From Micromonospora yasonensis (GTDB lineage: Bacteria > Actinomycetota > Actinomycetes > Mycobacteriales > Micromonosporaceae), in NCBI RefSeq assembly GCF_026013475.1, contig NZ_JAPDPH010000005.1:1-64000 (forward strand): a stretch of DNA of 64,000 bases, written 5' to 3'. This document shows positions 1 to 64,000 of the stretch, one piece after another. The stretch's first letter is position 1; each line of letters begins with the position of its first letter. The notes beneath the pieces were generated by a model. That model had not been told where the DNA came from, made no database searches, and saw only the letters and a list, made by a program, of their open reading frames with translations. Made by a program: the position numbers and the translations under genes.

Positions 1-1
1 G

Positions 2-292
2 CAGACGTACGTGCTCAGCGGCCGGCAGACGGTCACCCAGGCCGAGCAGGTGCGCCTCATCGGCGAGGCGATCGGCCGTGACCTGCACTGGCAGGACGTG
101 CCCGCCCACGCCATCCGCCCGATGCTGGCGGTGGCGATGGGCAGCCCCGCGTTCGCGGATGCGGCATTGGCGGGCTGGGCTGCCCTGGTGGAGACGCCGG
201 AGCAGGTGACCGACGACGTGGCGGCGGTGCTCGGGCGGCCCGCACGTTCGTTCGCCCAGTGGGCCACCGACCACGCCGCCGACTTCGCCTGA
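2..292 (+). CDS. NmrA-like NAD(P)-binding protein, C-terminal fragment
   Basis: The reading frame is open from the window edge to the TGA at 290-292, so only the last 96 residues of the protein are present. The visible part contains LSGRQTVTQAEQVRLIGEAIGRD followed by a helical tail ending RSFAQWATDHAADFA. This is the usual C-terminal pattern of NmrA-like or SDR-type NAD(P)-binding proteins, in which 'T(G/S)x(E/Q)..T..EQV..I..A.GR' precedes the substrate lid. The cofactor-binding N-terminus lies outside the window, so the substrate and reaction cannot be read. It converges on the epoxide hydrolase gene. The family call is by pattern and moderately sure. Confidence 0.6.
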   Translation, partial: QTYVLSGRQTVTQAEQVRLIGEAIGRDLHWQDVPAHAIRPMLAVAMGSPAFADAALAGWAALVETPEQVTDDVAAVLGRPARSFAQWATDHAADFA

Positions 293-328
293 TCCCGCCG
301 CCGAGACGACTGCCCTGTCTCGGTGGCG

Positions 329-1474
329 TCAGCGGACGTGGCGGAAGAACTCCCGCACGTCGCCGACCAGGAGGTCGGGTGCTTCCAGGGCGGCGAAGTG
401 CCCGCCGCGGTCGAACTCGGCCCAGTGCACGACGTTGTGGTCGCGTTCGGCGAGGGGTCGGATGGTGATGTCGTTGGGGAACACCGCCACCCCGGTCGGT
501 ACTGACGACCGCGGCTGGGCTTGGCCCCAGGTGCGGGCGTCCTCGTAGTAGATGCGGGCGGCGGATCCGGCTGTGCCGGTCAGCCAGTACACCGAGACGT
601 CGGTGAGGATCAGGTCGCGGTCGACAGCGTCCTCGGGTAGGCCGGCGCTCGGGTCGGTCCATTCCTTGAACTTCTCGACGATCCACGCCAACTGGCCGAC
701 GGGTGAATCGGTGAGGGCGTAGGAGATCGTCTGCGGCCGGGTCGACTGGACGATGGCGTACCCACTCATGTCCCGGCCCCAGGTCGTCATCAGCGCGAGG
801 CGGGCCTGGTCGGCCTCGGTGAGGCCGACCAGCTCGGCCGGATCACCGGAGGGGAAGGTCCCCAGGTTGTTGACGTGCACGCCGAGCACATGAACAGGGT
901 CGACGCGGCCGAGCTCGGGGGAGACGATCGCTCCGGTGTCGCCACCCTGGGCGCCGTAGCGGTGGTAGCCGAGGCGCCTCATCAGCTCGGCCCAGGCGTG
1001 GGCCACCCGGTTGGTGTTCCAGCCCGAGGCGGCGAGTGGGCTGGAGAAGCCGAAGCCGGGCAGCGACGGGGCCACGACGTGGAAGGCGTCAGCGGGGTCG
1101 CCGCCGTACCGGGCGGGATCGGTCAACGGGCCGATGATCTTCATGAACTCCACGACCGAGCCGGGCCAGCCGTGGGTGAGGATGAGCGGCAGCGCGTCCG
1201 GCTCGGGCGAACGCACGTGCAGGAAGTGCATCTTCTGTCCGTCGATGACGGTGGTGAACTGGGGAAATTCGTTCAGCCGTGCCTCGTGGGCGCGCCAGTC
1301 GTACGTGGTCTGCCAGTAGTCGGCCAGGTCTTTCAGGTAGTCCAGCGGCACCCCGGCCTCCCAGCCGGCGCCCGGCAACTCCTCCGGCCAACGGGTGTGG
1401 GCGAGCCGGTGGCGCAGGTCGTCGAGGCTGTCCTGGGGAATCTCGATCCGGAACGGGGTGATCTGTTCGCTCAT
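329..1474 (-). CDS. Epoxide hydrolase family protein (EHN/alpha-beta hydrolase)
   Basis: This 381-residue protein belongs to the epoxide hydrolase branch that carries the EHN lid domain at the N-terminus (residues 5-110, [20 protein letters not shown]), followed by an alpha/beta-hydrolase core. HGWPGS forms the oxyanion segment. QGGDTGA carries the nucleophilic Asp that attacks the epoxide, and a C-terminal [13 protein letters not shown] supplies the catalytic His. It is predicted to be cytoplasmic and to open epoxides to diols; the substrate is unknown. The start at 1474 gives MSEQIT; upstream GTG and ATG codons at 1483 and 1480 are possible. No good ribosome binding site precedes any of them. 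It is divergent from the WYL regulator, which probably controls it. Confidence 0.88.
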
Positions 1475-1483
1475 GAGCATCAC

Positions 1484-1517
1484 GCTAGGGGTGAGCTAGG
1501 ACAGGTTTGGCCCTAGC
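1484..1517. promoter_or_regulatory. Divergent promoter region with GCTAGGG/CCCTAGC operator
   Basis: The 60-odd bases between the epoxide hydrolase and the WYL regulator hold GCTAGGG (1484-1490), GCTAGG (1495-1500) and CCCTAGC (1511-1517). The outer pair is a perfect 7-bp inverted repeat and the middle copy is a direct repeat. This is a reasonable binding site for the adjacent regulator, but that assignment is inference. Confidence 0.5.
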
Positions 1518-1537
1518 TTGCTGGCAGACTTACGGGC

Positions 1538-2494
1538 ATGTTGGAAACCTCCGCCCGGCTGCTGCGTCTGCTCTCGCTGCTGCAAACTCCCCGCGACTGG
1601 CCTGGTACCGACCTGGCGCAGCGTCTTGAGGTCGACGTGCGGACCGTGCGCCGCGACATCCAGAAACTGCGCGACCTCGGCTACCCGGTGCACGCCACCC
1701 CCGGCGCGGCCGGCTACCGGCTCGGCGCCGGCACGAAGCTCCCGCCGCTGCTGCTCGACGACGAGGAGGCAGTCGCCGTCGCCATCGGGCTGCGGACCGC
1801 CGCCAGCGGCACGGTCACCGGCATCGAGGAAACATCGCTACGCGCACTGGCCAAGCTCGAACAGGTACTGCCGTCGCGCGTACGTCACCGGGTCAACCTG
1901 CTGCACTCGGTCACCGTCACGGTCCCCGCCGCCGGCCCCACCGTGGACCCGGACGTGCTGACCGTCGTCGCCGGGGTCTGCCGTGAACACCAACGGCTCC
2001 GCTTCGACTATCGCAGCCACGACGGCGCCGATTCGGTACGCGACACCGAACCTCACCGGCTGGTCCACACCGGCCGGCGCTGGTACCTGGTGGGCTGGGA
2101 CACCGACCGGCGCGACTGGCGCACCTACCGGGTCGACCGGATCCGTCCCCGCGTCCCGACCGGCCCTCGCTTCACCCCCCGGCAGGCACCCGACGTCGAC
2201 CTCGCCGGCTACCTGGCGCACGGTGTCTCCACCGCCCCCTACCGCTATCAGGCCCGGATCACCCTGTACGCGTCGGCCGAGACGGCCGCCGAACGGATCC
2301 CGCCCACCGTCGGTGTCATCGAGGCCGTCGACTCGCACACCTGCCTCCTGCACACCGGATCGAACTCCCTCGACGAAATCGCCGTCTACGTCGCATTGTT
2401 CGGCTTCCGCTTCCGGATCCACCAGCCACCCGAACTCATCGCACACATCCGGGATCTCACCGCCCGACTGACCGAGGCCATCGAGACGTTCTGA
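1538..2494 (+). CDS. YafY/WYL-domain transcriptional regulator
   Basis: The 318-residue protein has an N-terminal HTH_11-type winged helix (residues 1-60, with LAQRLEVDVRTVRRDIQKLRDLGYPV as recognition segment) and a WYL domain (about 140-220, with HTGRRWYLVGWD) plus a C-terminal WCX extension. Proteins of this family bind a small effector through the WYL domain and repress or activate neighbouring genes. The ATG at 1538 puts the HTH at the usual distance from the N-terminus. It is transcribed away from the epoxide hydrolase, and the 60-bp gap contains an inverted repeat, so control of that gene and of itself is likely. Confidence 0.9.
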   Translation: MLETSARLLRLLSLLQTPRDWPGTDLAQRLEVDVRTVRRDIQKLRDLGYPVHATPGAAGYRLGAGTKLPPLLLDDEEAVAVAIGLRTAASGTVTGIEETSLRALAKLEQVLPSRVRHRVNLLHSVTVTVPAAGPTVDPDVLTVVAGVCREHQRLRFDYRSHDGADSVRDTEPHRLVHTGRRWYLVGWDTDRRDWRTYRVDRIRPRVPTGPRFTPRQAPDVDLAGYLAHGVSTAPYRYQARITLYASAETAAERIPPTVGVIEAVDSHTCLLHTGSNSLDEIAVYVALFGFRFRIHQPPELIAHIRDLTARLTEAIETF

Positions 2495-2602
2495 GCTCGT
2501 GACAGCGGAAACTCGCGCGACGGCACCGATGGACCGTCGTAGGGTGGCCGGCGGCCTGTCGTACCCCAGGGGTAGGAAGGCCGGAGCGGGCGGCGAGCGG
2601 GG

Positions 2603-3406
2603 GTGGTCGTGGTGAGTGTGGCGGAGCGGGCCGGGCCGGGAACGGCCCGGGTGCCGGCGCTGGGGGTGCTCGGTTACTACCTGGTCGCCTACCGGCGCAC
2701 CTGGCGGGCGGGCGTCTTCTCGTCCTTCCTGCTGCCGGTGCTCACGGTGGTCGGGTTCGGCGTCGGTGTCGGCGCGTACGTCAACCGGGGCGTCGGCGGG
2801 GTGCCCTACCTGGACTGGCTGGTCCCCGGCCTGATCGCGTCCGCCGCGCTGCAGACCGCGGTGGCCGAGTCGACCTGGCCGGTGCACAGCAACTTCAAGT
2901 GGATCCGGACCTACCACGCCCAGGTCGCCGCGCCGCTGCGGGTCGGCGACATCGTGGCCGGCCACCTCGCCTTCGTGCTGTTCCGGGTGGTCACCAGCGT
3001 GGTGGCGTTCCTGCTGGTGACGGCGCTGTTCGGGGCGTTGCGCTCGCCGTGGGCGCTGACCGTCCCGTTGGTGGTCCTGCTGCTCGGCCTGGCGGTGGCC
3101 GCGCCGACCTTCGCGTTCAGCGCCGCCGTGCCCAGCGACAGCTACCTGGCGCTGTTCTTCCGGTTCGCGGTGATCCCGATGACGCTCTTCGCCGGGGTGT
3201 TCTTCCCGGTGGAGCAGCTGCCGGGCGGGCTGCGCCAGCTCGCGTACCTGACCCCGCTCTGGCACGGCGTGGACCTGTGCCGGGCCGCCACGCTGGGCGT
3301 GCCTCCGCAGTGGTCGGTCGCCGGTCACCTGCTCTACCTCGCCGCCTGGGCCGCCGCCGGCTGGCTGCTGGCCACGCGCGTGTTCCGCCGCTCGCTCGTC
3401 GTCTAG
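2603..3406 (+). CDS. ABC-2 type transporter permease (first of a pair)
   Basis: The 267-residue integral membrane protein has six hydrophobic segments and the ABC-2 permease signature region around FRFAVIPMTLFAGVFFPVEQLPGGLRQLAYLTPLWHGVDLCR, as in DrrB- or NodJ-type exporters. It would form half of a membrane channel energised by an ABC ATPase. The GTG at 2603 is followed by further GTG codons at 2609 and 2612, so the exact start is uncertain by three residues. It is followed after 9 bases by a second permease of the same family. No ATPase gene lies on either side, which is unusual for this family. Confidence 0.85.
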   Translation: MVVVSVAERAGPGTARVPALGVLGYYLVAYRRTWRAGVFSSFLLPVLTVVGFGVGVGAYVNRGVGGVPYLDWLVPGLIASAALQTAVAESTWPVHSNFKWIRTYHAQVAAPLRVGDIVAGHLAFVLFRVVTSVVAFLLVTALFGALRSPWALTVPLVVLLLGLAVAAPTFAFSAAVPSDSYLALFFRFAVIPMTLFAGVFFPVEQLPGGLRQLAYLTPLWHGVDLCRAATLGVPPQWSVAGHLLYLAAWAAAGWLLATRVFRRSLVV

Positions 3407-3415
3407 GAGGATCCC

Positions 3416-4222
3416 GTGGTCGCTCTCGTCCTGCCCCGGCTGGTCGGCCCGGCGGGGGTGCGCCGCTCCGCCTCGGTGGCCGAGCGCAACCTCACCGCGC
3501 TGAAGAGCGCGTACTGGCTGGTGCTGCTCTCCGGCTTCCTGGAGCCGGTGCTCTACCTCTTCTCGATCGGCGTCGGGGTGGGCGCGCTGGTCGGCGACCT
3601 CACCCTGCCCGGCGGGCAGGTGGTGTCGTACGCGGCGTTCGTGGCCCCGGCGATGCTGGCCTCGTCGGCGATGAGCGGGGCGCTCTCCGAGACCACCTTC
3701 AACTTCTTCGGGAAGATGAAGTACATGAAGCTGTACGACGGGGTCATCGCGACCCCGGTGCAGCCGTTCGAGATCGCCCTCGGCGAGCTGGGCTGGGCGA
3801 TGATCCGGGGCAGCCTCTACTCGGCGGCCTTCCTGGTGATCATGGTGGCGTTGGACCTGACCACCGGGCTGCGGGCGCTCCTCGCCTTCCCGGCCGCGGT
3901 GCTGGTCGGCTTCGCGTTCGGCGCGCTCGGCATGACGGTCTCCACCCTGATGCGCAGCTGGCAGGACTTCGACCTGATGGGTTCGGCCCAGTTCACCCTC
4001 TTCCTCTTCTCCGGCACGTTCGTCCCGGCCGAGGCGTATCCGGCGGTGCTGCGCTGGGTGGTCGAGGTGACCCCGCTCTACCGGTCGGTGCACCTGCTCC
4101 GGGGCATCAGCGTCGGGACGTCCGGCTGGTCGTGGCTGCTCGACCTGGCCTACCTGCTGGTGCTGACCGTCGTGATGCTGGTGGTGGCCTCCGGGCGGAT
4201 GGGCCGGTTGCTCTACAAGTAG
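3416..4222 (+). CDS. ABC-2 type transporter permease (second of a pair)
   Basis: The 268-residue membrane protein resembles the preceding gene in length and topology, with AQFTLFLFSGTFVPAEAYPAVLRWVVEVTPLYRSVHLLRG matching the conserved ABC-2 segment. The GTG start at 3416 follows a strong TAGGAGG that begins in the stop codon of the first permease, so the two are translated together and probably form a heterodimer. The substrate is unknown. The missing ATPase may be encoded elsewhere. The next gene, YihY/BrkB, starts 62 bases later and may share the transcript. Confidence 0.85.
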   Translation: MVALVLPRLVGPAGVRRSASVAERNLTALKSAYWLVLLSGFLEPVLYLFSIGVGVGALVGDLTLPGGQVVSYAAFVAPAMLASSAMSGALSETTFNFFGKMKYMKLYDGVIATPVQPFEIALGELGWAMIRGSLYSAAFLVIMVALDLTTGLRALLAFPAAVLVGFAFGALGMTVSTLMRSWQDFDLMGSAQFTLFLFSGTFVPAEAYPAVLRWVVEVTPLYRSVHLLRGISVGTSGWSWLLDLAYLLVLTVVMLVVASGRMGRLLYK

Positions 4223-4284
4223 GAAGTTTTCCGCCTGCTCGTCGGGGCATCTCACGGGGACGATGCGACGACGAGGGAGGGGCG

Positions 4285-5364
4285 ATGGCCGCCGACGAGT
4301 CTTCCGCCCAGGCCAGGCGCGACCAGGCCGGACCCGACCGGGCCGGACACGCCCGGAACGGACACGCCCGCAACGGGTACGAACGGGACCAGCCGGCCGG
4401 GCCGGACGCCGGCCCGGCCAGCCCGACCGAGCTGCCGGGCACCGGGTGGGTCGCGACGTTCAAGCGCACGGTCAAGGAGTTCCAGGAGGACAACCTCACC
4501 GACTGGGCCGCCGCGCTCACCTACTACGGGGTGCTGTCGATCTTCCCGGGCCTGCTGGTGCTGATCTCCCTGCTCGGCCTGTTCGGCGCCGGCGCCACCA
4601 AGGGCGTCGAGAACACGGTCAACCAGGTGGTGCGGGAGGACAACATCCGGCACATCATCACGATGGCGATCGAGCAGGCGGGTCGCTCCGGCGGCCTGGC
4701 CAGCCTCGCCGCGGTCCTCGGTCTGCTCGCCGCGTTCTGGTCCGCCTCCGGGTACGTCAGCGCCTTCATGCGCGCCTCCAACAGCATCTACGACGTGCCG
4801 GAGGGACGGCCGGTCTGGAAGACCCTGCCGGTCCGGCTCGGCGTCACCGCCGTGATCGGCCTGCTGCTGCTGGCCGCCGCGGTCATCGTGGTCTTCACCG
4901 GCCGCCTCGCCCAGCAGGCGGGCAGCGCCATCGGGCTCGGCTCGACCGGCGTGACGGTGTGGAACATCGCCAAGTGGCCGGTGCTGCTGGTGCTGGTCAG
5001 CCTGATGTTCGCGATCCTCTACTGGGCCTCACCGAACGCCCGGCACGGCGGCTTCCGCTGGGTCAGCCCCGGCGGCGTGCTGGCCGTGGTGATCTGGGTG
5101 GTGATCTCCGGCCTCTTCGGTGTGTACGTCAGCAACTTCGGCTCGTACAACAAGACCTACGGGGCGCTGGCCGGCGTGATCATCTTTCTGGTCTGGCTCT
5201 GGCTGAGCAACATCGCCATCCTGTTGGGCGCGGAGTTCGACGCCGAGCTGGAACGCAGCCGGGCGATCGAGGCCGGGCACCCCGCCACCGAGGAGCCGTA
5301 CGTCGAGCTGCGCGACGACCGCAAGCTGAAGAAGAAGCGCAACTCGGCCCCCCGTCGCCGCTGA
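4285..5364 (+). CDS. YihY/BrkB family inner-membrane protein
   Basis: The 359-residue protein has a hydrophilic N-terminus (about 55 residues) with a small internal repeat (HARNGHARNG), then a six-helix YihY/virulence factor BrkB domain. Family marks are LTDWAAALTYYGVLSIFPGLLVLISL, the long loop before GLASLAAVLGLLAAFWSASGYVSAFMRASN, and FGSYNKTYGALAGVIIFLVWLWLSNIAILLGAEFDAE. The family is widespread and its transport role is not settled. The ATG at 4285 follows GAGGGAGGGG. The reading frame is open far upstream on the same strand, but that part overlaps the permeases. It ends at a strong terminator. Confidence 0.9.
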   Translation: MAADESSAQARRDQAGPDRAGHARNGHARNGYERDQPAGPDAGPASPTELPGTGWVATFKRTVKEFQEDNLTDWAAALTYYGVLSIFPGLLVLISLLGLFGAGATKGVENTVNQVVREDNIRHIITMAIEQAGRSGGLASLAAVLGLLAAFWSASGYVSAFMRASNSIYDVPEGRPVWKTLPVRLGVTAVIGLLLLAAAVIVVFTGRLAQQAGSAIGLGSTGVTVWNIAKWPVLLVLVSLMFAILYWASPNARHGGFRWVSPGGVLAVVIWVVISGLFGVYVSNFGSYNKTYGALAGVIIFLVWLWLSNIAILLGAEFDAELERSRAIEAGHPATEEPYVELRDDRKLKKKRNSAPRRR

Positions 5365-5380
5365 CCCGTACGCCCCGTTC

Positions 5381-5421
5381 CGCCCTCGTCGCGCACCGTG
5401 CGACGAGGGCGGATGGTTTTT
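5381..5421 (+). terminator. Rho-independent terminator after the YihY gene
   Basis: CGCCCTCGTCG (5381-5391) pairs perfectly with CGACGAGGGCG (5401-5411) around a 9-base loop, and a run of five T follows at 5417-5421. T-tracts are rare in this GC-rich sequence, so termination here is well supported. Confidence 0.85.
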
Positions 5422-5436
5422 CTAGATCCACTCCTG

Positions 5437-5458
5437 CTTTTGCTCAGATGGACAAAAG
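5437..5458. promoter_or_regulatory. CTTTTG-N10-CAAAAG operator upstream of the ROK operon
   Basis: CTTTTG (5437-5442) and CAAAAG (5453-5458) form an inverted repeat separated by 10 bases. AT-rich blocks are rare here. Nearly the same element lies at 27493-27515, ahead of the ThuA/dehydrogenase gene; the shared stretch TTTTGCTCA is identical in the appropriate orientation. It is a likely regulator binding site linking the two transcription units. Confidence 0.6.
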
Positions 5459-5509
5459 TTTGGACTGGATCTGCCGAAGCTATGGACACGTCACCCCGAA
5501 GGCTCCTAC

Positions 5510-5527
5510 TGTGTCGGACACGACACA
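5510..5527. promoter_or_regulatory. Palindrome TGTGTCG-gaca-CGACACA before the ROK gene
   Basis: A perfect inverted repeat with 7-base arms (5510-5516 and 5521-5527) lies 48 bases before the ROK start. The position fits an autoregulatory operator. The binding protein is not shown by the sequence. Confidence 0.5.
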
Positions 5528-5574
5528 TCGCCGTTGCGTCGATGTGAACGACTCCGATGCGGAGGTGAGTCCCG

Positions 5575-6753
5575 GTGCGGACGGTGGACCCCCTGCACGT
5601 ACAGCTCCTGCGACTGCTCCGGGACGAGGGCGCGGTCTCCCGTGCCGAACTCGGCGACCGGTTGGAGATGCCCCGCCCGCGCCTGCTGGCCGAGCTGGAG
5701 CGTCTGGTCGGCCTCGGCTACGTCGCCGAGGCCGGGCTGGCCGCCTCGCGGGGCGGCCGACGGTCCACCCTGGTCGAGCTGAGCCCGCACCTGCGCTTCG
5801 CCGCGGTCGACCTGGGCGCCAGCTCGATCGACGTCGAGGTGGTGAACGGCCGGCTGGAGACGGTGGCCGCGTACGCCGAGCAGGCCGACATCCGCTCCGG
5901 GCCGAAGGTGACCCTCCAGCGGGTCAACGAGCTGCTGCACAAGGCCAAGGTGGACGGGGCGTACGAACGGCTCGACGCGGTCGGCATCGGCGTGCCGGGG
6001 CCGGTGAGCTTCCGCGACGGGGTGCCGGTCTCGCCGCCGATCATGCCCGGCTGGGACCGGTTCCCGGTCCGCGAGCTGCTGACCCGGGAGCACGGCTGCC
6101 CGGCGGTGGTCGACAACGACGTGAACATCATGGCCATCGGCGAGCGGCACGGGGGCGTCGCCCACTCGGTGGACGACTTCCTGTTCATCAAGATCGGCAC
6201 CGGCATCGGTTGCGGCATCTACCTCAACGGCGAGGTCTACCGGGGCACCGACGGCTGCGCCGGCGACATCGGCCACATCCAGGTCGACCCGAACGGTCCG
6301 ATGTGCTCCTGCGGGAACGTGGGCTGCCTGGAGGCCGTCTTCAGCGGCGCCGCGCTGGCCCGGGAGGCCACTGCGGCCGCCCGCGCCGAGGTCTCGCCGG
6401 CGCTCGCCGAGCGGCTGGCGGCCCGGGGCGCGGTGACCGCGCTGGACGTGGCGCAGGGGGCGGCCGAGGGGGACGTCACCTGCATCCAGCTGATCCGCGA
6501 CGGCGGCCGGCGGGTGGGCAGCGTGCTGGCCGGGCTGGTCAGCTTCACCAACCCGTCGATGATCGTGATCGGCGGCGGGCTCGCCCAGCTCGGCCACATC
6601 CTGCTCGCCGAGATCCGCAGCGTGGTCTACCGCCGCTCGCTGCCGCTGGCCACCGGCAACCTGCCGGTCGTCCTGTCCGAGCTGGGCCCGCGCGCCGGCG
6701 TTGCCGGCGCCGCCGTGCTCGCCAGCGACCTGGCCTTCGGGGAGGCGGCATGA
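5575..6753 (+). CDS. ROK family transcriptional regulator
   Basis: The 392-residue protein has an N-terminal winged helix (residues 1-65, SRAELGDRLEMPRPRLLAELERL) and a ROK sugar-kinase-like domain. The ROK signature is complete: the Asp/Asn pocket VVDNDVNIMAIGE, GTGIGCGIYLNGEVYRG, and the zinc motif MCSCGNVGCLE with the upstream GHIQ histidine. Such proteins are usually repressors that respond to a sugar or its phosphate. The GTG at 5575 follows GGAGGTGAG. The stop overlaps the ATG of the ABC ATPase gene (ATGA), so it is the first gene of a sugar-import operon. A close paralogue sits at 21541-22725. Confidence 0.92.
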   Translation: MRTVDPLHVQLLRLLRDEGAVSRAELGDRLEMPRPRLLAELERLVGLGYVAEAGLAASRGGRRSTLVELSPHLRFAAVDLGASSIDVEVVNGRLETVAAYAEQADIRSGPKVTLQRVNELLHKAKVDGAYERLDAVGIGVPGPVSFRDGVPVSPPIMPGWDRFPVRELLTREHGCPAVVDNDVNIMAIGERHGGVAHSVDDFLFIKIGTGIGCGIYLNGEVYRGTDGCAGDIGHIQVDPNGPMCSCGNVGCLEAVFSGAALAREATAAARAEVSPALAERLAARGAVTALDVAQGAAEGDVTCIQLIRDGGRRVGSVLAGLVSFTNPSMIVIGGGLAQLGHILLAEIRSVVYRRSLPLATGNLPVVLSELGPRAGVAGAAVLASDLAFGEAA

Positions 6754-8432
6754 GCGCGGCGTCCACAGACCACGGGGGACCGGCCGGCCCGGGACGGCGC
6801 GGGACGGGCGATGCCGGCCCGGGGGAGCACGCCGTCCCGGGACGGACCGATCGCAGCGAGGAGCACGACGTGACGAAGACGCCGCTGGTGGAGGCCCCCG
6901 CCGACACCGTCGCGGGCGAGGTGGTGCTGCGCCTCACCGACGTGGTCAAGACCTTCCCCGGCGTACGGGCGCTGGACGGGGTGCAGCTGGAGGTGCGCGC
7001 CGGCGAGGTGCACTGCCTGCTCGGGCAGAACGGCGCCGGCAAGTCCACCCTGATCAAGGTGCTCGCCGGGGTGCACCGGCCGGACTCCGGGGGGGTCGAG
7101 TGGCGCGGCCAGCCCGCCGCCTTCGCCAACCCGCAGGCCGCGATGCGGGCCGGGATCGCCACCATCTATCAGGAACTCGACCTGGTCGAGGACCTGTCGG
7201 TGGCGGAGAACGCCTTCCTCGGCCACGAGCCGCGCCGGCTCGGCTTCGTCCGCCGGGGCCACATGGCCCGGCGTACCCGGCAGATCCTGGCCCGGCTCGG
7301 CCACCCGGAGATCCCGCCCGGCCGGCTGGTCCGGCAGCTGCCCGCCGCCGGCAAGCAGATCGTCAGCATGGCCCGGGCGCTCTCCCACGAGGCCCGACTG
7401 ATCATCATGGACGAGCCGAGCGCCGTGCTCGCCCACGACGAGGTGGGCAACCTGTTCCGGATCATCCGGGAGCTCACCGCGCAGGGCATCGCGGTCATCT
7501 ACATCTCGCACCGGCTGGAGGAGATCCGCGAGATCGGCGACCGGGTCACCGTACTCAAGGACGGCCGGACCACCGCGGCGAACCTGCCGGCGCGCGACAC
7601 CCCGACCCGCGACCTGGTCGCCCGGATGACCGGCCGGACCATCGAGTACGTCTTCCCGGAGCGCCCGGCCGACGACCCTGCCGGCGCGGAGCTGCTGCGG
7701 GTGGACGGGCTGACCCGGCACGGCGAGTTCGCCGACGTCTCGCTGAGCGTTCGGGCCGGGGAGATCGTCGGCATCGCCGGCCTGGTCGGCTCGGGCCGGT
7801 CCGAACTGCTGGAGACCATCTACGGCGCCCGGCGGGCACAGGCCGGCACGGTGCGGATGGGTCGTCGGACGTTGCGCCCGGGCAGCGTCGGCGCGGCCGT
7901 GAGGGCCGGCATGGGGATGGCGCCGGAGGAGCGCAAGAGCCAGGCGCTGCTGCTCGGCGAGCCGATCTACCGCAACGTCACCCTCGCCACCTTCGGCCGG
8001 TACGCCCGCCTCGGCTTCACCGACGCCGGGCGGGAACGGACCGAGGCGGCCCGGATCGCCGACTCGCTCGAACTGCGCCCCCGCGACGTACGCCGGCCGG
8101 TGCGCACCCTCTCCGGCGGCAACCAGCAGAAGGTGGTGGTCGGCCGGTGGCTGCTCGGGGACACCCGGCTGCTGCTGCTCGACGAGCCGACCCGGGGTGT
8201 CGACGTGGGCGCCCGGGCCGAGCTCTACCAGGTGGTGCGGGAACTGGCCGCGCGGGGCGTCGGGGTGCTGCTGGTCTCCAGCGAGGTGCCCGAGGTGCTC
8301 GGCCTGGCCGACCGGGTGCTGGTCATGCGGGAGGGCCGGGTGGTCCGGGAGGCCCCGGCCGGCGAACTCGACGAGAACACCGTGCTCGACCTCGTCATGG
8401 CGGGGTCCCTGATGGAAGGCGCACCGGCATGA
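6750..8432 (+). CDS. Sugar ABC transporter ATP-binding protein (RbsA/MglA-type, two nucleotide-binding domains)
   Basis: The protein holds two ABC domains in tandem, as in RbsA, MglA and the inositol importer ATPases. The first has Walker A GQNGAGKSTLIK, a divergent signature QLPAAGKQIVSMARAL and Walker B LIIMDEPSAVL. The second has a degenerate Walker A (GLVGSGRSELLE), the signature LSGGNQQKVVVGRWL and LLLLDEPTRGVDVGA, which is typical of the family. The ATG at 6750 overlaps the ROK stop and gives 560 residues with a Gly/Pro-rich, probably disordered extension. The GTG at 6870, behind CGAGGAG, gives 520 residues, nearer the family norm. The protein would be cytoplasmic, bound to the permease at 8476. 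Confidence 0.92.
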   Translation: MSAASTDHGGPAGPGRRGTGDAGPGEHAVPGRTDRSEEHDVTKTPLVEAPADTVAGEVVLRLTDVVKTFPGVRALDGVQLEVRAGEVHCLLGQNGAGKSTLIKVLAGVHRPDSGGVEWRGQPAAFANPQAAMRAGIATIYQELDLVEDLSVAENAFLGHEPRRLGFVRRGHMARRTRQILARLGHPEIPPGRLVRQLPAAGKQIVSMARALSHEARLIIMDEPSAVLAHDEVGNLFRIIRELTAQGIAVIYISHRLEEIREIGDRVTVLKDGRTTAANLPARDTPTRDLVARMTGRTIEYVFPERPADDPAGAELLRVDGLTRHGEFADVSLSVRAGEIVGIAGLVGSGRSELLETIYGARRAQAGTVRMGRRTLRPGSVGAAVRAGMGMAPEERKSQALLLGEPIYRNVTLATFGRYARLGFTDAGRERTEAARIADSLELRPRDVRRPVRTLSGGNQQKVVVGRWLLGDTRLLLLDEPTRGVDVGARAELYQVVRELAARGVGVLLVSSEVPEVLGLADRVLVMREGRVVREAPAGELDENTVLDLVMAGSLMEGAPA

Positions 8433-8479
8433 ACCGGCGCAGCGCGCAGACCGACGTGTGGATGGAGGCGGCGGCATGA
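8429..8479 (+). CDS. Possible 16-residue micro-ORF between ATPase and permease
   Basis: An ATG at 8429 overlaps the ATPase stop (ATGA), and its TGA at 8477-8479 overlaps the permease ATG (ATGA at 8476). The product would be MNRRSAQTDVWMEAAA. The double overlap is just what a translational coupling relay would look like, but it may also be chance, since the bases also carry the permease ribosome binding site GGAGG at 8465-8469. Confidence 0.3.
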   Translation: MNRRSAQTDVWMEAAA

Positions 8480-9585
8480 GCGAGACGACACCCACGGCCA
8501 CCCCGGAACGGGCGGCGGGGCTGCCGGCCCAGTCGCCGCCGGTCGACCCGGCCGAGACGGCCAAGGCCGAGGCGCCGGCGGGGCTCTCCTGGTGGCGCGG
8601 GGACGGCGGGGAGGGCGCCAAGCGCAACCTCGGCCTGCTGGCCACCCTGGTGGTGCTGGTCGTCATCGGCATCCTCACCCGGCCCGACCTCTACGGGAAC
8701 GCGAGCTGGGTGTGGGGCAACACGCTCACCATCCTCAAGCTCGCCTCGGTGGTCGGCGTGGTCACCGTCGGGATGACCTTCGTGATCATCGGCGGCGGCA
8801 TCGACCTGTCGGTCGGCGCGATCGTCGCGCTCGCCGGGGTCTGGTGCACCACGCTCGCCACCCAGAGCTACGGCGCCGGCGGCATGATCTTCAGCGCGCT
8901 GACCGTCGGGCTCGCCGTCGGCGTGGTGAACGGCCTGCTCATCTCGTACGGGCGGCTGGTGCCGTTCATCGCCACGCTGGCCATGATGGTGGCCGCCCGG
9001 GGCCTGGCCGCCCAGATCTCCGGCAAGCAGACCCAGGTCTCGAACAACCAGTTCATCAACGGCATCGCCAGCACCAACGTGCTCGGCATCCCGCTGCTGG
9101 TCTACATCCTCGCCGCAGTGGTGATCGCCGGCTGGGTGCTGCTCAACCGGACCACCTTCGGCCGCCGTACGGTGGCGGTCGGCGGCAACCCGGAGGCGGC
9201 CCGGCTCGCCGGCATCAACGTCCGCCGGCACACGCTGCTGCTCTACGCGCTCTCCGGCCTCTGCTGCGGCATCGCCGCGGTCATGCTGACCGCGCAGGCC
9301 ACCTCCGCCCAGGCGGCGATGGCGAACCTCTACGAGCTGGACGCGATCGCCGCCGCGATCATTGGCGGCACGCTGCTCAGCGGCGGGCGGGGCACCATCG
9401 TCGGTTCCCTGCTCGGGGTAATCATCTTCTCCACCATCACCAACCTCTTCGCCATCAACGGCCTCTCCACGGAGGCGCAGAACATGGTCAAGGGCGGCAT
9501 CATCGTCGCCGCCGTCCTGGTCCAGCAGGTCCAGTTCGGCAGCCTCACCCAGTTCCTCCACCGCAACCGGACCACCACCACCTGA
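8476..9585 (+). CDS. Sugar ABC transporter permease (RbsC-type)
   Basis: The 369-residue membrane protein of the BPD_transp_2 family has about ten hydrophobic segments after a 45-residue polar N-terminus. It has the family's ITVGMTFVIIGGGIDLSVGAIVAL-like region, seen here as VTVGMTFVIIGGGIDLSVGAI, and later VAVGGNPEAARLAGINVRR, the coupling loop to the ATPase. It forms the translocation path of a ribose/xylose/inositol-type importer with the ATPase before it and the lipoprotein after it. The ATG at 8476 behind GGAGG is preferred to the GTG at 8458. A hydrophobic C-terminus with IVGSLLGVIIFSTITNLFAING completes the fold. Confidence 0.92.
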   Translation: MSETTPTATPERAAGLPAQSPPVDPAETAKAEAPAGLSWWRGDGGEGAKRNLGLLATLVVLVVIGILTRPDLYGNASWVWGNTLTILKLASVVGVVTVGMTFVIIGGGIDLSVGAIVALAGVWCTTLATQSYGAGGMIFSALTVGLAVGVVNGLLISYGRLVPFIATLAMMVAARGLAAQISGKQTQVSNNQFINGIASTNVLGIPLLVYILAAVVIAGWVLLNRTTFGRRTVAVGGNPEAARLAGINVRRHTLLLYALSGLCCGIAAVMLTAQATSAQAAMANLYELDAIAAAIIGGTLLSGGRGTIVGSLLGVIIFSTITNLFAINGLSTEAQNMVKGGIIVAAVLVQQVQFGSLTQFLHRNRTTTT

Positions 9586-9676
9586 GTTCACCGCGACACC
9601 GGCGGCCACCTCGACAGCGACGGTGGCCGGGCCCAGCACACCCTTTTTCACCCCACCACCTCATCAGGAGGCCGTT

Positions 9677-10729
9677 ATGACAACGCAGGGTCGCGACCTG
9701 TCGCGCCGCCGGCTGCTCTTCGGCGGGGCCGCGCTCTCCGCCGGCGTAGTGCTCGCCGGCTGCACCAGCAACGAGCAGGAGCCCACCTCCGCGCAGACCA
9801 AGGCCGCGGCGACCGGCGGCAACAGCGAGCCGGGCAAGAAGGTGACCATCGGCTTCTCCGCCCCGGCCGCCGACCACGGCTGGATCGCCGCCATCACCAA
9901 CAACGCCAAGGCGCAGGCCGGGGCGTACTCCGACGTGGAGCTCAAGTCGGTGGAGGCCGGCGCGGACGCGGCGGCCCAGCGCGCCGCGCTGTCCACCCTG
10001 ATCTCCCAGAAGCCCGACGTGATCGTGCTGCTGCCGCACGACGGCAAGGAGCTCAACGCGTTCGGCCTGGAGGCGATGAAGGCCGGCATCCCGGTGGTCA
10101 ACCTGGACCGGGCCTTCCCCGACGCCCGGGCCTACCGGCTGCAGATCAAGGGCGACAACTACGGCATGGGTGTGGCCGCCGCCACCTACATCGCCGAGCA
10201 GCTCAAGGCCAAGGGCGTCAGCAACCCGATCATCGGGGAGATCCCCGGCATCGACTCCCTGGAGCTGACCCAGGAACGCTCCAAGGGCTTCGCCGACACC
10301 CTCGCCTCGTACGGCCTGAAGGTGGCCAACCGCCGCCCGGCCGAGTTCACCGCCGACTCGGGGCAGCAGGCCGCCACCGGCCTGTTCCAGGCGCTGCCCA
10401 AGATCGACGCGATCTGGAACCACGACGACGACCAGGGCATCGGGGTCCTCGCCGCGGTCAACCAGGCCAACCGCAAGGACTTCTTCATGGTCGGCGGCGC
10501 CGGCTCGAAGAAGGCGATGGAGGACATCAAGGCCGACAACACCGTGCTGAAGGCGACCGTCACCTACAGCCCCTCGATGGCCTCCTCGGCCATCTCGCTG
10601 GCCCGGCTCATCGGCCAGAAGAAGGGCATGTCGGACCTGGTGGAGCTCCAGGTCCCGAAGGAGATCGTGCTCGCCTCGGAGACGATCACCAAGGAGAACG
10701 CGAGCGACTACCTGAAGCTCGGGTTCTGA
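9677..10729 (+). CDS. Sugar-binding lipoprotein of ABC importer
   Basis: The 350-residue periplasmic-binding-protein (type 1, RbsB-like) has a signal with a twin-arginine stretch (SRRRLLFGG) and lipobox LAGC, lipidated at Cys29, so it is anchored outside the membrane. The mature part starts VTIGFSAPAADHGWIAAI and contains DVIVLLPHDGKELN and GIPVVNLDR, typical of the ribose/inositol group. The ATG at 9677 follows AGGAGG. It lies 91 bases after the permease, consistent with a separately tuned, highly expressed binding protein in the same operon. The ligand is not readable; the Gfo/Idh/MocA gene downstream and the inositol phosphate synthase suggest an inositol or related polyol. Confidence 0.9.
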   Translation: MTTQGRDLSRRRLLFGGAALSAGVVLAGCTSNEQEPTSAQTKAAATGGNSEPGKKVTIGFSAPAADHGWIAAITNNAKAQAGAYSDVELKSVEAGADAAAQRAALSTLISQKPDVIVLLPHDGKELNAFGLEAMKAGIPVVNLDRAFPDARAYRLQIKGDNYGMGVAAATYIAEQLKAKGVSNPIIGEIPGIDSLELTQERSKGFADTLASYGLKVANRRPAEFTADSGQQAATGLFQALPKIDAIWNHDDDQGIGVLAAVNQANRKDFFMVGGAGSKKAMEDIKADNTVLKATVTYSPSMASSAISLARLIGQKKGMSDLVELQVPKEIVLASETITKENASDYLKLGF

Positions 10730-10749
10730 CACACGGGGGGAGACCCACC

Positions 10750-11955
10750 TTGTCCACTCACGACAGACTCCTGCGGGTCGGCATGGTCGGCTACGCGTTC
10801 ATGGGCGCCGCGCACTCCCAGGCGTGGCGCACCGTGAACCGGGTGTACGACCTGCCCGCGCGGGTGCGGATGGCGCTCATCAGCGGCCGGGACGGCGCGA
10901 AGGTGGCCGAGGCCGCCGACCGGCTCGGCTGGGAGGGGCACACCACGGACTGGCGCCGCCTGGTCGAGTCCGATGAGATCGACGTGGTCGACATCTGCAC
11001 ACCAGGGGACAGCCACTGCGAGATCGCCATCGCCGCGTTGGCCGCCGGCAAGCACGTGCTCTGCGAGAAACCCCTCGCGAACACCGTCGCCGAGGCCCGG
11101 GAGATGGCGGCGGCCGCCGCCCGCGCCCGGACCGCCGGGGTACGCACGATGTGCGGGTTCAACTATCGCCGGGTGCCCGCGGTCACCATGATGCGGCAGC
11201 TCGTCGCCGACGGGCGGCTCGGCGAGATCCGGCACGTCCGCGCGGTGTACCTGCAGGACTGGATCGTCGATCCGCAGTTCCCGCTGGTCTGGCGGTTGCA
11301 GAAGGACAAGGCGGGCTCCGGCGCGCTGGGTGACATCGGTGCGCACATCATCGACCTCACCCAGTTCGTCACCGGCCAGCTGATCACCGGGGTCAGCGCG
11401 GCGACCGAGACCTTCGTCAAGGAACGGCCGTTGCCGGCCGGGTCGAGCGGCCTGGCTGCGCAGGCCGACGGCCACGGCCAGGCGATGGGCGAGGTCACGG
11501 TGGACGACGCGGCGGTCTTCGTGGCCCGGCTCGACGGGGGCGCGCTCGCCACGTACGAGGCGAGCCGGTTCGCCACGGGCCGCAAGAACGCGCTCCGGGT
11601 GGAGATCAACGGATCGCTCGGCTCGGTGGTGTTCGACCTGGAACGCCTCAACGAGCTGGAGTTCTACGACGCCACCCGGCCCAGCGCCGAGCAGGGCTTC
11701 ACCCGGATCCTGGTGACCGAGCCGGAGCACCCGTACCTGTCGGCCTGGTGGCCGCCCGGCCACATCATCGGCTACGAGCACTCCTTCACCCATCAGATGC
11801 GCGACTTCGTCGAGGCGGTCGCCACCGGCACCGACCCGGCGCCGTCGTTCGCCGACGCGTTGCAGGTCCAGCTCGTGCTGGACGCGGTGGCCCGATCGGC
11901 CGAGCTGGCCACGTGGACGGAGGTGGAGCCCGCGCTGGCCGAACTGGCCGCCTGA
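10750..11955 (+). CDS. Gfo/Idh/MocA family oxidoreductase
   Basis: The 401-residue NAD(P)-dependent dehydrogenase has an N-terminal Rossmann fold (VGMVGYAFMGAAHSQAW), the conserved CEKPLANTVAEA with the family's EKP lysine at about residue 100, and a C-terminal substrate domain with GSGALGDIGAHIIDLTQFV that includes the conserved GxxxDxGxHxxD pattern. Enzymes of this family oxidise or epimerise sugars and inositols. The TTG start at 10750 sits behind GGGGGGAG and gives the normal N-terminus. It is the last gene of the ROK-importer operon, and probably acts on the imported compound after uptake. Confidence 0.92.
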   Translation: MSTHDRLLRVGMVGYAFMGAAHSQAWRTVNRVYDLPARVRMALISGRDGAKVAEAADRLGWEGHTTDWRRLVESDEIDVVDICTPGDSHCEIAIAALAAGKHVLCEKPLANTVAEAREMAAAAARARTAGVRTMCGFNYRRVPAVTMMRQLVADGRLGEIRHVRAVYLQDWIVDPQFPLVWRLQKDKAGSGALGDIGAHIIDLTQFVTGQLITGVSAATETFVKERPLPAGSSGLAAQADGHGQAMGEVTVDDAAVFVARLDGGALATYEASRFATGRKNALRVEINGSLGSVVFDLERLNELEFYDATRPSAEQGFTRILVTEPEHPYLSAWWPPGHIIGYEHSFTHQMRDFVEAVATGTDPAPSFADALQVQLVLDAVARSAELATWTEVEPALAELAA

Positions 11956-11989
11956 CCCGACGCGGCGCCCGCCGGCGCCGCCCGACCAG

Positions 11990-12139
11990 CTTCCCGGAGT
12001 CGACCGGCGAGGGCCCGCCGCGGTTGCGCCCCGCGGCGGGGACGAGGTCGACCTCGGGAAGCGTGCCGCCGGAGTCCTCCGCGGCACGACCAGCACGGCC
12101 GTCCGGTGCGGCCGGACCGGGATTCCCCGGCCGCACCGG
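11990..12139 (+). other. Structured intergenic region with three strong hairpins
   Basis: The 218 bases between the oxidoreductase and the inositol phosphate synthase hold no gene but three stems. The first is a long one: 11990-12005 pairs with 12046-12061 (one 2-base mismatch) enclosing CCCGCCGCGG (12014-12023) with CCGCGGCGGG (12031-12040). The second is CGTGCCGC (12062-12069) with GCGGCACG (12081-12088). The third is CCGGTGCGGCCGG (12103-12115) with CCGGCCGCACCGG (12127-12139). No T-tract follows. They may terminate the importer operon or form a leader of the next one. Confidence 0.6.
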
Positions 12140-12173
12140 CGGGCCGGCCCGACGAGGACGGAAAGGAAACACG

Positions 12174-13322
12174 ATGCGTACGGGTGTCTGGCTGGTGGGA
12201 GCGCGCGGTTCGGTCGCGACCACCAGCATCGTCGGGGCACTGGCCCTGCGGGCCGGGCTCACCGGCCCGACCGGCTGCGTCACCGAGCTGCCCGACCTGC
12301 GCGGGCCGGCCCTGCCGGCCTTCGCCGACCTGGTATTCGGCGGCCACGACGTGGTGGCGTGTCCGCTCACCAAACGGGCCGAGGCGCTCGCCACCGCCGG
12401 GGTGGTGCCCGGCCGGCTGGTGGACGCCCTCGCCGGGGAACTGGCCGGCGTCGAGGAGGAGTTGCGGCCCGCCCCCAGCGGGGGCACCCAGGCGGACCGG
12501 ATCGACGCGGTGGCCCGCGACCTGACCGCCTTCCGGGACGGGCACCGGCTGGACCGGGTGGTGGTGGTCAACGTCTCCGCCACCGAACCGGCCCCCGCCG
12601 CGCACCCGGCCCACCACGACCTCGCCGCGCTCCGGGACGCGCTCGCCGGCCCCGCCGACGTGCTGCCGCCCAGCTCGGCGTACGCGTACGCGGCGTTCAC
12701 CGCCGGCTGCCCGTACGTCGACTTCACGCCGTCCACCGGGGCCCGGCTGCCCGCCCTGGCGGCGCTGGCCGCCGAACGCGGCCTGCCGTACGCCGGGCAC
12801 GACGGCAAGACCGGGGAGACCCTGGTCAAGTCGGTGCTCGCGCCGATGTTCGCGATGCGGAACCTGGCGGTGCGCTCCTGGTCCGGGCTGAACCTGCTCG
12901 GCGGCGGGGACGGTGCCACGCTCGCCGAGCCGGCCGCGAACGCGGCCAAGGTGGCCAGCAAGCAGCGGGTGCTCGGGGAGACCCTCGGCTACGTCCCGCA
13001 GGGCGACACCCGGATCGACCACGTGGCGGAGCTGGGCGACTTCAAGACCGCCTGGGACCTGGTCACCTTCGCCGGTTTCCTCGGCACCGGGATGCGGATG
13101 GAGTTCACCTGGCACGGCTGCGACTCGGCGCTGGCCGCCCCGCTGGTGCTCGACCTGGCCCGGATCACCGCCGCCGCGCACGCCGCCGGCCGCACCGGGC
13201 CGCTGACCGAGCTGGCCTTCTTCTTCAAGGACGGCATCGGCGCACCCACCCACTCGCTGGCCGAGCAGTGGACCCTGCTCCGCGACTTCGTCGCCGGCCT
13301 GCACGCCGGGACGACCCGATGA
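12174..13322 (+). CDS. ino1: Inositol-3-phosphate (1L-myo-inositol-1-phosphate) synthase family protein
   Basis: The 382-residue protein begins with the NAD-binding loop GARGSVATTSIVGA and has the active-site region GHDGKTGETLVKSVLAPMFAMRNL followed by SWSGLNLLGGGDG, as in myo-inositol-1-phosphate synthases, which cyclise glucose 6-phosphate through oxidation, aldol closure and reduction. NVSATEP and PPSSAYAYAAFTAGCPYVDFTPS are also family segments. The ATG at 12174 follows GGAAAGG; the open frame continues upstream but runs through the hairpin region. It is the first gene of a coupled operon; its stop overlaps the ATG of the UbiA-like gene. In ebo clusters of other phyla this place is usually taken by a dehydroquinate-synthase-like cyclase, EboB. 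Confidence 0.9.
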   Translation: MRTGVWLVGARGSVATTSIVGALALRAGLTGPTGCVTELPDLRGPALPAFADLVFGGHDVVACPLTKRAEALATAGVVPGRLVDALAGELAGVEEELRPAPSGGTQADRIDAVARDLTAFRDGHRLDRVVVVNVSATEPAPAAHPAHHDLAALRDALAGPADVLPPSSAYAYAAFTAGCPYVDFTPSTGARLPALAALAAERGLPYAGHDGKTGETLVKSVLAPMFAMRNLAVRSWSGLNLLGGGDGATLAEPAANAAKVASKQRVLGETLGYVPQGDTRIDHVAELGDFKTAWDLVTFAGFLGTGMRMEFTWHGCDSALAAPLVLDLARITAAAHAAGRTGPLTELAFFFKDGIGAPTHSLAEQWTLLRDFVAGLHAGTTR

Positions 13323-14206
13323 GTCGCCTCGCCGACCTCGCCGAGCTGGTCCGGGCGCCCGCCGCGCTCTCCGTACCGGGGGACGTGCTGGCCGGCGCGG
13401 CGGCGGCCGGCACGCTGGACCGGCGTACGCCCGCGCTGGCCGGGGCGTCGGTGCTGCTCTACTGGGCCGGCATGGCGGGCAACGACTGGGCCGACCGGCG
13501 GCTGGACGCGGTCGAACGCCCCGAGCGACCGATCCCGTCGGGCCGGGTCCACCCGGCCGCCGCGCTCGGTGTCGCCGCCGGCCTGACCGCCGCGGGAGTC
13601 GCCCTCGCCACCGCCGCCGGTGGCCGGCGCGCCGCCGCCGTCGCGGTTCCGCTCGCCGCCGCGATCTGGGGGTACGACCTGCTCGCCAAGGACACCGCGG
13701 CCGGTCCGGCCGTGATGGCCGCCTGCCGGGGCCTGGACGTCCTGCTCGGCGCGAGCGCCGGGCCGGGCCGCCGGGGTGCGGCGCGACCCGTGCGGCGGGC
13801 GGCGCCGGCGTTGCTCCGGGCGGTGCCGGCGGCGCTGACCGTGGCCGCGCACACCTGGACCGTCACCGCGCTGTCCCGGCGCGAGGTCTCCGGCGCGGAC
13901 CGGCGGCTGCCCCGGGCCACCCTGGCCGGCACCGCCCTGGTCGCGGCCACCGCGCTGGGCCGCGCCGACCCGGTCCCGATGGCGCTCGCCGCCGGCTACG
14001 CCACCCGGTACGGCGCCGCGCAGGCGAAGGTGCTCGCCGACCCGTCGCCGCCCCGGGTACGGGCCGCCGTCGGCGCGGGCATCACCGGGCTGCCCGCCCT
14101 GCAGGGCGCGCTGACCGCCCGGGCCGGCGCCCGGTACCTCGGCCTCGCCGTCGCCGCGGCCGCGCCGCTCGGCCGCCGCCTGGCCCGACTCATCTCACCG
14201 ACATGA
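13319..14206 (+). CDS. UbiA-type prenyltransferase, SCO3242/EboC-like
   Basis: The 295-residue membrane protein of the UbiA superfamily has the first Asp motif NDWADRRLD (about residues 55-63), preceded by YWAGMAG, and a second Asp motif YDLLAKD. It has about eight hydrophobic segments. Such enzymes transfer a prenyl chain from a diphosphate to an acceptor, here inside the membrane. The start overlaps the ino1 stop (ATGA), and the stop overlaps the next ATG. The neighbouring polyprenyl synthase at 19148 could supply the donor, and the cyclase product or an isomer of it could be the acceptor; both links are inference. It is rather short in its C-terminal half and rich in Ala and Arg. Confidence 0.82.
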   Translation: MSRLADLAELVRAPAALSVPGDVLAGAAAAGTLDRRTPALAGASVLLYWAGMAGNDWADRRLDAVERPERPIPSGRVHPAAALGVAAGLTAAGVALATAAGGRRAAAVAVPLAAAIWGYDLLAKDTAAGPAVMAACRGLDVLLGASAGPGRRGAARPVRRAAPALLRAVPAALTVAAHTWTVTALSRREVSGADRRLPRATLAGTALVAATALGRADPVPMALAAGYATRYGAAQAKVLADPSPPRVRAAVGAGITGLPALQGALTARAGARYLGLAVAAAAPLGRRLARLISPT

Positions 14207-15069
14207 CCGCCCGACCGGCGCTCGACCCCACCGCCCTGCGCTTCGGGTACGGGACCAACGGCTTCGCCAACCACCGCCTCACCGACGCGCTCGCGGTCCT
14301 GGCCGACCTCGGCTACCACGGCGTGGCGCTCACCCTGGACCACGACCACCTGGACCCGTTCGCGCCGGAGCTGGCCCGCCGGGTCGCCGCCGTCGCCGGG
14401 CGGCTGAGCGCCCTCGGTCTCGGGGTGGTGGTCGAGACCGGGGCCCGCTACCTGCTCGACCCGTGGCACAAGCACGCCCCGACGCTGCTGCACGACGACC
14501 CGGCGCTGCGGATCGAGTTCCTCCGCCGGGCGGTCCGGATCGGCGCGGACCTGGGCGCGGAGGCGGTCTCCTTCTGGGCCGGCGTACGCCCGCCCGAGGT
14601 GCCGGCCGAAGTCGCCCGGGACCGCCTGGTCGCTGGCTGCGCCACGGTGTGCGCCGAGGCGGAGGCGGCCGGCGTGCCGCTCGGTTTCGAACCCGAGCCG
14701 GGAATGCTGGTCGAGGACATCGCCGGGTGGCGGTGGCTGCGCGACGCGCTCGGCGCGCCGCCCCGGTTCGGCATCACCCTCGATATCGGGCACTGCCGCT
14801 GCCTCGAGCCGGCCCCGGTGCCCGACTGCGTGGCCGCGGTCGCCGAGCACCTGGTCAACGTGCAGATCGACGACATGCGCCGGGGTGTGCACGAGCACCT
14901 GGAGTTCGGCACCGGCGAGATCGACTTCCCGCCGGTGCTGCGCGCCCTCGCCGACGCCGGCTACCGCGGGCTGGTGGCGGTGGAGCTGCCCCGGCACTCG
15001 CACGCCGCGCCGGCCGTCGCCGCCCGCTCACTCGACTTCCTGCGCACCGCCGCCAAAGGCGGTGGCTGA
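14203..15069 (+). CDS. Sugar phosphate isomerase/epimerase (AP endonuclease 2-type TIM barrel)
   Basis: The 288-residue protein is a xylose-isomerase-like TIM barrel. The metal-binding residues are visible in order: GFEPEPGMLVED (Glu), GITLDIGHCRC (Asp and His), VNVQIDDMRRGVHEHLEFGTGEIDFPPVL (His and Glu) and LVAVELPRHSHAAP (Glu). These match the IolE/IolI group that isomerises sugars or inosose. The ATGA overlap with the UbiA gene shows coupling. It lies inside the ebo operon and shares its fold with EboE at 16573, but the two are only distantly alike. The substrate is unknown. Confidence 0.85.
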   Translation: MTARPALDPTALRFGYGTNGFANHRLTDALAVLADLGYHGVALTLDHDHLDPFAPELARRVAAVAGRLSALGLGVVVETGARYLLDPWHKHAPTLLHDDPALRIEFLRRAVRIGADLGAEAVSFWAGVRPPEVPAEVARDRLVAGCATVCAEAEAAGVPLGFEPEPGMLVEDIAGWRWLRDALGAPPRFGITLDIGHCRCLEPAPVPDCVAAVAEHLVNVQIDDMRRGVHEHLEFGTGEIDFPPVLRALADAGYRGLVAVELPRHSHAAPAVAARSLDFLRTAAKGGG

Positions 15070-15101
15070 CCACCTGCCATCCGCTGGAAAGGGGAGACGG
15101 C

Positions 15102-15722
15102 ATGACACCCGACCGACTGCGCGCCGCGCTGCACGACGTATCCGATCCGCAATGGTTGGACGCGGCCCTGCGCCGCGTCGCCACCGAACCCGCCGCGATC
15201 GCGCGGCTGTTCGCCGCCGCCGCCCGGCGGTGCGGTCGGGGGCCGCTTCCCGACCCGCCCGGCTGGACCGCCGACGAGGCCGCCCGGGCGCTGCTGCTCA
15301 CCGCGCTCCCCGGCGACCACGCCGTGCTGGCCGACTCGCTATACCGGCACGGCGACGCCGCCGAGAAGCGGGCCGTGCTGCGCGCCCTGCCGCTGCTGCC
15401 GATCGGGGCCGAGTGCGTGCCGCTGCTGCACGACGCGATCCGCACCAACGACACCCGCCTGATCGCTGCCGCGCTCGGCCCGTACGCCCGGCACCTTGAG
15501 CAGGCGGCCTGGCGGCAGGCCGTGCTGAAGTGCGTCTTCACCGGCGTACCGCTGGCCGTGGTGGACGACCTGGACGGCCGGGCGGACGGCGAGCTGGCGG
15601 CGATGCTGGCCGCGCTCGCCGCCGAACGGTACGCAGCCGGCCGGAGCATGCCGGCCGACGCCACCGACCTGCTCGCCCGGCTCGGCGCCGGCTCGCACCC
15701 CACCACCGCCTTGGAGGCGTGA
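15102..15722 (+). CDS. eboA: EboA domain-containing protein
   Basis: The 206-residue, helix-rich protein matches the EboA family. The diagnostic stretch runs from DEAARALLLTALPGDH through RAVLRALPLLPIGAECVPLLHDAIRTNDTRLIAAALGPYARHLEQAAWRQAVLKCVFTGVPLAVVDDLDGRADGELAAMLAALAAERYAAGR, with the Ala-Trp-Arg-Gln-x-Val-Leu-Lys core. There is no signal peptide or membrane segment. EboA has no known activity; the ebo genes are known for moving a scytonemin precursor to the periplasm in cyanobacteria and occur in many phyla and in algal plastids. The ATG at 15102 follows GGAAAGGGGAG. Its TGA overlaps the ATG of the TatD-like gene. Confidence 0.9.
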   Translation: MTPDRLRAALHDVSDPQWLDAALRRVATEPAAIARLFAAAARRCGRGPLPDPPGWTADEAARALLLTALPGDHAVLADSLYRHGDAAEKRAVLRALPLLPIGAECVPLLHDAIRTNDTRLIAAALGPYARHLEQAAWRQAVLKCVFTGVPLAVVDDLDGRADGELAAMLAALAAERYAAGRSMPADATDLLARLGAGSHPTTALEA

Positions 15723-16573
15723 TGCGCATCTTCGACCCGCACATCCACATGACGTCCCGGACCACCGACGACTACGAGCGGATGGCCGCCGCCGGGGTAC
15801 GCGCGGTGGTGGAGCCGGCGTTCTGGCTCGGCCAGCCGCGCACCAGCGTCGACTCGTTCGTCGACTACTTCGACTCGCTGATCGGCTGGGAGCCGTTCCG
15901 GGCCGGGCAGTTCGGCGTCCGGCACCACGCCACCGTGGCGCTGAACCCGAAGGAGGCCAACGACCCGCGCTGCCGCCCGGTGCTCGACGTGCTCCCGCGC
16001 TACCTGGACAAGGACGGCGTGGTCGCGGTCGGCGAGATCGGCTACGACTCGATGACCCCGGCCGAGGACGCCGCCTTCGCCGGCCAGCTCGCCCTGGCCG
16101 TGGCGCACGACCTGCCGGCCCTGGTGCACACCCCGCACCGGGACAAGGCGCGCGGGGTCGAGCGGACCCTGGCCGTGGTGGCCGAGTCCGGTATCGAACC
16201 CGGCCGGGTGCTGGTCGACCACCTCAACGAGGTCACCGTGAAGCTGGTCCGGGACACCGGCTGCTGGCTGGGCTTCTCCATCTACCCGGAGACCAAGATG
16301 TCGCCGCCCCGGATGGTCGAGCTGCTGAAGACGTACGGGACCGAGCGGATGCTGGTCAACTCGGCCGCCGACTGGGGGCGCTCCGACCCGCTGCTCACCC
16401 GGGCCACCGGGGAGGCGATGCTGCTCGCCGGGTTCACCGAGGACGACGTGGACCGGGTGCTGTGGCGCAACCCGGTGGAGTTCTACGGCCAGTCCGGGCG
16501 GCTGGACCTCAGCGACCTGGACGCGCCGGAGCCCACCTTCGCCGGCAACTCGATCCTGCGCGGGGGCGAGTGA
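15722..16573 (+). CDS. TatD-like metal-dependent hydrolase (EboD-like)
   Basis: The 283-residue protein begins MRIFDPHIHMTSRTTDDYERM, with the HxH metal ligands of the amidohydrolase superfamily. It continues with VGEIGYDS (Glu), PALVHTPHRDKARG (His), VDHLNEVT (His) and NSAADWGRSDPLL (Asp). TatD-like enzymes hydrolyse phosphodiester or amide bonds in the cytoplasm; the natural substrate of the ebo version is unknown. The start overlaps the eboA stop (TGATG), and the stop overlaps the eboE start in the same way, so the three are translated as one unit. Confidence 0.88.
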   Translation: MRIFDPHIHMTSRTTDDYERMAAAGVRAVVEPAFWLGQPRTSVDSFVDYFDSLIGWEPFRAGQFGVRHHATVALNPKEANDPRCRPVLDVLPRYLDKDGVVAVGEIGYDSMTPAEDAAFAGQLALAVAHDLPALVHTPHRDKARGVERTLAVVAESGIEPGRVLVDHLNEVTVKLVRDTGCWLGFSIYPETKMSPPRMVELLKTYGTERMLVNSAADWGRSDPLLTRATGEAMLLAGFTEDDVDRVLWRNPVEFYGQSGRLDLSDLDAPEPTFAGNSILRGGE

Positions 16574-17760
16574 TGCGGTTCCGGCACCCCGACGGCAGCA
16601 CCGTCCATCTCGGCTACTGCACCAACGTCCACCCCGCCGAGGACCTGGCCGGCGTCCTCGCCCAGCTCGACACGTACGCGGTCAACGTCCGGCGGGTGCT
16701 CGACACCGACCTGCTCGGCCTGGGACTCTGGCTGGCCGCCCCGGTCGCCGCCGAACTGGCCGCCGACCCGGCGGCCCGCCGCTGGCTCCGCCACGAGCTG
16801 GACGTGCGCGGGCTCGAGGTGGTCACCCTCAACGGCTTCCCGTACGCGGCCTTCCAGGCGCCGGTGGTGAAGCACGCGGTCTACCACCCGGACTGGACCA
16901 CCCCGGAGCGGCTGGCGTACACCCTCGACCTGGCCCGGGTGCTGGCCGACCTGCTGCCCGACGACGCGGCCCGGGGCTCGATCTCCACTCTGCCGCTGGC
17001 CTGGCGGACGCCGTGGGACGCCGGTCGGGCCGACGCGGCCCGGCGCCGCCTCGACGAGCTGGCCGCCGGACTCGCGGCGGTGGAGCGGGAGACCGGCCGG
17101 ACCATCCGGGTCGGCTTCGAACCGGAACCGGGTTGTCTCGTGGAGTCCACGGGACAGGCGGCCGAGGTATTGTCAACCATGGATACCGATCGGCTCGGGG
17201 TCTGCCTGGATCTGGCTCACCTCGCCTGCGCCTGGGAGGAGCCCGTCGAGGCGCTCGGGCGACTCCGGGCCGCCGGGCTGCCGGTGGTCAAGGTGCAGGT
17301 CTCCGCCGCCGTCGCGGCAGCCGACCCGGCCGCGTCCCGCGACGCGCTGCGCCGCTGGGTCGAGCCGCGCTTCCTGCACCAGACCAGGTCCGCCGGCTGC
17401 GCGGGCACCACCGACCCGGCCCACCCCGGGTACGCGGCCGACGACCTGGACGCCGCCCTCGACGCGCGCCTGCCCGGGCCGTGGCGGGTGCACTACCACG
17501 TGCCGCTGCACGCCCCGCCCGAGCCGCCGCTGGCCTCCACCGTGCCGGTGCTGCGGGCCGCCCTCGCCGAGCTCTACGCCGGACCGGTCGCCGGCTGCGA
17601 CCACCTCGACGTCGAGACGTACACCTGGGGGGTGCTGCCGGAGTCGCGGCGGCCGCGCACCGGCGGGGAGCTGGCCGTCGGTATCGCCGCCGAGCTGGCC
17701 TTCACCCGCGCCGAACTGGCCGGCCTCGGCCTGGCCACGACCGTGGGGGTGGGCCGGTGA
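16573..17760 (+). CDS. eboE: Metabolite traffic protein EboE (xylose-isomerase-like TIM barrel)
   Basis: The 395-residue protein starts with HLGYCTNVHPAEDLAGVLAQL, followed by GLGLWLAAPVAAEL, VVTLNGFPYAAFQAPVVKHAVYHPDWTTPERLAYTLDLARVLADLLP and GSISTLPLAWR. This series is characteristic of EboE. The later GFEPEPGCLVEST, GVCLDLAHLACAWEEP and CDHLDVETYTWGVLPE carry the probable metal ligands. It belongs to the isomerase-like TIM barrels, but its chemistry is not established; EboE is required for metabolite export in cyanobacteria as part of the cluster. The start overlaps the TatD stop (TGATG) and its stop overlaps the next GTG. Confidence 0.9.
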   Translation: MRFRHPDGSTVHLGYCTNVHPAEDLAGVLAQLDTYAVNVRRVLDTDLLGLGLWLAAPVAAELAADPAARRWLRHELDVRGLEVVTLNGFPYAAFQAPVVKHAVYHPDWTTPERLAYTLDLARVLADLLPDDAARGSISTLPLAWRTPWDAGRADAARRRLDELAAGLAAVERETGRTIRVGFEPEPGCLVESTGQAAEVLSTMDTDRLGVCLDLAHLACAWEEPVEALGRLRAAGLPVVKVQVSAAVAAADPAASRDALRRWVEPRFLHQTRSAGCAGTTDPAHPGYAADDLDAALDARLPGPWRVHYHVPLHAPPEPPLASTVPVLRAALAELYAGPVAGCDHLDVETYTWGVLPESRRPRTGGELAVGIAAELAFTRAELAGLGLATTVGVGR

Positions 17761-19151
17761 GCAAGCGTCTGGTGGTCCTGGACGTGGTGGGGCTGACCCC
17801 GCGGCTGCTGGCGCACATGCCCCGGCTGCGCGCGGTCGCCGAGGCCGGGTTCGCCGCCGAGCTGGGCACCGTGCTGCCGGCGGTCACCTGCTCGGTGCAG
17901 TCCACCTTCCTCACCGGCGAACCGCCGTCCGGGCACGGCATCGTCGGCAACGGCTGGTACTTCCGCGACCTCGGCGAGGTGTTCCTCTGGCGGCAGCACA
18001 ACGCGCTGGTCGGCGGGGAGAAGCTGTGGCAGGCGGCCCGGCGGGTGGAGCCCGGCTACCGGGTGGCCAACGTCTGCTGGTGGTACGCGATGGGCGCCGA
18101 CGTGGACTGGACGGTGACGCCCCGACCGATCTACTACGCCGACGGGCGCAAGGAACCGGACTGCTGGACCGACCCGCCCGAGCTGCACGACGCCCTGACC
18201 GACCGGCTCGGCACCTTCCCGCTGTTCACCTACTGGGGGCCGGGCGCCGGGCTGCCCTCGTCCCGGTGGATCTGCCGGGCCGCCGAGCAGATCCTCGCCG
18301 AGCAGTCGCCCGACCTGACCCTGGTGTACGTGCCGCACCTCGACTACGACCTGCAACGCTTCGGGCCGTCCGCGCCTGAGGCCGCCGCTGCGGCGGCGGA
18401 GCTGGACGGGGTGCTCGCACCGCTGCTGGACGCCGCCCGGGCGCGGGAGGCAACGGTGGTGGTGCTGTCCGAGTACGGCATCACCGACGTCTCCCGCCCG
18501 GTCGACGTGAACCGGCTGCTGCGCGCGGAGGGGCTGCTGCGGGTCTACACCCAGGCCGGGATGGAGTACCTGGACCCGTGGACGTCGCGGGCGTTCGCGG
18601 TCGCCGACCACCAGGTGGCGCACGTCTACGTGAAGGACCCGGCGGACGTGCCGGCGGTGGCGAAGCTGTGCGCGGCGCTGCCCGGGGTGGCCGAGGTGCT
18701 GGACGCCGCCGGCCAGGCCGGGTACGGGCTGGACCACGCGCGCTCCGGTGAGCTGGTGCTGGTGGCCGAGCCGGACGCCTGGTTCACCTACTACTACTGG
18801 CTCGACGACGCCCGCGCGCCCGACTTCGCCCGGCTGGTGGAGATCCATCGCAAACCCGGTTACGACCCGGCCGAGCTGTTCTTCGATCCGGCCGCGCCCG
18901 GCGCCGCGAAGCGGCGGGCGGCGGTGGCCCTGGCCCGCAAGAAGCTCGGCATGCGGTATCTGATGAGCGTGGTCGGGCTGGACGCCGGGGCGCGGGCGGT
19001 CCGCGGCTCGCACGGCCGGCTGCCCGCCGACCCGGCCGACGGGCCGGTGCTGCTCTGCTCCGACCCCGCGGCGGCCCGGGACCGGTTCGCCGCCACCGAC
19101 GTCAAGGCCCTGCTGCTCCAGCTCGCCGGATTGGCCTCGGAGGCGCCATGA
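17757..19151 (+). CDS. Alkaline-phosphatase-superfamily nucleotide pyrophosphatase/phosphodiesterase (EboF-like)
   Basis: The 464-residue protein has the NPP-type fold. The metal-binding Asp is in VVLDVVGLTPRLL, the nucleophilic Thr in LPAVTCSVQSTFLTGEPPSGHGIVGNGWY, and metal ligands in YVPHLDYDLQRFGP, VVLSEYGITDVSRPV and the late GSHGRLPADP. There is no signal peptide, so the enzyme is predicted to be cytoplasmic. It would cleave a phosphodiester or pyrophosphate bond in an unknown substrate. In one the metal site near the usual DHG motif reads SEYG rather than SDHG, which is common in this subfamily. GTG start overlaps the eboE stop (GTGA). Confidence 0.87.
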   Translation: MSKRLVVLDVVGLTPRLLAHMPRLRAVAEAGFAAELGTVLPAVTCSVQSTFLTGEPPSGHGIVGNGWYFRDLGEVFLWRQHNALVGGEKLWQAARRVEPGYRVANVCWWYAMGADVDWTVTPRPIYYADGRKEPDCWTDPPELHDALTDRLGTFPLFTYWGPGAGLPSSRWICRAAEQILAEQSPDLTLVYVPHLDYDLQRFGPSAPEAAAAAAELDGVLAPLLDAARAREATVVVLSEYGITDVSRPVDVNRLLRAEGLLRVYTQAGMEYLDPWTSRAFAVADHQVAHVYVKDPADVPAVAKLCAALPGVAEVLDAAGQAGYGLDHARSGELVLVAEPDAWFTYYYWLDDARAPDFARLVEIHRKPGYDPAELFFDPAAPGAAKRRAAVALARKKLGMRYLMSVVGLDAGARAVRGSHGRLPADPADGPVLLCSDPAAARDRFAATDVKALLLQLAGLASEAP

Positions 19152-20215
19152 CCCTCGCCGTCGCACCGACCGACCCGACCCTGCTGCGGGACCGCTTCGA
19201 CGCCGCGCTCGCCGCGTTCCTGCGGGAACGGGGGCCGGGTCGGTCGGACGACGGGACGCGGGACGTCCACGCCGTGCTCCGCCGGTTCGTCCTGGCCGGT
19301 GGCAAGCGGTTGCGGCCGCTGTTCTGCTACTGGGGCTGGCGGGGCTTCGGCGGCCCCGACGATCAGCCGATCGTGGTCGCGTCGGCGGCCCTGGAGCTGT
19401 TCCACGCCTTCGCCCTGATCCACGACGACATTCTCGACGGCAGCGACCGCCGGCGCGGCGAACCCACCGTGCACCGGGTCTTCGCCGACCTGCACACCCG
19501 GTCCGGCTGGTACGGCGACCCCGACGCGTACGGCCGGGACACGGCCCTGCTCTGCGGCGACCTCTGCGCCGCCTGGTCGGGTCAGATGTTCCACGGCTGC
19601 GGGCTGGACCACGAGCGGATCCGGCGGGGGCACGTCCTCTTCGCCCGGATGCGGGTCGAGGTGATCGCGGGGGAGTACCTGGATGTGGTGGGCGCCGCGG
19701 GTGAAGGGTCGGTGGCCGAGGCCCTGACCGTGATCCGGTTGAAGACGGCGCGCTACACGGTGACCCGGCCGGTGCAGATCGGCGCGGCCCTGGCCGGCGC
19801 GGCCCCGGACCTGGTGGCGGCGCTGGCGGACTTCGGCGACCCGCTCGGCGAGGCCTTCCAGCTGCGCGACGACCTGCTCGGCGTCTTCGGCGACCCGGCG
19901 GTCACCGGCAAGTCCAACCTGGACGACCTGCGGGAGGGGAAGGCGACCGTGCTGCTGGCGCTGGCCCGCGCCGGCGCCGATCCGGCCCGGGCGGCCCGAC
20001 TGCGGGCCCTGGTCGGCGACCCCGGCCTGGACCAGACGGGCGCCGCCGAGGTCCGCGAGATCATCGAGGCCACCGGGGCCCGGGCGGCGGTGGAGCGGAT
20101 GATCCGGGCCCGGGCCGATGCCGCGCTGGCCGCGCTGGGCCGGCTGCCGCTGGCGGAACCGGCCCGGGCCGCCCTGGCCGACCTGGCCGCCCGCGCCGCC
20201 CACCGTCGCCACTGA
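19148..20215 (+). CDS. Polyprenyl diphosphate synthase (trans-isoprenyl synthase)
   Basis: The 355-residue enzyme has the first aspartate-rich motif HDDILDGSDRRRGEPTVHR (about residues 93-111), the GGKRLRPLFCYW start of helix C, and the second motif in FQLRDDLLGVFGDPAVTGKSNLDDLREGKATVLLALA. It condenses isopentenyl diphosphate with an allylic diphosphate; chain length cannot be read with confidence. The second motif is DDLLG instead of DDxxD, as in several actinobacterial geranylgeranyl synthases. The ATGA overlap with the phosphodiesterase ties it to the ebo operon, where it can supply the prenyl donor for the UbiA-like enzyme. Confidence 0.92.
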   Translation: MTLAVAPTDPTLLRDRFDAALAAFLRERGPGRSDDGTRDVHAVLRRFVLAGGKRLRPLFCYWGWRGFGGPDDQPIVVASAALELFHAFALIHDDILDGSDRRRGEPTVHRVFADLHTRSGWYGDPDAYGRDTALLCGDLCAAWSGQMFHGCGLDHERIRRGHVLFARMRVEVIAGEYLDVVGAAGEGSVAEALTVIRLKTARYTVTRPVQIGAALAGAAPDLVAALADFGDPLGEAFQLRDDLLGVFGDPAVTGKSNLDDLREGKATVLLALARAGADPARAARLRALVGDPGLDQTGAAEVREIIEATGARAAVERMIRARADAALAALGRLPLAEPARAALADLAARAAHRRH

Positions 20216-20220
20216 GCGAG

Positions 20221-20273
20221 AAGGAAGGGCCCCTTGTTAACGCCTGGCGTGGTAAAGGGGCACCTTCTTAACG
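20221..20273. repeat. Dispersed palindromic repeat, copy 1
   Basis: The 53-base element begins AAGGAAGGGCCCCTTGTTAA, has the core CGCCTGGCGT and ends CACCTTCTTAACG. It matches the element at 63333-63385 over most of its length, with differences in the right arm. Both copies lie immediately downstream of a stop codon. The gene-free stretch 20216-20485 contains nothing else recognisable apart from a ribosome binding site (GGGGAGAAGG) for the next gene. Confidence 0.75.
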
Positions 20274-20485
20274 CGGACACCGGCCAGGTGAGGGCTTTCG
20301 CAAGCGGTCCGGCGTACATAGAGTGGGGGCGGCGACCGCGAGGTGGCCGGTGACCCGCCGGGAGGCGCAACCCGACGGGCCCAGGCGCGACCGCGCCCAC
20401 CGGTGCTCCGACGGGTCGCCGGCACCCGGTCGCCCTCGCCCCGGTCCGCTACGGAATCCCCCCATCACGACAGGGGAGAAGGACA

Positions 20486-21496
20486 ATGGCGCGACCCATC
20501 ACGCTCTTCACCGGCCAGTGGGCCGATCTTCCGTTCGACGAGGTCTGCCGGCTCGCCGCCGAGTGGGGGTACGACGGCCTGGAGATCGCCTGCTGGGGCG
20601 ACCACTTCGAGGTCGACAAGGCGCTCGCCGACGACTCGTACGTGGACCGGAAGCGGGCCACCCTCGCCAAGCACAACCTCCAGGTCTTCGCCATCTCCAA
20701 CCACCTGGTCGGGCAGGCCGTCTGCGACCACCCCATCGACGAGCGGCACCAGGACATCCTGCCCGCCCGGATCTGGGGCGACGGCGAGCCGGAAGGGGTC
20801 CGCCGGCGGGCCGCCGAGGAGATGAAGGACACCGCGCGGGCGGCGGCGAAGCTCGGGGTGAAGACGGTGATCGGCTTCACCGGCTCGTCGATCTGGCACA
20901 CCCTGGCGATGTTCCCGCCGGTTCCGCCGGCGATGATCGAGCGTGGCTACCAGGACTTCGCCGACCGGTGGAACCCGATCCTGGACGTCTTCGACGAGGT
21001 GGGCGTGCGCTTCGCCCACGAGGTGCACCCGAGCGAGATCGCGTACGACTACTGGACCACGAAGCGGACCCTGGAGGCGATCGGCCACCGGCCCGCGTTC
21101 GGGCTGAACTGGGACCCGTCGCACTTCGTCTGGCAGGAGCTGGACCCGGTCAACTTCATCTTCGACTTCGCCGACCGGATCTACCACGTCGACTGCAAGG
21201 ACGCGAAGGTCCGTACCGGCGACGGCCGGCGCGGTCGGCTCTCCTCCCACCTGCCCTGGGCGGACCTGCGCCGCGGTTGGGACTTCGTCTCCACCGGCCA
21301 CGGGGACGTGCCGTGGGAGGACTGCTTCCGGGCGTTGAACGCGATCGGCTACGACGGCCCGATCTCGATCGAGTGGGAGGACGCCGGCATGGACCGCCTG
21401 CTCGGTGCCCCCGAGGCGCTCCAGTTCGTCCGCCGGCTCGCCTTCGACGCCCCGGCGGCGGCCTTCGACGCGGCGTTCAGCAGCAGCCGGGACTGA
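20486..21496 (+). CDS. Sugar phosphate isomerase/epimerase (TIM barrel)
   Basis: The 336-residue protein is a xylose-isomerase-like TIM barrel of a larger subfamily than the gene at 14203. Visible metal-site segments are [15 protein letters not shown] (Glu), [16 protein letters not shown] (Asp, His), [10 protein letters not shown] (Asp/Lys) and [16 protein letters not shown] (Glu). Proteins of this group usually act on keto-sugars or inosose-like compounds in oxidoreductase pathways. The ATG at 20486 is preceded by GGGGAGAAGG. A 270-base gap separates it from the ebo operon and it ends at a large hairpin shared with the convergent ROK gene. The Gfo/Idh/MocA protein at 10750 is a natural partner. 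Confidence 0.88.
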
Positions 21497-21499
21497 CCC

Positions 21500-21537
21500 G
21501 GCCCCCCGGGGCCGGCCACGCCGGCCCCGGGGGCCGC
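21500..21537. terminator. GC-rich hairpin between convergent genes
   Basis: The bases from 21500 form a stem of about 17 pairs (GGCCCCCGGGGCCGGC type arms around CAC) with one bulged C. It lies between the isomerase stop and the ROK stop and can terminate both transcripts. No T-tract is present. Confidence 0.6.
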
Positions 21538-21540
21538 CGC

Positions 21541-22725
21541 TCAGCAGGCCGCGAAGACCTGCTCGCTGATCAGCCGGGCCGAGCCGACCAGGCCGGCCCG
21601 GTCGTCGAGGTCGGACAGGACGATCGGCATGCTCCCGGTGGCCAGCGGCGTGGAGCGCCGGTAGACCACCCCGCGGGTCTCCGCGAGCAGGATCGGGCCG
21701 AGGCCGGCGGCCGCGCCGCCGATGATCACGAGGGCCGGGTTGACGAAGCTGACCAGGCCGACCAGCACCTGCCCGAGCCGGCGGGCGGCGTCCCGGACCA
21801 GCCGCTGGGCGGCGGGGTCGCCGCCGGTCGCCGCCCGGGCCAGGTCCGCCACCGTCAGCATGCCGGCCTCGGCCAGCCGCTCGGCGAGCGCCGTCGAGCG
21901 CCCGGCCCGCGCGGCGGTCTCCGCCTCCCGGACCAGGGCGGCATCCCCGCAGTACGCCTCGACGCAGCCGGTGTTGCCGCAGACGCAGAGCGGCCCGTCC
22001 TCGGTGAGCTGGAGGTGGCCGACGTCGCCGGCCCCGCTGGTCGCGCCCCGGTAGAGCGCGCCACCCAGCACCAGCCCGCAGCCGACGGCGTTGCCCAGCT
22101 TCACGTAGAGAAAGTCGTCGAACGGGCGGCCGGTGCCGGCGTGCCGCTCGCCGAGGGCCATCACGTTGGCGTCGTTGTCGACCAGCACCGGGCAGCCCAG
22201 CTCGGCGGCGATGGTGTCGCGGACCGGGAACTGGTGCCAGCCGGGCAGGGCGGGCGGGGCGACCGGCGCGCCCGCGCGGACCGCGACCGGCGCGGGCAGC
22301 GCCACGCCGACCCCGGTCAGCCGGGCCAGCCCCGCCTCGGCCCGTAGCTTGCCGAGGAGGTCGACCGCGCGGCCCACCACCGCCTCGGGCCCGAGCCGGA
22401 CGTCGACCGGCTCGCTACGGCGGACGAGGAGGGTCAGCTCGCCGTCGGCGAGCGCGACGTCGAGCCGGCCGTCGCCGAGCACGACCGCGCCGAAGCGGAC
22501 CTGCCCGCCGAGCCGCAGCAGCGACGACCGGCGACCACCCCGGGAGGCGGCCGGGCCGGCGGTCTCCACCAGGCCCTGCGCGGTCAGCCGCTCCACGTCG
22601 GCGGCGAACCGGGCCCGGGGCAGCCCCAGGGCGTCGCTGAGTTCCACCCGCGAGCGGGGTCCGTCGTCGCGCAGCAGGCGCAGCAGCCGTGCCTGGTCCG
22701 CGTTCTCCGGTCCGATCATGCTCAT
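21541..22725 (-). CDS. ROK family transcriptional regulator (paralogue of 5575-6753)
   Basis: The 394-residue protein has an N-terminal winged helix (SRVELSDALGLPRARFAADVERL) and a ROK domain with VLVDNDANVMALGERH, KLGNAVGCGLVLGGALYRG, GHLQLTEDG and the zinc motif LCVCGNTGCVEAYCGD. It resembles the ROK gene at 5575 along the whole length, including LLRLLRDxG near the N-terminus and SRGGRRS after the HTH, so the two are duplicates. The ATG at 22725 follows GGGGAGGTG and is preferred to a GTG farther out at 22767. It is probably a sugar-responsive repressor of local genes. Confidence 0.92.
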   Translation of the reverse strand: MSMIGPENADQARLLRLLRDDGPRSRVELSDALGLPRARFAADVERLTAQGLVETAGPAASRGGRRSSLLRLGGQVRFGAVVLGDGRLDVALADGELTLLVRRSEPVDVRLGPEAVVGRAVDLLGKLRAEAGLARLTGVGVALPAPVAVRAGAPVAPPALPGWHQFPVRDTIAAELGCPVLVDNDANVMALGERHAGTGRPFDDFLYVKLGNAVGCGLVLGGALYRGATSGAGDVGHLQLTEDGPLCVCGNTGCVEAYCGDAALVREAETAARAGRSTALAERLAEAGMLTVADLARAATGGDPAAQRLVRDAARRLGQVLVGLVSFVNPALVIIGGAAAGLGPILLAETRGVVYRRSTPLATGSMPIVLSDLDDRAGLVGSARLISEQVFAAC

Positions 22726-22744
22726 CGCGATCACCTCCCCCCGA

Positions 22745-22775
22745 ATGTGCCACATGGGTGTCACCACGATGTGAC
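22745..22775. promoter_or_regulatory. ATGTG/CACAT repeats upstream of the second ROK gene
   Basis: ATGTG-C-CACAT (22745-22755) is a perfect palindrome, and 15 bases on a further ATGTG (22769-22773) lies inside GTCAC-N6-GTGAC (22760-22775). They fall 20-50 bases before the ROK start, where an autoregulatory operator would be expected. Confidence 0.45.
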
Positions 22776-22780
22776 GCGAG

Positions 22781-22813
22781 GGGGCCGCACCCGGTTTCCC
22801 CGGGTGCGGCCCC
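22781..22813 (-). terminator. Hairpin after the secreted TIM-barrel gene
   Basis: GGGGCCGCACCCGG (22781-22794) pairs perfectly with CCGGGTGCGGCCCC (22800-22813) around a 5-base loop. It lies 20 bases downstream of the stop of the gene at 22834-23907, before the ROK promoter region. Confidence 0.7.
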
Positions 22814-22833
22814 AGCGTGCTAGGGGGTTCGGA

Positions 22834-23907
22834 TCAGCCCCGCAGGCTCGACATGTGCTGGTAGCTGATCTCCGCGTAGCGCAGCGACCGGCCCGGGTCG
22901 GCGCTGCCACCCGGCGCGGTGTCCTGCTCCCACATCGGGTTGTGGTAGCCCTTGGCGCCCATGTTGGCGAAGAAGCCGCCGTAGTCGATGTCGCCCTCGC
23001 CGAGCGGCACCATGTCGTACCCGTTGGTGGTGTTGTTGTTGATCTTGCCGTCCTTGGCGTGGAACAGCGGGAACCGGATGGGCTGGGCGGCGACCACGGC
23101 CAGCGGGTCGAAGATGCTGGTCTGGGCCACGCCGTCCGGGTCGGTGTAGCTGCGGTACCGGTGCTGGGCCACGTGCGCCCAGTAGATGTCCATCTCGAAC
23201 CAGACCCACTCCGGGTTGGTCCGCGCGATGAAGTACTCCAGCTTCCGGACACCGGAGGACCGGGTCGGCCGGCCCAGCGCGTCCAGCGGCCCGCTGTCCA
23301 GCAGAAAGTTGTACGCCGCGTCGTGGTTGTGGGTGTAGAGCTTGAGGCCCCGGGCGGCGGCCATCTCGCCGAAGGTGTTCCACCGGTCCACGGCGGCGTC
23401 CCAGTCGGCCTGGTAGTTGCTGCCGGTCGGGTCGCTGCCGGTGCCGATGTGGCTCATGCCGAGGATCTCGGCGGTGTCCAGCGTCTGCTCGAACTGGGCG
23501 ATGGTGGTCGGGTTGACCGTGCTCGGGACGGAGGCGTGCGAGCCGTTGGCGCGCAGCCCGTTGTCGTCGAGGATCTTGCGGATCTCCGTCGGGGTGATCT
23601 GCCGGCCGAGGATCGAGGTGTGCTGGTTGTACCCGGCGAACTCGACCTCCTTGTAGCCGATCTCGGCGAGCCGGCCGAGCACCCGCTCGAACCCGTACGG
23701 CACTCCGCTGCCGTCGTCGGCGGCGCCGATCCGGTCGCGAACGCTGTAGAGGATGATGCCCCGCTTGCCGGTGGGGACGAGCAGGCCGTTGCTCGCCGCG
23801 GCGGCCGCCGAGCCGAAGCCGGCGGCACCGACGGCGACGGCGCCCGCCGCCCCGGCGATGGTGCCGAGCATCCGGCGGCGGCTCATCCCGCGCGATGTGT
23901 CGTTCAT
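22834..23907 (-). CDS. Tat-exported sugar phosphate isomerase/epimerase-like TIM barrel
   Basis: The 357-residue protein has a twin-arginine signal (SRRRMLGTIAGAAGAVAVGAAGFGSAAAAAS), so it should be folded in the cytoplasm and exported. The mature part is a xylose-isomerase-like TIM barrel: RGIILYSVRDRIG, then KEVEFAGYNQHT, LKLYTHNHDAAY, EWVWFEMDIYWA, IRFPLFHAKDGK and DIDYGGFFANM, with metal ligands Glu, Asp, His and Glu in the expected order. The ATG at 23907 is chosen because it gives the Tat signal near the N-terminus. It is downstream of the ThuA/dehydrogenase gene and probably in the same transcript, which suggests a secreted sugar-modifying pathway. Confidence 0.87.
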   Translation of the reverse strand: MNDTSRGMSRRRMLGTIAGAAGAVAVGAAGFGSAAAAASNGLLVPTGKRGIILYSVRDRIGAADDGSGVPYGFERVLGRLAEIGYKEVEFAGYNQHTSILGRQITPTEIRKILDDNGLRANGSHASVPSTVNPTTIAQFEQTLDTAEILGMSHIGTGSDPTGSNYQADWDAAVDRWNTFGEMAAARGLKLYTHNHDAAYNFLLDSGPLDALGRPTRSSGVRKLEYFIARTNPEWVWFEMDIYWAHVAQHRYRSYTDPDGVAQTSIFDPLAVVAAQPIRFPLFHAKDGKINNNTTNGYDMVPLGEGDIDYGGFFANMGAKGYHNPMWEQDTAPGGSADPGRSLRYAEISYQHMSSLRG

Positions 23908-23990
23908 GTGCTGACTGCCTTTCTCATGGTGCTGGGTGGTGTGGGGGGAGGTGGGTGGGGCCGCCGCCGCGCGGCGACCCCACCCGGGCG

Positions 23991-26900
23991 TCACGGCGTG
24001 ACGCCGATGCCCTGGCCGGTGAACTCGACCCAGTTGAGGTTGCCGAAGCCGCTGGCCGGACCGCCGGGAACGGTGGTGAAGACCAGGTAGAGCTTGTGCG
24101 ACCCGCCCGGATCGGTGATCGGCACGGTGGTGCTGGTGAAGGCGTTGTTGCCGCTGGTCGCGTTGACCGTGGCGGAGGTCAGCAGCGGTCCGGTGGGGGA
24201 GTCCAGCCGGAACTGGACGCCGAACCGCGGCTGTCCGGCGGTGGCGGCGCTGCCCCCGGAGGTACGCAGCGTCACCGACTGCATGTTCTTGAGGTTCACC
24301 GTGTTGTTGATGGCGATCCAGTCACCGGGGTCGAGCCCGCCGCGCTGCTGCCCGCCGCCGGTGTCCGCGCTGGTGCCGACCGTGGTGCCCGACTCGTCGG
24401 TGGCGAACTCGACCTCCTGGCGCTTGGCCTGGATGATCTGCTGGCCCACCGTGGTCAGCGCCGGCTGTCCGTTGGCTCCCTTGTCGGTGTACGACGCGCT
24501 GACCACGCCGTAGATGTAGCCGCCGTGGGAGGCGTCGTCGGCGTCCGTGGGCAGTACGCCCGAGCAGCCGAACTGGTTGGTCTCGCCGTGCCCGTGGCTG
24601 TCGTGGCCGAGGACGAAGGTGACCTCGACCTTGCTGCAGTCGATCGGGCCGTCCTCCGGGTCGGTCACGGTGACCGACCAGGGGATGTCGTCGCCCCAGC
24701 TGAAGAAGCCGCCCTCGAGCGGGGTGTTGACGGTGACGGTCGGCGCGGTGTTGCCGACGGTGATGATGGTGTTCGCCGACGCGGTCTTGCCGCTGGAGTC
24801 GGTCACCGTCAGCCGGGCGGTGTAGACGCCGTTGGTGGTGTAGGTGAACGACGGGTTCGGGTCGATCGAGTCGGTGGTGCCGTTGCCGTCGAAGTCCCAG
24901 GCGAACCTGATCGAGTCGCCCGGGTCCGGGTCCTTCGAGCCCTCGCTGGAGAAGGCGACGGTCAGCGGCGCCCGCCCGTTGGTCGGCGTCGCGTTCAGCA
25001 CGGCGGTCGGCGCCCGCAGGCCCTTGACGTAGCTGAACTTGAGCATCGCCGCGTCCGGGTTGATGTTGAAGAACCCGTCGCCGTACGTCAGCAGGTAGAA
25101 GTTGCCGTCCTTGCCCCAGCGCATGTCCATCGGGTTGTCGCAGAGGAACGGCTTGGCCGGGGTGGTGGGCGCCTGCCCGCAGTTCAACACATTGTTGATC
25201 TTCAGGATGTCGCCGTTGTCGTCCAGCCGGATCTCCTTGAGGGTGTCCCGGGTGAACTCACCGAAGAAGATGGCGCCGTCGTAGTACGCGGGGAACTTCG
25301 TCTCCGACTTCAGGTCCGGGTCGTAGTCGTACTTCGCCGCGCCGTGCGGGCCGACCCCACCGGTCCCCAGCTCGGGGAAGAGCACCGGGCAGGTCTTGGT
25401 GGGCGTCGACAGGTAGGACTCCGGGCACGGGGTCGGCGCCTGGAACGAGTACCACAGCTCGGACTTCTCCACCGGCAGCAGGTCGGTCAGGCCGGTGTTG
25501 TGCCGCGAGGTGTTCTTCGGCGCGGCGCAGTCGAACGGCGCGACCGGCGAGATGGGGTTGGTGGTCCAGTTCATCTCGATGTACGGCAGGTTCGGCTGCA
25601 CGCACATCGGCCAGCCGTAGTTCGCCGGCTTGTCGACGACCATCATCCGGCCGGTGCCGGCCGGTCCCCGCCCGACCTGCGCCACCGACGAGTCCGGGGA
25701 GTAGTCGGTGATGTAGGCGACGTCGTTCTTGTCGAGGGTGATCCGGAACGGGTTCCGGAAGCCCATCGCGTAGACCTCCGGCCGGGTCTTCTCCGTCCCC
25801 GGCGGGTAGAGGTTGCCCGCCGGGACGGTGTAGGACCCGTCCGCGCCGACCGTGATCCGCAGGATCTTGCCGCGCAGGTCGTTGGTGTTGGCCGAGCTGC
25901 GCCGGGCGTCGACGAACGGGGCCTGGTAGACGCCGGTCGCGCTGACCGAGTCGTTGTGCGGCGAGAAGCCGCCGGAACCGCCGCCGCCGGCCGGGGTGTC
26001 GTCCCCGGTGACCAGCCACAGGTTGTTCTTCGAGTCGAACGCGATGTCACCGGCCACGTGGCAGCAGGCGCCCCGGTCGACCGGCACCTGGAGGATCTTC
26101 TGCTCGGTGCTCAGGTCCAGCGAGGGCGTCTCGCCGTCGACGAACTTGAACCGGGAGAGCTGGAAGTAGCCCTTCCACACGTCCCAGGCGTGCGGGTCGG
26201 TACTGGTGGTCGGCGCGCTGCCGGCGGGCGTGTTCAGCGGGGGCGCGTAGTAGAGGTAGACCCACTTGTTGGTGGCGAAGTCGTTGTCGATCGCCGGGCC
26301 GTACATCCCGTCCTCGCTGTGGGTGTAGACCGGGATCTGGGCGAGGACGGTGGTCTCGTTCGTCTCCGGGTTGTGCAGCCGTACGCCGCCGCGCCGGTCG
26401 GTCTGGATCACCCGGCCGTCGGGGAGCACGTCGAAGCCGATCGGCTCGTTGACGTTGGGCTGCGCGCCGACGACCGTCATCTGGTAGTTGGCCAGCACGG
26501 TCGCGCCGCAGTCGCCGTCGGTCACCCCGGCCGCCCACTGGATCGCGCCGCCCAGGTGAGCCCGCAGGTCCACCGTGTCGTAGCTCTCCGGGGTGGCGCC
26601 GAGTCCGGTGTAGAACGACCGCCCGCCCTGGTAGTCCTTGCACCAGGTGATCGGGTGGTCGAAGCCCATGGTGCCGCCGGTGTACGTCTTCTCGTCCACG
26701 GTGGCCAGCACGTGCGAGACGCCCCGGACGTTGGCCGCGAAGTTGTACCACCGGTCGGTGGTGCTCCACCGCTGCGGCAGCGTCTTCGAGGCCGGGTGGA
26801 CCCGGTCGGCGACCGTGACGGTGGCCTTGCTGACCGCGGACGGCGCGCCGGTGGCGCGGGTGCCGAGCAGGTTGGTGAGGAAGGACCAGTCCGGTTCGGC

Positions 26901-27326
26901 CTCGATGGCGGAGTTGACGCCGACGAAGCCGCCGCCGTCGCGGTAGTACTGCTCGAAGGCCGCCTGCTGGGCGTCGTCGAGCACGTCGCCGGCGGTGTTG
27001 AGGAACACCACGGCGCGGAACTGCTTCAGGTGGGGTTCGTCGAACTTGCGGGGGTCGTTCGTCACCTCGACGGTGAAGCGCCGCTCCTGCCCGAGTTGCT
27101 GGAGGGCCTGTACGCCGGCCGCGGTCGCGGCGTTGTTGCCGCTGGCCGACCGGGTGAAGACGAGCACCTTGTACTGGATGCCGTTGCTGTTCGGTGCTGG
27201 GGTGGTGAGCACCGGCGCGGCCTGCGCCGGGGTCGGAGTCTGCTCGGCCGTCGCGACGAGCGTCGCGCCCACGAGGGCGAGCAGGCTGAGATGGATGGCG
27301 GCCCTGCGGCCGAACGGTCTGCGCAA
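23991..27326 (-). CDS. Secreted ThuA-sorbosone dehydrogenase-PKD-CBM multidomain protein
   Basis: The 1111-residue protein has a signal (RRAAIHLSLLALVGATLVATAEQTPTPAQAAP) and four domains. The first is ThuA-like (about 50-270, YKVLVFTRSASGNNA to GGAIQWAAG). The second is a glucose/sorbosone dehydrogenase-type beta-propeller (about 275-690, GFDVLPDGRVIQTDRRGGV). The third is PKD (about 700-790, GDSIRFAWDFDGNGTTDSIDPNPSFTYTTNG). The fourth is a C-terminal carbohydrate-binding, CBM6-like domain (about 930-1110, QEVEFATDESGTT, ending GNLNWVEFTG). It is likely to bind and oxidise an extracellular sugar polymer or its product. The TTG at 27326, behind GAGCGAGG, gives the proper signal; an ATG farther up at 27512 overlaps the operator. 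The CTTTTG operator lies upstream. Confidence 0.88.
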   Translation of the reverse strand: MRRPFGRRAAIHLSLLALVGATLVATAEQTPTPAQAAPVLTTPAPNSNGIQYKVLVFTRSASGNNAATAAGVQALQQLGQERRFTVEVTNDPRKFDEPHLKQFRAVVFLNTAGDVLDDAQQAAFEQYYRDGGGFVGVNSAIEAEPDWSFLTNLLGTRATGAPSAVSKATVTVADRVHPASKTLPQRWSTTDRWYNFAANVRGVSHVLATVDEKTYTGGTMGFDHPITWCKDYQGGRSFYTGLGATPESYDTVDLRAHLGGAIQWAAGVTDGDCGATVLANYQMTVVGAQPNVNEPIGFDVLPDGRVIQTDRRGGVRLHNPETNETTVLAQIPVYTHSEDGMYGPAIDNDFATNKWVYLYYAPPLNTPAGSAPTTSTDPHAWDVWKGYFQLSRFKFVDGETPSLDLSTEQKILQVPVDRGACCHVAGDIAFDSKNNLWLVTGDDTPAGGGGSGGFSPHNDSVSATGVYQAPFVDARRSSANTNDLRGKILRITVGADGSYTVPAGNLYPPGTEKTRPEVYAMGFRNPFRITLDKNDVAYITDYSPDSSVAQVGRGPAGTGRMMVVDKPANYGWPMCVQPNLPYIEMNWTTNPISPVAPFDCAAPKNTSRHNTGLTDLLPVEKSELWYSFQAPTPCPESYLSTPTKTCPVLFPELGTGGVGPHGAAKYDYDPDLKSETKFPAYYDGAIFFGEFTRDTLKEIRLDDNGDILKINNVLNCGQAPTTPAKPFLCDNPMDMRWGKDGNFYLLTYGDGFFNINPDAAMLKFSYVKGLRAPTAVLNATPTNGRAPLTVAFSSEGSKDPDPGDSIRFAWDFDGNGTTDSIDPNPSFTYTTNGVYTARLTVTDSSGKTASANTIITVGNTAPTVTVNTPLEGGFFSWGDDIPWSVTVTDPEDGPIDCSKVEVTFVLGHDSHGHGETNQFGCSGVLPTDADDASHGGYIYGVVSASYTDKGANGQPALTTVGQQIIQAKRQEVEFATDESGTTVGTSADTGGGQQRGGLDPGDWIAINNTVNLKNMQSVTLRTSGGSAATAGQPRFGVQFRLDSPTGPLLTSATVNATSGNNAFTSTTVPITDPGGSHKLYLVFTTVPGGPASGFGNLNWVEFTGQGIGVTP

Positions 27327-27492
27327 TCGAACCTCGCTCTGGTCGGGCGGGTCCGCCTCAGCGCCGGGACGAGGCTGAGGAGGTCGCTGGAAGAGGTGAC
27401 GAGAGCCTGGCCAGGTTCTACGCGAGACGATATTTGCGTACGCGAGCAAAGAGAAGAGGGCGGAGCCAAAAGTTTTCGCCGAACCGCCACGA

Positions 27493-27515
27493 CTTTTGTT
27501 CAAGATGAGCAAAAG
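27493..27515. promoter_or_regulatory. CTTTTG-N11-CAAAAG operator, second copy
   Basis: CTTTTG (27493-27498) and CAAAAG (27510-27515) are an inverted repeat with an 11-base spacer; the symmetric ACTTTTG/CAAAAGT arms extend it by a base each side. Another half-site CAAAAGTTTT occurs at 27467-27476. The element resembles that at 5437-5458 and is upstream of the ThuA/dehydrogenase gene. Confidence 0.6.
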
Positions 27516-27550
27516 TGGGAGCGGATCGGTGCTGTTCGGACAGACGGCAA

Positions 27551-27580
27551 CGGGCCGGTCGCCCGTTGGCGACCGGCCCG
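27551..27580 (-). terminator. Terminator-like hairpin after the YtxH-like gene
   Basis: CGGGCCGGTCGCC (27551-27563) pairs perfectly with GGCGACCGGCCCG (27568-27580) around CGTT. It is 13 bases downstream of the stop of the gene at 27594-27986. Confidence 0.7.
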
Positions 27581-27593
27581 CTGCTTGGATGCG

Positions 27594-27986
27594 TCAGAGG
27601 TTGCTGCCGCTGGTGCCCGTGCCGGACGACTTGGTGCTCGTGCTGGTGGTCGTCGAGCCGGTCGCGCTGGTCGAACCCGTGCCGGACTTGGCGCCGACGG
27701 TCGCCGGCGTGCCGGCGAACGGCTTGTCCGCCGCGGTCAGCCCCTGCTTGCTGCCGTTGCCGCTGCCCAGTTTCTCGCCGAGCTTGGTCTGCCCCAGCCG
27801 GTCCTTGCCCTCGGCGTAGAGCCGGGTCGCCTGGGCCTGCGCGACGCCCGCAGCCTCCTGGACGGTCGGATGGTCGAGCACCTTGCGGCCTCGGACCACC
27901 AGTTCCTCGTACTTCTCCCGGCCGGCACGGGCGCCCAGGACGAATCCCGCAGCCAGCCCGCCAAGAAACATGATCTTTCCGCGCAT
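27594..27986 (-). CDS. Small YtxH-like membrane-associated protein
   Basis: The 130-residue protein begins MRGKIMFLGGLAAGFVLGARAGREKYEEL, a single hydrophobic segment followed by a basic turn. This is the arrangement of YtxH-like proteins common in Micromonosporaceae. The middle is helical (VQEAAGVAQAQATRLYAEGKDRLG) and the last 50 residues are Ser/Thr/Gly-rich and probably disordered. The ATG at 27986 follows GGAAGGAG; longer frames upstream lack a ribosome binding site. Function is unknown, perhaps in the cell envelope or stress. It is transcribed away from tRNA-Asn. Confidence 0.75.
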   Translation of the reverse strand: MRGKIMFLGGLAAGFVLGARAGREKYEELVVRGRKVLDHPTVQEAAGVAQAQATRLYAEGKDRLGQTKLGEKLGSGNGSKQGLTAADKPFAGTPATVGAKSGTGSTSATGSTTTSTSTKSSGTGTSGSNL

Positions 27987-28273
27987 GGCGGCTCCTTCCG
28001 TACCTGACGCGCCGCCGTCCCCACCGGGGCCTTCCCCGGCGGGAGCGACCATCTCGCGCCTGCGTCCTCTGTCGGCGGCTAACTACCCATCCTGCTCTCC
28101 GCTCATACCTCCGTGTGCCGAGATGGCGATTTGTCCGTATTGTCGGCGGGTCGGGTTTCCTGGGGCGTCGTCCCGGTTGATCGGGTAACCCCCTGGCGCA
28201 CCACCCCCGGATGTCCTGTACTCTTGTCCCCGTCGCACGGCGCGGAGAGATCCGGCAGCCGGGCGATGCACGA

Positions 28274-28346
28274 TCCCCTGTAGCTCAATTGGCAGAGCAG
28301 CCGGCTGTTAACCGGCAGGTTATTGGTTCGAGTCCAATCGGGGGAG
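28274..28346 (+). tRNA. tRNA-Asn (GTT)
   Basis: The 73 bases fold as a full cloverleaf. The acceptor pairs TCCCCTG (28274-28280) with CGGGGGA (28339-28345), the D arm has AGCTCAATTGGCAGAGC, the anticodon loop reads CTGTTAA with anticodon GTT, and the T arm contains GGTTCGAGTCC. The discriminator is G. No CCA is encoded. Confidence 0.95.
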
Positions 28347-28528
28347 CTTCGCTCCACACGACGCCCGTCGGCCTGGCCGGCGGGCGTTTCTCGTCGCCCC
28401 GCCGGGCCGCCACTGCCCGGGTTGCCGCGCGACTGGTGGTTTCCGCCCACGTGCTCCTTTCGCCCGGCAGGATGGGCGATGTCGACTTGGCCCCTGCTGC
28501 GTCGATTGGTGCGGCGATCCGAGGACGG

Positions 28529-30673
28529 GTGGAGATGGCCGGAGGACGAGGCCGCTGGACGGCCACCCTGATCGCGGCGGTGGTCGTGCTCGGCTGGCTG
28601 GTCGTCGGCGGGGTCGCCGGGCCGTACTCCGGGAAGCTCGGCGAGGTCGCCACCAACGACAACGCCTCCTTCCTGCCGGCGAACGCCGAGGCGACCCGGG
28701 CCCAGGACCTCGCCGCCGGCTTCGTGGCGAAGCAGACCACCCCGGCCCTCGTCGCCTACGAGCGCACCTCGGGCATCACCCCTGCCGACCAGCAGCGCGT
28801 CCAGGCCGACGCCACCCGCTTCGCCCAGGTCCCGGGCGTGGTCGGCCCGCTGCCGCCGCCGATCGTCAGCCAGGATCGCCAAGCCGTGCAGGTGATCGTC
28901 CCGATCGACAGCTCCGAGGGCGAGCAGATCCGTACGGTCGTGGACAAGCTGCGGGAGATCGCCGGCCCGAACCGCGACGGGCTCACGGTCGACGTGGCCG
29001 GGCCGGCGGGACTGCTCGCCGACCTGATCCAGGTCTTCGCCGCCATCGACGGGCCGCTGCTGTTGGTCACCCTGGTCGTGGTGCTGATCATCCTGCTGAT
29101 CGTCTACCGCAGCCCGGTGCTCTGGATCTTCCCGCTGCTCGCCGCCGGCATGTCGTACGGGCTGGCCTCGGTCTTCGTCTACCACCTCGCCAAGAACGAC
29201 CTCGTCAAGCTCAACGGGCAGGCACAGGGCATCCTCACCGTGCTGGTGTTCGGCGCCGGCACCGACTACGCGCTGCTGCTCATCGCCCGTTACCGCGAGG
29301 AACTGCACCGGCACGAGCGGCCGTGGGACGCGCTGCGGACCGCCTGGAAGGCTGCCGCCCCGGCCATCTTCGCCTCCGGCGCCACGGTCATCGTCAGCCT
29401 GCTCTGCCTGCTGCTGTCCAGCCTCAACTCCAACCGGGCGCTCGGCCCGGTCGCCGCCGTCGGCATCGCCGCCACCCTGCTGGTGATGCTCACCTTCCTA
29501 CCCGCCCTGCTGCTGCTCGGCGGGCGCTGGGCGTTCTGGCCGCGCCGGCCCCGCTTCGACCACGCCGACCCGCAGGCCGAACACGGCATCTGGGGGCGGA
29601 TCGCCGGCTTCGTGGCCCGGCGGGCCCGGACCGTCTGGCTGGTCACCGCGGTCGTCCTGGCCGTGCTCGCGGTCGGGGTCACCCAACTCGGCGTCACCAC
29701 CCTCGGCCAGTCCGACCTGTTCACCAACCGCACCGAGTCGGTGGCCGGTCAGGAGGTGATCGCCCGGCACTACCCGGCCGGCACCGGCAGCCCGGCCACC
29801 ATCTTCACCAACCAGGCCACCGCCCAGCAGGTCGCCCAGGTGGCCCAGGGCGTACGCGGGGTGTCCTCGGTCCGCCCGCTCACCGAGCCGGGCCAGGCTG
29901 GGCCGCCCGCCCCGAACGTACCGCCCAAGGTCGTCGACGGGCGGGTGCAACTGCTGGCCACCCTGACCGATCCGCCCGACAGCAACGCCGCCGACCGCAC
30001 CATCCGCGCCCTGCGCGCGGCGGTGCACAAGGTGTCCGGCTCCGACAGCGTGGTCGGCGGCTTCACCGCCATCAACGTGGACACCGCCGCCGCCTCCGCC
30101 CGGGACCGCAACGTCATCATCCCGGTGGTGCTGCTGGTCATCGCGGTCATCCTGGCCCTGCTGCTGCGCGCCCTGGTCGCCCCGGTCCTGCTGATCGCCA
30201 CCGTGGTGCTGTCGTTCCTGGCCACGCTCGGCCTCTGCGCGCTGATCTTCAGGTACGCCCTCGACTTCCCCGGCGTCGACCAGGCGTTCCCGCTCTTCGC
30301 GTTCGTCTTCCTGGTCGCCCTCGGCATCGACTACAACATCTTCCTGATGAGCCGGGTCCGCGAGGAGTCCGTCCGGCGGGGCACCCGGGCCGGCGTACTC
30401 GCCGGGCTCGCCGTCACCGGCGGCGTGATCACCTCCGCCGGCATCGTGCTCGCCGCGACGTTCTCCGCGCTCGCCGTCCTGCCGCTGGTGGTGCTCGTCG
30501 AACTGGGCGTGGCCGTCGCCGCCGGGGTGCTGCTCGACACCGTCGTCGTCCGCTCGCTGCTGGTGCCCGCCCTCTCGTACGACCTCGGACCCAGGATCTG
30601 GTGGCCCGGCCGGCTGTCCCGGTCCCCGCGCGGCGGCGACCGGACCGGCGCGGAGGTGGAGCATGCCCGCTGA
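28529..30673 (+). CDS. MmpL/RND-type transporter
   Basis: The 714-residue membrane protein has the two-fold architecture of MmpL exporters. An N-terminal hydrophobic helix (WTATLIAAVVVLGWLVVGGVAG) is followed by an extracellular loop and then five helices (LVTLVVVLIILLIVYRSPVLWIFPLLAAG onward, with the transmembrane VFGAGTDYALLLIARYREEL); the pattern repeats after residue 370, with FLVALGIDYNIFLMSRVREE. The Asp-Tyr pairs GTDYALL and GIDYNIF are the proton-relay signatures. It exports lipids or small hydrophobic compounds by proton motive force. GTG at 28529 is chosen; ATG at 28472 or 28535 are possible. It overlaps the next gene. Confidence 0.9.
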   Translation: MEMAGGRGRWTATLIAAVVVLGWLVVGGVAGPYSGKLGEVATNDNASFLPANAEATRAQDLAAGFVAKQTTPALVAYERTSGITPADQQRVQADATRFAQVPGVVGPLPPPIVSQDRQAVQVIVPIDSSEGEQIRTVVDKLREIAGPNRDGLTVDVAGPAGLLADLIQVFAAIDGPLLLVTLVVVLIILLIVYRSPVLWIFPLLAAGMSYGLASVFVYHLAKNDLVKLNGQAQGILTVLVFGAGTDYALLLIARYREELHRHERPWDALRTAWKAAAPAIFASGATVIVSLLCLLLSSLNSNRALGPVAAVGIAATLLVMLTFLPALLLLGGRWAFWPRRPRFDHADPQAEHGIWGRIAGFVARRARTVWLVTAVVLAVLAVGVTQLGVTTLGQSDLFTNRTESVAGQEVIARHYPAGTGSPATIFTNQATAQQVAQVAQGVRGVSSVRPLTEPGQAGPPAPNVPPKVVDGRVQLLATLTDPPDSNAADRTIRALRAAVHKVSGSDSVVGGFTAINVDTAAASARDRNVIIPVVLLVIAVILALLLRALVAPVLLIATVVLSFLATLGLCALIFRYALDFPGVDQAFPLFAFVFLVALGIDYNIFLMSRVREESVRRGTRAGVLAGLAVTGGVITSAGIVLAATFSALAVLPLVVLVELGVAVAAGVLLDTVVVRSLLVPALSYDLGPRIWWPGRLSRSPRGGDRTGAEVEHAR

Positions 30674-31907
30674 GACCGACGTGGTCATCGTCGGCGGCGG
30701 CCTCGCCGGCCTGGCCGCCGCTCGCCGGCTGCACCGTGCCGGCGTGCCGTGGCGGCTGCTCGAGGCGGCCGACCGGCTCGGCGGCCGGGTGGCCACCGAC
30801 GAGTTCGACGGCTACCTGCTGGACCGCGGCTTCCAGGTGCTCAACACCGCGTACCCCCGGCTGAGTGGCCTGCTCGACCTGGGCGCGCTCGACCTCGGCT
30901 GGTTCACCTCCGGCGTGCTGGTCCGCCGGGGCGACCGGCTCGAGCGGCTGGTGAACCCGCTGCGCGCCCCGGCCGGCGCGCCCGGCACCGTCACCGCCGG
31001 GATCGGCTCCGTCCTCGACCGGTTGCGCCTCGCCGCGCTGGCCGCCGGCTGCGCCAGCCTGCCGGTGGGCCGGCTGCTCAACGCGACCGAGACCACCAGC
31101 GAGGCGGCACTGCGCCGGGCCCGGCTCTCCAACGCGATCATCGAGGAACTGATTCGACCGTTCCTGTCCGGCGTACTCCTCGACCGGGAGTTGGCGACCT
31201 CCAGCCACGTCCTCGCGCTGTTCCTGCGCGCGTTCGCCCGCGGCCGGATCGGCCTGCCCGCCCGGGGGATGGCCGCGCTGCCGCAGGCCATCGCCGCCCC
31301 ACTGCCCGCCGAACTGATCCAGCCGCACACCCCGGTCACCGAGGTCGCGCCCGGCCGGGTCCGCACCCGCGACGGCGACCTCGCCTGCCGCGCCGTCGTG
31401 GTCGCCGTGGACCCGCCGGCCGCGACCACGCTGCTGCCCCGGCTGCCGAGGGTACGCATGCACAGCTGCACGACCTATTACCACAGCACCGACACCCCGC
31501 CCCTGGCCGAGCCGATCCTGCTGCTCGACGGGGACCGCCGGGAACTGGTCGCCAACACGGCGGTGCTGAGCAACGCGGCACCCACCTACGCGCCCGCCGG
31601 CAAGCACCTGGTGGCCACCTCCGTGGTCGGCCCGCAGGCCCCGCCCGAGCCGGTCGTCCGCCGGGAACTGGACCGGCTCTACGGTCGGTCCACCGCCGAC
31701 TGGACCCACCTCACCACCGTCTCGGTCCCGGAGGCGCTTCCCGCCGCGCCACCCCCACAGGGCCGGCTGCGCAAGCCGGTCGCCCTCGGCGACGGGCTCT
31801 TCGTCGCCGGCGACCACCGGGACAGCCCGTCGATCCAGGGGGCGCTCGCCTCCGGCTGGCGTACGGCCGGCGCGGTCCTGGCCGAGCTGCGCGCCGCTGA
31901 GCGGTGA
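30663..31907 (+). CDS. FAD-dependent amine-oxidase/phytoene-desaturase-like oxidoreductase
   Basis: The 414-residue flavoprotein starts with the dinucleotide-binding fold DVVIVGGGLAGLAAARRLHRAGVPWRLLEAADRLGGRVAT, including GxGxxG and the GGR motif of the amine oxidase/protoporphyrinogen oxidase group. The C-terminus has the FAD-closing motif GDGLFVAGDHRDSPSIQGALASGWRTA. It oxidises C-N or C-C single bonds; the substrate is not known. It overlaps the MmpL stop by 11 bases and is therefore translated with it, which suggests a modified lipid or terpenoid exported by that transporter, but this is inference. Confidence 0.9.
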   Translation: MPAETDVVIVGGGLAGLAAARRLHRAGVPWRLLEAADRLGGRVATDEFDGYLLDRGFQVLNTAYPRLSGLLDLGALDLGWFTSGVLVRRGDRLERLVNPLRAPAGAPGTVTAGIGSVLDRLRLAALAAGCASLPVGRLLNATETTSEAALRRARLSNAIIEELIRPFLSGVLLDRELATSSHVLALFLRAFARGRIGLPARGMAALPQAIAAPLPAELIQPHTPVTEVAPGRVRTRDGDLACRAVVVAVDPPAATTLLPRLPRVRMHSCTTYYHSTDTPPLAEPILLLDGDRRELVANTAVLSNAAPTYAPAGKHLVATSVVGPQAPPEPVVRRELDRLYGRSTADWTHLTTVSVPEALPAAPPPQGRLRKPVALGDGLFVAGDHRDSPSIQGALASGWRTAGAVLAELRAAER

Positions 31908-32045
31908 CCCGGCGACCGTGGTACCAGCCGTCCTACTGCACGTTGTTATCCTCGCGTTGCCCACCGTGTCGGTCTGATCATCACGCGCGGCCCGTTAGGT
32001 GGTGGCCGGTGATCCGTTGGGCGGGTTACGATCCGGCGCGGTAGC

Positions 32046-32122
32046 GGGGCGGTAGCTCAGCAGGTTAGAGCAGGGGACTCATAATCCCTCGGTCGCGGGT
32101 TCGAGTCCCGCCCGCCCCACCA
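32046..32122 (+). tRNA. tRNA-Met (CAT), with encoded CCA; integration site
   Basis: The acceptor pairs GGGGCGG (32046-32052) with CCGCCCC (32112-32118), followed by A and CCA to 32122. The anticodon loop reads CTCATAA with anticodon CAT, and the T arm has GGTTCGAGTCC. It could be Met or a lysidine-modified Ile tRNA; Met is more likely from the anticodon alone. The 3' 46 bases are repeated at 51024-51069, and the integrase lies immediately downstream, so it is the attachment site of the element. Confidence 0.9.
32077..32122 (+). repeat. attL, 46-bp direct repeat in tRNA-Met
   Basis: This stretch is identical to 51024-51069. It includes the anticodon loop, T arm and acceptor 3' end with CCA, so integration leaves a complete tRNA gene here. 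Confidence 0.93.
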
Positions 32123-33715
32123 TCAAGAAGTGCGCTTGACCTGGGGTTTCTTGCCATTCTTGCGATCTTTTCCACTGGTCAGCGTCGATGGATGGGGCTG
32201 CTGTGAGCCCGACGTGAGCCCGGCGGATCGCTTGGAGCCCTGACGGGGGACGAGACGTGCGGCTGCTTCGGCCGCTTCCCGTGCCAGCTCCGGCAGGACC
32301 GAGGTGTAGGTATCGGACGTCAGAGAGATCGAGGAGTGGCCCAGCATGTCTTGGACCACCTTCATCTCGGTGCCGGCCGCGAGGGCGATGGTGGCAGCGC
32401 CGTGCCGTAGATCATGCAAGCGGATCGGCGGCAGGCCCGCCTTGCGTACCAGCCGATCGAAGTAGTCTGACAGCCAGTTGGGCTCGACCCACTCGCCGGT
32501 CGGCCGGGTGAAGAGACGCCCGCTCTCTACCCACGCCGCGTCGGCTTCCTCCCGCGCCTTCCGCTGCCGCTTGAGATGGCGCTTGGCCACCTTCAGGCTG
32601 TCGCGGTCCAGGGCGACGATGCGGTTTCCGGCATCGCTCTTCGGCGCGTTCTCCTCGATCTCCCCACTGATCTCCACGAGCTGCGTGGCGACCGTGAGGA
32701 TCTTGCCCTTGAGATCGAGGTCTTCCGGCCGCAGGCCGCACGCCTCGCCTCTGCGCAGCCCACGAAACGCGATCAGATGAAAGAGCGCATACAACTCATC
32801 GTCGGCGACAAAATCGAGGAAGACGCCTGTCTGCTCGGGAGTCCACACCATGACCGGCGACGGCCTTTCGCTGGTGGCCCGCCAACGCGCTACACGCTCG
32901 TCCGTCCACACCAATGCCTTCGGCCGACGAACGGGGTCAAGCTCAACGTGGGCCGCCGGGTTGAACGTAATCAGCTCTTGCGTGATGGCGTCGTTGAGGG
33001 CGGCCCGCAGTGTCGCCCGGATGTGCCGTCGTGTCGTCGGCCCCGCGGTACGGCGGAAGGGCGGCATTTCAGCGATGGCGGCACGCGCGGCGCGGCGGCG
33101 CTCATGCCCCTTGAGCGACTTCAGTTCGTCGATCGCGGATCGTCGTAGGGCGTTCGCTTCCTCGATCTCGATGTTCCGTTCAACGATCGCGTTGAACATC
33201 TCAGTCAGGTGCGACACGCGCAGCCGGTCAAGGCGGATGTTGCCGATGTGCGGCTTGAGGTGGAGCCGGATATCCCGGCCGTATCGGTTGATGGTGTTCC
33301 GGCGGATCTTGCGGCCAGCAAGCCAGGTGTCGAGCCATTCCCCGACGGTGATGCGGGCGGTCAACGACTGACCGCTTCGGAACTTGCGTCGCGTCTCCTC
33401 CAGGTCGGGTAGCGGCTCTCGGTTGGACGCCACGCGCTCCAGTAGGTCCCCCATGCGCTGACGGCCGTCTTCGTCATCGAGGTCGGGCAGGGTAAGCAGC
33501 GCGCGGACGGCATCCAGGTCCGTTTGAGCCTCGGTGGCCGACGTGTAGCCGGACCGGCGGAAGGTGCGACGTTCGCCCTCGGCGTTGGATGGGAGCTCCT
33601 GCCGGACGCCCCAGGTGCCGTGTCGGCGCTGGTTGAGTTTGGGGCAGGATTGCCCGTACTGCTTGCCGGTCTGCGGATCTCGGCAGGCGCAGCGACGGAA
33701 TATGGATCCTCTCAA
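32123..33715 (-). CDS. int: Tyrosine site-specific integrase of the AICE
   Basis: The 530-residue protein has an N-terminal DNA-binding part (CRCxxPxTGK-type zinc-like start CACRDPQTGKQYGQSCPKLN), an arm-binding SAM-like domain and a C-terminal tyrosine recombinase catalytic domain. Catalytic residues are visible: FRGLRRGEACGLR (Arg), LHDLRHGAATIAL (His-x-x-Arg), MLGHSSISLTSDTYTSVL (His and nucleophilic Tyr). It recombines attP with the tRNA site. The TTG start at 33715 follows AAGGAGG. The stop codon lies next to the tRNA CCA end, as usual in AICEs. The long coiled part ERRRAARAAIAEMPPFRR is an insertion common in the actinomycete versions. Confidence 0.93.
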   Translation of the reverse strand: MRGSIFRRCACRDPQTGKQYGQSCPKLNQRRHGTWGVRQELPSNAEGERRTFRRSGYTSATEAQTDLDAVRALLTLPDLDDEDGRQRMGDLLERVASNREPLPDLEETRRKFRSGQSLTARITVGEWLDTWLAGRKIRRNTINRYGRDIRLHLKPHIGNIRLDRLRVSHLTEMFNAIVERNIEIEEANALRRSAIDELKSLKGHERRRAARAAIAEMPPFRRTAGPTTRRHIRATLRAALNDAITQELITFNPAAHVELDPVRRPKALVWTDERVARWRATSERPSPVMVWTPEQTGVFLDFVADDELYALFHLIAFRGLRRGEACGLRPEDLDLKGKILTVATQLVEISGEIEENAPKSDAGNRIVALDRDSLKVAKRHLKRQRKAREEADAAWVESGRLFTRPTGEWVEPNWLSDYFDRLVRKAGLPPIRLHDLRHGAATIALAAGTEMKVVQDMLGHSSISLTSDTYTSVLPELAREAAEAAARLVPRQGSKRSAGLTSGSQQPHPSTLTSGKDRKNGKKPQVKRTS

Positions 33716-33732
33716 GGTTCCTCCTTGGGAGA

Positions 33733-33766
33733 GGGGAAGTGGTACCTATAATGGTACCACTTCCCC
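33733..33766. promoter_or_regulatory. 34-bp palindrome centred on TATAAT
   Basis: GGGGAAGTGGTACC (33733-33746) is separated by TATAAT (33747-33752) from its exact reverse complement (33753-33766). It lies between the integrase (minus) and the small plus-strand gene at 33790. A repressor bound here would cover a -10 hexamer, so it looks like a control switch of the element. Confidence 0.7.
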
Positions 33767-33789
33767 GAATGGTTGATGGAAGGTGCGCT

Positions 33790-34026
33790 ATGCGACGACG
33801 TCGGGTGGTCGAGGCTGCTCAGGGATTGCCGGCGCTTCCCGGCGAGGAGAAGCGCGACCAACAGGTCAAGATCCGGCTCTCGCGTAGCGAGGTTGAGAAG
33901 CTGGTAAGGATGCGGCCGGATCTCACCGCGGCCGGTATCGTCGCGCTGCTGGTCGACGACGTGTTGTCGGGTCGGCACGTTCCTCAATGGACAGTGAGGT
34001 CAGGTGACGGCTCGGATGCCGAGTAG
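33790..34026 (+). CDS. Small basic AICE protein of unknown function
   Basis: The 78-residue product (MRRRRVVEAAQGLPALPGE...) is basic at the start and contains KIRLSRSEVEKLVRMRPDLTAAGIVALLVDDVLSGR, a helix-turn-helix or ribbon-helix-like region. The ATG at 33790 has GGAAGG six bases before it; a GTG at 33739 upstream lies in the palindrome. The gene is next to the integrase and convergent with xis, overlapping its end by 27 bases, and the palindrome just upstream suggests it could be the repressor or be controlled by it. No closer function is recognised. Confidence 0.55.
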   Translation: MRRRRVVEAAQGLPALPGEEKRDQQVKIRLSRSEVEKLVRMRPDLTAAGIVALLVDDVLSGRHVPQWTVRSGDGSDAE

Positions 34027-34224
34027 TTCGAGGATCGCCGGTACGGGGACGACGTAGTTTCGTCCGACGCGGAGTACCCGCACGGGGAACTGTCCACGCT
34101 TGGCGAGTGCGTACGCCTTGCTCCGGCCGATACCGAGGATCGCGCCGGCTGTTTCTACGTCCGTCGTCAGGCCAAGTGCGCGGACGGCTTCGATGGTCCA
34201 TGTGCTGTCAGTCGTGGTGCTCAT
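34000..34224 (-). CDS. Excisionase-like helix-turn-helix protein (Xis)
   Basis: The 74-residue protein carries a MerR-like/excisionase HTH: ALGLTTDVETAGAILGIGRSKAYALAKRGQFPVRVLRVGRNYVVPVPAILELLGI. The RSKAYALAKRG helix and the GRNYVVP turn are typical of AICE Xis proteins that direct excision with the integrase. The ATG at 34224 follows CAGGAGG; the frame continues upstream into repSA. Its start lies 17 bases inside the end of repSA, so the two are translationally linked. It is followed by the integrase, which completes the rep-xis-int order of AICEs. Confidence 0.85.
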   Translation of the reverse strand: MSTTTDSTWTIEAVRALGLTTDVETAGAILGIGRSKAYALAKRGQFPVRVLRVGRNYVVPVPAILELLGIRAVT

Positions 34225-35641
34225 TGCTGCCTCCTGAAGGGTGGTCAACGCTCATGCGAGCGTCGTGGGCGGCTTCGCGGGCGGCTTGGAGGTCGTCTGC
34301 GATGGCGTCGGCGAACATGGCTTGTCCGGGGGTGTGGCCGTTGCCGGTGTAGGTCCAGTCCTTGTCGGTGATGGTGTCGATGTCGTCGGGTGTTTCCTCC
34401 TGGTCGTTGTGGTCGCGATGGTGCTGCTCACGCGCGGCGCGAAGTGCGGTGTAGGTGGTGGAGTAGGCGCGGCTTTTGGACGCGATGTGGCCCCGGTAGC
34501 CGAGTTGGTGAGCCCAGCGCCGCAGGTTCAGCGCCTTGTATTCGGGCCGGCCGCCGAGGGTCCAGCAGGTGCGGATGAGGGTGCGGGCGTGTTCGGTGAC
34601 GGGGAGGACGGAGATGGTGATGGCGTCGTGGATGGGCCAGTCAACGGTGATGCCGGCGACATCAGGCTTGGTGACGTACTTGGCGATGTACGAGGCCACG
34701 GCCCGCTCCGTCAGGTCATCGTCGCCGCCGTTGCCGGGCAGGATGGGCCGGATGTCGAGCTGAGCGCCGAACCGCAGGATCGTGTCCAGGCCGGGCACGG
34801 CGAGGTGGACGCGGCGGGTGGCGGTGCGGATGGTGTGGGTCAGGAGTGCGAGGGTGGCCCAGGCGGGGGGTGGGGTGTCGGGGGTGGGGCCGTCGAAGCG
34901 CATGACGGCGTGGAAGTGGATCGACCCGCGCCGCTGGTACTCGGCAACCTTGGCGTAGGCGACGCGGACCGCCTTGCGGGCAGCAGTACGGGAGAGGCCC
35001 CGACCGGTGGCGATGGACTCGCACAGGTTGCGGTGTAGGCGTTGCCACAGGTCGCGGGTGTGGGCGTTCCACACGACGGCGGCCGGGTAGTCGTAGCAGT
35101 CGGGGCAGATCGGGGAGCCGGTGAGCGGGTCGCCGGTCGGGTGCCGGTCGGGGCAGGCCAGGGGCCGGCCGTGCGGGCAGACCAGGCCGCGCCCGCGTCG
35201 CGGAAGCCGGCAGGGTTCGTCGGTGGTGTGTCGGTGGACGGGGCCGAAGCTGGGCGCGGTGAAGGTGACGAACACGCGCGGGTGCGCCCTCACGGTGTCG
35301 GGGACGCCTTTGCCGCCGGCGAGCCCGGAGACGACGAGTTGGTAGGTGTCGCCCTGGTGGAGTCGGGCGCACGGTTCGCAGCGGGATTGCCGCCGGTTGC
35401 CGCAGGCGATGGTGAGCCGCCCGTGCGGCTGGTCCGCGCTGGTGAAGGCGTGCATGAGGCGGCCGGTAGCGGCGTCCACGGTCAGCGTGTGGCCGACGAG
35501 GTGGACGGGGTGTTGGCAGCCGCCGATGTGGCGGATGCGCGCCAGCCACGCCCGGAAGTCGGGGTGCGTGGCGGTGGTCAGGATTTCGCGGTCGGTGAAG
35601 GACAGGCCAGAGTCAGGCCCGCCAGGGGCGGGGGTGGTCAT
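34208..35641 (-). CDS. RepSA-type rolling-circle replication initiator
   Basis: The 477-residue protein resembles RepSA of pSAM2-type elements. It has several Cys/His pairs in the N-terminal half (CGNRRQSRCEPC near 80-91, CPHG..CPD near 155-165, CPDC at 179-182), the HUH motif HFHAV at about 242-246 in GSIHFHAVMRFD, and the catalytic Tyr region SYIAKYVTK at about 317-325. It would nick the element's double-strand origin to start rolling-circle replication after excision. The ATG start at 35641 overlaps the stop of a tiny upstream ORF. The C-terminal part is hydrophilic and continues over the Xis start. Confidence 0.9.
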   Translation of the reverse strand: MTTPAPGGPDSGLSFTDREILTTATHPDFRAWLARIRHIGGCQHPVHLVGHTLTVDAATGRLMHAFTSADQPHGRLTIACGNRRQSRCEPCARLHQGDTYQLVVSGLAGGKGVPDTVRAHPRVFVTFTAPSFGPVHRHTTDEPCRLPRRGRGLVCPHGRPLACPDRHPTGDPLTGSPICPDCYDYPAAVVWNAHTRDLWQRLHRNLCESIATGRGLSRTAARKAVRVAYAKVAEYQRRGSIHFHAVMRFDGPTPDTPPPAWATLALLTHTIRTATRRVHLAVPGLDTILRFGAQLDIRPILPGNGGDDDLTERAVASYIAKYVTKPDVAGITVDWPIHDAITISVLPVTEHARTLIRTCWTLGGRPEYKALNLRRWAHQLGYRGHIASKSRAYSTTYTALRAAREQHHRDHNDQEETPDDIDTITDKDWTYTGNGHTPGQAMFADAIADDLQAAREAAHDARMSVDHPSGGSNEHHD

Positions 35642-35754
35642 GGTGGTCCTCTGCTCCTCGCGTAGATGGAGCCGGCCGTGGTGGGCCGGTCGGGTGGTGG
35701 GCCGCCGTCACCGGCTGGTGGGCCGGCGGGGCGGGCTGGTCGTGGTCGCCGCAT
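35638..35754 (-). CDS. Possible 38-residue ORF coupled to repSA
   Basis: ATG at 35754 has AAGGGAG upstream, and the TGA at 35638-35640 overlaps the repSA ATG (ATGA). The product is Pro/Arg-rich (MRRPRPARPAGPPAGDGG...) and matches no family I know. It may be a translational leader for the initiator or chance. Confidence 0.4.
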   Translation of the reverse strand: MRRPRPARPAGPPAGDGGPPPDRPTTAGSIYARSRGPP

Positions 35755-35784
35755 GACTGCTCCCTTCTGAGCTGGGCCGGCGGA

Positions 35785-37305
35785 TCAGGCCGGTGGGGTG
35801 AGGCCGGGCAGGACCGGCGCCAGGTGTGCCGTCGAGTTGATGACGGCGGTCAGGGCGTCCGGTGGTAGGTACACCGACCGGGCGCGTATCCACCCGGCGT
35901 GGTCAGCGGTGGTGACCGCGATGCCCTTCACGCTCGGGTCGATCTGCTGGGCTGCCTCGACGGCGTCGGGGTAGAGGTCGCCTAGGGTCATGTCGACGGT
36001 TTCCTCGTCGTTGACCCGCAGGCAGATCCGCCCGGCGAGCTGGGCGCGCAGCGCCGTCACGCCCGGCCCGAGGTCGGAGCCGACCCGTTGACCGGCCACG
36101 ATCAGATGCACGCCCAACGCTGCGCCGAGCTGCGCCAACCGCAGCAGGTTCGTCGTGGCCCGCAGCGCTTCGTCCTTGTCGGCCCGCGACGCAACGAGGT
36201 ACAGCTCCGCCAACTCGTCGACCACGACCACGACCGGCACCGGCCGCAGATGGGCGGGGAGTTGCCAGATGTTGCGTGCCCCGAGCTGGCGGCACAGCCG
36301 CATCCGCCGCTGCGTCTCGGCCACGAGTTCGGCCAGAACGTCAGCGGCTTCCGCCCGGTCGGTCGCGAGAGCCGACAGGCGGGGCGCGTGCGGGGCCAAC
36401 TCCATGCCACCCTTGCAGTCGATCCCGACCAACGCGACCGGACGGGCCGCCCACCTCGCCACCGCCGCATTGATGAGGGTGGACTTGCCCGATTGGGTGG
36501 CCCCGGTGACCAGCCAGTGCGGGAAGGTGGCAAGGTCGATCACCCAACTCTGCCCGTCCTCCCGGTGCCCCACCTCGGCCACCAGATCGGCGGGCACCGC
36601 CACCGACCCACCACCGGTGTCGGCTGCCGCGTAGGTCGCCGCCGAGCCAGTGGAGGGCACCGCGGCCGGTTCCGTTGGCGGGCCGGTGGCCCAGGCGGCA
36701 GCTTCGGCGATGCGATCCGTGGTGAGCGGGTCGGCGGTGAGGACGGTCAACCGGACCCGGCCGCGTTGCGCCGTGTTGACGCGCACGGCGTGGACCCGCC
36801 AGGCGTGCGCCATGGCTTCGGCCGCGTTGACGAACGGGTCGGGGATCTGCCCAGGGTGCAGCAGGATCACCGCTGTCGCCCCAAACTTCCGGGGGCGGAT
36901 GCGGGTCAGCAGCGGCAACACCGGCATGATCGGCCGGCCCTTGACCAGCAGTGGACCAAGTTGCCCGGTGGTGGGCCGGTCAGTGCCGGTCAGATCCGCG
37001 TTCAAGCACAGGTACCGCCACGAGTGCCGCATGCGCAGCCGCAGCAGCGGGAACCCGAACAGGCACCAGTGCACGCGGGGTGCCTTCCATCGCAGCAGCC
37101 GCGACACCACGACCAGCAGCACGACGACGGCGGCCACGACCGCGCCGACGCGGCCAATGGTGGGTAGCCAGCTCTGTAGCCGTTCGAGGGTGACCCCCGG
37201 GAAACGCGGCGCGAAGCCGGGCATCCCGGGGGTCATCGACGGTGACGGCGCAGGCGTCGGCGGCAAGACCGATGCCGGCGGCATCACTGCTTCGGCGGCG
37301 ATCAT
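35785..37305 (-). CDS. FtsK/SpoIIIE-type DNA translocase, TraB-like conjugation protein
   Basis: The 506-residue protein has a hydrophobic segment near residues 52-70 (RVGAVVAAVVVLLVVVSRLL) and an FtsK ATPase domain with Walker A GATQSGKS (268-275), VGIDCKGGMEL, Walker B VVVVVDE (358-364) and the sensor region LIVAGQRVGSD. It is the AICE conjugation motor that moves double-stranded DNA between mycelial cells. The C-terminal part is shorter than in plasmid TraB and may hold the recognition domain. GTG start is not needed: ATG at 37305 overlaps the stop of the upstream gene by four bases. A 143-base gap and a possible short ORF separate it from repSA. Confidence 0.9.
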   Translation of the reverse strand: MIAAEAVMPPASVLPPTPAPSPSMTPGMPGFAPRFPGVTLERLQSWLPTIGRVGAVVAAVVVLLVVVSRLLRWKAPRVHWCLFGFPLLRLRMRHSWRYLCLNADLTGTDRPTTGQLGPLLVKGRPIMPVLPLLTRIRPRKFGATAVILLHPGQIPDPFVNAAEAMAHAWRVHAVRVNTAQRGRVRLTVLTADPLTTDRIAEAAAWATGPPTEPAAVPSTGSAATYAAADTGGGSVAVPADLVAEVGHREDGQSWVIDLATFPHWLVTGATQSGKSTLINAAVARWAARPVALVGIDCKGGMELAPHAPRLSALATDRAEAADVLAELVAETQRRMRLCRQLGARNIWQLPAHLRPVPVVVVVDELAELYLVASRADKDEALRATTNLLRLAQLGAALGVHLIVAGQRVGSDLGPGVTALRAQLAGRICLRVNDEETVDMTLGDLYPDAVEAAQQIDPSVKGIAVTTADHAGWIRARSVYLPPDALTAVINSTAHLAPVLPGLTPPA

Positions 37306-37706
37306 GACTGGTTTGCCTTACCGCCGCGCTCCCGCTGGGACGGAGCCGGCACCGCCGTCGAAGCCGGCCCGGAGCCCGAGCGGTTGTCGGTGCGGGCGCG
37401 GACCGGGTAGACCGACGCCGCCTTGTAGGACAGGCCGTGCCGGCCCTCGATCTCCCACAGGGACACGTCCAGCTCGGTCACACCCACCGGGCTGCCCTCC
37501 GTGACGCCTTCCGGCTCGGCGGAGGTCTGCACGTCGATCACCGACGCTTTCCGGGTGCCAGCGCGGCGCACCGCGATCCCGGTCACCCACAGGGCATTAC
37601 CGTCCCGGTCCTTACGAACCTCACCGTCGAGGTCCGTCTTGCGCTCCGGCGCGGACACGCACAGCAGACCGGACAAACGAGAAAGATCAACAGGGATGCT
37701 GTTCAC
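37302..37706 (-). CDS. SCO3933-like AICE regulatory protein
   Basis: The 134-residue protein starts with PVDLSRLSGLLCVSAPERKTDLDGEVRKDRDGNALWVTGIAVRR, the form of the SCO3933 family found beside traB in many AICEs. It is a small beta-rich protein followed by a basic and Ser-rich tail. The GTG at 37706 follows AGGAG; the stop overlaps the TraB start by four bases. The function is thought to be in regulation or mobilisation, but is not established. Confidence 0.78.
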   Translation of the reverse strand: MNSIPVDLSRLSGLLCVSAPERKTDLDGEVRKDRDGNALWVTGIAVRRAGTRKASVIDVQTSAEPEGVTEGSPVGVTELDVSLWEIEGRHGLSYKAASVYPVRARTDNRSGSGPASTAVPAPSQRERGGKANQS

Positions 37707-37875
37707 AACAAGCTCCTAAAAGGAAGGGGTTTGGGTGGTGCTCACAGGTGGTGCCGTAGTCGGGACAGGGACAGCGGAGAAGCGACCAGCCAGGGGGAGG
37801 GCCGCGACTCCGCACGGGTGCGCCGGCCGAGGCCCGGGGCGAGGCGACGGCGGCGAACAGCGCGGGACAGGGCAT
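37687..37875 (-). CDS. Possible 62-residue Cys-rich protein
   Basis: The ATG at 37875 is behind AAGGAG at an 8-base distance, and the ORF ends 20 bases inside the next gene. The product has CPCPDYGTTCEHH near the C-terminus, which could bind zinc. Composition is Arg/Pro/Ala-rich as in shadow ORFs, so the gene is uncertain. Confidence 0.35.
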   Translation of the reverse strand: MPCPALFAAVASPRASAGAPVRSRGPPPGWSLLRCPCPDYGTTCEHHPNPFLLGACCEQHPC

Positions 37876-39116
37876 AGCGAGGCTCCTTACGGACGGGGCG
37901 GGACGGATGGCCGCCGACGATCACGACGACGGCTATACCGGGACGTGGCGGTACTGCGATGCCGGACACCATGACCAGGGGACCAGCGCCGGCCAGCGTG
38001 AAACCGGGCGACGGGGCGAGGGACGCCGCAGCGGGCCGTACCACAGGTGGACCGGAATCGGGCACTGGCGCGGCACCCGTTGTGCCAGCCTGCAAGCAGG
38101 GCCAGGAAGGCAGGAACGCGGGCGGGCAGGTCAGGACCCCGGAGGGCCAGGGTGCGTACGAGTTTCCCTACTTGGTCAAGAAGCGGGATCGGCATGGCCG
38201 ATCCCGCGACAGACGGAAGGAGGGGAAAGGAGCGGTGGGCGGGGTCGGGGGCTGCGGCCTGGCGGCCGGTCCCCCGCCCCGCCCCAGAGAGAAGCGCAAG
38301 CGCACACGACACCGGAGACGACCAGCAGCCAACAACCAGGCGTCAGACCCTCACGCCGGACCCCGACCATGGGCAAACGCCACCAGCGACAACGACCGCA
38401 GTAGACGACGGCACGAGCAGACGGCGACCTCACCCGTCGGCGAGCTGGCTGCAGGCCCGGACCACCACCGCCACCAGGACGCCAGCCGACACGCCCGAAC
38501 CGCGACCGATCCTCACCGATGCGGCCAACATCGGCCGAAACCGCAGGCCACAGCACCGAAAGCGCCGACGACGCCCGTCCGGTCGATCCATGGCCGGGCT
38601 TGAGGTGCTGCCGCGCCGGCAAGCCGGCTTGCCCCCGAACACCAGGCTGAGCAGCGCGAACACGACGCCAGCAGGCACGAAGGCGCCGCCGGTCATCCAC
38701 GGCCCGGCACCTTCGATCTTCGCCCCCTCCCGGTGCCGCCGCGTCGCGTGGACGGATCCTTCTACCTGTTAAAGGGGACCGCCAGAGGCCCGAATATTCC
38801 AAGATCGATAACTTCGTGGGCACAACTCGAAGATTTTTCTGGCCCGCGCGTACGCTCGAAGAGATCAAGGTCAGGCCGGAGCGGGGGGCCGGTCCGGCTG
38901 TCGGTTGTGGAGCCGAGCGACGACGAGCGCTCGCAGCGGGGGCCGCACAACGCCGTGGCACCCTGACGCGATCTCTCGTACGCTTGTGCGACTCCCGGCG
39001 GTGTCCGCAGCACGCCGGGGGCCGCACCAGGGGTCAGCGTCGACCCGGCCACACCGCCGACCGGCGGCCCAGCGTGTCCCACCCAGCCCGAGGCGACGTT
39101 GGGAGGACACGAACCC
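37876..39116. other. Stretch without a confident gene; possible transfer or origin region
   Basis: No ORF here has both a credible start and coding-like composition. One minus-strand frame (38430-38696) has two hydrophobic segments, as in short Spd spread proteins, but no ribosome binding site. Features seen are a perfect hairpin GCGGGATCGGC-atg-GCCGATCCCGC (38183-38207), a locally AT-rich block (about 38790-38850), and repeated CTCGAAGA (38826 and 38853 areas). The location between tra and the sigma-like gene would suit a transfer locus (clt). The origin is not located. Confidence 0.4.
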
Positions 39117-40127
39117 GTGCCCGAACACCGAGTGCCCACAAGGCACCCCCACGGCATAGCCCTGCCCGGCCAACTCACCTTCTCCACACCACCCGCCGCC
39201 GACACCGACGCCCCACCCGACCCGGTAGCCGCCCTCGTCAAACAGAAAGCGCTGCCCGCCGGCCAAGTCCTGTCCGCCGCCATCACGCTCTGCCGCGTCG
39301 GCGTGCCGAAAGGCTGGATCACCGGCACCGACGACCCCCGCCCCGCCCGCGCCGATGAGGTCCTGCGCCGCCTGCTGACCGACGACGCCACCCGCGAGAT
39401 CAAAGACCAGGTATGGCGGCACATCGTCGGGCAGGTCCGCGACGACCCCGACAACCGCGAAGACTGGAACCTCTATGCCCTCGGCGTCGCCGCCCGTGGA
39501 CTTCTCTCCCGCGCCGCCCGACTCGCCGTGCCCGACGACCCCGCCAAGCGCGTGATCGCAGCCCAGTACACGCTGATTCACGCCTTCCTCGACCGGATGC
39601 AAGCCACCGTGACCACCGCGGCCGGCACTCGCTGGCGGCTGGACATCGACCGGCCCAACGTCTACTCCAGGCTGCTCGGCGGCGCGTACGACCACGCCAG
39701 CGGACGCACCGAGCACCGCCGCAAACAGCTCACCCGCCGCCACGACGAGACCGCCGCCGAGCACCAAGCTCGCATCACACGCCTCCGCGAGGAGCAACTC
39801 CGAGAGGTGCCCGTAGGCGGCGACGACGAGATCAGCGCCCACCACGCTAGGCACCACGACGGACCTGACCCCCGAGGCATGGATGCCGTCATCGCCCGCC
39901 TAGAAGAGTTCGTCGCGCAGTCCGCCCAGATGCCGCCCGCCGACCGGATCGACCCCGCCAGCGCCGAACTCCTGCGACGCACCTACCTCGACGGCGAACC
40001 CCTCGGCCAGGTCGCCGCCGACCTGAACCTGTCGCCCAGCAACGCATCCAAGCGCCGCGCCACCGCCGTGCGGCAACTCCGCCGGCTCATCGCCCGCCGG
40101 ATCCCTGAGCAGCGACCGCACAGCTAG
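39117..40127 (+). CDS. AICE protein with C-terminal sigma-70 region 4-like HTH
   Basis: The 336-residue protein has no recognised N-terminal domain. The middle is rich in charged helices (HRRKQLTRRHDETAAEHQARITRLREEQL), and the C-terminal 60 residues read PASAELLRRTYLDGEPLGQVAADLNLSPSNASKRRATAVRQLRRLIARR, a sigma-70 region 4-type helix-turn-helix. It is probably a transcription regulator or alternative sigma-like factor of the element, in the position of an activator of transfer genes. The GTG at 39117 follows GGGAGG at a rather long distance; TTG at 39099 is less likely. A terminator follows and it converges with the gene at 40188. Confidence 0.7.
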   Translation: MPEHRVPTRHPHGIALPGQLTFSTPPAADTDAPPDPVAALVKQKALPAGQVLSAAITLCRVGVPKGWITGTDDPRPARADEVLRRLLTDDATREIKDQVWRHIVGQVRDDPDNREDWNLYALGVAARGLLSRAARLAVPDDPAKRVIAAQYTLIHAFLDRMQATVTTAAGTRWRLDIDRPNVYSRLLGGAYDHASGRTEHRRKQLTRRHDETAAEHQARITRLREEQLREVPVGGDDEISAHHARHHDGPDPRGMDAVIARLEEFVAQSAQMPPADRIDPASAELLRRTYLDGEPLGQVAADLNLSPSNASKRRATAVRQLRRLIARRIPEQRPHS

Positions 40128-40136
40128 ACGCCAAGT

Positions 40137-40180
40137 CCGGCCGCCTCGTTAGACGCGCACCGCATCCACGAGGCGGCCGG
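40137..40180. terminator. Bidirectional terminator between convergent AICE genes
   Basis: CCGGCCGCCTCGT (40137-40149) pairs perfectly with ACGAGGCGGCCGG (40168-40180), an 18-base loop between. Stops of both neighbouring genes lie within 10 bases of the stem. Confidence 0.75.
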
Positions 40181-40187
40181 ACAGCTG

Positions 40188-40838
40188 TCAGGCCACCGGT
40201 GCCACCGGCCGCGCGTACTTGTCCCCGCCCCACCCATAGCGGGCCGCTTCAGCTACCACGCGCGTCACCGCTTCCTGGATCAGCTCCCGGGACTCCGTGT
40301 CGTCCTCGACCCGCCAGCCGTAGCGAGACGTCGCATCCAAGAACACCACGATCGCGTTGACGATCGGACTGACCCGGAACACCAGCGACCACGACGGCCC
40401 GTGCACCCGCAGCACCACCCCGCCGTCTCCGGGAACGATCCGCAGCACACCCGGCCCGCCCCGTTCCACTACAGCGGCAGCATCGACAAACGGTTGCCGC
40501 ATCGCCGGATCATCGCCCAACCGAGCCGGCAACACCTGTTGCGTGAGCACGTCCGTCCCAGCGCGCCACGGGTCAATCGTCGGCTGATTCGCAAGAGTGT
40601 TGGCCACCTGATCGGCCAGCGCCCGACGACGCCGCGCCGCCGCCGACAACCCCCGAGGCTCGGCAGCACGCTTGCCGAGCGGCACGGCCGGATCACCCAC
40701 CGGCAGCACCATCACCGGCGCGTCCGCACCTTCCGCCTGAGCGCGCCACACCTGATCGTGGGCCAGCTCGGACCGCAGGTTATACAGATCATCAGCCCAG
40801 GACGCCCAGGCCGCCCGCGTTCGTGGCTTCGGCATCAT
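40188..40838 (-). CDS. Hypothetical AICE protein
   Basis: The 216-residue protein (from MMPKPRTRAAWASWADDLYNLRSELAHDQVW) is not recognised. It has a helical N-terminal half with RRRRALADQVANTLANQP and a beta-rich C-terminal half with LRIVPGDGGVVLRVHGPSWSLVFRVSPIVNAIVVFLD. There is no signal peptide. The ATG at 40838 is chosen because the frame upstream (to 40919) is Arg-rich and lacks a ribosome binding site. It lies downstream of the 15-bp iterons and is divergent from the murF-like gene. Confidence 0.55.
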   Translation of the reverse strand: MMPKPRTRAAWASWADDLYNLRSELAHDQVWRAQAEGADAPVMVLPVGDPAVPLGKRAAEPRGLSAAARRRRALADQVANTLANQPTIDPWRAGTDVLTQQVLPARLGDDPAMRQPFVDAAAVVERGGPGVLRIVPGDGGVVLRVHGPSWSLVFRVSPIVNAIVVFLDATSRYGWRVEDDTESRELIQEAVTRVVAEAARYGWGGDKYARPVAPVA

Positions 40839-40935
40839 CCACGGCGCTGAACGCAAGCGCCGACGCGTCGACCGCCGAGCACAGACGCTCCGGCGACCGG
40901 CAGGCGAATTGCGGTACATAAAACACAGCTTGGCA

Positions 40936-40995
40936 TAGTGCCAGTAGCGCTAGCGACAGTTGGCCTCGTGCCAGTTGGGCTAATGCCAGTAGCTG
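40936..40995. repeat. Four tandem 15-bp iterons
   Basis: Units 40936-40950, 40951-40965, 40966-40980 and 40981-40995 share the pattern TAGTGCCAGTWGSGC, with CAGT falling exactly 15 bases apart (40942, 40957, 40972, 40987). They lie between two divergent genes. They could be operators of the divergent promoter or an origin-type iteron. Confidence 0.7.
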
Positions 40996-41063
40996 CCGGC
41001 GGACAGACATCCACGATCCGGCTACAGCCCTCGCTCCGCTGACCGCACACGATAGTTCATCAC

Positions 41064-42559
41064 GTGCTTCCGATGACTCTGCAAGAGATCACGGCCGTTG
41101 TTGGCGGAACCGTCCACGACGCTCCCCAGGGCGTCACCGTGACCGCCCCCGTCGTGTTCGACAGCCGGCGCGTTGAGGCCGGCGGCATGTTCGTGGCGTT
41201 GCCGGGTGAGCGCGTCGACGGGCACGACTACGCCGCCCAGGCAATCGGGGTCGGCGCGGCGGCGGTGCTGGCGTCACGGCCGGTCGGAGTGCCGGCGGTG
41301 GTCGTCGAGGACGTACCCACCGCCTACGGTCGACTCGCCCGCGCGGTCGTGGACCGGCTGCCGCAGACCACCGTGATCGGGGTGACCGAATCAGTCGGCA
41401 AGACCTCGACCAAGGACATTCTCGCCCAGGTGCTTCCCGCGTGGGTTGAGACGGTGGCCAACCGCGCGTCGAACAACAACGAGCTTGGATTGCCGTACAC
41501 GGTCACCAGGGCCACCGCCGACACCCGCTATCTCGTGTTGGAGATGGTGCGCGTGGCATTGGCCACGTGGCGTATCTGACCCGCATCGCCCCGCCCACGG
41601 TCAGCGTCGTCACTCGCGTTGGGCACGCGCATCTTGGCGAGTTCGGGTCGGTGGAGAACATCGCTCAGGCCAAGGGTGAGATCGTGGAAGCGCTGCCCGA
41701 CGCGAGCGACGGCGGGTTGGCGGTGCTCAACGGCGACGATGTGTCGGTGGCCGCGATGGCGAGCCGCACCGGTGCCCTGGTGTTGACCTACGGCATCGAC
41801 GGCCCGGCGGACGTGCGCGCCGAAGACGTGACCGTGGACGAGTTGGGCCGCGCCGGGTTCCGGCTCGTGCACGACGGTCAGGCCGCCGAGGTGCGGTTGC
41901 GTCTCTACGGGCTGCACTAGGCGTCTAACGCACTCGCCGCCGCAACGGTCGCCCTCGGTCTGGGGCACCCCATGGAGGCGGTCGCCGAGGCGGTGTCACG
42001 AGCCGAGGCGGTGTCGCCGGGACGCATGCAGGTCAGCACTCGCCCGGATGGGGTGACGGTCATCAACGACGCCTACAACGCCGCGCCGGATGCGATGCGG
42101 GCCGCGTTGCGCGCGTTGAAGGCGATCACCGGGGATGGCCGGCGGGCGGTCGCGGTGCTCGGGGAGATGGCCGAGCTAGGCGAGCACTCCGCACAGGTGC
42201 ACCGGGAGATCGGGCAGCAGGTGGCCGAGGTCGGGGCTGGGTTGCTGGTGGCGATCGGCCAAGCCGACGCTGGGCAGTACGCGGACGGAGCCGCGGGCAC
42301 CGGCACGACGGTGGACCGTGCGGGCAGCGTGGCCGAGGCGTGGGAGTTGCTGCCCGCCGGGTTGCGGCCAGGCGACGTGGTGTTGGTGAAGGCAGCCAAC
42401 AGCGCCGGGCTCCTCAAGCTCGCAGACAAGCTGATCGAGGAACCCGGCCCTGTCACCGCCAGGCATAAGACTCGCTCGGACAGCGCGACCTCAGGCGGCA
42501 CCCTTGTCGGCGTCACTCTTTTGCTTCCCAAGATATGTCAGCCGATCTCAAACGGCTGA
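41064..42559 (+). pseudogene. MurF-like ligase (UDP-MurNAc-tripeptide D-Ala-D-Ala ligase), frameshifted and interrupted
   Basis: Three pieces in two frames together make a MurF-like enzyme. The N-part has FDSRRVEAGGMFVALPGERVDGHDYAAQA and GVTESVGKTSTKDIL, where the usual GxxGSxGKT P-loop is altered. A base is lost near 41550 (MVRVALATW where MGARGIGH would be expected), and the middle part continues in another frame from 41567. A TAG at 41918-41920 stands where HQASNALAAA is expected, probably CAG changed to TAG. The C-part has VINDAYNAAPDAMRAALRAL and GLRPGDVVLVKAANS. The end after LIEEP is not family-like. It is an element-borne duplicate and is not functional as read. Confidence 0.88.
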
Positions 42560-42615
42560 GCGCATCGCAAGGTCCAACCAATCGGCTGGGCCCTGCAGAT
42601 TGTTGCGACTATGCG

Positions 42616-42975
42616 CTAGTATCCGGTGTTCACCCAGGCAGAACAAGGGTCGGGCTGGAAAGAGATGTCTTCGCACACCCGAATGCGATAGATTTTAGAA
42701 CCGCCCGTGTAGTAGGGGCTCGTAGCGCACTGAGTGTAATTCGCGTCGTGGCCAGTTTCACCGGAACTTCCATTGCGACGAGTGAATTGGCCATAAATCT
42801 TGCGACTAGTGTTGACCGTTTTGCATGCTTGTTCGTCGTTACCCGAGTTGAAATCCGATGCATAGCCGATGGAATTCGTTGCGGTGGCCGCATATGCGGG
42901 CGCCGGGGCAATTAGGACGGCACCTGCCAGTAGCACGAACCCGGCCGTTAGCTTCAGACCGATCCCCGTCTTCAT
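42616..42975 (-). CDS. Small secreted protein with four cysteines
   Basis: The 119-residue protein has a signal (KLTAGFVLLAGAVLIAPAPAYAATA) with cleavage expected near AYA-A. The mature part of about 90 residues is rich in Ser, Asn, Gly and Tyr and has four cysteines (DEQACK, YTQCA, RVCED, DPCSAW), enough for two disulfides. The ATG at 42975 follows GGGAGG. It lies in a segment of lower GC than the host. No family is recognised. It is on the opposite strand to murF and near the TlpA gene. Confidence 0.7.
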   Translation of the reverse strand: MKTGIGLKLTAGFVLLAGAVLIAPAPAYAATATNSIGYASDFNSGNDEQACKTVNTSRKIYGQFTRRNGSSGETGHDANYTQCATSPYYTGGSKIYRIRVCEDISFQPDPCSAWVNTGY

Positions 42976-43613
42976 GCACAACCTCCCACTAAAATTGAGG
43001 AACTGAAATGTGTCACTGCGCGGCAGCGGTGTCAATAGCGGTTGGCCAGTGGCTAGGGTCAGGTCCTTGATGTGTAGAGCCGCGACACGACTGTGGCTTC
43101 GCACCCGGGTTTCGCAATCTGGCCAACTACAGGACCAGATTCCTGCCCGAGAACTGCGAATTCCGCAACCACATCGTCGCTTAAGCAAGGGACGCCGCAT
43201 GCCAATTGCCGCCCATCACGATGCGTCGGCCGGCTTAGTCGTCGAACGCTTGCCGCTACGGCTACCGTGCGCGGCCTTAACGTAGGTGCTCTTCGTAGCC
43301 GAGACGCTGATTGCCTTTTCATTGATCTCGGTCTCTCAAAAGCGTCTGGAGCGACAGCTTGGGTAGCCCTTTCTGGGCCGTTCAGCGACGGTTTCTGTCC
43401 CATGCCGCCAAACCCGCTCGGGCTATGGCTTTCGCAGCGGCCAACGGAGCGGGCGGCGTTTCGCTAGTGGTCTGGTCCTTTGGCACGCGGTCATCACGAC
43501 GCCTTACCCGCCAGGCGAAACGCCCAGGCCCGGTCCGGCAACACCCGTGGATCCACAGAACCTGTAGGATAACAATCAATCAGTCTGTACAAGACGACTC
43601 GAATGGTTGGTCA
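42976..43613. other. Gene-free stretch before the TlpA gene
   Basis: About 640 bases with no credible ORF. Several overlapping frames are open on both strands but lack ribosome binding sites and have mixed codon use. A minus-strand reading of 34 residues (43235-43336 area) ending RSTTKPADAS looks like the remnant of a protein end. GC content is lower than in the host. The last 60 bases supply the upstream region of the TlpA gene. Confidence 0.4.
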
Positions 43614-44156
43614 ATGAAGCGGCGATGTTTTCTGGCGCTGACGGCTGTGCTTGCAGGCGTGACGGGTTGCGGCAATGCTCCGCAGGCATCTGATGAACTT
43701 ACTCTACGGCTAATTCAACCGAAGGATCGGGTTCCGGCGCCAGAGTTCACAGGACGATTGTTGTCTAGTCCTCAAGTTTTCAATCCGTTTGCATCGCAAT
43801 CACCCGCGACGGTTATCAACTTTTGGGCATCCTGGTGCGCTCCGTGCCGCCTTGAAGCGCCCCAGTTGCAGCTAACTTATGAAGAGTATGCCAAAGAGGG
43901 CGTAAGCTTCGTCGGCGTCAACTCCAATGACAGTGAGACGAAGGCTCTATCATTTGTAGAAGCATTCCACTTGACTTACCCCAATATCTTCGATCCTCCA
44001 GGCAGGGTTGCTGCGAAGTATCGCGCCATCGTCTCAAATCCACAGCCAGGGACAGTAGTCGTGGACCGCCGTGGGCGGGTGTCCGCCCGTATTGTCGGCG
44101 GAGTGGCGAGGGACGATTTGCGGCATGTTCTTAGTCAGACTCTCTCGGAGAAGTAG
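43614..44156 (+). CDS. TlpA/ResA-type thioredoxin-like lipoprotein
   Basis: The 180-residue protein has a short signal ending AGVTGC (lipid Cys19) and a TlpA-like thioredoxin domain with VINFWASWCAPCRLEAPQLQL, where Cys75 and Cys78 are the redox pair, followed by VSFVGVNSNDSETKALSFVEAFHLTYPNIFDP, GTVVVDRRGRVSARIVG and the conserved cis-Pro in NPQPGT. It reduces or exchanges disulfides outside the membrane, usually in cytochrome c maturation. The ATG at 43614 gives the signal; GC is low (about 50%), suggesting transfer. A CcdA-type partner lies at 49422 in the same element. Confidence 0.87.
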   Translation: MKRRCFLALTAVLAGVTGCGNAPQASDELTLRLIQPKDRVPAPEFTGRLLSSPQVFNPFASQSPATVINFWASWCAPCRLEAPQLQLTYEEYAKEGVSFVGVNSNDSETKALSFVEAFHLTYPNIFDPPGRVAAKYRAIVSNPQPGTVVVDRRGRVSARIVGGVARDDLRHVLSQTLSEK

Positions 44157-44279
44157 GGCCTAACGCGCCCTCAAGTTATGCAGGCAAGCAGCACGATTCG
44201 TAAGGTGACGCCCTTGCCCTACGGAACCTGCTTTCGAGCGGTTGCAGGTGGCTTAGGCGCTAGAAAGTTGGAGTTGAGG

Positions 44280-44774
44280 GTGATCAGAGAGGACTACGCC
44301 ATTGCGTTGGGCTTGCTTGCAGTGAAGCCTATGCACGGGTACGACTTACGTAATGCTTTCCAAGCCCTGTTTCCCGATGATAAACCACCTGCTTACGGAC
44401 AACTTTATAGAATCATAGCTAGATTGGCCAAAATGAAAGCTCTTGCGAGCCAAACCATTGGTCGAGATCAAGGGCCAGATAGGCTCCAATACAAAGCCAC
44501 TGAGGAGGGAAGAAGTATGCTAGATAAGTGGCTGAACATGCCTTTTGTGCCGCAAGATGACATGGCAAGCCTGCCGAAACGAATAGTTCTGGGGCTTCAC
44601 TGCGGTAAGCCAACTTCTTGGGCTCTCGGCCGGATTGACGAAGCTGAGGAAATTGTTCTGCAGAGGTCAAATGAACTGAAGGCTGACCTTGGGAGCAGCT
44701 TTAGGGTGTTCCAGAACCGCGCTCTGGTTCAGTGGCTGGAGTTTTCTCGATTGCATCTCGACGGATCGTCGTAA
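44280..44774 (+). CDS. PadR family transcriptional regulator
   Basis: The 164-residue protein opens IREDYAIALGLLAVKPMHGYDLRNAFQALFPDDKPPAYGQLYRIIARLAKMKAL, the winged-helix signature of PadR regulators (GxYDLxxxF ... GQLYRIIxRLxxxGLV). The C-terminal helices make the dimer. GTG at 44280 is chosen because the HTH then starts at the N-terminus. It follows the TlpA gene by 123 bases, with which it may form an operon, and low GC marks it as foreign. Effector and target are unknown. Confidence 0.82.
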   Translation: MIREDYAIALGLLAVKPMHGYDLRNAFQALFPDDKPPAYGQLYRIIARLAKMKALASQTIGRDQGPDRLQYKATEEGRSMLDKWLNMPFVPQDDMASLPKRIVLGLHCGKPTSWALGRIDEAEEIVLQRSNELKADLGSSFRVFQNRALVQWLEFSRLHLDGSS

Positions 44775-44826
44775 TTCCCATACACGGCCATAACGCAGTC
44801 CCCCCCAAGCCTGTAAGGCTTCTAGC

Positions 44827-44858
44827 CTCGGCCCTTCGTTAACTCGGCCCTTCGTTAA
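44827..44858. repeat. Perfect 16-bp tandem duplication
   Basis: CTCGGCCCTTCGTTAA occurs twice without a gap (44827-44842 and 44843-44858), just upstream of the IS1380 remnant. It may mark an old transposition scar. The rest of the intergenic region 44775-44962 has no gene. Confidence 0.7.
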
Positions 44859-44962
44859 GGGCTGTCCACGGGCTGGGCTGGAAACGCAGAAGTGCCTTCT
44901 GTTCAGGGAAAATAGGGCTTGTCGAGAGTCCTGATCATCCCGTCACGGAAGGCACTTGCTGG

Positions 44963-45935
44963 GTGAAGGCTACCGCAACACGTCCGAAGATCGTGGTGAC
45001 CGGCGACCGGCGAGGCGTGGTCGGTCACGCTGGTGCCCGCCTGCTCGCCGATGTGGCGGATGCGACCGGGTTGACCAGCGCGTTCGGCCTGGCTTGTGCT
45101 GGTTTGCGGCAGCGGCAGCGGCAGCGGCAGGGCGGTCACGATCCGGGTCGCGTTGCGGTCGATCTGGCGGTGATGCTCGCCGACGGCGGTGAAGCGATCG
45201 CCGATCTGGCGGCGCTACGGGATCAGGCCGGCCTGTTCGCGCCGGTCGCCTCCGATCCGACGGCGTAGCGGCTGCTGTCACAACTGGACGAGACGCTGCT
45301 GGCCGAACTGCGGGCCGCGCGGGCTCAGGCGTGGCAGGTGGCCTGGGCCCAGCACGCCGAGACCCGCGACCGAGCCTTCCCGCAGGTCAGCGTGGCCGGG
45401 CAGACGGTCGCAGGCCTGGTCGTGGACATGGACGCCTCGATCGTGCTCTGCCATTCCGAGAAGGAGTCAGCGACGCGGACCTGGAAGAAGACATTCATGT
45501 ATCACCCGTTGTTCTGCTTCCTGGACAACACCGGCGAAGCATTATCCGGCCTGCTGCGTGAGGGCAGGGCCGGGTCCAACACCACCGCCGATCACATCAC
45601 CGTCCTTGATCAGGCCCTGGCGCAGATCCCGGATGAGCACCGGCACGGCACCCCGATCCTGATCCGCAGTGATTCAGCCGGTTCCAGTCACGGCTTCCTC
45701 GCCCACATACGCGGCCTGCGCGAGCAGCACCTGGACATCCGGTTCTCCGTCGGCGCCGCGATCACCGAACCCGTCCGACAGGCCATCACGGCCGCCACCG
45801 GCTGGGTTCCCGCCCTCGACACCGATTGGGATCTGCGCGAGCATGCCGAGATCTGCGAGATCACCGGCCTACTCGACGCTGCCGGCTGGCCCGACGGGAC
45901 CCAGTTCATCGTCCGCCGCGAACGTCCGCACACCG
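44963..45935 (+). pseudogene. IS1380-type transposase, amber-interrupted and 3'-truncated
   Basis: The GTG frame from 44963 encodes an IS1380-like DDE transposase: GDRRGVVGHAGARLLADVADATGLTSAFG, VAVDLAVMLADGGEAIADLAALRDQ, then a TAG at 45266-45268 (PTA-stop-RLLSQL, probably once a Trp codon TGG) and, in the same frame, VVDMDASIVLCHSEKESA, NTTADHITVLDQALAQIPDEH, ILIRSDSAGSSHGF (catalytic Asp). Family similarity ends near RRERPH (about 45931); the rest of a full transposase is missing and the sequence runs in frame into a STAS gene. It is not functional as read. Confidence 0.87.
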
Positions 45936-46120
45936 CCGCCGGACACGCGCCCGGGAGGTCAGCGGCGCGATCCCGGGAGGCGGCGAGGCCACCTGCCCGG
46001 ATGACGAGGGACGGGACACACCCGCCATCGCAGACGACATCAACCAGTGCCGCCGCCCCCTCGCCCCGCTGGCCGGGGAGCGTGGGGGCGCAGAGCCGTT
46101 GGACGGGGTACGCTGCGTCG

Positions 46121-46444
46121 ATGCGCGCGCCGCTCTGGCAGCACACCGTCGACCGGCTGGGGGACACCAGCACGATCATGCTGTCCGGAGAGCTCGATCT
46201 ATCCGCCGACCGGGAGGTGCGGGAGGCGATCATCGGCGAGCTTCAGCGACCCGGCCTCACCCGCCTCCTCATCGACATGCAAGCGGTCACCTTCATCGAC
46301 TCCACCGTGACCGCCACGCTCGTCTACACCTCCAACGCCGCCCACAAGTCAGACCGCCAATTCACCATCTCGCCTAGCCAACGCGTGCGCCGAATCGTGG
46401 AACTCACCGGGCTGTCGTATCTGCTCGACCCAGCGGACCGATAG
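46121..46444 (+). CDS. STAS-domain anti-sigma factor antagonist-like protein
   Basis: The 107-residue protein is a single STAS domain: MLSGELDLSADREVREAIIGELQ, LLIDMQAVTFIDSTVTATLVYTSNAA, and SPSQRVRRIVELTGLSYLL. The Ser in FIDSTVT is at the phosphorylation site of SpoIIAA-like antagonists, here DST rather than DSS. The ATG at 46121 is assumed; the frame is open back to the transposase remnant at 45269, so a longer fusion could be translated. There is no strong ribosome binding site. No anti-sigma kinase gene is nearby. Confidence 0.72.
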   Translation: MRAPLWQHTVDRLGDTSTIMLSGELDLSADREVREAIIGELQRPGLTRLLIDMQAVTFIDSTVTATLVYTSNAAHKSDRQFTISPSQRVRRIVELTGLSYLLDPADR

Positions 46445-46596
46445 TTCCTCGGGCTACGCCGGCCACCCCGCCCCTGCCCGTTCACGGCCGACACATTGCA
46501 GTGAGTAATGACATCGCTGGCATAGATGGCCATATCTCATGGGTTCCGAAGATGCCGGCCGGCGGCCAGACGCCTAGCCGGCAAACCCCAAGGGAA

Positions 46597-46872
46597 TCAA
46601 TTTGCGTGACCCGAAGCGCGGGATTGACTCCGGCTCGGCCATCCCAGGAAACGATCGAACAGTTCCGCGTCGCTGCACGCGTCGTCCGGCCGCAGCTTGC
46701 CCAGGTCGTCCGCCGCCTCGCCGAGCAGACCGGCCAGATAGACGAACAGGCACACTCGATCCCGCTCGTACTCGGCCAGTAGCGCCAACTTGGCGTCTCC
46801 GCACGGCCACGGGTGGCCGCAACCCCTGCACAGCCAGATCGGCCGGATCGGCGTGTGCGGACGGCGAGTCAC
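46597..46872 (-). CDS. Small zinc-ribbon-like protein, last of a four-gene overlap operon
   Basis: The 91-residue product (MTRRPHTPIRPIWLCRGCGHPWPCGDAKLALLAEYERDRVCLFVYLAGLLGEAADDLG...) has Cys pairs CRGCGHPWPCG at the start and a helical rest ending AELFDRFLGWPSR. The GTG at 46872 overlaps the stop of the XRE gene (GTGA). A start at 46881 is also possible. Short proteins of this form accompany XRE genes in actinomycetes; the function is unknown. Confidence 0.68.
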   Translation of the reverse strand: MTRRPHTPIRPIWLCRGCGHPWPCGDAKLALLAEYERDRVCLFVYLAGLLGEAADDLGKLRPDDACSDAELFDRFLGWPSRSQSRASGHAN

Positions 46873-47270
46873 GATGACCACCCCGACTCCGCCAACAGCC
46901 GGTGCAGCTCACGGCACACGCACCCCGGGGCCGGCTGGGCGAGGAGCTGCCGAATCTGCGCCTCTGTCTCCTGCTCTCGAAGCCGGCGCGCCAGGGCGTC
47001 CGTGCGGCCCCACGCCGCCAGTAGCGCGCCCTCCAGCCCCAACACCACGTCACAGGCTTTCCAGAACTCACGAGGCGCGCACTGGCGTCCCACCTCCACA
47101 TTGGCGATGGTGCTGCGTGACCAACGCGCCAGCACCGCCAACCGATCCTGCGTTACCCGCGCCTCCGCAAGGACACGCCCCAACGTCCGGCGAGACTCCG
47201 CCACCGCATCGGGCGTCACCACATTCAACCGGCTGGGAGCCGCGAGCGCGGCCAAGACGGAAGCTGTCAC
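46869..47270 (-). CDS. XRE family helix-turn-helix regulator
   Basis: The 133-residue protein has a Cro/C1-type HTH from about residue 25: AESRRTLGRVLAEARVTQDRLAVLARWSRSTIANVEVGRQ. The second half is helical, with a Cys pair GCVCREL near the end. The GTG at 47270 overlaps the previous stop, and the stop overlaps the following GTG, so it is coupled on both sides. It probably regulates the small operon or an unlinked target such as the murF region. It lies inside the mobile element. Confidence 0.8.
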   Translation of the reverse strand: MTASVLAALAAPSRLNVVTPDAVAESRRTLGRVLAEARVTQDRLAVLARWSRSTIANVEVGRQCAPREFWKACDVVLGLEGALLAAWGRTDALARRLREQETEAQIRQLLAQPAPGCVCRELHRLLAESGWSS

Positions 47271-47530
47271 CGCCGGCCACCGCCCCCATCAGACCGACCA
47301 GCCCGCGGCCCACCCGGCGCGCCCTCCGCAGCGGTGTGCGTCGGCATCAACCCGGCTATCCGTCCGTTCTTGATTCTCCAAGCCCTCAGGGTCTCGCCAG
47401 CGCGCACCAGCCGGGGACAACTACCGTCGGCCTGGCAGCGGGAGCACACGTTTCGGTGATGGAAGTCCACGACGAAGCCTGCCATCATCACGGCGAACGG
47501 TGGTGCAGGCTGCGGCGTTTCCACGCTCAC
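47267..47530 (-). CDS. Small CxxC protein coupled to the XRE gene
   Basis: The 87-residue product begins MSVETPQPAPPFAVMMAGFVVDFHHRNVCSRCQADGSCPRLVRAGETLRAWR. The HxxNVCSRC..GSC segment may bind a metal. The GTG at 47530 overlaps the stop of the preceding gene by four bases and its stop overlaps the XRE start. The C-terminal 30 residues are Gly/Arg-rich and may be disordered. Function is unknown. Confidence 0.62.
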   Translation of the reverse strand: MSVETPQPAPPFAVMMAGFVVDFHHRNVCSRCQADGSCPRLVRAGETLRAWRIKNGRIAGLMPTHTAAEGAPGGPRAGRSDGGGGRR

Positions 47531-47748
47531 AGCCGATCCCCACGTGGCCGTCGGGCCGCGTGATCGGCGCGCCACGTGCCACCCCGCGTCAGCAGGGGCC
47601 GATCCTGGGCCAGTGGCATCGTCGGGGCGTTCCACGAGGGCGTTGGACGGAGATGGCCGCCGTAGGCACCGCCACGGTGGGCATACGCCGAGCGATCTAC
47701 CACGTCCACCGGCTCCCGCTCGCGCTGGAACCACTTCCATCGGGGCAT
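47527..47748 (-). CDS. Small protein, first of the four-gene overlap operon
   Basis: The 73-residue product (MPRWKWFQREREPVDVVDRSAYAHRGGAYGGHLRPTPSWNAPTMPLAQDRPLLTRGG...) has a very strong ribosome binding site, GGAGGTGA, five bases before the ATG at 47748. It is rich in Arg, Gly and Pro. The pattern SAYxHRGGxYGxHxPTPSWNAPT is seen in short actinomycete proteins near XRE genes. Its stop overlaps the next GTG (GTGA). Function is unknown. Confidence 0.65.
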   Translation of the reverse strand: MPRWKWFQREREPVDVVDRSAYAHRGGAYGGHLRPTPSWNAPTMPLAQDRPLLTRGGTWRADHAARRPRGDRL

Positions 47749-47931
47749 CCAAGTCACCTCCGGCCTCCGTCTACCAGGCTCGCTGCCAGCTACGATCCGG
47801 CGGCATCGATGCGCCGTGCAACACTCCAGACGAGACGATCGCGCAGAGACGCGCCTAGCGGGCGATGATGCAAGAGCCGTCTCACGGCAAGTCGAATGAC
47901 GCGTCAGGATGAGACAGGGAGGATGGTGCCG

Positions 47932-48798
47932 ATGAGCGAAGCGGGATCGACGGTGCCGAGGCGGGAGCTTGGCCGGCTGCTTAGGCAGGCCCGGGAGCAA
48001 GCCGGCATCGGCCTGGAAGCTGCGGCCTCTGATCTTGAATGGTCGCGGGCCAAGATGTACCGCATCGAGTCGGGGCAGACTCCCGTACGCGCGCTCGACG
48101 TTGACCAGATGTGCCGCCTGTACGGGGCCTCACCGGAGATGACCGAAGTTCTGATCAGTCTGGCCAAGGAGTCCAAGAGCAAGGGCTGGTATCACGCCTA
48201 CGGGGAGATCATCCCTCGATGGTTTGAGCTGTACGTAGGGCTTGAGTCTGCGGCCAGCCGGATACGGACCTACGAACATGCTCTGGTGCCCGGCCTGTTG
48301 CAGACACCCAACTACGCCGCTGAGGTAGTACGGACTCGACCAGGTGTCACCGACGAAGAGGTTGCCAAGCTCGTTGGACTCCGCACGGAGCGTCAACGTC
48401 TCCTAGTCCGAAAGAGGCCAGCAGCTCCCTCGTTGGAAGTGATCATTGAGGAGGCGCTACTACACGCGAACGTGCCGGGCATGGCCGGGCAGATAGATCG
48501 ACTCATGGAAGCCGGCGAGGCACCCAACGTGTCCGTCAGGCTCCTACCACTGAACAAGAGACTGAGCCAGGTAGCCATTGCCGGTAGCTTCGTCATTCTA
48601 GATTTCCCGACGAATGGTGCTCGGTCTGCCGAGCCGACAACCGTCTATAACGAGGGGCTCTCGGGAGCGCTCTACATCGATCGCCTTGAAGAGGTCAGAG
48701 CGTATGCCGAGGTTTGGAACACCCTCACGTCTCAGGCATTGAGCGTGGAGGAGTCCCACAAAATAATGCAAGGAATCAAGGAGAGGTATCATGACTAA
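47932..48798 (+). CDS. Scr1-like XRE regulator with DUF5753
   Basis: The 288-residue protein has an N-terminal XRE HTH (ELGRLLRQAREQAGIGLEAAASDLEWSRAKMYRIESGQTPV) and the DUF5753 domain (YVGLESAASRIRTYEHALVPGLLQTPNYAAEVVRTR, RTERQRLLVRKRPAAPSLEVIIEEALLHANV, VYNEGLSGALYIDRLEEVRAYAEVWNTL). This is the Scr1/antitoxin-like regulator family that pairs with DUF397 proteins, including those around WhiJ in development. The ATG at 47932 follows GGGAGG. It overlaps the DUF397 start by eight bases. Confidence 0.9.
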   Translation: MSEAGSTVPRRELGRLLRQAREQAGIGLEAAASDLEWSRAKMYRIESGQTPVRALDVDQMCRLYGASPEMTEVLISLAKESKSKGWYHAYGEIIPRWFELYVGLESAASRIRTYEHALVPGLLQTPNYAAEVVRTRPGVTDEEVAKLVGLRTERQRLLVRKRPAAPSLEVIIEEALLHANVPGMAGQIDRLMEAGEAPNVSVRLLPLNKRLSQVAIAGSFVILDFPTNGARSAEPTTVYNEGLSGALYIDRLEEVRAYAEVWNTLTSQALSVEESHKIMQGIKERYHD

Positions 48799-48982
48799 TC
48801 TGACCGGCGCAGTCTGGCGGAAGAGCAGCCGCAGCAGCTCTCAGGGCAACTGCGTGGAGGTAGCCGCGAACCTCCCAGGCCTCGTTGCCGTCCGGGACAG
48901 CAAAGACCAGCACGGGCCGGCGCTGGTCTTCACCCCCGCTGGCTGGGAAGCCTTCCTTCGCTTCACCAAGACGGCAAAGTAG
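48791..48982 (+). CDS. DUF397 domain-containing protein
   Basis: The 63-residue protein carries the DUF397 signature WRKSSRSSSQGNCVEVAANLPGLVAVRDSKDQHGPALVFTPAGWEAFL. DUF397 proteins are small partners of XRE/DUF5753 regulators and may act as toxin-like or signal proteins. The overlap with the preceding stop (ATGACTAA) shows coupling. Copies such as this are common in actinomycetes, including on mobile elements. Confidence 0.9.
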   Translation: MTNLTGAVWRKSSRSSSQGNCVEVAANLPGLVAVRDSKDQHGPALVFTPAGWEAFLRFTKTAK

Positions 48983-49114
48983 CCCTCTCGGTGCCGCGCC
49001 AACCGCCGAGTGCCCACCTCAAGCAGGGAACGTATGGCCAGGGCGCAGGTGCGGTGAGCCCCCGTGAGGCCAGACGCCCACGCATTGGCCGGCACGGCGA
49101 TCACTGACGGGCAG

Positions 49115-49155
49115 CCATAGGGGTGGTCTACCTGCACAGAGGGCCACCCCTATGG
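49115..49155 (+). repeat. Covarying hairpin element, copy A, in the gene-free stretch 48983-49421
   Basis: CCATAGGGGTGG (49115-49126) pairs perfectly with CCACCCCTATGG (49144-49155). The loop contains ACCTGCACAGA. A second copy at 50950-50989 has the same loop word and flanking bases. In the rest of 48983-49421 I see nothing recognisable. It may be a terminator for the DUF397 gene or a structured element. Confidence 0.75.
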
Positions 49156-49421
49156 ACTAGCAGTTACCCTCAATCACGACCAGGATTCAACTAGTGGACC
49201 GCTCCCACCATGAGATCGTTTTTCGATTCCAGCCTACCGGGCCCGGCCGATCTCAACCTGGGCGCGCTACCCCACAGACAACCCGGAGTGGCCCGGGGTG
49301 GTGGGCATCTTCGGCCACGCAAGGTGAGATTGGCGGAATACCCTAGACGCGGGGTCTACCCAACCGGCAGCTACCATGCCTTGCAGGCCCAGGCCGATGA
49401 GCGGGCACAAACAGCGCGACC

Positions 49422-50180
49422 GTGAGGACCAAGGTGGGCGAGAAATTCGGCGAAATAGCCCTATCGGGAAGTTTTCCCCTCGCGATCCTCGTATCGCTTC
49501 TCGCGGGCCTGGCGAGCTTCCTCTCGCCTTGCGTACTGCCACTGATTCCAGGTTATGTGGCATACGTCACCGGGCTTACCGGACGAGACCTAGAGCAACA
49601 GCGCCGGGGGCGGGTGGTCGCAGGTGCGCTGCTCTTCATTGCAGGCTTTTCACTAGTTTTTGTTACCACGCTGGTAATGGGCTCTCAATTAGGGAGAGCG
49701 CTATTTGCGCATCAGCGAATGATAGAGGTCGTCGGTGGCTTGCTCGTCGCAGGACTCGGCGCAATTTACATGGGCCTCATTCCAAAGCTCCAAACCGAAT
49801 GGCGAATTAGGAAACTTCCCCCCGTAGGTGTGTGGTCGGCACCGCTCGTCGGCATTGTCTTTGCACTTTCGTGGACTCCTTGCGTCGGGCCGACACTTGG
49901 GGCGGTGATGCAACTTGCAATCGTTAACCACACCGAGCAGCGTGCGCTCATGCTCGCCGCCGCCTACTGCGCAGGAATCGGCGTCCCCTTCCTCATCTTC
50001 GCCATCTACTTCCGTCGCCTCCTGGGAGTTTTCCGATTCATCCGTCGACACAATGGAGTTGTCTCCAAAGTTGGCGGATTGCTGCTGATTGCCGTAGGGA
50101 TAGCGTTGGCGACTGGCGCATGGAACTCGTTCACCATCTGGCTGAGAGCAGCTTTTTCGACTTTTGACGTGCTCGTTTAA
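49422..50180 (+). CDS. CcdA-type cytochrome c biogenesis/thiol transporter
   Basis: The 252-residue membrane protein has six hydrophobic segments and the two CcdA cysteines: Cys37 in ASFLSPCVLPLIPGYVAYVTGL and Cys154 in LSWTPCVGPTLGAV. It passes reducing equivalents from the cytoplasm across the membrane to a thioredoxin-like protein, here probably the TlpA lipoprotein at 43614 in the same element. The GTG at 49422 is chosen; the ribosome binding site is weak. GC is lower than in the host. No cytochrome c or ResB gene is near, which suggests a role other than cytochrome c maturation. Confidence 0.88.
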   Translation: MRTKVGEKFGEIALSGSFPLAILVSLLAGLASFLSPCVLPLIPGYVAYVTGLTGRDLEQQRRGRVVAGALLFIAGFSLVFVTTLVMGSQLGRALFAHQRMIEVVGGLLVAGLGAIYMGLIPKLQTEWRIRKLPPVGVWSAPLVGIVFALSWTPCVGPTLGAVMQLAIVNHTEQRALMLAAAYCAGIGVPFLIFAIYFRRLLGVFRFIRRHNGVVSKVGGLLLIAVGIALATGAWNSFTIWLRAAFSTFDVLV

Positions 50181-50429
50181 TAAGGTGTCGCATCAGCCCA
50201 CAGAGGGCCACCAAAGTGGCTGCTCCCAAGCATTTGTGCCACGAGCGTTACAACTGGACATAAATGCGGCACATCCCGTTATGCGATGCAGAGCTCAATT
50301 GATCTTGCGCGAGGCGTCGAAATACCACCCCTCCGCCTCTAGGCACTCAAGCGAACTCACAGGGGTTGCGGAGCGCAACTTCCGCATCTACTGTCGGTGA
50401 CGCATCGACACCCATCCACGGGAGGACTC

Positions 50430-50915
50430 ATGGGCAAGTTCGATCTTCGCCGGCTTCGACTGGCCACCCTGGCAGCGCTGTCCGCAGCAGCGATCACGGT
50501 CACCGCAGCACCGGTAGCGGCGCAGGCCTCGCCAGGTCCGCTCGCGGGCGGAGGATGCCTCACCGGCGGGTCACCCTGGAACGTGGGCGTCTGCTCCTCC
50601 GACAACGGCGTGACTGTGTTCGGGGACCTCTACATCAACAGCCGTGGCAGCCTCGGCAGCAGTTGCTACACCTACTACAGGCTGCTCGACACCACGACTG
50701 GCAACTGGGTCGCAAACAGTGGGAACCAGGACTCTACCTCGGCCACCACCCGAACATCTCCGCCCCGAAGCTATCGGGCCACCGTTACCGCAACTACGGA
50801 TACGTCTACGTCGACGGCGTCAATGTCTTCAATGGTGTCAGCAAGGACACCTTCTGACGGCAGCCAGCTCGGCACATGCGCCGAATGTGAGCCCGATGTG
50901 AGCCCGGACGGTTGA
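50430..50915 (+). CDS. Small secreted protein, probably frameshifted near the C-terminus
   Basis: The ATG at 50430 (after GGGAGGAC) gives a signal LRLATLAALSAAAITVTAAPVAAQA and a mature part with GGGCLTGGSPWNVGVCSSDNGVTVFGDLYINSRGSLGSSCYTYYRLLDTTTGNWV. After about 50720 this frame becomes Ser/Thr-rich nonsense (161 residues to 50915). The +2 frame instead reads GLYLGHHPNISAPKLSGHRYRNYGYVYVDGVNVFNGVSKDTF and stops at 50857, a far more protein-like end. A single indel near 50725-50735 would join them, so this gene is probably broken or the sequence has an error. Confidence 0.65.
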   Translation: MGKFDLRRLRLATLAALSAAAITVTAAPVAAQASPGPLAGGGCLTGGSPWNVGVCSSDNGVTVFGDLYINSRGSLGSSCYTYYRLLDTTTGNWVANSGNQDSTSATTRTSPPRSYRATVTATTDTSTSTASMSSMVSARTPSDGSQLGTCAECEPDVSPDG

Positions 50916-50949
50916 GAACCAGCCGACATGTAAACCCCCTGAGAAGCAG

Positions 50950-50989
50950 CCGTAGGGGTGCCGACCTGCACAGATAGGCACCCCTACGG
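50950..50989 (+). repeat. Covarying hairpin element, copy B
   Basis: CCGTAGGGGTGCC (50950-50962) pairs perfectly with GGCACCCCTACGG (50977-50989). The loop holds ACCTGCACAGA. Relative to copy A the third pair A-T has become G-C on both sides of the stem. It lies 34 bases after the secreted protein and 34 bases before attR. Confidence 0.75.
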
Positions 50990-51023
50990 ACTCGCGATCA
51001 TGCCCAAAGATTAACGGGATTCA

Positions 51024-51069
51024 ACTCATAATCCCTCGGTCGCGGGTTCGAGTCCCGCCCGCCCCACCA
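51024..51069 (+). repeat. attR, 46-bp direct repeat of the tRNA-Met 3' end
   Basis: Identical to 32077-32122 and not part of a complete tRNA, since the 5' half is missing. It is the right boundary of the element. Confidence 0.93.
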
Positions 51070-51213
51070 CGGAAGCGCCCTGGTCAGCCATGCTGGCGGC
51101 GACCCGGTCGAACGGCATCAAGATCCGGACCGATGCCCTCAGTCCGGACTGGCCCCGGCCCCGGCCTCAGAGATCCGCTAGCTTGCACCGAGCGCGTCCC
51201 TGATACTCACGGC

Positions 51214-51462
51214 GTGATCAGCAGCGACCCTCGCGCCCCCCGGCTGCCTCGCGTGCCTCACCCAGCCGACAGTCGAAGGCTGCCCATCTACATGATCATC
51301 TTCTTGGTCTTGGGCATCGCTGGATTCTTCGCACACGCACAGGCCGACAGCCTAAAGGCGCTCGTTTTCGCGAGCATCATCTCGGGAGTGTTCTTCACGT
51401 GCTTCCTGATCGTGTTCGCGATCTACTGGACCGGATACCTGCTGAAGGGACACGCCACCTAG
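51214..51462 (+). CDS. Small two-helix membrane protein
   Basis: The 82-residue product has a polar start and two hydrophobic segments (LPIYMIIFLVLGIAGFFA and LVFASIISGVFFTCFLIVFAIYW). The GTG at 51214 seems to be without a ribosome binding site and could be leaderless; an ATG at 51133 gives 109 residues. It is the first gene after the AICE. No family is recognised. Confidence 0.5.
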   Translation: MISSDPRAPRLPRVPHPADSRRLPIYMIIFLVLGIAGFFAHAQADSLKALVFASIISGVFFTCFLIVFAIYWTGYLLKGHAT

Positions 51463-51505
51463 CAGGCCGAGCGCCCGGCTGAGTCCGATGGGCCGTCATA
51501 GCCGG

Positions 51506-51973
51506 TTACCTGTACGGGGCGTACTGGACGCTGCGGGACCAACGCCGCCAGAAGGGTAGCGGCAGGCAGCCTGCTGGCGCTTCGCCTCCGATCTCGGTCT
51601 CCACTGATCCATCGGCGAGGGTGACCGAGACGGCCGAGCGGCCCGGAGCAAAGACCTCCCGGACCCTGCCGGCGATCACTGAGCGAGCGATGTCTTCGAG
51701 TAGGGCCAAATCTTCAGGGCCGGCTTCCAGTTCCCATCGGCCGCCGTGGTCACCGACTCCCAGGATGAGTTCATCGGAGAAGTCGGTCCATCCGAAGGCG
51801 CGAGCATCGGGATTACGTGGTGTGACGCCCACCGATATCCCGCCCTCGATGCGGTCGACCTCCACAGTCGCCACCCCTGCCAACTCCTTTGCCAACTGCC
51901 TCGCGATTTTCAGAGTTGGTGTCCCTGGCGACTGGTCGGTGCCGGGTTCGTCTTGGCCGTGCTCATCCGTCAC
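51506..51973 (-). CDS. Hypothetical protein
   Basis: The 155-residue protein is acidic at the start (MTDEHGQDEPGTDQSPGTPTLKIARQLAKELAG) and has alternating beta strands and helices, including DRIEGGISVGVTPRNPDARAFGWTDFSDELILGVGDHGGRWELE. It is not recognised. GTG at 51973 follows no clear ribosome binding site. It has no signal or membrane segment and converges with the membrane protein at 51214. Confidence 0.6.
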   Translation of the reverse strand: MTDEHGQDEPGTDQSPGTPTLKIARQLAKELAGVATVEVDRIEGGISVGVTPRNPDARAFGWTDFSDELILGVGDHGGRWELEAGPEDLALLEDIARSVIAGRVREVFAPGRSAVSVTLADGSVETEIGGEAPAGCLPLPFWRRWSRSVQYAPYR

Positions 51974-52073
51974 GCGGTCAGTCTGCCAGGCATCAGGGGT
52001 AGGGCGGATGCGTCGATCACCTCTGCCCGTCTCCTGACCGTGCCGCCGACAGCGGTGGGAATCACCGTTCCTG

Positions 52074-52913
52074 TCAGTGGGAGGACTCGCGGTTGAACAG
52101 CCGCTTCGACCACAGGTATCCGCCGAGCGCGATGACGGCGCACCAGACGAGCGCGATCCACGCGTTGTTCCCGATCGGCTTGTCCATCAGCAGGCCGCGC
52201 AGGGTTTCGATGATCGGCGTGAACGGCTGGTACTCGGCGAACCAGCGCAGACCGGCCGGCATGGAGTCGGTGGGGACGAACCCGCTGCCGAGGAAGGGCA
52301 GCAGAATGAGCGGCATGGGCAGGTTGCTCGCGGTCTCGACGCTCTTGCTCACTTGGCCGAGCGCGACGGACAACCAGACGAGCGCGAAGGTCACCGCCAC
52401 CAGGAAACCGGCCGTGGCCAGCCACGCGCCCAGCCCGGCGGTGGGCCGGAAGCCGACCAGCAACGCCACGCCGATCACGACCGCCAGGCTGAACATCGCC
52501 TGGATCACGCTGCCCAGGACGTGTCCGGTCAGCACCGAGACGCGGGCGATGTGCATGGTGCGGAACCGGGTGATGATGCCTTCGGTCAGGTCCATGGCGA
52601 TCGAGATCGCGGTCCCCTGGACCGTGGCCGCCACGGTCATCAGGATGATCGCGGGAGCGACGTAGTTGGCGTACGCGGCGCGCCCGCCGGCCGCGCCGCT
52701 GTGCGCCGCTCCGCCGAGCCCGGCGCCCAGCGTGCCGCCGAGCACGTAGACGAACAGCAGCAGGAAGACGACGGGCATCCCGACGAGCATCACGGTCATC
52801 GACGGGTACCGCAGCATGCGCTTGAGGTTGCGGCGCAGCATCGTCGCCGAGTCGCGTAGCGGATGGAAACGGAGGCCCGCCGGAGCCGAGGCGGTGAGGG
52901 CCGGGGCGCTCAT
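52074..52913 (-). CDS. ABC-2 permease (DrrB-like)
   Basis: The 279-residue membrane protein has six hydrophobic segments and the ABC-2 signature LPMPLILLPFLGSGFVPTDSMPAGLRWFAEYQPFTPIIETLRGLLM. It pairs with the DrrA-like ATPase encoded immediately upstream, whose stop overlaps its ATG (ATGA at 52913). Together they resemble daunorubicin resistance exporters. The frame is open far upstream in the ATPase region; the ATG at 52913 gives the normal start MSAPALTASAPAGLRFHPLRDSATMLRRNLKRMLRYP. It is the last gene of the RHH operon. Confidence 0.92.
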   Translation of the reverse strand: MSAPALTASAPAGLRFHPLRDSATMLRRNLKRMLRYPSMTVMLVGMPVVFLLLFVYVLGGTLGAGLGGAAHSGAAGGRAAYANYVAPAIILMTVAATVQGTAISIAMDLTEGIITRFRTMHIARVSVLTGHVLGSVIQAMFSLAVVIGVALLVGFRPTAGLGAWLATAGFLVAVTFALVWLSVALGQVSKSVETASNLPMPLILLPFLGSGFVPTDSMPAGLRWFAEYQPFTPIIETLRGLLMDKPIGNNAWIALVWCAVIALGGYLWSKRLFNRESSH

Positions 52914-53869
52914 CGAGTGGTCACCTCTTCGTGGGTGGGGTTGCCGGTGAGGGCGAGGAAGACGTCGTCGAGATCGGGGGTGTGCACGGACAACTCGTCG
53001 ACCTCGATGGCGCGGTCGTCGAGCCGGCCGATCAGGGTCTTCAGCGAGCGCAGGCTGCCATCGCTGGGCACCCGCAGGGCGAGCGCGTCGTTCTCGCGCG
53101 ACGCCTGACCCAGTACGCGCATGGCCGCGTCGAGGCCCTGCGGGTTGGCGAACCGCAGGCGAACGTGCCCGCCGGGGATGCGGCGCTTCAGTTCCTCCGC
53201 GGTTCCCTCGGCGACCACCCGGCCGTGGTCGAGGACCGCGATCCGGTCGGCCAGCTCGTCGGCCTCCTCCAGGTACTGCGTGGTCAGGAAGATGGTGACG
53301 CCGCCGGCCACCAGGTCCCGGACGATCTGCCACATGTTCCGGCGGCTGCGCGGGTCCAGTCCGGTGGTCGGCTCGTCGAGGAAGATCACTTGCGGGCTGC
53401 CGACCAGGGTCATCGCCAGGTCGAGCCGCCGCCGCATGCCCCCGGAGTAGGTCGATGCCGGCTTCCTTGCCGCCTCGGTCAGGTCGAACTGTTCGAGCAG
53501 CTGGGCGGCGCGCCGGCGGCCTTCGCCCCGGGCGAGGTGGTGCAGATCCGCCATCAGCAGCAGGTTCTCCTCGCCGGTGAGCAGGTTGTCCACCGCGGAG
53601 AACTGGCCGGTGACGCCGATGGCGGCGCGCACCGAGTCCGGTTCGCGGGCGAGGTCGTGCCCGGCGACCTGGACGTCACCGGCGTCGGCACTGATCAGAG
53701 TGGACAGAATCTTGACCGTGGTGGTCTTCCCGGCGCCGTTCGCGCCGAGCAGCGAGAAGACCTTTCCCCGTGGCACGTTCAGATCGAGACCGTCGAGCAC
53801 GACGTGGTCGCCGAACGATTTCCGTAGCCCGGTCGCGGCGATCGCCGGGCGGGATTGCGTGATGGTCAT
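52910..53869 (-). CDS. ABC transporter ATP-binding protein (DrrA-like)
   Basis: The 319-residue ATPase has Walker A GANGAGKTTTVKIL, the signature YSGGMRRRLDLAMTL and Walker B VIFLDEPTTGLDPRSR, followed by a DrrA-type C-terminal extension. It binds the permease encoded at 52074 and drives export of an unknown hydrophobic or cationic compound. ATGA overlap with the permease shows coupling. The DUF4097 gene precedes it by 30 bases and is likely in the same operon with the RHH regulator. Confidence 0.93.
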   Translation of the reverse strand: MTITQSRPAIAATGLRKSFGDHVVLDGLDLNVPRGKVFSLLGANGAGKTTTVKILSTLISADAGDVQVAGHDLAREPDSVRAAIGVTGQFSAVDNLLTGEENLLLMADLHHLARGEGRRRAAQLLEQFDLTEAARKPASTYSGGMRRRLDLAMTLVGSPQVIFLDEPTTGLDPRSRRNMWQIVRDLVAGGVTIFLTTQYLEEADELADRIAVLDHGRVVAEGTAEELKRRIPGGHVRLRFANPQGLDAAMRVLGQASRENDALALRVPSDGSLRSLKTLIGRLDDRAIEVDELSVHTPDLDDVFLALTGNPTHEEVTTR

Positions 53870-53899
53870 GGTTTCCCTTCCTCCGGGGCTGGAAGTGGA

Positions 53900-54739
53900 T
53901 CAGGAGCGGTGGATGGTGATGTCGCCGTAGGAGGTGCGGCCGCGGACCTCGACGGTCTGGTTGGTCTCGTCGGGCCGGGTGGTGCTCTCCAGCTGGTTGC
54001 GCACGTGCCCGAATCCGGTGTTGACCTCGAGCCAGGCGGCGGTGCCCGCCGCGATGCCGATGTCCAGGTCGCCTGCGGCGGTGCCGAGGACGACCGAGCC
54101 GCGGACCACCTCGCCGAGGCGGATGCTGCCGTTGGACGTCTTCGCGTCGACGCCGGCGCCGGCCCGCTCGACGTCGATGGCGCCGTTGGCGCTGCGCACC
54201 CGCACGTCGCCGGTGACCGCGTCGATCGTGGTGTCGCCGTTGGAGTTCTTGACCACCACGGCGCCCTCGACCTCGCCGATCTGGATCTTGCCGGAACCGG
54301 TGGAGATCTCGGCGTTGCCTGTGATGCCGTCGACGGTGACGTGACCGATACCCGTATGCAGTCGCAGCGGGCCGGTTCGTTCGAACCCGACGTTGCCGGT
54401 GGTCTTGACCCGGCACTCGCCGAGCCGGCCGGCACAGCGGATGTCGCCCATCTGCAGGTGAGCGGACAGTTGGGAACCGCTGGGCAGTTCGATGGAAACG
54501 TCCACCGACCTGCTCTTCTTCGAGAAGTCGAAAGTGCGCTTCGGGCCGGTGACCTGGAGCATGCCGTTGGTGTAGTCGACACGGACCTGCGCGGCGGCCT
54601 GCACGTCGGACTCGTCGGTTTTGTCGCTCGGCCGGACCTCGACGATGGTGTCCGTGCGGTCGCTCGCGGCGATCCGCACGTAGCCGACGCCGAATTCGAG
54701 CGTGACGGAGATCGGTTTGGGCGTCTCGAAAGTAGGCAT
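53900..54739 (-). CDS. DUF4097 family beta-strand repeat protein
   Basis: The 279-residue protein is built of repeated beta strands: FGVGYVRIAASDRTDTIVEVRP, GDTTIDAVTGDVRVRSANGAIDVERAGAGVDAKTSNGSIRLGEVVRGSVVLGTAAGDLDIGIAAGTAAWLEVNTGFGHVRNQLE, ending RGRTSYGDITIHRS. This is the DUF4097 right-handed beta-helix-like fold. It has no signal peptide and its role with the exporter is unknown. The ATG at 54739 is clear. In many actinomycetes the gene lies between an RHH protein and DrrAB-like transporters as here. Confidence 0.88.
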   Translation of the reverse strand: MPTFETPKPISVTLEFGVGYVRIAASDRTDTIVEVRPSDKTDESDVQAAAQVRVDYTNGMLQVTGPKRTFDFSKKSRSVDVSIELPSGSQLSAHLQMGDIRCAGRLGECRVKTTGNVGFERTGPLRLHTGIGHVTVDGITGNAEISTGSGKIQIGEVEGAVVVKNSNGDTTIDAVTGDVRVRSANGAIDVERAGAGVDAKTSNGSIRLGEVVRGSVVLGTAAGDLDIGIAAGTAAWLEVNTGFGHVRNQLESTTRPDETNQTVEVRGRTSYGDITIHRS

Positions 54740-54815
54740 GGTTGTCCCCGCATCATGGGTAGGTGAGTCGCCCCCGCTGGTCGGGGACGTGGTGGAAGGA
54801 AGGCGTGCGGTGCGG

Positions 54816-55349
54816 TCAGCGCACCCAGCCGGTGAAGCCCTGCTTGGTCCGTTTCCCGCCGCCGCGTGGCTCGGGACGCTGATCGCGATCGGACCGCTGC
54901 AGGCCGGCGGCGGCCGCCCGGACCAGCCAGGCGTTGACCGAGCGCCCCTCCTTGGCCGCGGCCTCCTCGATCGCGGCCTTGAGCTGCTCGGGCATGCGTA
55001 CGTTGATCCGGGCGGCAGGGCCGTCCTCGGCGATCAGCAGATCGCTGTCCGGCGCGCCGCCGACCGTCGCCGCGGTGTCCTCGGCCGCGAGCCCGAGCGG
55101 CTCGGCGGGTGGCGGAGTCACGACGAAGCTCGGATCCCGCCCGCGCAGGCGCAGCTCCACCGAACCCGGAGCCAGGTCCCGGGTGATCTCGTCGGCGGCG
55201 CCCGACAGCGCGTCCAGCAGCGTCATCCGGATCGCCGACTCAAGCGACCCGGTCAGGCGCTCGACCAGCGCACGCGCCTCTTCACCGCCGGCTTCGGCAA
55301 GCGTGGCGAACTCACGTCCGAGGTTGCTCACATACGAGGTCAAGTCCAT
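54816..55349 (-). CDS. Ribbon-helix-helix (HicB/CopG-like) regulator
   Basis: The 177-residue protein has an N-terminal helical domain (DLTSYVSNLGREFATLAEAGGEEARALVERLTGSL) and a ribbon-helix-helix DNA-binding domain near the C-terminus (AARINVRMPEQLKAAIEEAAAKEGRSVNAWLVRAAAAGLQ). It ends with a basic tail GGGKRTKQGFTGWVR. The ATG at 55349 is chosen; a farther start at 55397 would read through the operator. GTGCCA/TGGCAC repeats lie directly upstream, so the protein likely represses its own operon (RHH, DUF4097, ATPase, permease). Confidence 0.82.
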   Translation of the reverse strand: MDLTSYVSNLGREFATLAEAGGEEARALVERLTGSLESAIRMTLLDALSGAADEITRDLAPGSVELRLRGRDPSFVVTPPPAEPLGLAAEDTAATVGGAPDSDLLIAEDGPAARINVRMPEQLKAAIEEAAAKEGRSVNAWLVRAAAAGLQRSDRDQRPEPRGGGKRTKQGFTGWVR

Positions 55350-55350
55350 G

Positions 55351-55396
55351 GTGCCAATATGGCACATCGATGGCACACGAACAAGCCATTTTGGCA
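55351..55396. promoter_or_regulatory. TGGCAC operator array at the RHH gene start
   Basis: GTGCCA-ATA-TGGCAC (55351-55365) is a perfect inverted repeat, followed by TGGCACA (55371-55377) and TTGGCACC (55390-55397) as direct copies. The array begins two bases before the start codon, so it overlaps the leader or promoter and suits an RHH autoregulator. Confidence 0.6.
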
Positions 55397-55559
55397 CCAG
55401 CGGGTGTCGTGTTGGCGCTGCCTGACGTATCGGGATGAAAGAGCGCAGGTCAAGCGTGGGGACGCCGCTGCTCGATCGCCGGACGAGGAGGTCCGCCGGC
55501 GGGTCCCTGAGTACGAAGGCTCATGTGCCTGGCCGGCGCGAACGGAAGGATCGGGGACC

Positions 55560-55946
55560 ATGACAACGCGTACCCTGCTCGGCGGCCTGATCCTGGCGGC
55601 GGCGACGGTCGGCACCTGGTTCGCCTGGCTGAGCTGGGAGACCGGCTACACGGTCGACCCGGAGACCGGCGCGACCAGCGGCCCGTACGCGGTGTGGCAG
55701 GTGGTCGGCTGCGTGCTCACGCTCGGTGTCGTCGCCGCGGTCGGCGGTTGGTGGCTCGGCCCGTGGCTGGTGGCGCCGGTGATGGCGGTCGCCTTCACGG
55801 TTCCCTGGGCGGTGCACGCCGCGTCGACCGACGAATCCGGGCTGTGGGCGGTGGGCGCGGCGTTGGTGCTGCTCGGCACGGCGGCCGGCAGCGGCGTGGT
55901 CAGCTTGGCCGCCCACCTGCTCCGTCGGCGACTGACCGGCGTGTGA
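55560..55946 (+). CDS. Four-helix membrane protein of unknown function
   Basis: The 128-residue protein has four hydrophobic segments: LLGGLILAAATVGTWFAWLSW, VWQVVGCVLTLGVVAAVGGWWLG, LVAPVMAVAFTVPWAVHAAS and LWAVGAALVLLGTAAGSGVVSLAAHLL. The ATG at 55560 lies near GGAAGGATCGGGG. No family is recognised. It is transcribed away from the RHH operon and ends at a large terminator. Confidence 0.7.
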   Translation: MTTRTLLGGLILAAATVGTWFAWLSWETGYTVDPETGATSGPYAVWQVVGCVLTLGVVAAVGGWWLGPWLVAPVMAVAFTVPWAVHAASTDESGLWAVGAALVLLGTAAGSGVVSLAAHLLRRRLTGV

Positions 55947-55979
55947 CCCGGCACCGCCGCGGTATCTATCCTCACCTGC

Positions 55980-56016
55980 CACGAGGGGCCCCGCCGAACC
56001 GGCGGGGCCCCTCGTG
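55980..56016. terminator. Perfect 16-bp hairpin between convergent genes
   Basis: CACGAGGGGCCCCGCC (55980-55995) pairs with its exact complement at 56001-56016 around GAACC. It separates the membrane protein from the convergent betaine-binding gene and can terminate both. Confidence 0.85.
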
Positions 56017-56028
56017 GTCATGCGGTGC

Positions 56029-56916
56029 TCAGGCGAGCGCCTTCAGGTAGTCCGGGTTGGCCTTCAGCCACTCGTCGACGGCCTTCGCCTCGTCACCCTT
56101 GTGGGTGTTGAACATCAGGTCCTCCAGGGACCCGAGCTGCTGACCGTCCATCTTGAACTTGTTCAGCATCGCGGTGACCTCGGGGAAGTCCTTGCCGAAG
56201 CCCTTGCGGGCGAAGGTGTTGATCTGCTCGGCCTGGCCGAGGGTGCCCTTCGGGTCGGCGAGGTCCTTCAGCTCGTACTTGGCGTAGGCCCAGTGCGGGT
56301 GCCAGAGGGTGACCGCGATCGGCTTCTTGTCGGCGATCGCGCCGTCCAGCGCGGCCAGCATGGCCGGGGTGGAGGAGGTCTTCAGCTTCAGCTTGCCGTC
56401 CAGGCCGTAGCCGGGGAGCACCTTCTCCTGGGTGGCCTTGGTGAGGCCGGCGCCCGGCTCGATGCCGATCAGCTGCCCGCCGAAGGTGCCCGCCTGGGCG
56501 GCCAGGTCGTCGAGGGAGTCGACGCCCTGCACGTACTTCGGCACGGCGATGCTCAGGCTGGCGTCGTCGTGCCAGACGCCGAGCTTCTCCAGCTTGTCGC
56601 CGTACTTCGCCAGGTAGGAGGCGTGCGTCTGAGGCAGCCAGCCGTCCAGGAACAGGTCGATGTCGCCGTTGGCGAGACCGCCGTAGACGAGACCGGCCTC
56701 CAGGTTCTTCAGCTGGACCCGGTAGCCCTTCTCCTCCAGGATGTGCTGCCACAGGTGGGACGCGGCGATCGCCTCGTCCCAGGCCATGTAGCCGATGGTG
56801 ATCTTCTTGCCGGTGCCGGACGCGCCGTCCGACGAGTTGCCGCAGGCGGCGGCACCGCCCAGGGCGAGGGTGGCGGTCACCGCGAGCGCGAGGACGCGCT
56901 TCAGGGTCGTGAACAC
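56029..56916 (-). CDS. Glycine betaine/proline ABC transporter substrate-binding lipoprotein (ProX/OpuAC-like)
   Basis: The 295-residue protein has a lipoprotein signal (VFTTLKRVLALAVTATLALGGAAAC, lipid Cys25) and an OpuAC domain: KKITIGYMAWDEAIAASHLWQHILEEKGYRV, YGGLANGDIDLFLDGWLPQTHASYL, IGIEPGAGL and LWHPHWAYAKYELK. The Trp/aromatic residues form the quaternary ammonium pocket. The GTG at 56916 is preceded by AGGAAGGGAA; a longer frame to 57114 overlaps the permease. It is downstream of the permease by 76 bases in the same operon. Confidence 0.93.
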   Translation of the reverse strand: MFTTLKRVLALAVTATLALGGAAACGNSSDGASGTGKKITIGYMAWDEAIAASHLWQHILEEKGYRVQLKNLEAGLVYGGLANGDIDLFLDGWLPQTHASYLAKYGDKLEKLGVWHDDASLSIAVPKYVQGVDSLDDLAAQAGTFGGQLIGIEPGAGLTKATQEKVLPGYGLDGKLKLKTSSTPAMLAALDGAIADKKPIAVTLWHPHWAYAKYELKDLADPKGTLGQAEQINTFARKGFGKDFPEVTAMLNKFKMDGQQLGSLEDLMFNTHKGDEAKAVDEWLKANPDYLKALA

Positions 56917-56992
56917 AGGGATTCCCTTCCTGTTTCGGGGTTGCCGGCGGACCCGCGTACGCGGGAACAGGGGTGCCGGCGGAGGGCGATGG

Positions 56993-57886
56993 TCAGGCGT
57001 CCTGCCGCGCGAGGCGCTGCGCCCGCGCGGACGGGAACCGGTCGCCCACGGAGTCGGTGAGCCGGTCGAGCACCACGGCGAGGACCACGACGGCGATCCC
57101 GCCCTCGAAGCCACTGCCCACCTCGACCTGGGACAGCGCGAACATGATCACGTCGCCGAGGCCGCCGGCGCCGACCATGCCGGCGATGACCACCATGGAC
57201 AGGGCCAGCATGATGACCTGGTTGACCCCGGTCATGATGGTGGGCAGGGCCAGCGGCAGCTTGGTGCGCAGCAGCACCATCCACGGTGGTGCGCCGAACG
57301 ACTCGGCGGCCTGGACGATCTCCTGGTCGACCTGGCGCAGGCCCAGTTCGGTCAGGCGGACGCCGGGCGGCATGCTGAACACCAGGGTGGCCAGCACGCC
57401 CGGCACGGTGCCGATGCCGAAGAAGAAGATCGCCGGAATGAGATAGACGAACGCCGGCATGGTCTGCATCAGGTCCAGCACCGGCCGGGCCAGCGCGGAG
57501 GCCCGCTTGTTCTCGGCGATGAAGACGCCCAGCGGGATCGCCAGCAGCAGCGCGAGCACGCTGGCCACGAGCACCTGCGCGAGCGTGCTCATGGTCTCCT
57601 CCCAGTACGGCATGCCGGCCACCAGGCCGAGGCCGACCGCGGTGCCGAGGCCGAACTTCCAGCCGCGCAGCCACCAGCCGAGCGCGGCCAGGACCGCCAC
57701 GACCACCACCGCCGGTACGCCGGTCAGCAGGTCGCTGAGCGGGCGCACCAGGGCGTCGACCACGGCGGCGACCGCGTCGAAGAACGGGCCGAGGCTGCCG
57801 GTGGCCCAGTCGACGGCCGACTCGGTCCAGGCGCCCAGCGGCACCCGGGGCAGCCAGGCGTCGAGCGGGGACTGCGGGACGCTCAT
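56993..57886 (-). CDS. Glycine betaine/proline ABC transporter permease (ProW-like)
   Basis: The 297-residue membrane protein has a long N-terminal region and six helices of the BPD_transp_1 family, with VDQEIVQAAESFGAPPWMVLLRTKLPLALPTIMTGVNQVIMLALSMVVIAGMVG as the EAA loop. It forms the importer with the ATPase before it, whose stop overlaps its ATG (ATGA at 57886). The start gives MSVPQSPLDAWLPRVPLGAWTESAVDW. Osmoprotectant uptake is expected. Confidence 0.93.
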   Translation of the reverse strand: MSVPQSPLDAWLPRVPLGAWTESAVDWATGSLGPFFDAVAAVVDALVRPLSDLLTGVPAVVVVAVLAALGWWLRGWKFGLGTAVGLGLVAGMPYWEETMSTLAQVLVASVLALLLAIPLGVFIAENKRASALARPVLDLMQTMPAFVYLIPAIFFFGIGTVPGVLATLVFSMPPGVRLTELGLRQVDQEIVQAAESFGAPPWMVLLRTKLPLALPTIMTGVNQVIMLALSMVVIAGMVGAGGLGDVIMFALSQVEVGSGFEGGIAVVVLAVVLDRLTDSVGDRFPSARAQRLARQDA

Positions 57887-59136
57887 GCCGACTCTCCCTT
57901 CGTACCGACCAGTTCCACGTCGTCCTGCGCCGGGGCGTCCGCCGGCTCGTCCGGGGTGGCGGCGGCCAGCGCGCTGAGCAGGGTGATCCGGGGGATCACT
58001 CCGGTCAGCCGGCCGCGCTCGTCCAGCACCGCCACCGGGTGCTGGCTCTCCGCGCAGTCGGCGAAGAGGTCGGCCACCGCGGTGTCCTCGGTGACCGTGC
58101 GGGCCCGCTCGGTCGAGACGTACCCGTCCAGGTTCGGCCGGCCCTCGCGGAGCGCGCGCAGCACCTCGTCCTCGGTGACGGTGCCGAGGAACTTCTTCAT
58201 CGGTCCGGTCACGTAGACCACCGAGGTCTGGCTCTCCCGCAGGGCCTTGGCGGCCACCCGGGGACCGGCGTTGACGTCCAACACGTGCTGCGGCTTCTCC
58301 ATCACCGAGGCGGCGGTGAGGATCCGGGTCCGGTCCACGTCGGCGACGAACTGCGCCACGTACCCGTTGGCCGGGTCGGTGAGGATCTCCTCGGCGGTGC
58401 CGATCTGGACGATGCGGCCGTCCCGCATCACCGCGATCCGGTCGCCGAGCCGCATGGCCTCGTTGAGGTCGTGGGTGATGAAGATGATGGTCTTGCCCAG
58501 CTCGGCCTGGAGTTCCAGGAGCTGGTCCTGGATCTCCCGGCGGATGAGCGGGTCCAGCGCCGAGAACGCCTCGTCCATCAGCAGGATGTCGGTGCCGGCC
58601 GCGAGCGCGCGGGCCAGTCCGACCCGCTGCCGCATGCCGCCGGAGAGGTCGTGCGGCAGCTTGTCCGCCCACTCCACCAGACCCACCATGCGCAGCGCCT
58701 CCATCGCCCGCTCGCGCCGCTCGGCCTTGGGCAGGCCGGCGACCTCCAGCGCGTACCCGGCGTTCTCCAGCACCGTCCGGTGTGGCATGAGCGCGAAGTG
58801 CTGGAAGACCATGCTGATCTTCTCCCGGCGCAGCCTGCGCAGAGCCGCGGGCTTCAGCGTGGTCAGCTCGACCCCGTCGACCCGCACGCTGCCCTGGGTG
58901 GGGCGCAGCAGGCCGTTGAGCATCCGGATGAGGGTCGACTTGCCGGAGCCGGAGAGGCCCATCACGACGAAGATCTCGCCGGGGCGTACCTCGAAGTTCG
59001 CGTCGATCACGGCGGCCGTGGTCGGCAGCCCGACCAGGGCCTCGGCGCGGGGTGCGCCGTTAGCCAGGCGTCTTACCGCTTCGTCAGCTCGATTGCCGAA
59101 TATTTTGTAGAGCGACTTCACTGCGAGCGCGGACAC
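57883..59136 (-). CDS. Glycine betaine/proline ABC transporter ATP-binding protein (ProV-like) with CBS domains
   Basis: The 417-residue ATPase has the ProV N-terminal extension (SLYKIFGNRADEAVRRL), Walker A GLSGSGKSTLIRML, signature DLSGGMRQRVGLARAL, Walker B ILLMDEAFSALDPLIRR, and a C-terminal pair of CBS domains (about 290-400, TEDEVLRALREGRPNLDGYV and HPVAVLDERGRLTGVIPRITLL) that sense ionic strength in the family. The GTG at 59136 follows GGAGAGGG. It starts the operon proV-proW-proX. A 950-base stretch without a clear gene lies upstream. Confidence 0.93.
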   Translation of the reverse strand: MSALAVKSLYKIFGNRADEAVRRLANGAPRAEALVGLPTTAAVIDANFEVRPGEIFVVMGLSGSGKSTLIRMLNGLLRPTQGSVRVDGVELTTLKPAALRRLRREKISMVFQHFALMPHRTVLENAGYALEVAGLPKAERRERAMEALRMVGLVEWADKLPHDLSGGMRQRVGLARALAAGTDILLMDEAFSALDPLIRREIQDQLLELQAELGKTIIFITHDLNEAMRLGDRIAVMRDGRIVQIGTAEEILTDPANGYVAQFVADVDRTRILTAASVMEKPQHVLDVNAGPRVAAKALRESQTSVVYVTGPMKKFLGTVTEDEVLRALREGRPNLDGYVSTERARTVTEDTAVADLFADCAESQHPVAVLDERGRLTGVIPRITLLSALAAATPDEPADAPAQDDVELVGTKGESA

Positions 59137-60086
59137 GATCCCCTCTCCGACGGAAACCGGTGGCGGATTGCGCCATCGGTGGCCATCTTCGCGTCTGGTC
59201 CGTCCATATCAACATCGGTCACATTCAGCGGGCCATACGGGCCGGCCGAGAAACCTACCGACGTCATCGCCGCAAATCCAGCCCGTACTGCGGGAAATGT
59301 GGATCTTCACACAATTTCTTGCGCTGCGGAGGTGACGAATCCGGTCGTCCGGGCGCACCGCGGACGTGCTGGACGCAGCCATGGTGTCGGCAGAGTTTGC
59401 TGCTCCCTACGTTGATCGTCCCGTTCGGGGAGGCCCTCGTCGGGCCGGCGGCCGGTCGGCCCCGTTCGTCCCCGAATTTGACGGCCTCGATAGAGAACCG
59501 TCATGCGTTCGTCATATTCCGATCTGAGCTCCGCCGCGTCTTCCGGTCGGTCCCGGGTTGCGATTACGGATTCGTGTCGCCCGTTCCAGAAATCGCCGAC
59601 GATGGATTTTTGGCGCACGGGTGGGAGTCGATGCCGACGTTTCCGCGGTGGCGAAGCCGGGCACCGCCCGCCCGCTGACCCGGGCCGCCGGCCGGAGACA
59701 GCGGCCGGCGCAACCGGATCGAGGACAGCCCGGCCGACGGATGGCCGACAGGACGGCCCGGACCCTTCCGGCGCATTGTTTATGCAGGTGGAGAGGTTGC
59801 GGATGGCGGGCCACAACGCATCCCTCCGGCTCCGGCGGCGGCCCTTCGTCGACGCCGGGCGCCGCCATTGCCGAGCGCGGCCGTGACGCCGCCGGCGGGT
59901 CTCGTCCCGCCGCGTCCACGCCCGGCCGGACCCGGCCCGGCGCCGTCCCTGGTGGACGGTGCCGGCCACGCCAGGACAAGGACGTCACCACCTCCGGCCG
60001 ACGCCGCCGGCGCGTACCGCCCCGGAACGGTCGACCGGGCGCACCGGCGCGTGCCGGGCGTACGAGCAAGGAAGGAGGGGGCGGAG
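59137..60086. other. Long gene-free stretch upstream of the betaine operon
   Basis: Several overlapping open frames occur on both strands, but none has a ribosome binding site, coding-type composition or recognised family. The part 59137-59640 has slightly lower GC, with AT-rich patches, and could hold the osmotic-response promoter of proV. I see no clear riboswitch or tRNA. A gene remnant or an unusual RNA is not excluded. Confidence 0.5.
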
Positions 60087-60356
60087 ATGGCCGCTCCCAC
60101 CGTCACCGCGAGCCTGAACGCCTCGACCTACTCCCCGGGCGACCAGATGACCCTCACGGTCACCTACGGCGACCCGGACACGAAGGCCCTCACCGTCACC
60201 GTCGTGGTGACCGACTCGCAGGGCAACAGCAGCGCCCCGACCAAGGCCACCGCCGTGATCGACCCGCTGACCGTCACGCTCACCGACGACTCCGGCCGGA
60301 CCTGGACGAAGGTCTCCGACACCGGCACGGTGGCGGTCTACCGGGCGGTGGCGTGA
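60087..60356 (+). CDS. Small Ig/PKD-like beta protein
   Basis: The 89-residue protein (MAAPTVTASLNASTYSPGDQMTLTVTYGDPDTKALTVTVVVTDSQGNSS...) is all beta, like a single immunoglobulin-like or phage tail-type domain. It has no signal peptide. The ATG at 60087 follows AAGGAGGGGGCGGAG. Its stop overlaps the ATG of the next gene (TGATG), so the pair is translated together, and it may be the accessory domain of that hydrolase-like protein. Confidence 0.72.
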   Translation: MAAPTVTASLNASTYSPGDQMTLTVTYGDPDTKALTVTVVVTDSQGNSSAPTKATAVIDPLTVTLTDDSGRTWTKVSDTGTVAVYRAVA

Positions 60357-61393
60357 TGCCCCGGGTCACCCTCACCGTGCGGGACCGGGCCGGGCACGCC
60401 GCCACCGCCACCGCCGACTACACGGTCGCCCCGCCGGTCCTGGGCGGCTACTACCTCGCCGGCAACGCCGACCCGACGGCCGACCTGGCCGGCGGCCACT
60501 TCCGCTCGCTCACCCAGTACCGCAGCTTCGCCGACGGCCACAGCTTCCCCGGGTACAACAACACCTGGCTGCCCGTGCTCGGCCGCAACGGGTTCGCGAT
60601 CAACATGGTGCTGGAGTTGAAGCACTACGGCGCGGCCACCACCGGGCCGCAGACCTTCACGGTGGACGGGGTCGGCTACACCGTGCCGGCCCCCGCGATG
60701 ACCATCCAGCAACGCCCGGGGACCACCTGGCCGAAGGCGTACGGGTACGGGCAGGTGCTCGCCGGGCTCTGTGACGGGCTCTTCGCCCGGGCCCTGTCGC
60801 AGTACCGCACCCTGGGCTTCCCGGTGAACATCCAGCTCGCCTCGGAACTCGACACCGACCACGAGTTCGGCACCACCGAGTCGGGGGTGGCGTACAACTG
60901 GGCCGACTCGGACGCCCGGGCAGTGCGGGCGATGACCTACGTCGTGAACTGGTTCAAGGCCCGCGCGCTGCCGGCCGGCACCACCTTCTCGGTCGGCTCG
61001 GGCGGCTTCGACCGGGCCGCCTACCAGCGCACCCACCCGGAAGCGCTGATGGCGAAGCTGGACTTCCTGCAGTGGAACGTCTACGCCACCGACCCGACCC
61101 ACACCGCGCTCGGCCGGTTCCGCCGCACCAAGGACTGGGCGGTGGCCGACCTCGGCCCGGTGGCCCTCTCCCGCCCGGTGCTCATCGCCGAATGGGGGGT
61201 ACGGAAGGCCGAGTTCCCCGACCAGGCCGCCTGGATCGCCACCGTGCCGCCGGCCATCGCCCAGCTCAACGCCGAGCGGGGACCCCGGATTGTGCGGACC
61301 AACTACTTCAACTCGGGCTGGGGCACGCTCACCCCGAAGGACACCGGGCTGGCCGCCCTGCGGGCCGCGTACGCCACGAAGCCGTACGTGTGA
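60356..61393 (+). CDS. Glycoside-hydrolase-like protein with N-terminal beta domain
   Basis: The 345-residue protein has an N-terminal beta segment of about 25 residues (VTLTVRDRAGHAATATADYTV) and then a TIM-barrel-like domain. Glu164 in NIQLASELDTDHEFG and Glu279 in RPVLIAEWGVRK are spaced as acid/base and nucleophile in clan GH-A enzymes; NMVLELKHYG and LQWNVYATDPTHT are also consistent. It lacks a signal peptide although the preceding gene and this one look like extracellular or phage tail proteins. The substrate is unknown. It is coupled by TGATG to the 89-residue protein. Confidence 0.72.
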   Translation: MPRVTLTVRDRAGHAATATADYTVAPPVLGGYYLAGNADPTADLAGGHFRSLTQYRSFADGHSFPGYNNTWLPVLGRNGFAINMVLELKHYGAATTGPQTFTVDGVGYTVPAPAMTIQQRPGTTWPKAYGYGQVLAGLCDGLFARALSQYRTLGFPVNIQLASELDTDHEFGTTESGVAYNWADSDARAVRAMTYVVNWFKARALPAGTTFSVGSGGFDRAAYQRTHPEALMAKLDFLQWNVYATDPTHTALGRFRRTKDWAVADLGPVALSRPVLIAEWGVRKAEFPDQAAWIATVPPAIAQLNAERGPRIVRTNYFNSGWGTLTPKDTGLAALRAAYATKPYV

Positions 61394-61500
61394 CCGGGAT
61401 GGCGTGGCGAGCCGCGCCGGCGGCCGCGGGCAGTGCCGACCGAGGCGCCAATCGCCGACCGGAGCCAGGCCATCGTGCGGGCTCGGGAGGCCGGTCTCGG

Positions 61501-62082
61501 TCAGCCCTGACCGAACTCCCCGGCGATGGTCCGCAACGCCCGGGTCAGCTCCCGCGCCGACGGCGCACTCTCTGGGTCGACCAGCCACTGGGCCGCCACG
61601 CCGCCGAGCAGCGACTGGTGGAAGGCGCCGAGCGCGAGCGCGGTGGCCTCGTCGGCGTCCGGGTCGAGCCGGTGGAAGACCTCGGCGAGGCCGAGCCGGG
61701 CCTGCCGGGTGACGCCGGCGAACGCCTCGCGCAGCTCGGGTGACCGGTCCATCTGCGCGATCAACTCGAACTGGATGGCCCAGAGCGGCCGCAGCCGGGC
61801 GAAGGACTCGATGATCCGTTCCCAGGCCGCCTCGAACCGCTGCGCGGGTGTCGCGTCCGGGCCGGCGTCGTGGGCCAGGGCGCGTTCCAGTTCCTCGCCC
61901 CACTCCGCCATCGCCGCGAAGAGCGCCTCGTTGAGCAGCGCCTTTGTGGTGCGGAAGTGGTAGCCGATGGCGGCCAGGCTGGTGCCGGCGGCGGTGGCCA
62001 CATCGCGGGCCGTGGTGGCCGAGTAGCCCTTCTCCATCAGGCAGCGCTTGGCTCCGGCGAGCAGGTCCTCCCGATTTCCCAT
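61501..62082 (-). CDS. TetR/AcrR family regulator
   Basis: The 193-residue protein has an N-terminal TetR HTH (EDLLAGAKRCLMEKGYSATTARDVATAAGTSLAAIGYHFRTTKALLNEALFAAM) and a ligand-binding helical C-terminal domain. The ATG at 62082 gives MGNREDLL; the frame goes up to 62121 but overlaps the promoter. It is divergent from the FAD monooxygenase and probably represses it, with an operator in the 70-bp gap. Confidence 0.9.
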   Translation of the reverse strand: MGNREDLLAGAKRCLMEKGYSATTARDVATAAGTSLAAIGYHFRTTKALLNEALFAAMAEWGEELERALAHDAGPDATPAQRFEAAWERIIESFARLRPLWAIQFELIAQMDRSPELREAFAGVTRQARLGLAEVFHRLDPDADEATALALGAFHQSLLGGVAAQWLVDPESAPSARELTRALRTIAGEFGQG

Positions 62083-62102
62083 GGGCAGAGCGTAGCGGAT
62101 TT

Positions 62103-62144
62103 TTGGACAGCCGTCTTGCACAACTGTCTAACACGCTTGTACTG
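62103..62144 (+). promoter_or_regulatory. Divergent promoter with TTGGACAG/CTGTCTAA operator
   Basis: TTGGACAG (62103-62110) and CTGTCTAA (62124-62131) are a near-perfect inverted repeat. Within and after it are a -35-like TTGCAC (62116-62121) and a -10-like TGTACT (62138-62143) 16 bases apart; transcription would start only a few bases before the ATG at 62153, giving a leaderless or nearly leaderless mRNA. Confidence 0.55.
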
Positions 62145-62152
62145 TCGCTGGC

Positions 62153-63334
62153 ATGACCGATGTGCTGATCTCCGGCGCCGGCGTCGCCGGCACTGCTCTC
62201 GCCTGGTGGCTGCGCCGCCACGGCTTCCGTCCGACCGTCGTCGAGCGCGCCTCGGCGCCGCGTGACGGGGGCTACAAGGTGGACGTCCGGGGCGTGGCCC
62301 TGACCGTGCTGGACCGAATGGGGCTGAGCGAGCAGGTGCGCGGGCGGGACACCGGGATGCGCCTGGCCCGCTTCGTCGACGCCGACGGCCGGCAACTGGC
62401 CACCATGGACGCCGCGCTCTTCGGCGGCCGGGAGGGCGACGACGTCGAGATCATGCGCGGCGACCTGGCCCAGATCCTGATGGCGGCGACCGACGACGTG
62501 GAGTACCTCTTCGGCGACTCGATCGCCGCGCTGCGCCCCACCGCCGACGGGGTGGAGGTCGACTTCGAGCGGGGGGCGAGCCGCCGCTTCGACCTGGTGA
62601 TCGGCGCCGACGGGCTGCACTCGACGGTACGGCGGCTGGCCTTCGGCCCCGCGTCGACGTACCTGCGCCCGCTCGGGCACCACATCGCCATCTGCACCGT
62701 GCCGGCCGAGTTCGGCGAGGAGCGGGTCGAGCTGATGCACCCCGCGCCGGGACGAACCGTCGGCGTCTACCGGACCGCCGGCGCGCCGGACGCCCGCGCG
62801 CTCTTCCTCTTCCCGTCGCCCGAGGAGGTGCCCGACCACCGGGACGTGGCCGGCCAGCGGGCGGCGCTGGTCCGGGCCTTCGCCGGAGCCGGCTGGCGGG
62901 TGCCGGAGCTGCTGGCCGCGCTGCCGGACGCCCCGGACCTCTACTTCGACGCGATGAGCCAGGTCCGGATGGAGCACTGGTCGACCGGCCGGATCGGGCT
63001 GGTCGGCGACGCCGCGTACGGTGCGTCGCCCGCCTCGGGGCAGGGCACCAGCCTCGGTCTGGTCGGGGCGTACGTGCTGGCGGACGCGCTGGCGGAGGCG
63101 GCCGGCGACCCGGCGGCCGGATTCGCCGCGTACGAGCGCCGGATGCGGCCGTTCGTCGAGCAGAACCAGCAGCTCGCCGAGCGGAACCTGAAGGGCATGG
63201 TGCTCGGCTCGGCCGGGCAGATCCGGTTCCAGACGCTGATGCTGCGGCTCATGCCGCGCCTGCCTGGCCGGGAGCGGATGATCCGCCGGGTGACCGAACC
63301 GATCCGCGCGGCGGCCAGCGCGATCACCCTGTAA
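62153..63334 (+). CDS. FAD-dependent monooxygenase
   Basis: The 393-residue protein has the flavin monooxygenase (PheA/TetX-like) fold. It opens DVLISGAGVAGTALAWWLRRHGFRPTVVERASAPRDGG (GxGxxG), has the DG motif in FDLVIGADGLHSTVRR and the second FAD motif GRIGLVGDAAYGASPASGQGTSLGLVGAYVLADAL. It hydroxylates an aromatic or polyketide substrate using NADPH and O2. ATG at 62153. It is under the divergent TetR regulator, and ends in the dispersed repeat. Confidence 0.93.
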   Translation: MTDVLISGAGVAGTALAWWLRRHGFRPTVVERASAPRDGGYKVDVRGVALTVLDRMGLSEQVRGRDTGMRLARFVDADGRQLATMDAALFGGREGDDVEIMRGDLAQILMAATDDVEYLFGDSIAALRPTADGVEVDFERGASRRFDLVIGADGLHSTVRRLAFGPASTYLRPLGHHIAICTVPAEFGEERVELMHPAPGRTVGVYRTAGAPDARALFLFPSPEEVPDHRDVAGQRAALVRAFAGAGWRVPELLAALPDAPDLYFDAMSQVRMEHWSTGRIGLVGDAAYGASPASGQGTSLGLVGAYVLADALAEAAGDPAAGFAAYERRMRPFVEQNQQLAERNLKGMVLGSAGQIRFQTLMLRLMPRLPGRERMIRRVTEPIRAAASAITL

Positions 63335-63385
63335 GGAAGGGCCCCTTCTTAACGCCTGGCGTAGCGGAGGGGTCCCCTGTTAACC
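63333..63385. repeat. Dispersed palindromic repeat, copy 2
   Basis: Homologous to 20221-20273, with AAGGAAGGGCCCCTT, the core CGCCTGGCGT and ending AACC. It lies between the converging stops of the FAD monooxygenase and the SRPBCC gene and overlaps both by a few bases, so it could serve as a bidirectional terminator. Confidence 0.75.
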
Positions 63386-63919
63386 ACGGCCAGGGGGATC
63401 GAGGCGCTCGGCGTAGGCGGCGCGCAGGTCGTCCCAGCCGAAGTCCATCGACTCCCGGCCGCGGATCGGGCCGACCGGGTCGCCGTCGAGCAGGTGGCCG
63501 GCGACGTCCAGGCAGAGGTGCCAACCGGCGGCCAGCACCGGGGCCAGGTCGGGCTTGCTGATCCGGTGCCGAAGGGTCAGCCGGGTGCCGGCGTCGGTCG
63601 GGGTCAGTTCCCAGCGCAGCAGTGCGTCGCCCCAGGTGTACTCCAGCAGCGCCGGCCGCTCGGCCTGCCGTACCGTCGCCTGCTCGGGATAGCTCTGCTT
63701 GCCGTCGATGGTGCTGAGGGTCGCCTCGCCCGGGGCGCCGAGGTCGCGGCTGGCCAGGAAGGGGGCCCACTGGGCGAGCTGGTCCGGCTCGGTCAGCGCG
63801 GCCCACACCTTCTCCGGCGGGTGCCGCAGGTCCCGGACGAACACCAGGTCCCAGCCCTCGTCGGCGGGTACGCGGGCGACCTCGGCGAGCGGGCCGGGTC
63901 GGAAACTGTCGCGGTCCAT
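63380..63919 (-). CDS. SRPBCC (AHSA1/START-like) family protein
   Basis: The 179-residue protein has an SRPBCC/AHSA1 lipid-pocket fold: WDLVFVRDLRHPPEKVWAALTEPDQLAQWAPFLASRDLGAPGEATLSTI, EYTWGDALLRWELTPTDAGTRLTLRHRI and GWHLCLDVAGHLLDGDPVGPI. AHSA1-type proteins bind a hydrophobic ligand and often pair with ArsR-type regulators, as here. ATG at 63919 is preceded by GGAG, four bases after the stop of the ArsR gene. The product is likely cytoplasmic. Confidence 0.9.
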   Translation of the reverse strand: MDRDSFRPGPLAEVARVPADEGWDLVFVRDLRHPPEKVWAALTEPDQLAQWAPFLASRDLGAPGEATLSTIDGKQSYPEQATVRQAERPALLEYTWGDALLRWELTPTDAGTRLTLRHRISKPDLAPVLAAGWHLCLDVAGHLLDGDPVGPIRGRESMDFGWDDLRAAYAERLDPPGRG

Positions 63920-63922
63920 CGG

Positions 63923-64000
63923 TCACTCCTGACTGTCGAGATGGCGCTCCAGGGCGTCGAGGTGCGCCGCCCACATCCGTCGGTACGGCCCGAGCCAGTC
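63923..64000 (-). CDS. ArsR-type regulator, C-terminal fragment
   Basis: The minus-strand frame from the window edge reads DWLGPYRRMWAAHLDALERHLDSQE and stops at 63923-63925. The pattern WLxPYRRxWxxxLDALExHL is the usual end of ArsR/SmtB-type regulators found beside AHSA1 proteins. Most of the gene, including the HTH, is outside the window. Confidence 0.75.
   Translation of the reverse strand, partial: DWLGPYRRMWAAHLDALERHLDSQE

Follow-up and report, generated by a model that had tools for sequence, protein, structure and literature searches.

What purpose is served by a segment of DNA that keeps its loop constant while the two sides of its stem change together? The question is raised by two related hairpins in the 64,000-nucleotide stretch of Micromonospora yasonensis analysed here (contig NZ_JAPDPH010000005.1, positions 1 to 64,000, called the window below). 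An earlier note, made from the letters of the window, had read the preserved pairing and the shared loop as signs of selection on an RNA or cruciform structure, and had held a terminator and a recombination or regulatory site to be equally open.

Two related hairpins in the window

Both hairpins are present in the sequence where they had been placed, and copy 1 is accompanied by two further features:

49054..49076, + strand: decayed arm repeats before copy 1
49115..49155, + strand: hairpin copy 1 (12-bp stem, 17-nt loop), putative decayed attR of a second related element
49183..49192, + strand: GGATTCAACT, core-edge remnant after copy 1, tRNA part lost
50950..50989, + strand: hairpin copy 2, with a 13-bp stem and a 14-nt loop (GACCTGCACAGATA), within the P' arm of the live attR

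Positions 49115-49126 pair with 49144-49155 over 12 bp in copy 1, and 50950-50962 with 50977-50989 over 13 bp in copy 2. Folded as the + strand, the two copies had z-scores of −4.8 and −6.4, respectively, and none of 200 shuffles was equally stable. The inner stems GGTGG..CCACC and GGTGCC..GGCACC, which the note had set against each other as compensating changes, do both pair, but that alignment hides a difference of 1 nt in length. Neither hairpin matched a curated RNA family of Rfam, even at E values up to 5.

The loop 11-mer occurs exactly three times in the 7.7-Mb genome. At the third occurrence, on contig C75, neither inspection by eye nor folding gave a hairpin that encloses the motif in its loop. 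This occurrence lies within CCCTGACCTGCACAGAA, after a purD-like gene (about 1495-1515 of locus L001), a sequence close to the Streptomyces form of the loop motif but without hairpin or core, and is either a chance match or a relic.

A repeat search extended the likeness of the two copies to GGATTCAACT, an extension that the note had missed. In copy 2, a 46-bp exact repeat that matches the 3' part of a tRNA-Met gene has GGATTCAACT as its edge.

The hairpins lie near the right end of an integrative element

This repeat bounds an actinomycete integrative and conjugative element (AICE) of about 19 kb, at 32,123-51,069 of the window, which is inserted in the tRNA-Met gene and has the intact tRNA at its left end. 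Its features are as follows:

32046..32122, + strand: tRNA-Met (CAT), target gene of the element
32077..32122, + strand: attL, left-hand copy of the 46-bp exact repeat, within the intact tRNA gene
32123..33715, − strand: tyrosine integrase (Int), 530 aa, stop codon abutting the tRNA gene (PF00589, 2.3e-21)
32136..32144, + strand: loop motif on the P side, TTGACCTGG, at 59 bp from the core start
32203..32222, + strand: P-side arm repeats GTGAGCCCG-N2-GTGAGCCCG, within the 3' end of int and 126 bp away from the core start
33739..34026, + strand: small protein beside int (true start possibly 33790)
34208..35641, − strand: RepSA replication initiator, pSAM2 type (PF20199, 1.5e-145)
35785..37305, − strand: FtsK/SpoIIIE-type protein, TraB-like by position and family (PF01580, 1.3e-27)
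50887..50910, + strand: P'-side arm repeats GTGAGCCCG-N2-GTGAGCCCGGACG, putative arm-type integrase sites
51016..51035, + strand: core at attR, a GGGATT..AATCCC inverted repeat around the anticodon-loop sequence
51024..51069, + strand: attR, right copy of the 46-bp exact repeat (3' part of tRNA-Met)

The integrase, the RepSA-type initiator, the FtsK/TraB-type translocator and the insertion into a tRNA gene with a direct repeat are those of an AICE of pSAM2 type, and the element resembles in its Int, initiator, translocator and tRNA target the pSAM2-type AICEs and the Frankia AICEs of PMC3218068. The main text of PMC3218068 mentions no hairpin, palindrome or inverted repeat. The predicted attP has a core with short inverted repeats and paired GTGAGCCCG arm repeats on both sides, and the crossover point probably lies within the GGGATT..AATCCC core.

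Copy 1 is found 1.8 kb inside this element, with decayed arm repeats and no tRNA part, and appears to be what is left of the right end of another, related element. A CcdA/DsbD-like gene (49422-50180) is carried as cargo between the relic and the live right ends, and an 82% relative of this gene is found near the hairpin end of L149. The chromosomal DNA that follows the tRNA part (51069-51110, and also at L230) carries CCCTGGTCAG, the reverse of a variant of the loop motif, which may be a trace left by earlier elements or a tRNA terminator.

At the other end, a relative of the small protein adjoins the integrase in six other stretches compared; the protein itself had no match in Pfam or PHROGs. 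Between int and its gene there is a perfect 14-bp inverted repeat, GGGGAAGTGGTACC, with the 6-bp spacer TATAAT (33733-33766), which resembles an operator overlying a −10 box and may serve the small protein.

Further copies in Micromonospora and its relatives

The test that the note had set for its reading was the existence of further copies with the pairing kept. The exact hairpin pattern had no match in the contigs of the genome, and the exact loop-to-GGACT pattern, sought in 61 genomes of the genus, was found only in the own genome, so that a covariance model was needed. Model R1, built from the two window copies, gave 30 matches in 18 of 160 genomes of the genus, or 25 distinct places when matches on both strands are merged (23 distinct sequences, both window copies and two exact duplicates being included among the places); the stems covary, and the test was passed. 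Paired arm repeats (GTGAGCCCG) lie upstream at all 25 places, some of them decayed, and a core in a tRNA anticodon loop is present at 21, the places without a core being copy 1 (L006), L011, L013 and L033; a recount by a single script gave the same two numbers.

Model R2, run over 300 genomes of the family, matched in 36 of them. Among the loci listed, it brought nine further att-linked copies, from Micromonospora and other genera (L116, L128-L133, L135 and L140), and the remainder repeat known places, once ten loci without att context that look like other hairpins (L134, L136-L139, L141-L145) had been removed before the counts. A hairpin copy is also carried by Salinispora mooreana. As a separate observation, a different conserved hairpin, CTAGGGCT(G/C)TCTAGC..GCTAGA(C/G)AGCCCTAG, recurs in the family (L134, L136, L137, L139, L141, L143 and L144), and a third, CCGCAGGGGTGTCTCGA..TCGAGACACCCCTGCGG, was seen at L138, in a genome (G315) with 11 model matches on several contigs.

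We also searched from the integrase side. At 80 integrase loci R1 gave one weak match and R2 five, three of these in L042; the right ends mostly lie beyond the 10-kb flank. The att repeats of relatives passed at 4 of the 80 loci, and L042, L045 and L083 were used, the repeat of L102 being set aside as a long duplication. In a second set 3 of 20 pairs passed, and the L219 pair was rejected as an overlap artefact. A blastn search of plasmids with the right end as query matched the tRNA part only.

When 32 element stretches, many of them decayed, cut or carrying other genes, were compared by tblastn with the proteins of the window, the integrase matched in 11 and RepSA in 5. In all 11 stretches with an Int match, int is at one end, reading outward, and the hairpin is at the other. 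L161 and the Salinispora locus L042 have a full-length Int and the hairpin without a RepSA or TraB match, and no RepSA or TraB Pfam family was found in the ORFs scanned inside them (5 and 1 ORFs, respectively); the hairpin therefore goes with Int rather than with the replication and transfer genes.

Pairing and loop are both conserved

The preserved pairing and conserved loop that had been described from two copies hold in the wider family. In the main alignment of 34 hairpins (33 distinct, 15 pairs; copy 1 was omitted for its extra base), 89.7% of the cells are paired when read as the + strand, and 59 cells in nine pairs are changed on both sides, a cell count that none of 500 shuffles reached and a pair count that 2 of 500 reached. 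The corresponding values for the − strand are 92.5%, and 61 two-sided cells in ten pairs (0 of 500 shuffles). Kinship inflates these two-sided counts; it is retained in the control in which the partner was slid, where pairing was 33-49%. In the first set (21 hairpins, 18 pairs), 86.5% and 89.7% of the cells were paired and 20 cells in five pairs were two-sided, the number of such pairs not being above that of the shuffles. The stems are kept across genera, and outer stem pairs are lost in three Micromonospora copies, L016, L017 and L020.

Conservation of the loop is similar to that of the inner stem, with G27 invariant and C20, G22, A24 and A28 nearly so. A mismatch beside the loop is itself kept, as C.A in 25 of 33 hairpins and as G.A in 7. 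Within the stem, A.C mismatches outnumber G.T (25 against 11 cells, p = 0.029; 8:3 and 12:5 when counted as events, p = 0.23 and 0.14; 20:8 when pooled, p = 0.036), and since kinship is ignored in all of these counts the lean is a hint only. An A.C mismatch corresponds to a G.U pair in the int-sense strand.

A T-tract, defined as at least 5 T in any 6 nucleotides within 14 nt after the stem, was found in none of 35 copies on either strand. Fold z-scores below −2 were obtained for 74% (+ strand) and 86% (− strand) of the Micromonosporaceae segments (n = 35), for 26% and 27% of the Streptomyces arms described below (n = 70), and for 4% and 5% of the controls (n = 114). Few Streptomyces arms fold well, which means that not all members need the stem.

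Arm repeats, loop and core keep constant distances

The distance from the start of the second arm repeat to the loop centre downstream is 71.5 bp in 28 of 35 att-linked copies, and that from the loop centre to the start of the core is 54.5 bp in 29 of 35, with the loop about midway between the P' arm repeats and the core. The arm distance is 69.5 in L011 and L022, 72.5 in L013, 71.0 in copy 1, and 82.5 in L027 and L030, where it is measured to the first of the two repeats; L132 has no arm repeat within 3 mismatches. The core is at 55.5 in L022 and is lost in copy 1, L011, L013, L033 and L239. Despite these constant distances the spacer sequences diverge widely among the copies.

We repeated the measurement without using the hairpin as bait, with the pair of arm repeats alone as query. 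In the 160 genomes of the genus this pattern gave 18 matches in 18 genomes, while the reversed-pattern control gave 0 throughout, and in 12 of the 18 the longest stem was centred exactly 82.5 from the start of the pattern. Two others, L235 and L238, are known copies with interrupted stems, and L227, L231, L233 and L241 have neither core nor intact hairpin.

The loop motif holds its position with or without a hairpin

In Streptomyces and Lentzea the loop motif (approximately TGACCTG) holds its position whether or not a hairpin is present. Lentzea alba (Int identity 59%) shares the layout, the stem around CCAGGATCAA being a different one. In Streptomyces orinoci and three other Streptomyces-group loci the motif is found at 70-71.5 and 54.5-55, and no palindrome is centred on it. 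A sequence-only model of the 149-bp arm matched in 116 of 295 Streptomyces-group genomes at E values up to 0.001. Among 70 of its best loci, the core was found by script in 67 (all except L244, L278 and L293), and the start of the motif precedes the core by 62 bp in 62 of these, by 63 bp in 4 and by 74 bp in 1; a model built from such arms favours equal spacing, so that this result weighs less than the bait-free test in Micromonospora. The anticodons at the core of the 67 arms are CGT (31), CCT (16), TTT (12), TGT (5) and CAT (3). Motif-centred hairpins recur at Arg(CCT) cores (for example L272, L276, L294, L297 and L310), in some Lys(TTT) loci (L292, L306) a further hairpin, of about 13-14 bp, separates the motif from the core, and most Thr-core loci have no clear hairpin.

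More distant integrases, of the phage TurkishDelight (46.0% identity) and the prophage-like plasmid NZ_CP108372.1 (44.6%), are accompanied by paired repeats on both sides of a tRNA-like core. The arm model gave only a chance-level match in these two, elsewhere in the sequence. By eye, a motif is seen further from the core by about 11 bp in NZ_CP108372.1 and about 18 bp in TurkishDelight, and no strong hairpin surrounds it in either.

The motif is also present on the P side of the core

We then looked at the other side of the core in 84 loci, 56 of which had a core recognised by the script. All 12 Micromonosporaceae rows (11 elements) have TGACCTG at +59/60 with no more than one mismatch (9 exact), and the exact motif is present at +70/71, about one helical turn further, in 38 of the 44 other loci. 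Recognisable P-side arm repeats were found in 22 of the 56 loci: at +126 in ten rows (nine elements, L038 and L149 being identical), at 124 in two loci with Lys(CTT) cores, and at 135-148 in ten. On either side of the core, the arm repeats in Micromonospora are 126-137 bp away from its start. A reverse motif is present at 53 in 22 of the 56 loci, and the motif there also belongs to a terminator-like palindrome, so that for those loci an accessory site is less securely inferred.

Proposed place of the hairpin in the attachment site

From these comparisons we place the hairpin, with a probability of about 0.7, in the middle of the attP P' arm of a tyrosine integrase family that serves AICEs and related elements; this supports the suggestion of a recombination site made in the earlier note. 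As read from the sequences, the arm repeats, the core in the anticodon loop, the exact loop position and the presence of the motif on both sides are established. The attP of phage lambda consists of P and P' arms, with an IHF site (H') and a core, and is used by a heterobivalent tyrosine integrase. The site described here is like it in its arm repeats, its core and a putative accessory site between arm and core; it differs in that the arm repeats are paired and near-symmetric (126/137 bp), that the core lies in a tRNA anticodon loop, and that the putative accessory motif sits in the loop of a covarying hairpin. By analogy, the N-terminal domain of the integrase would bind the arm repeats and its catalytic domain the core, and the loop motif would be the site where a DNA-bending or accessory protein folds each arm onto the core, for which a host factor, a directionality factor or the integrase itself are candidates. 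The loop motif would presumably take the place that H' holds in lambda. Such a putative accessory site of the recombination complex would suit the constant distance of the motif from the core on both sides, roughly halfway to the arm repeats.

The covarying stem would give the segment a second, structural role, separate from that of the loop, either as a hairpin of the int message transcribed from the excised circle or as an extruded DNA hairpin aiding the bend. Since int reads outward at the far end of the element, its transcript would run in the circle through the core into the hairpin; this order is deduced from the two att ends, and tandem elements would also join int and hairpin. As to RNA or DNA, the sequence offers only a weak hint, the lean of the stem mismatches towards the int-sense strand.

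Possible roles of the stem

The first candidate is a 3' end of the int mRNA that depends on the state of the element: the int transcript of the circle would run into the hairpin, which would end the message or alter its stability, while loop and spacing would be set independently by the recombination complex. We consider this a real possibility, if short of an even chance. The stop codon of int abuts the tRNA gene in the window, which leaves no room for a terminator before the core; the stems vary with pairing kept; mismatches lean to A.C, that is to G.U in the int-sense strand (25:11 cells, p = 0.029, kinship ignored); and at L292 and L306 a hairpin stands between motif and core, as if pairing counted for more than position. 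Against it, the T-tract is missing in all 35 copies, neither the mismatch cells nor the events are independent of one another, a conserved loop is more than a terminator would require, a clear hairpin is missing from many Streptomyces members, and some relatives already have a terminator-like palindrome between int and core. In phage lambda, the sib/tI retroregulator is a hairpin beyond the core, joined to int only when the phage is unintegrated. The hairpin studied here would likewise lie beyond the core as seen from int and be joined to it only in the unintegrated form, but it stands within the P' arm and has a conserved loop. PMC2951348 mentions sib as a site distal to int. In ICEKp1, according to PMC13023037, the joining of the element ends changes int transcription, promoters being switched and a terminator in the 5' UTR attenuating; int transcription would be tied to joined ends in both cases, at a possible 3' end in ours.

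A DNA cruciform, extruded from the palindrome in the supercoiled circle and bending the arm sites to the core in place of IHF, would explain the pairing kept in changing stems and the exact position about midway between arm and core. However, the motif is retained in several Streptomyces members that have no palindrome centred on it, and an excess of A.C over G.T, weak as the lean is, would not be expected from DNA; we regard the cruciform as unlikely.

Two-sided changes could also arise without selection, as template switching between the arms of a quasi-palindrome is a mutational mechanism that carries a change in one arm over into its partner. The mismatch beside the loop has nevertheless been kept (C.A in 25 of 33, G.A in 7), as have the stems across genera, and this explanation appears improbable. 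An ordinary intrinsic terminator, which the note had suggested from the position of the hairpins after genes and which the strong GC-rich stem would suit, is very improbable: no T-tract follows the stem in 35 copies, the loop is conserved, the distance to the core is fixed, and all 25 R1 places are behind arm repeats, none following an ordinary gene away from an att site. Although the element encodes RepSA and a TraB-like protein, an origin of replication or transfer (dso, sso or clt) of a rolling-circle/TraB system is hardly credible for a hairpin tied to the core by exact spacing and present at L161 and L042 with Int but without RepSA or TraB matches.

Returning to the P'-arm reading, we tentatively see in the 48-bp segment two layers, the loop being a mid-arm site and the stem a state-dependent RNA or DNA hairpin that would couple integrase expression or the shape of the intasome to excision; such hairpins may have been built around or beside the motif more than once in these widespread actinobacterial elements. 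This combined picture is somewhat doubtful in its entirety. The open-access literature, searched by title and abstract, gave nothing on such a hairpin or arm layout, and an older footprint of the pSAM2, SLP1 or VWB attP may exist; open-access work on phage VWB and on retroregulation gave nothing on such a hairpin either.

The comparison yields a testable attachment-site map for a common actinomycete integrase family, with arms, motif, core and spacings given to the base pair. Such a map would allow attP sites to be cut to size for integration vectors, and makes element ends and relics findable without the integrase gene. It also raises the question of why a segment of a recombination site keeps base pairing within one strand.

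Other observations in the window

Inside the element, a Mur ligase-like gene (41064-42559) is split into two ORFs, the first with the catalytic and middle domains and the second with the C domain, and is probably a broken gene. The ORF at 45338-46444 joins a fragment of a DDE transposase to a STAS domain and is probably an insertion remnant fused in frame. At 19296-19391, ARAGORN calls a 96-base tRNA-Pro that the Rfam tRNA model does not recognise, and this call is probably false.
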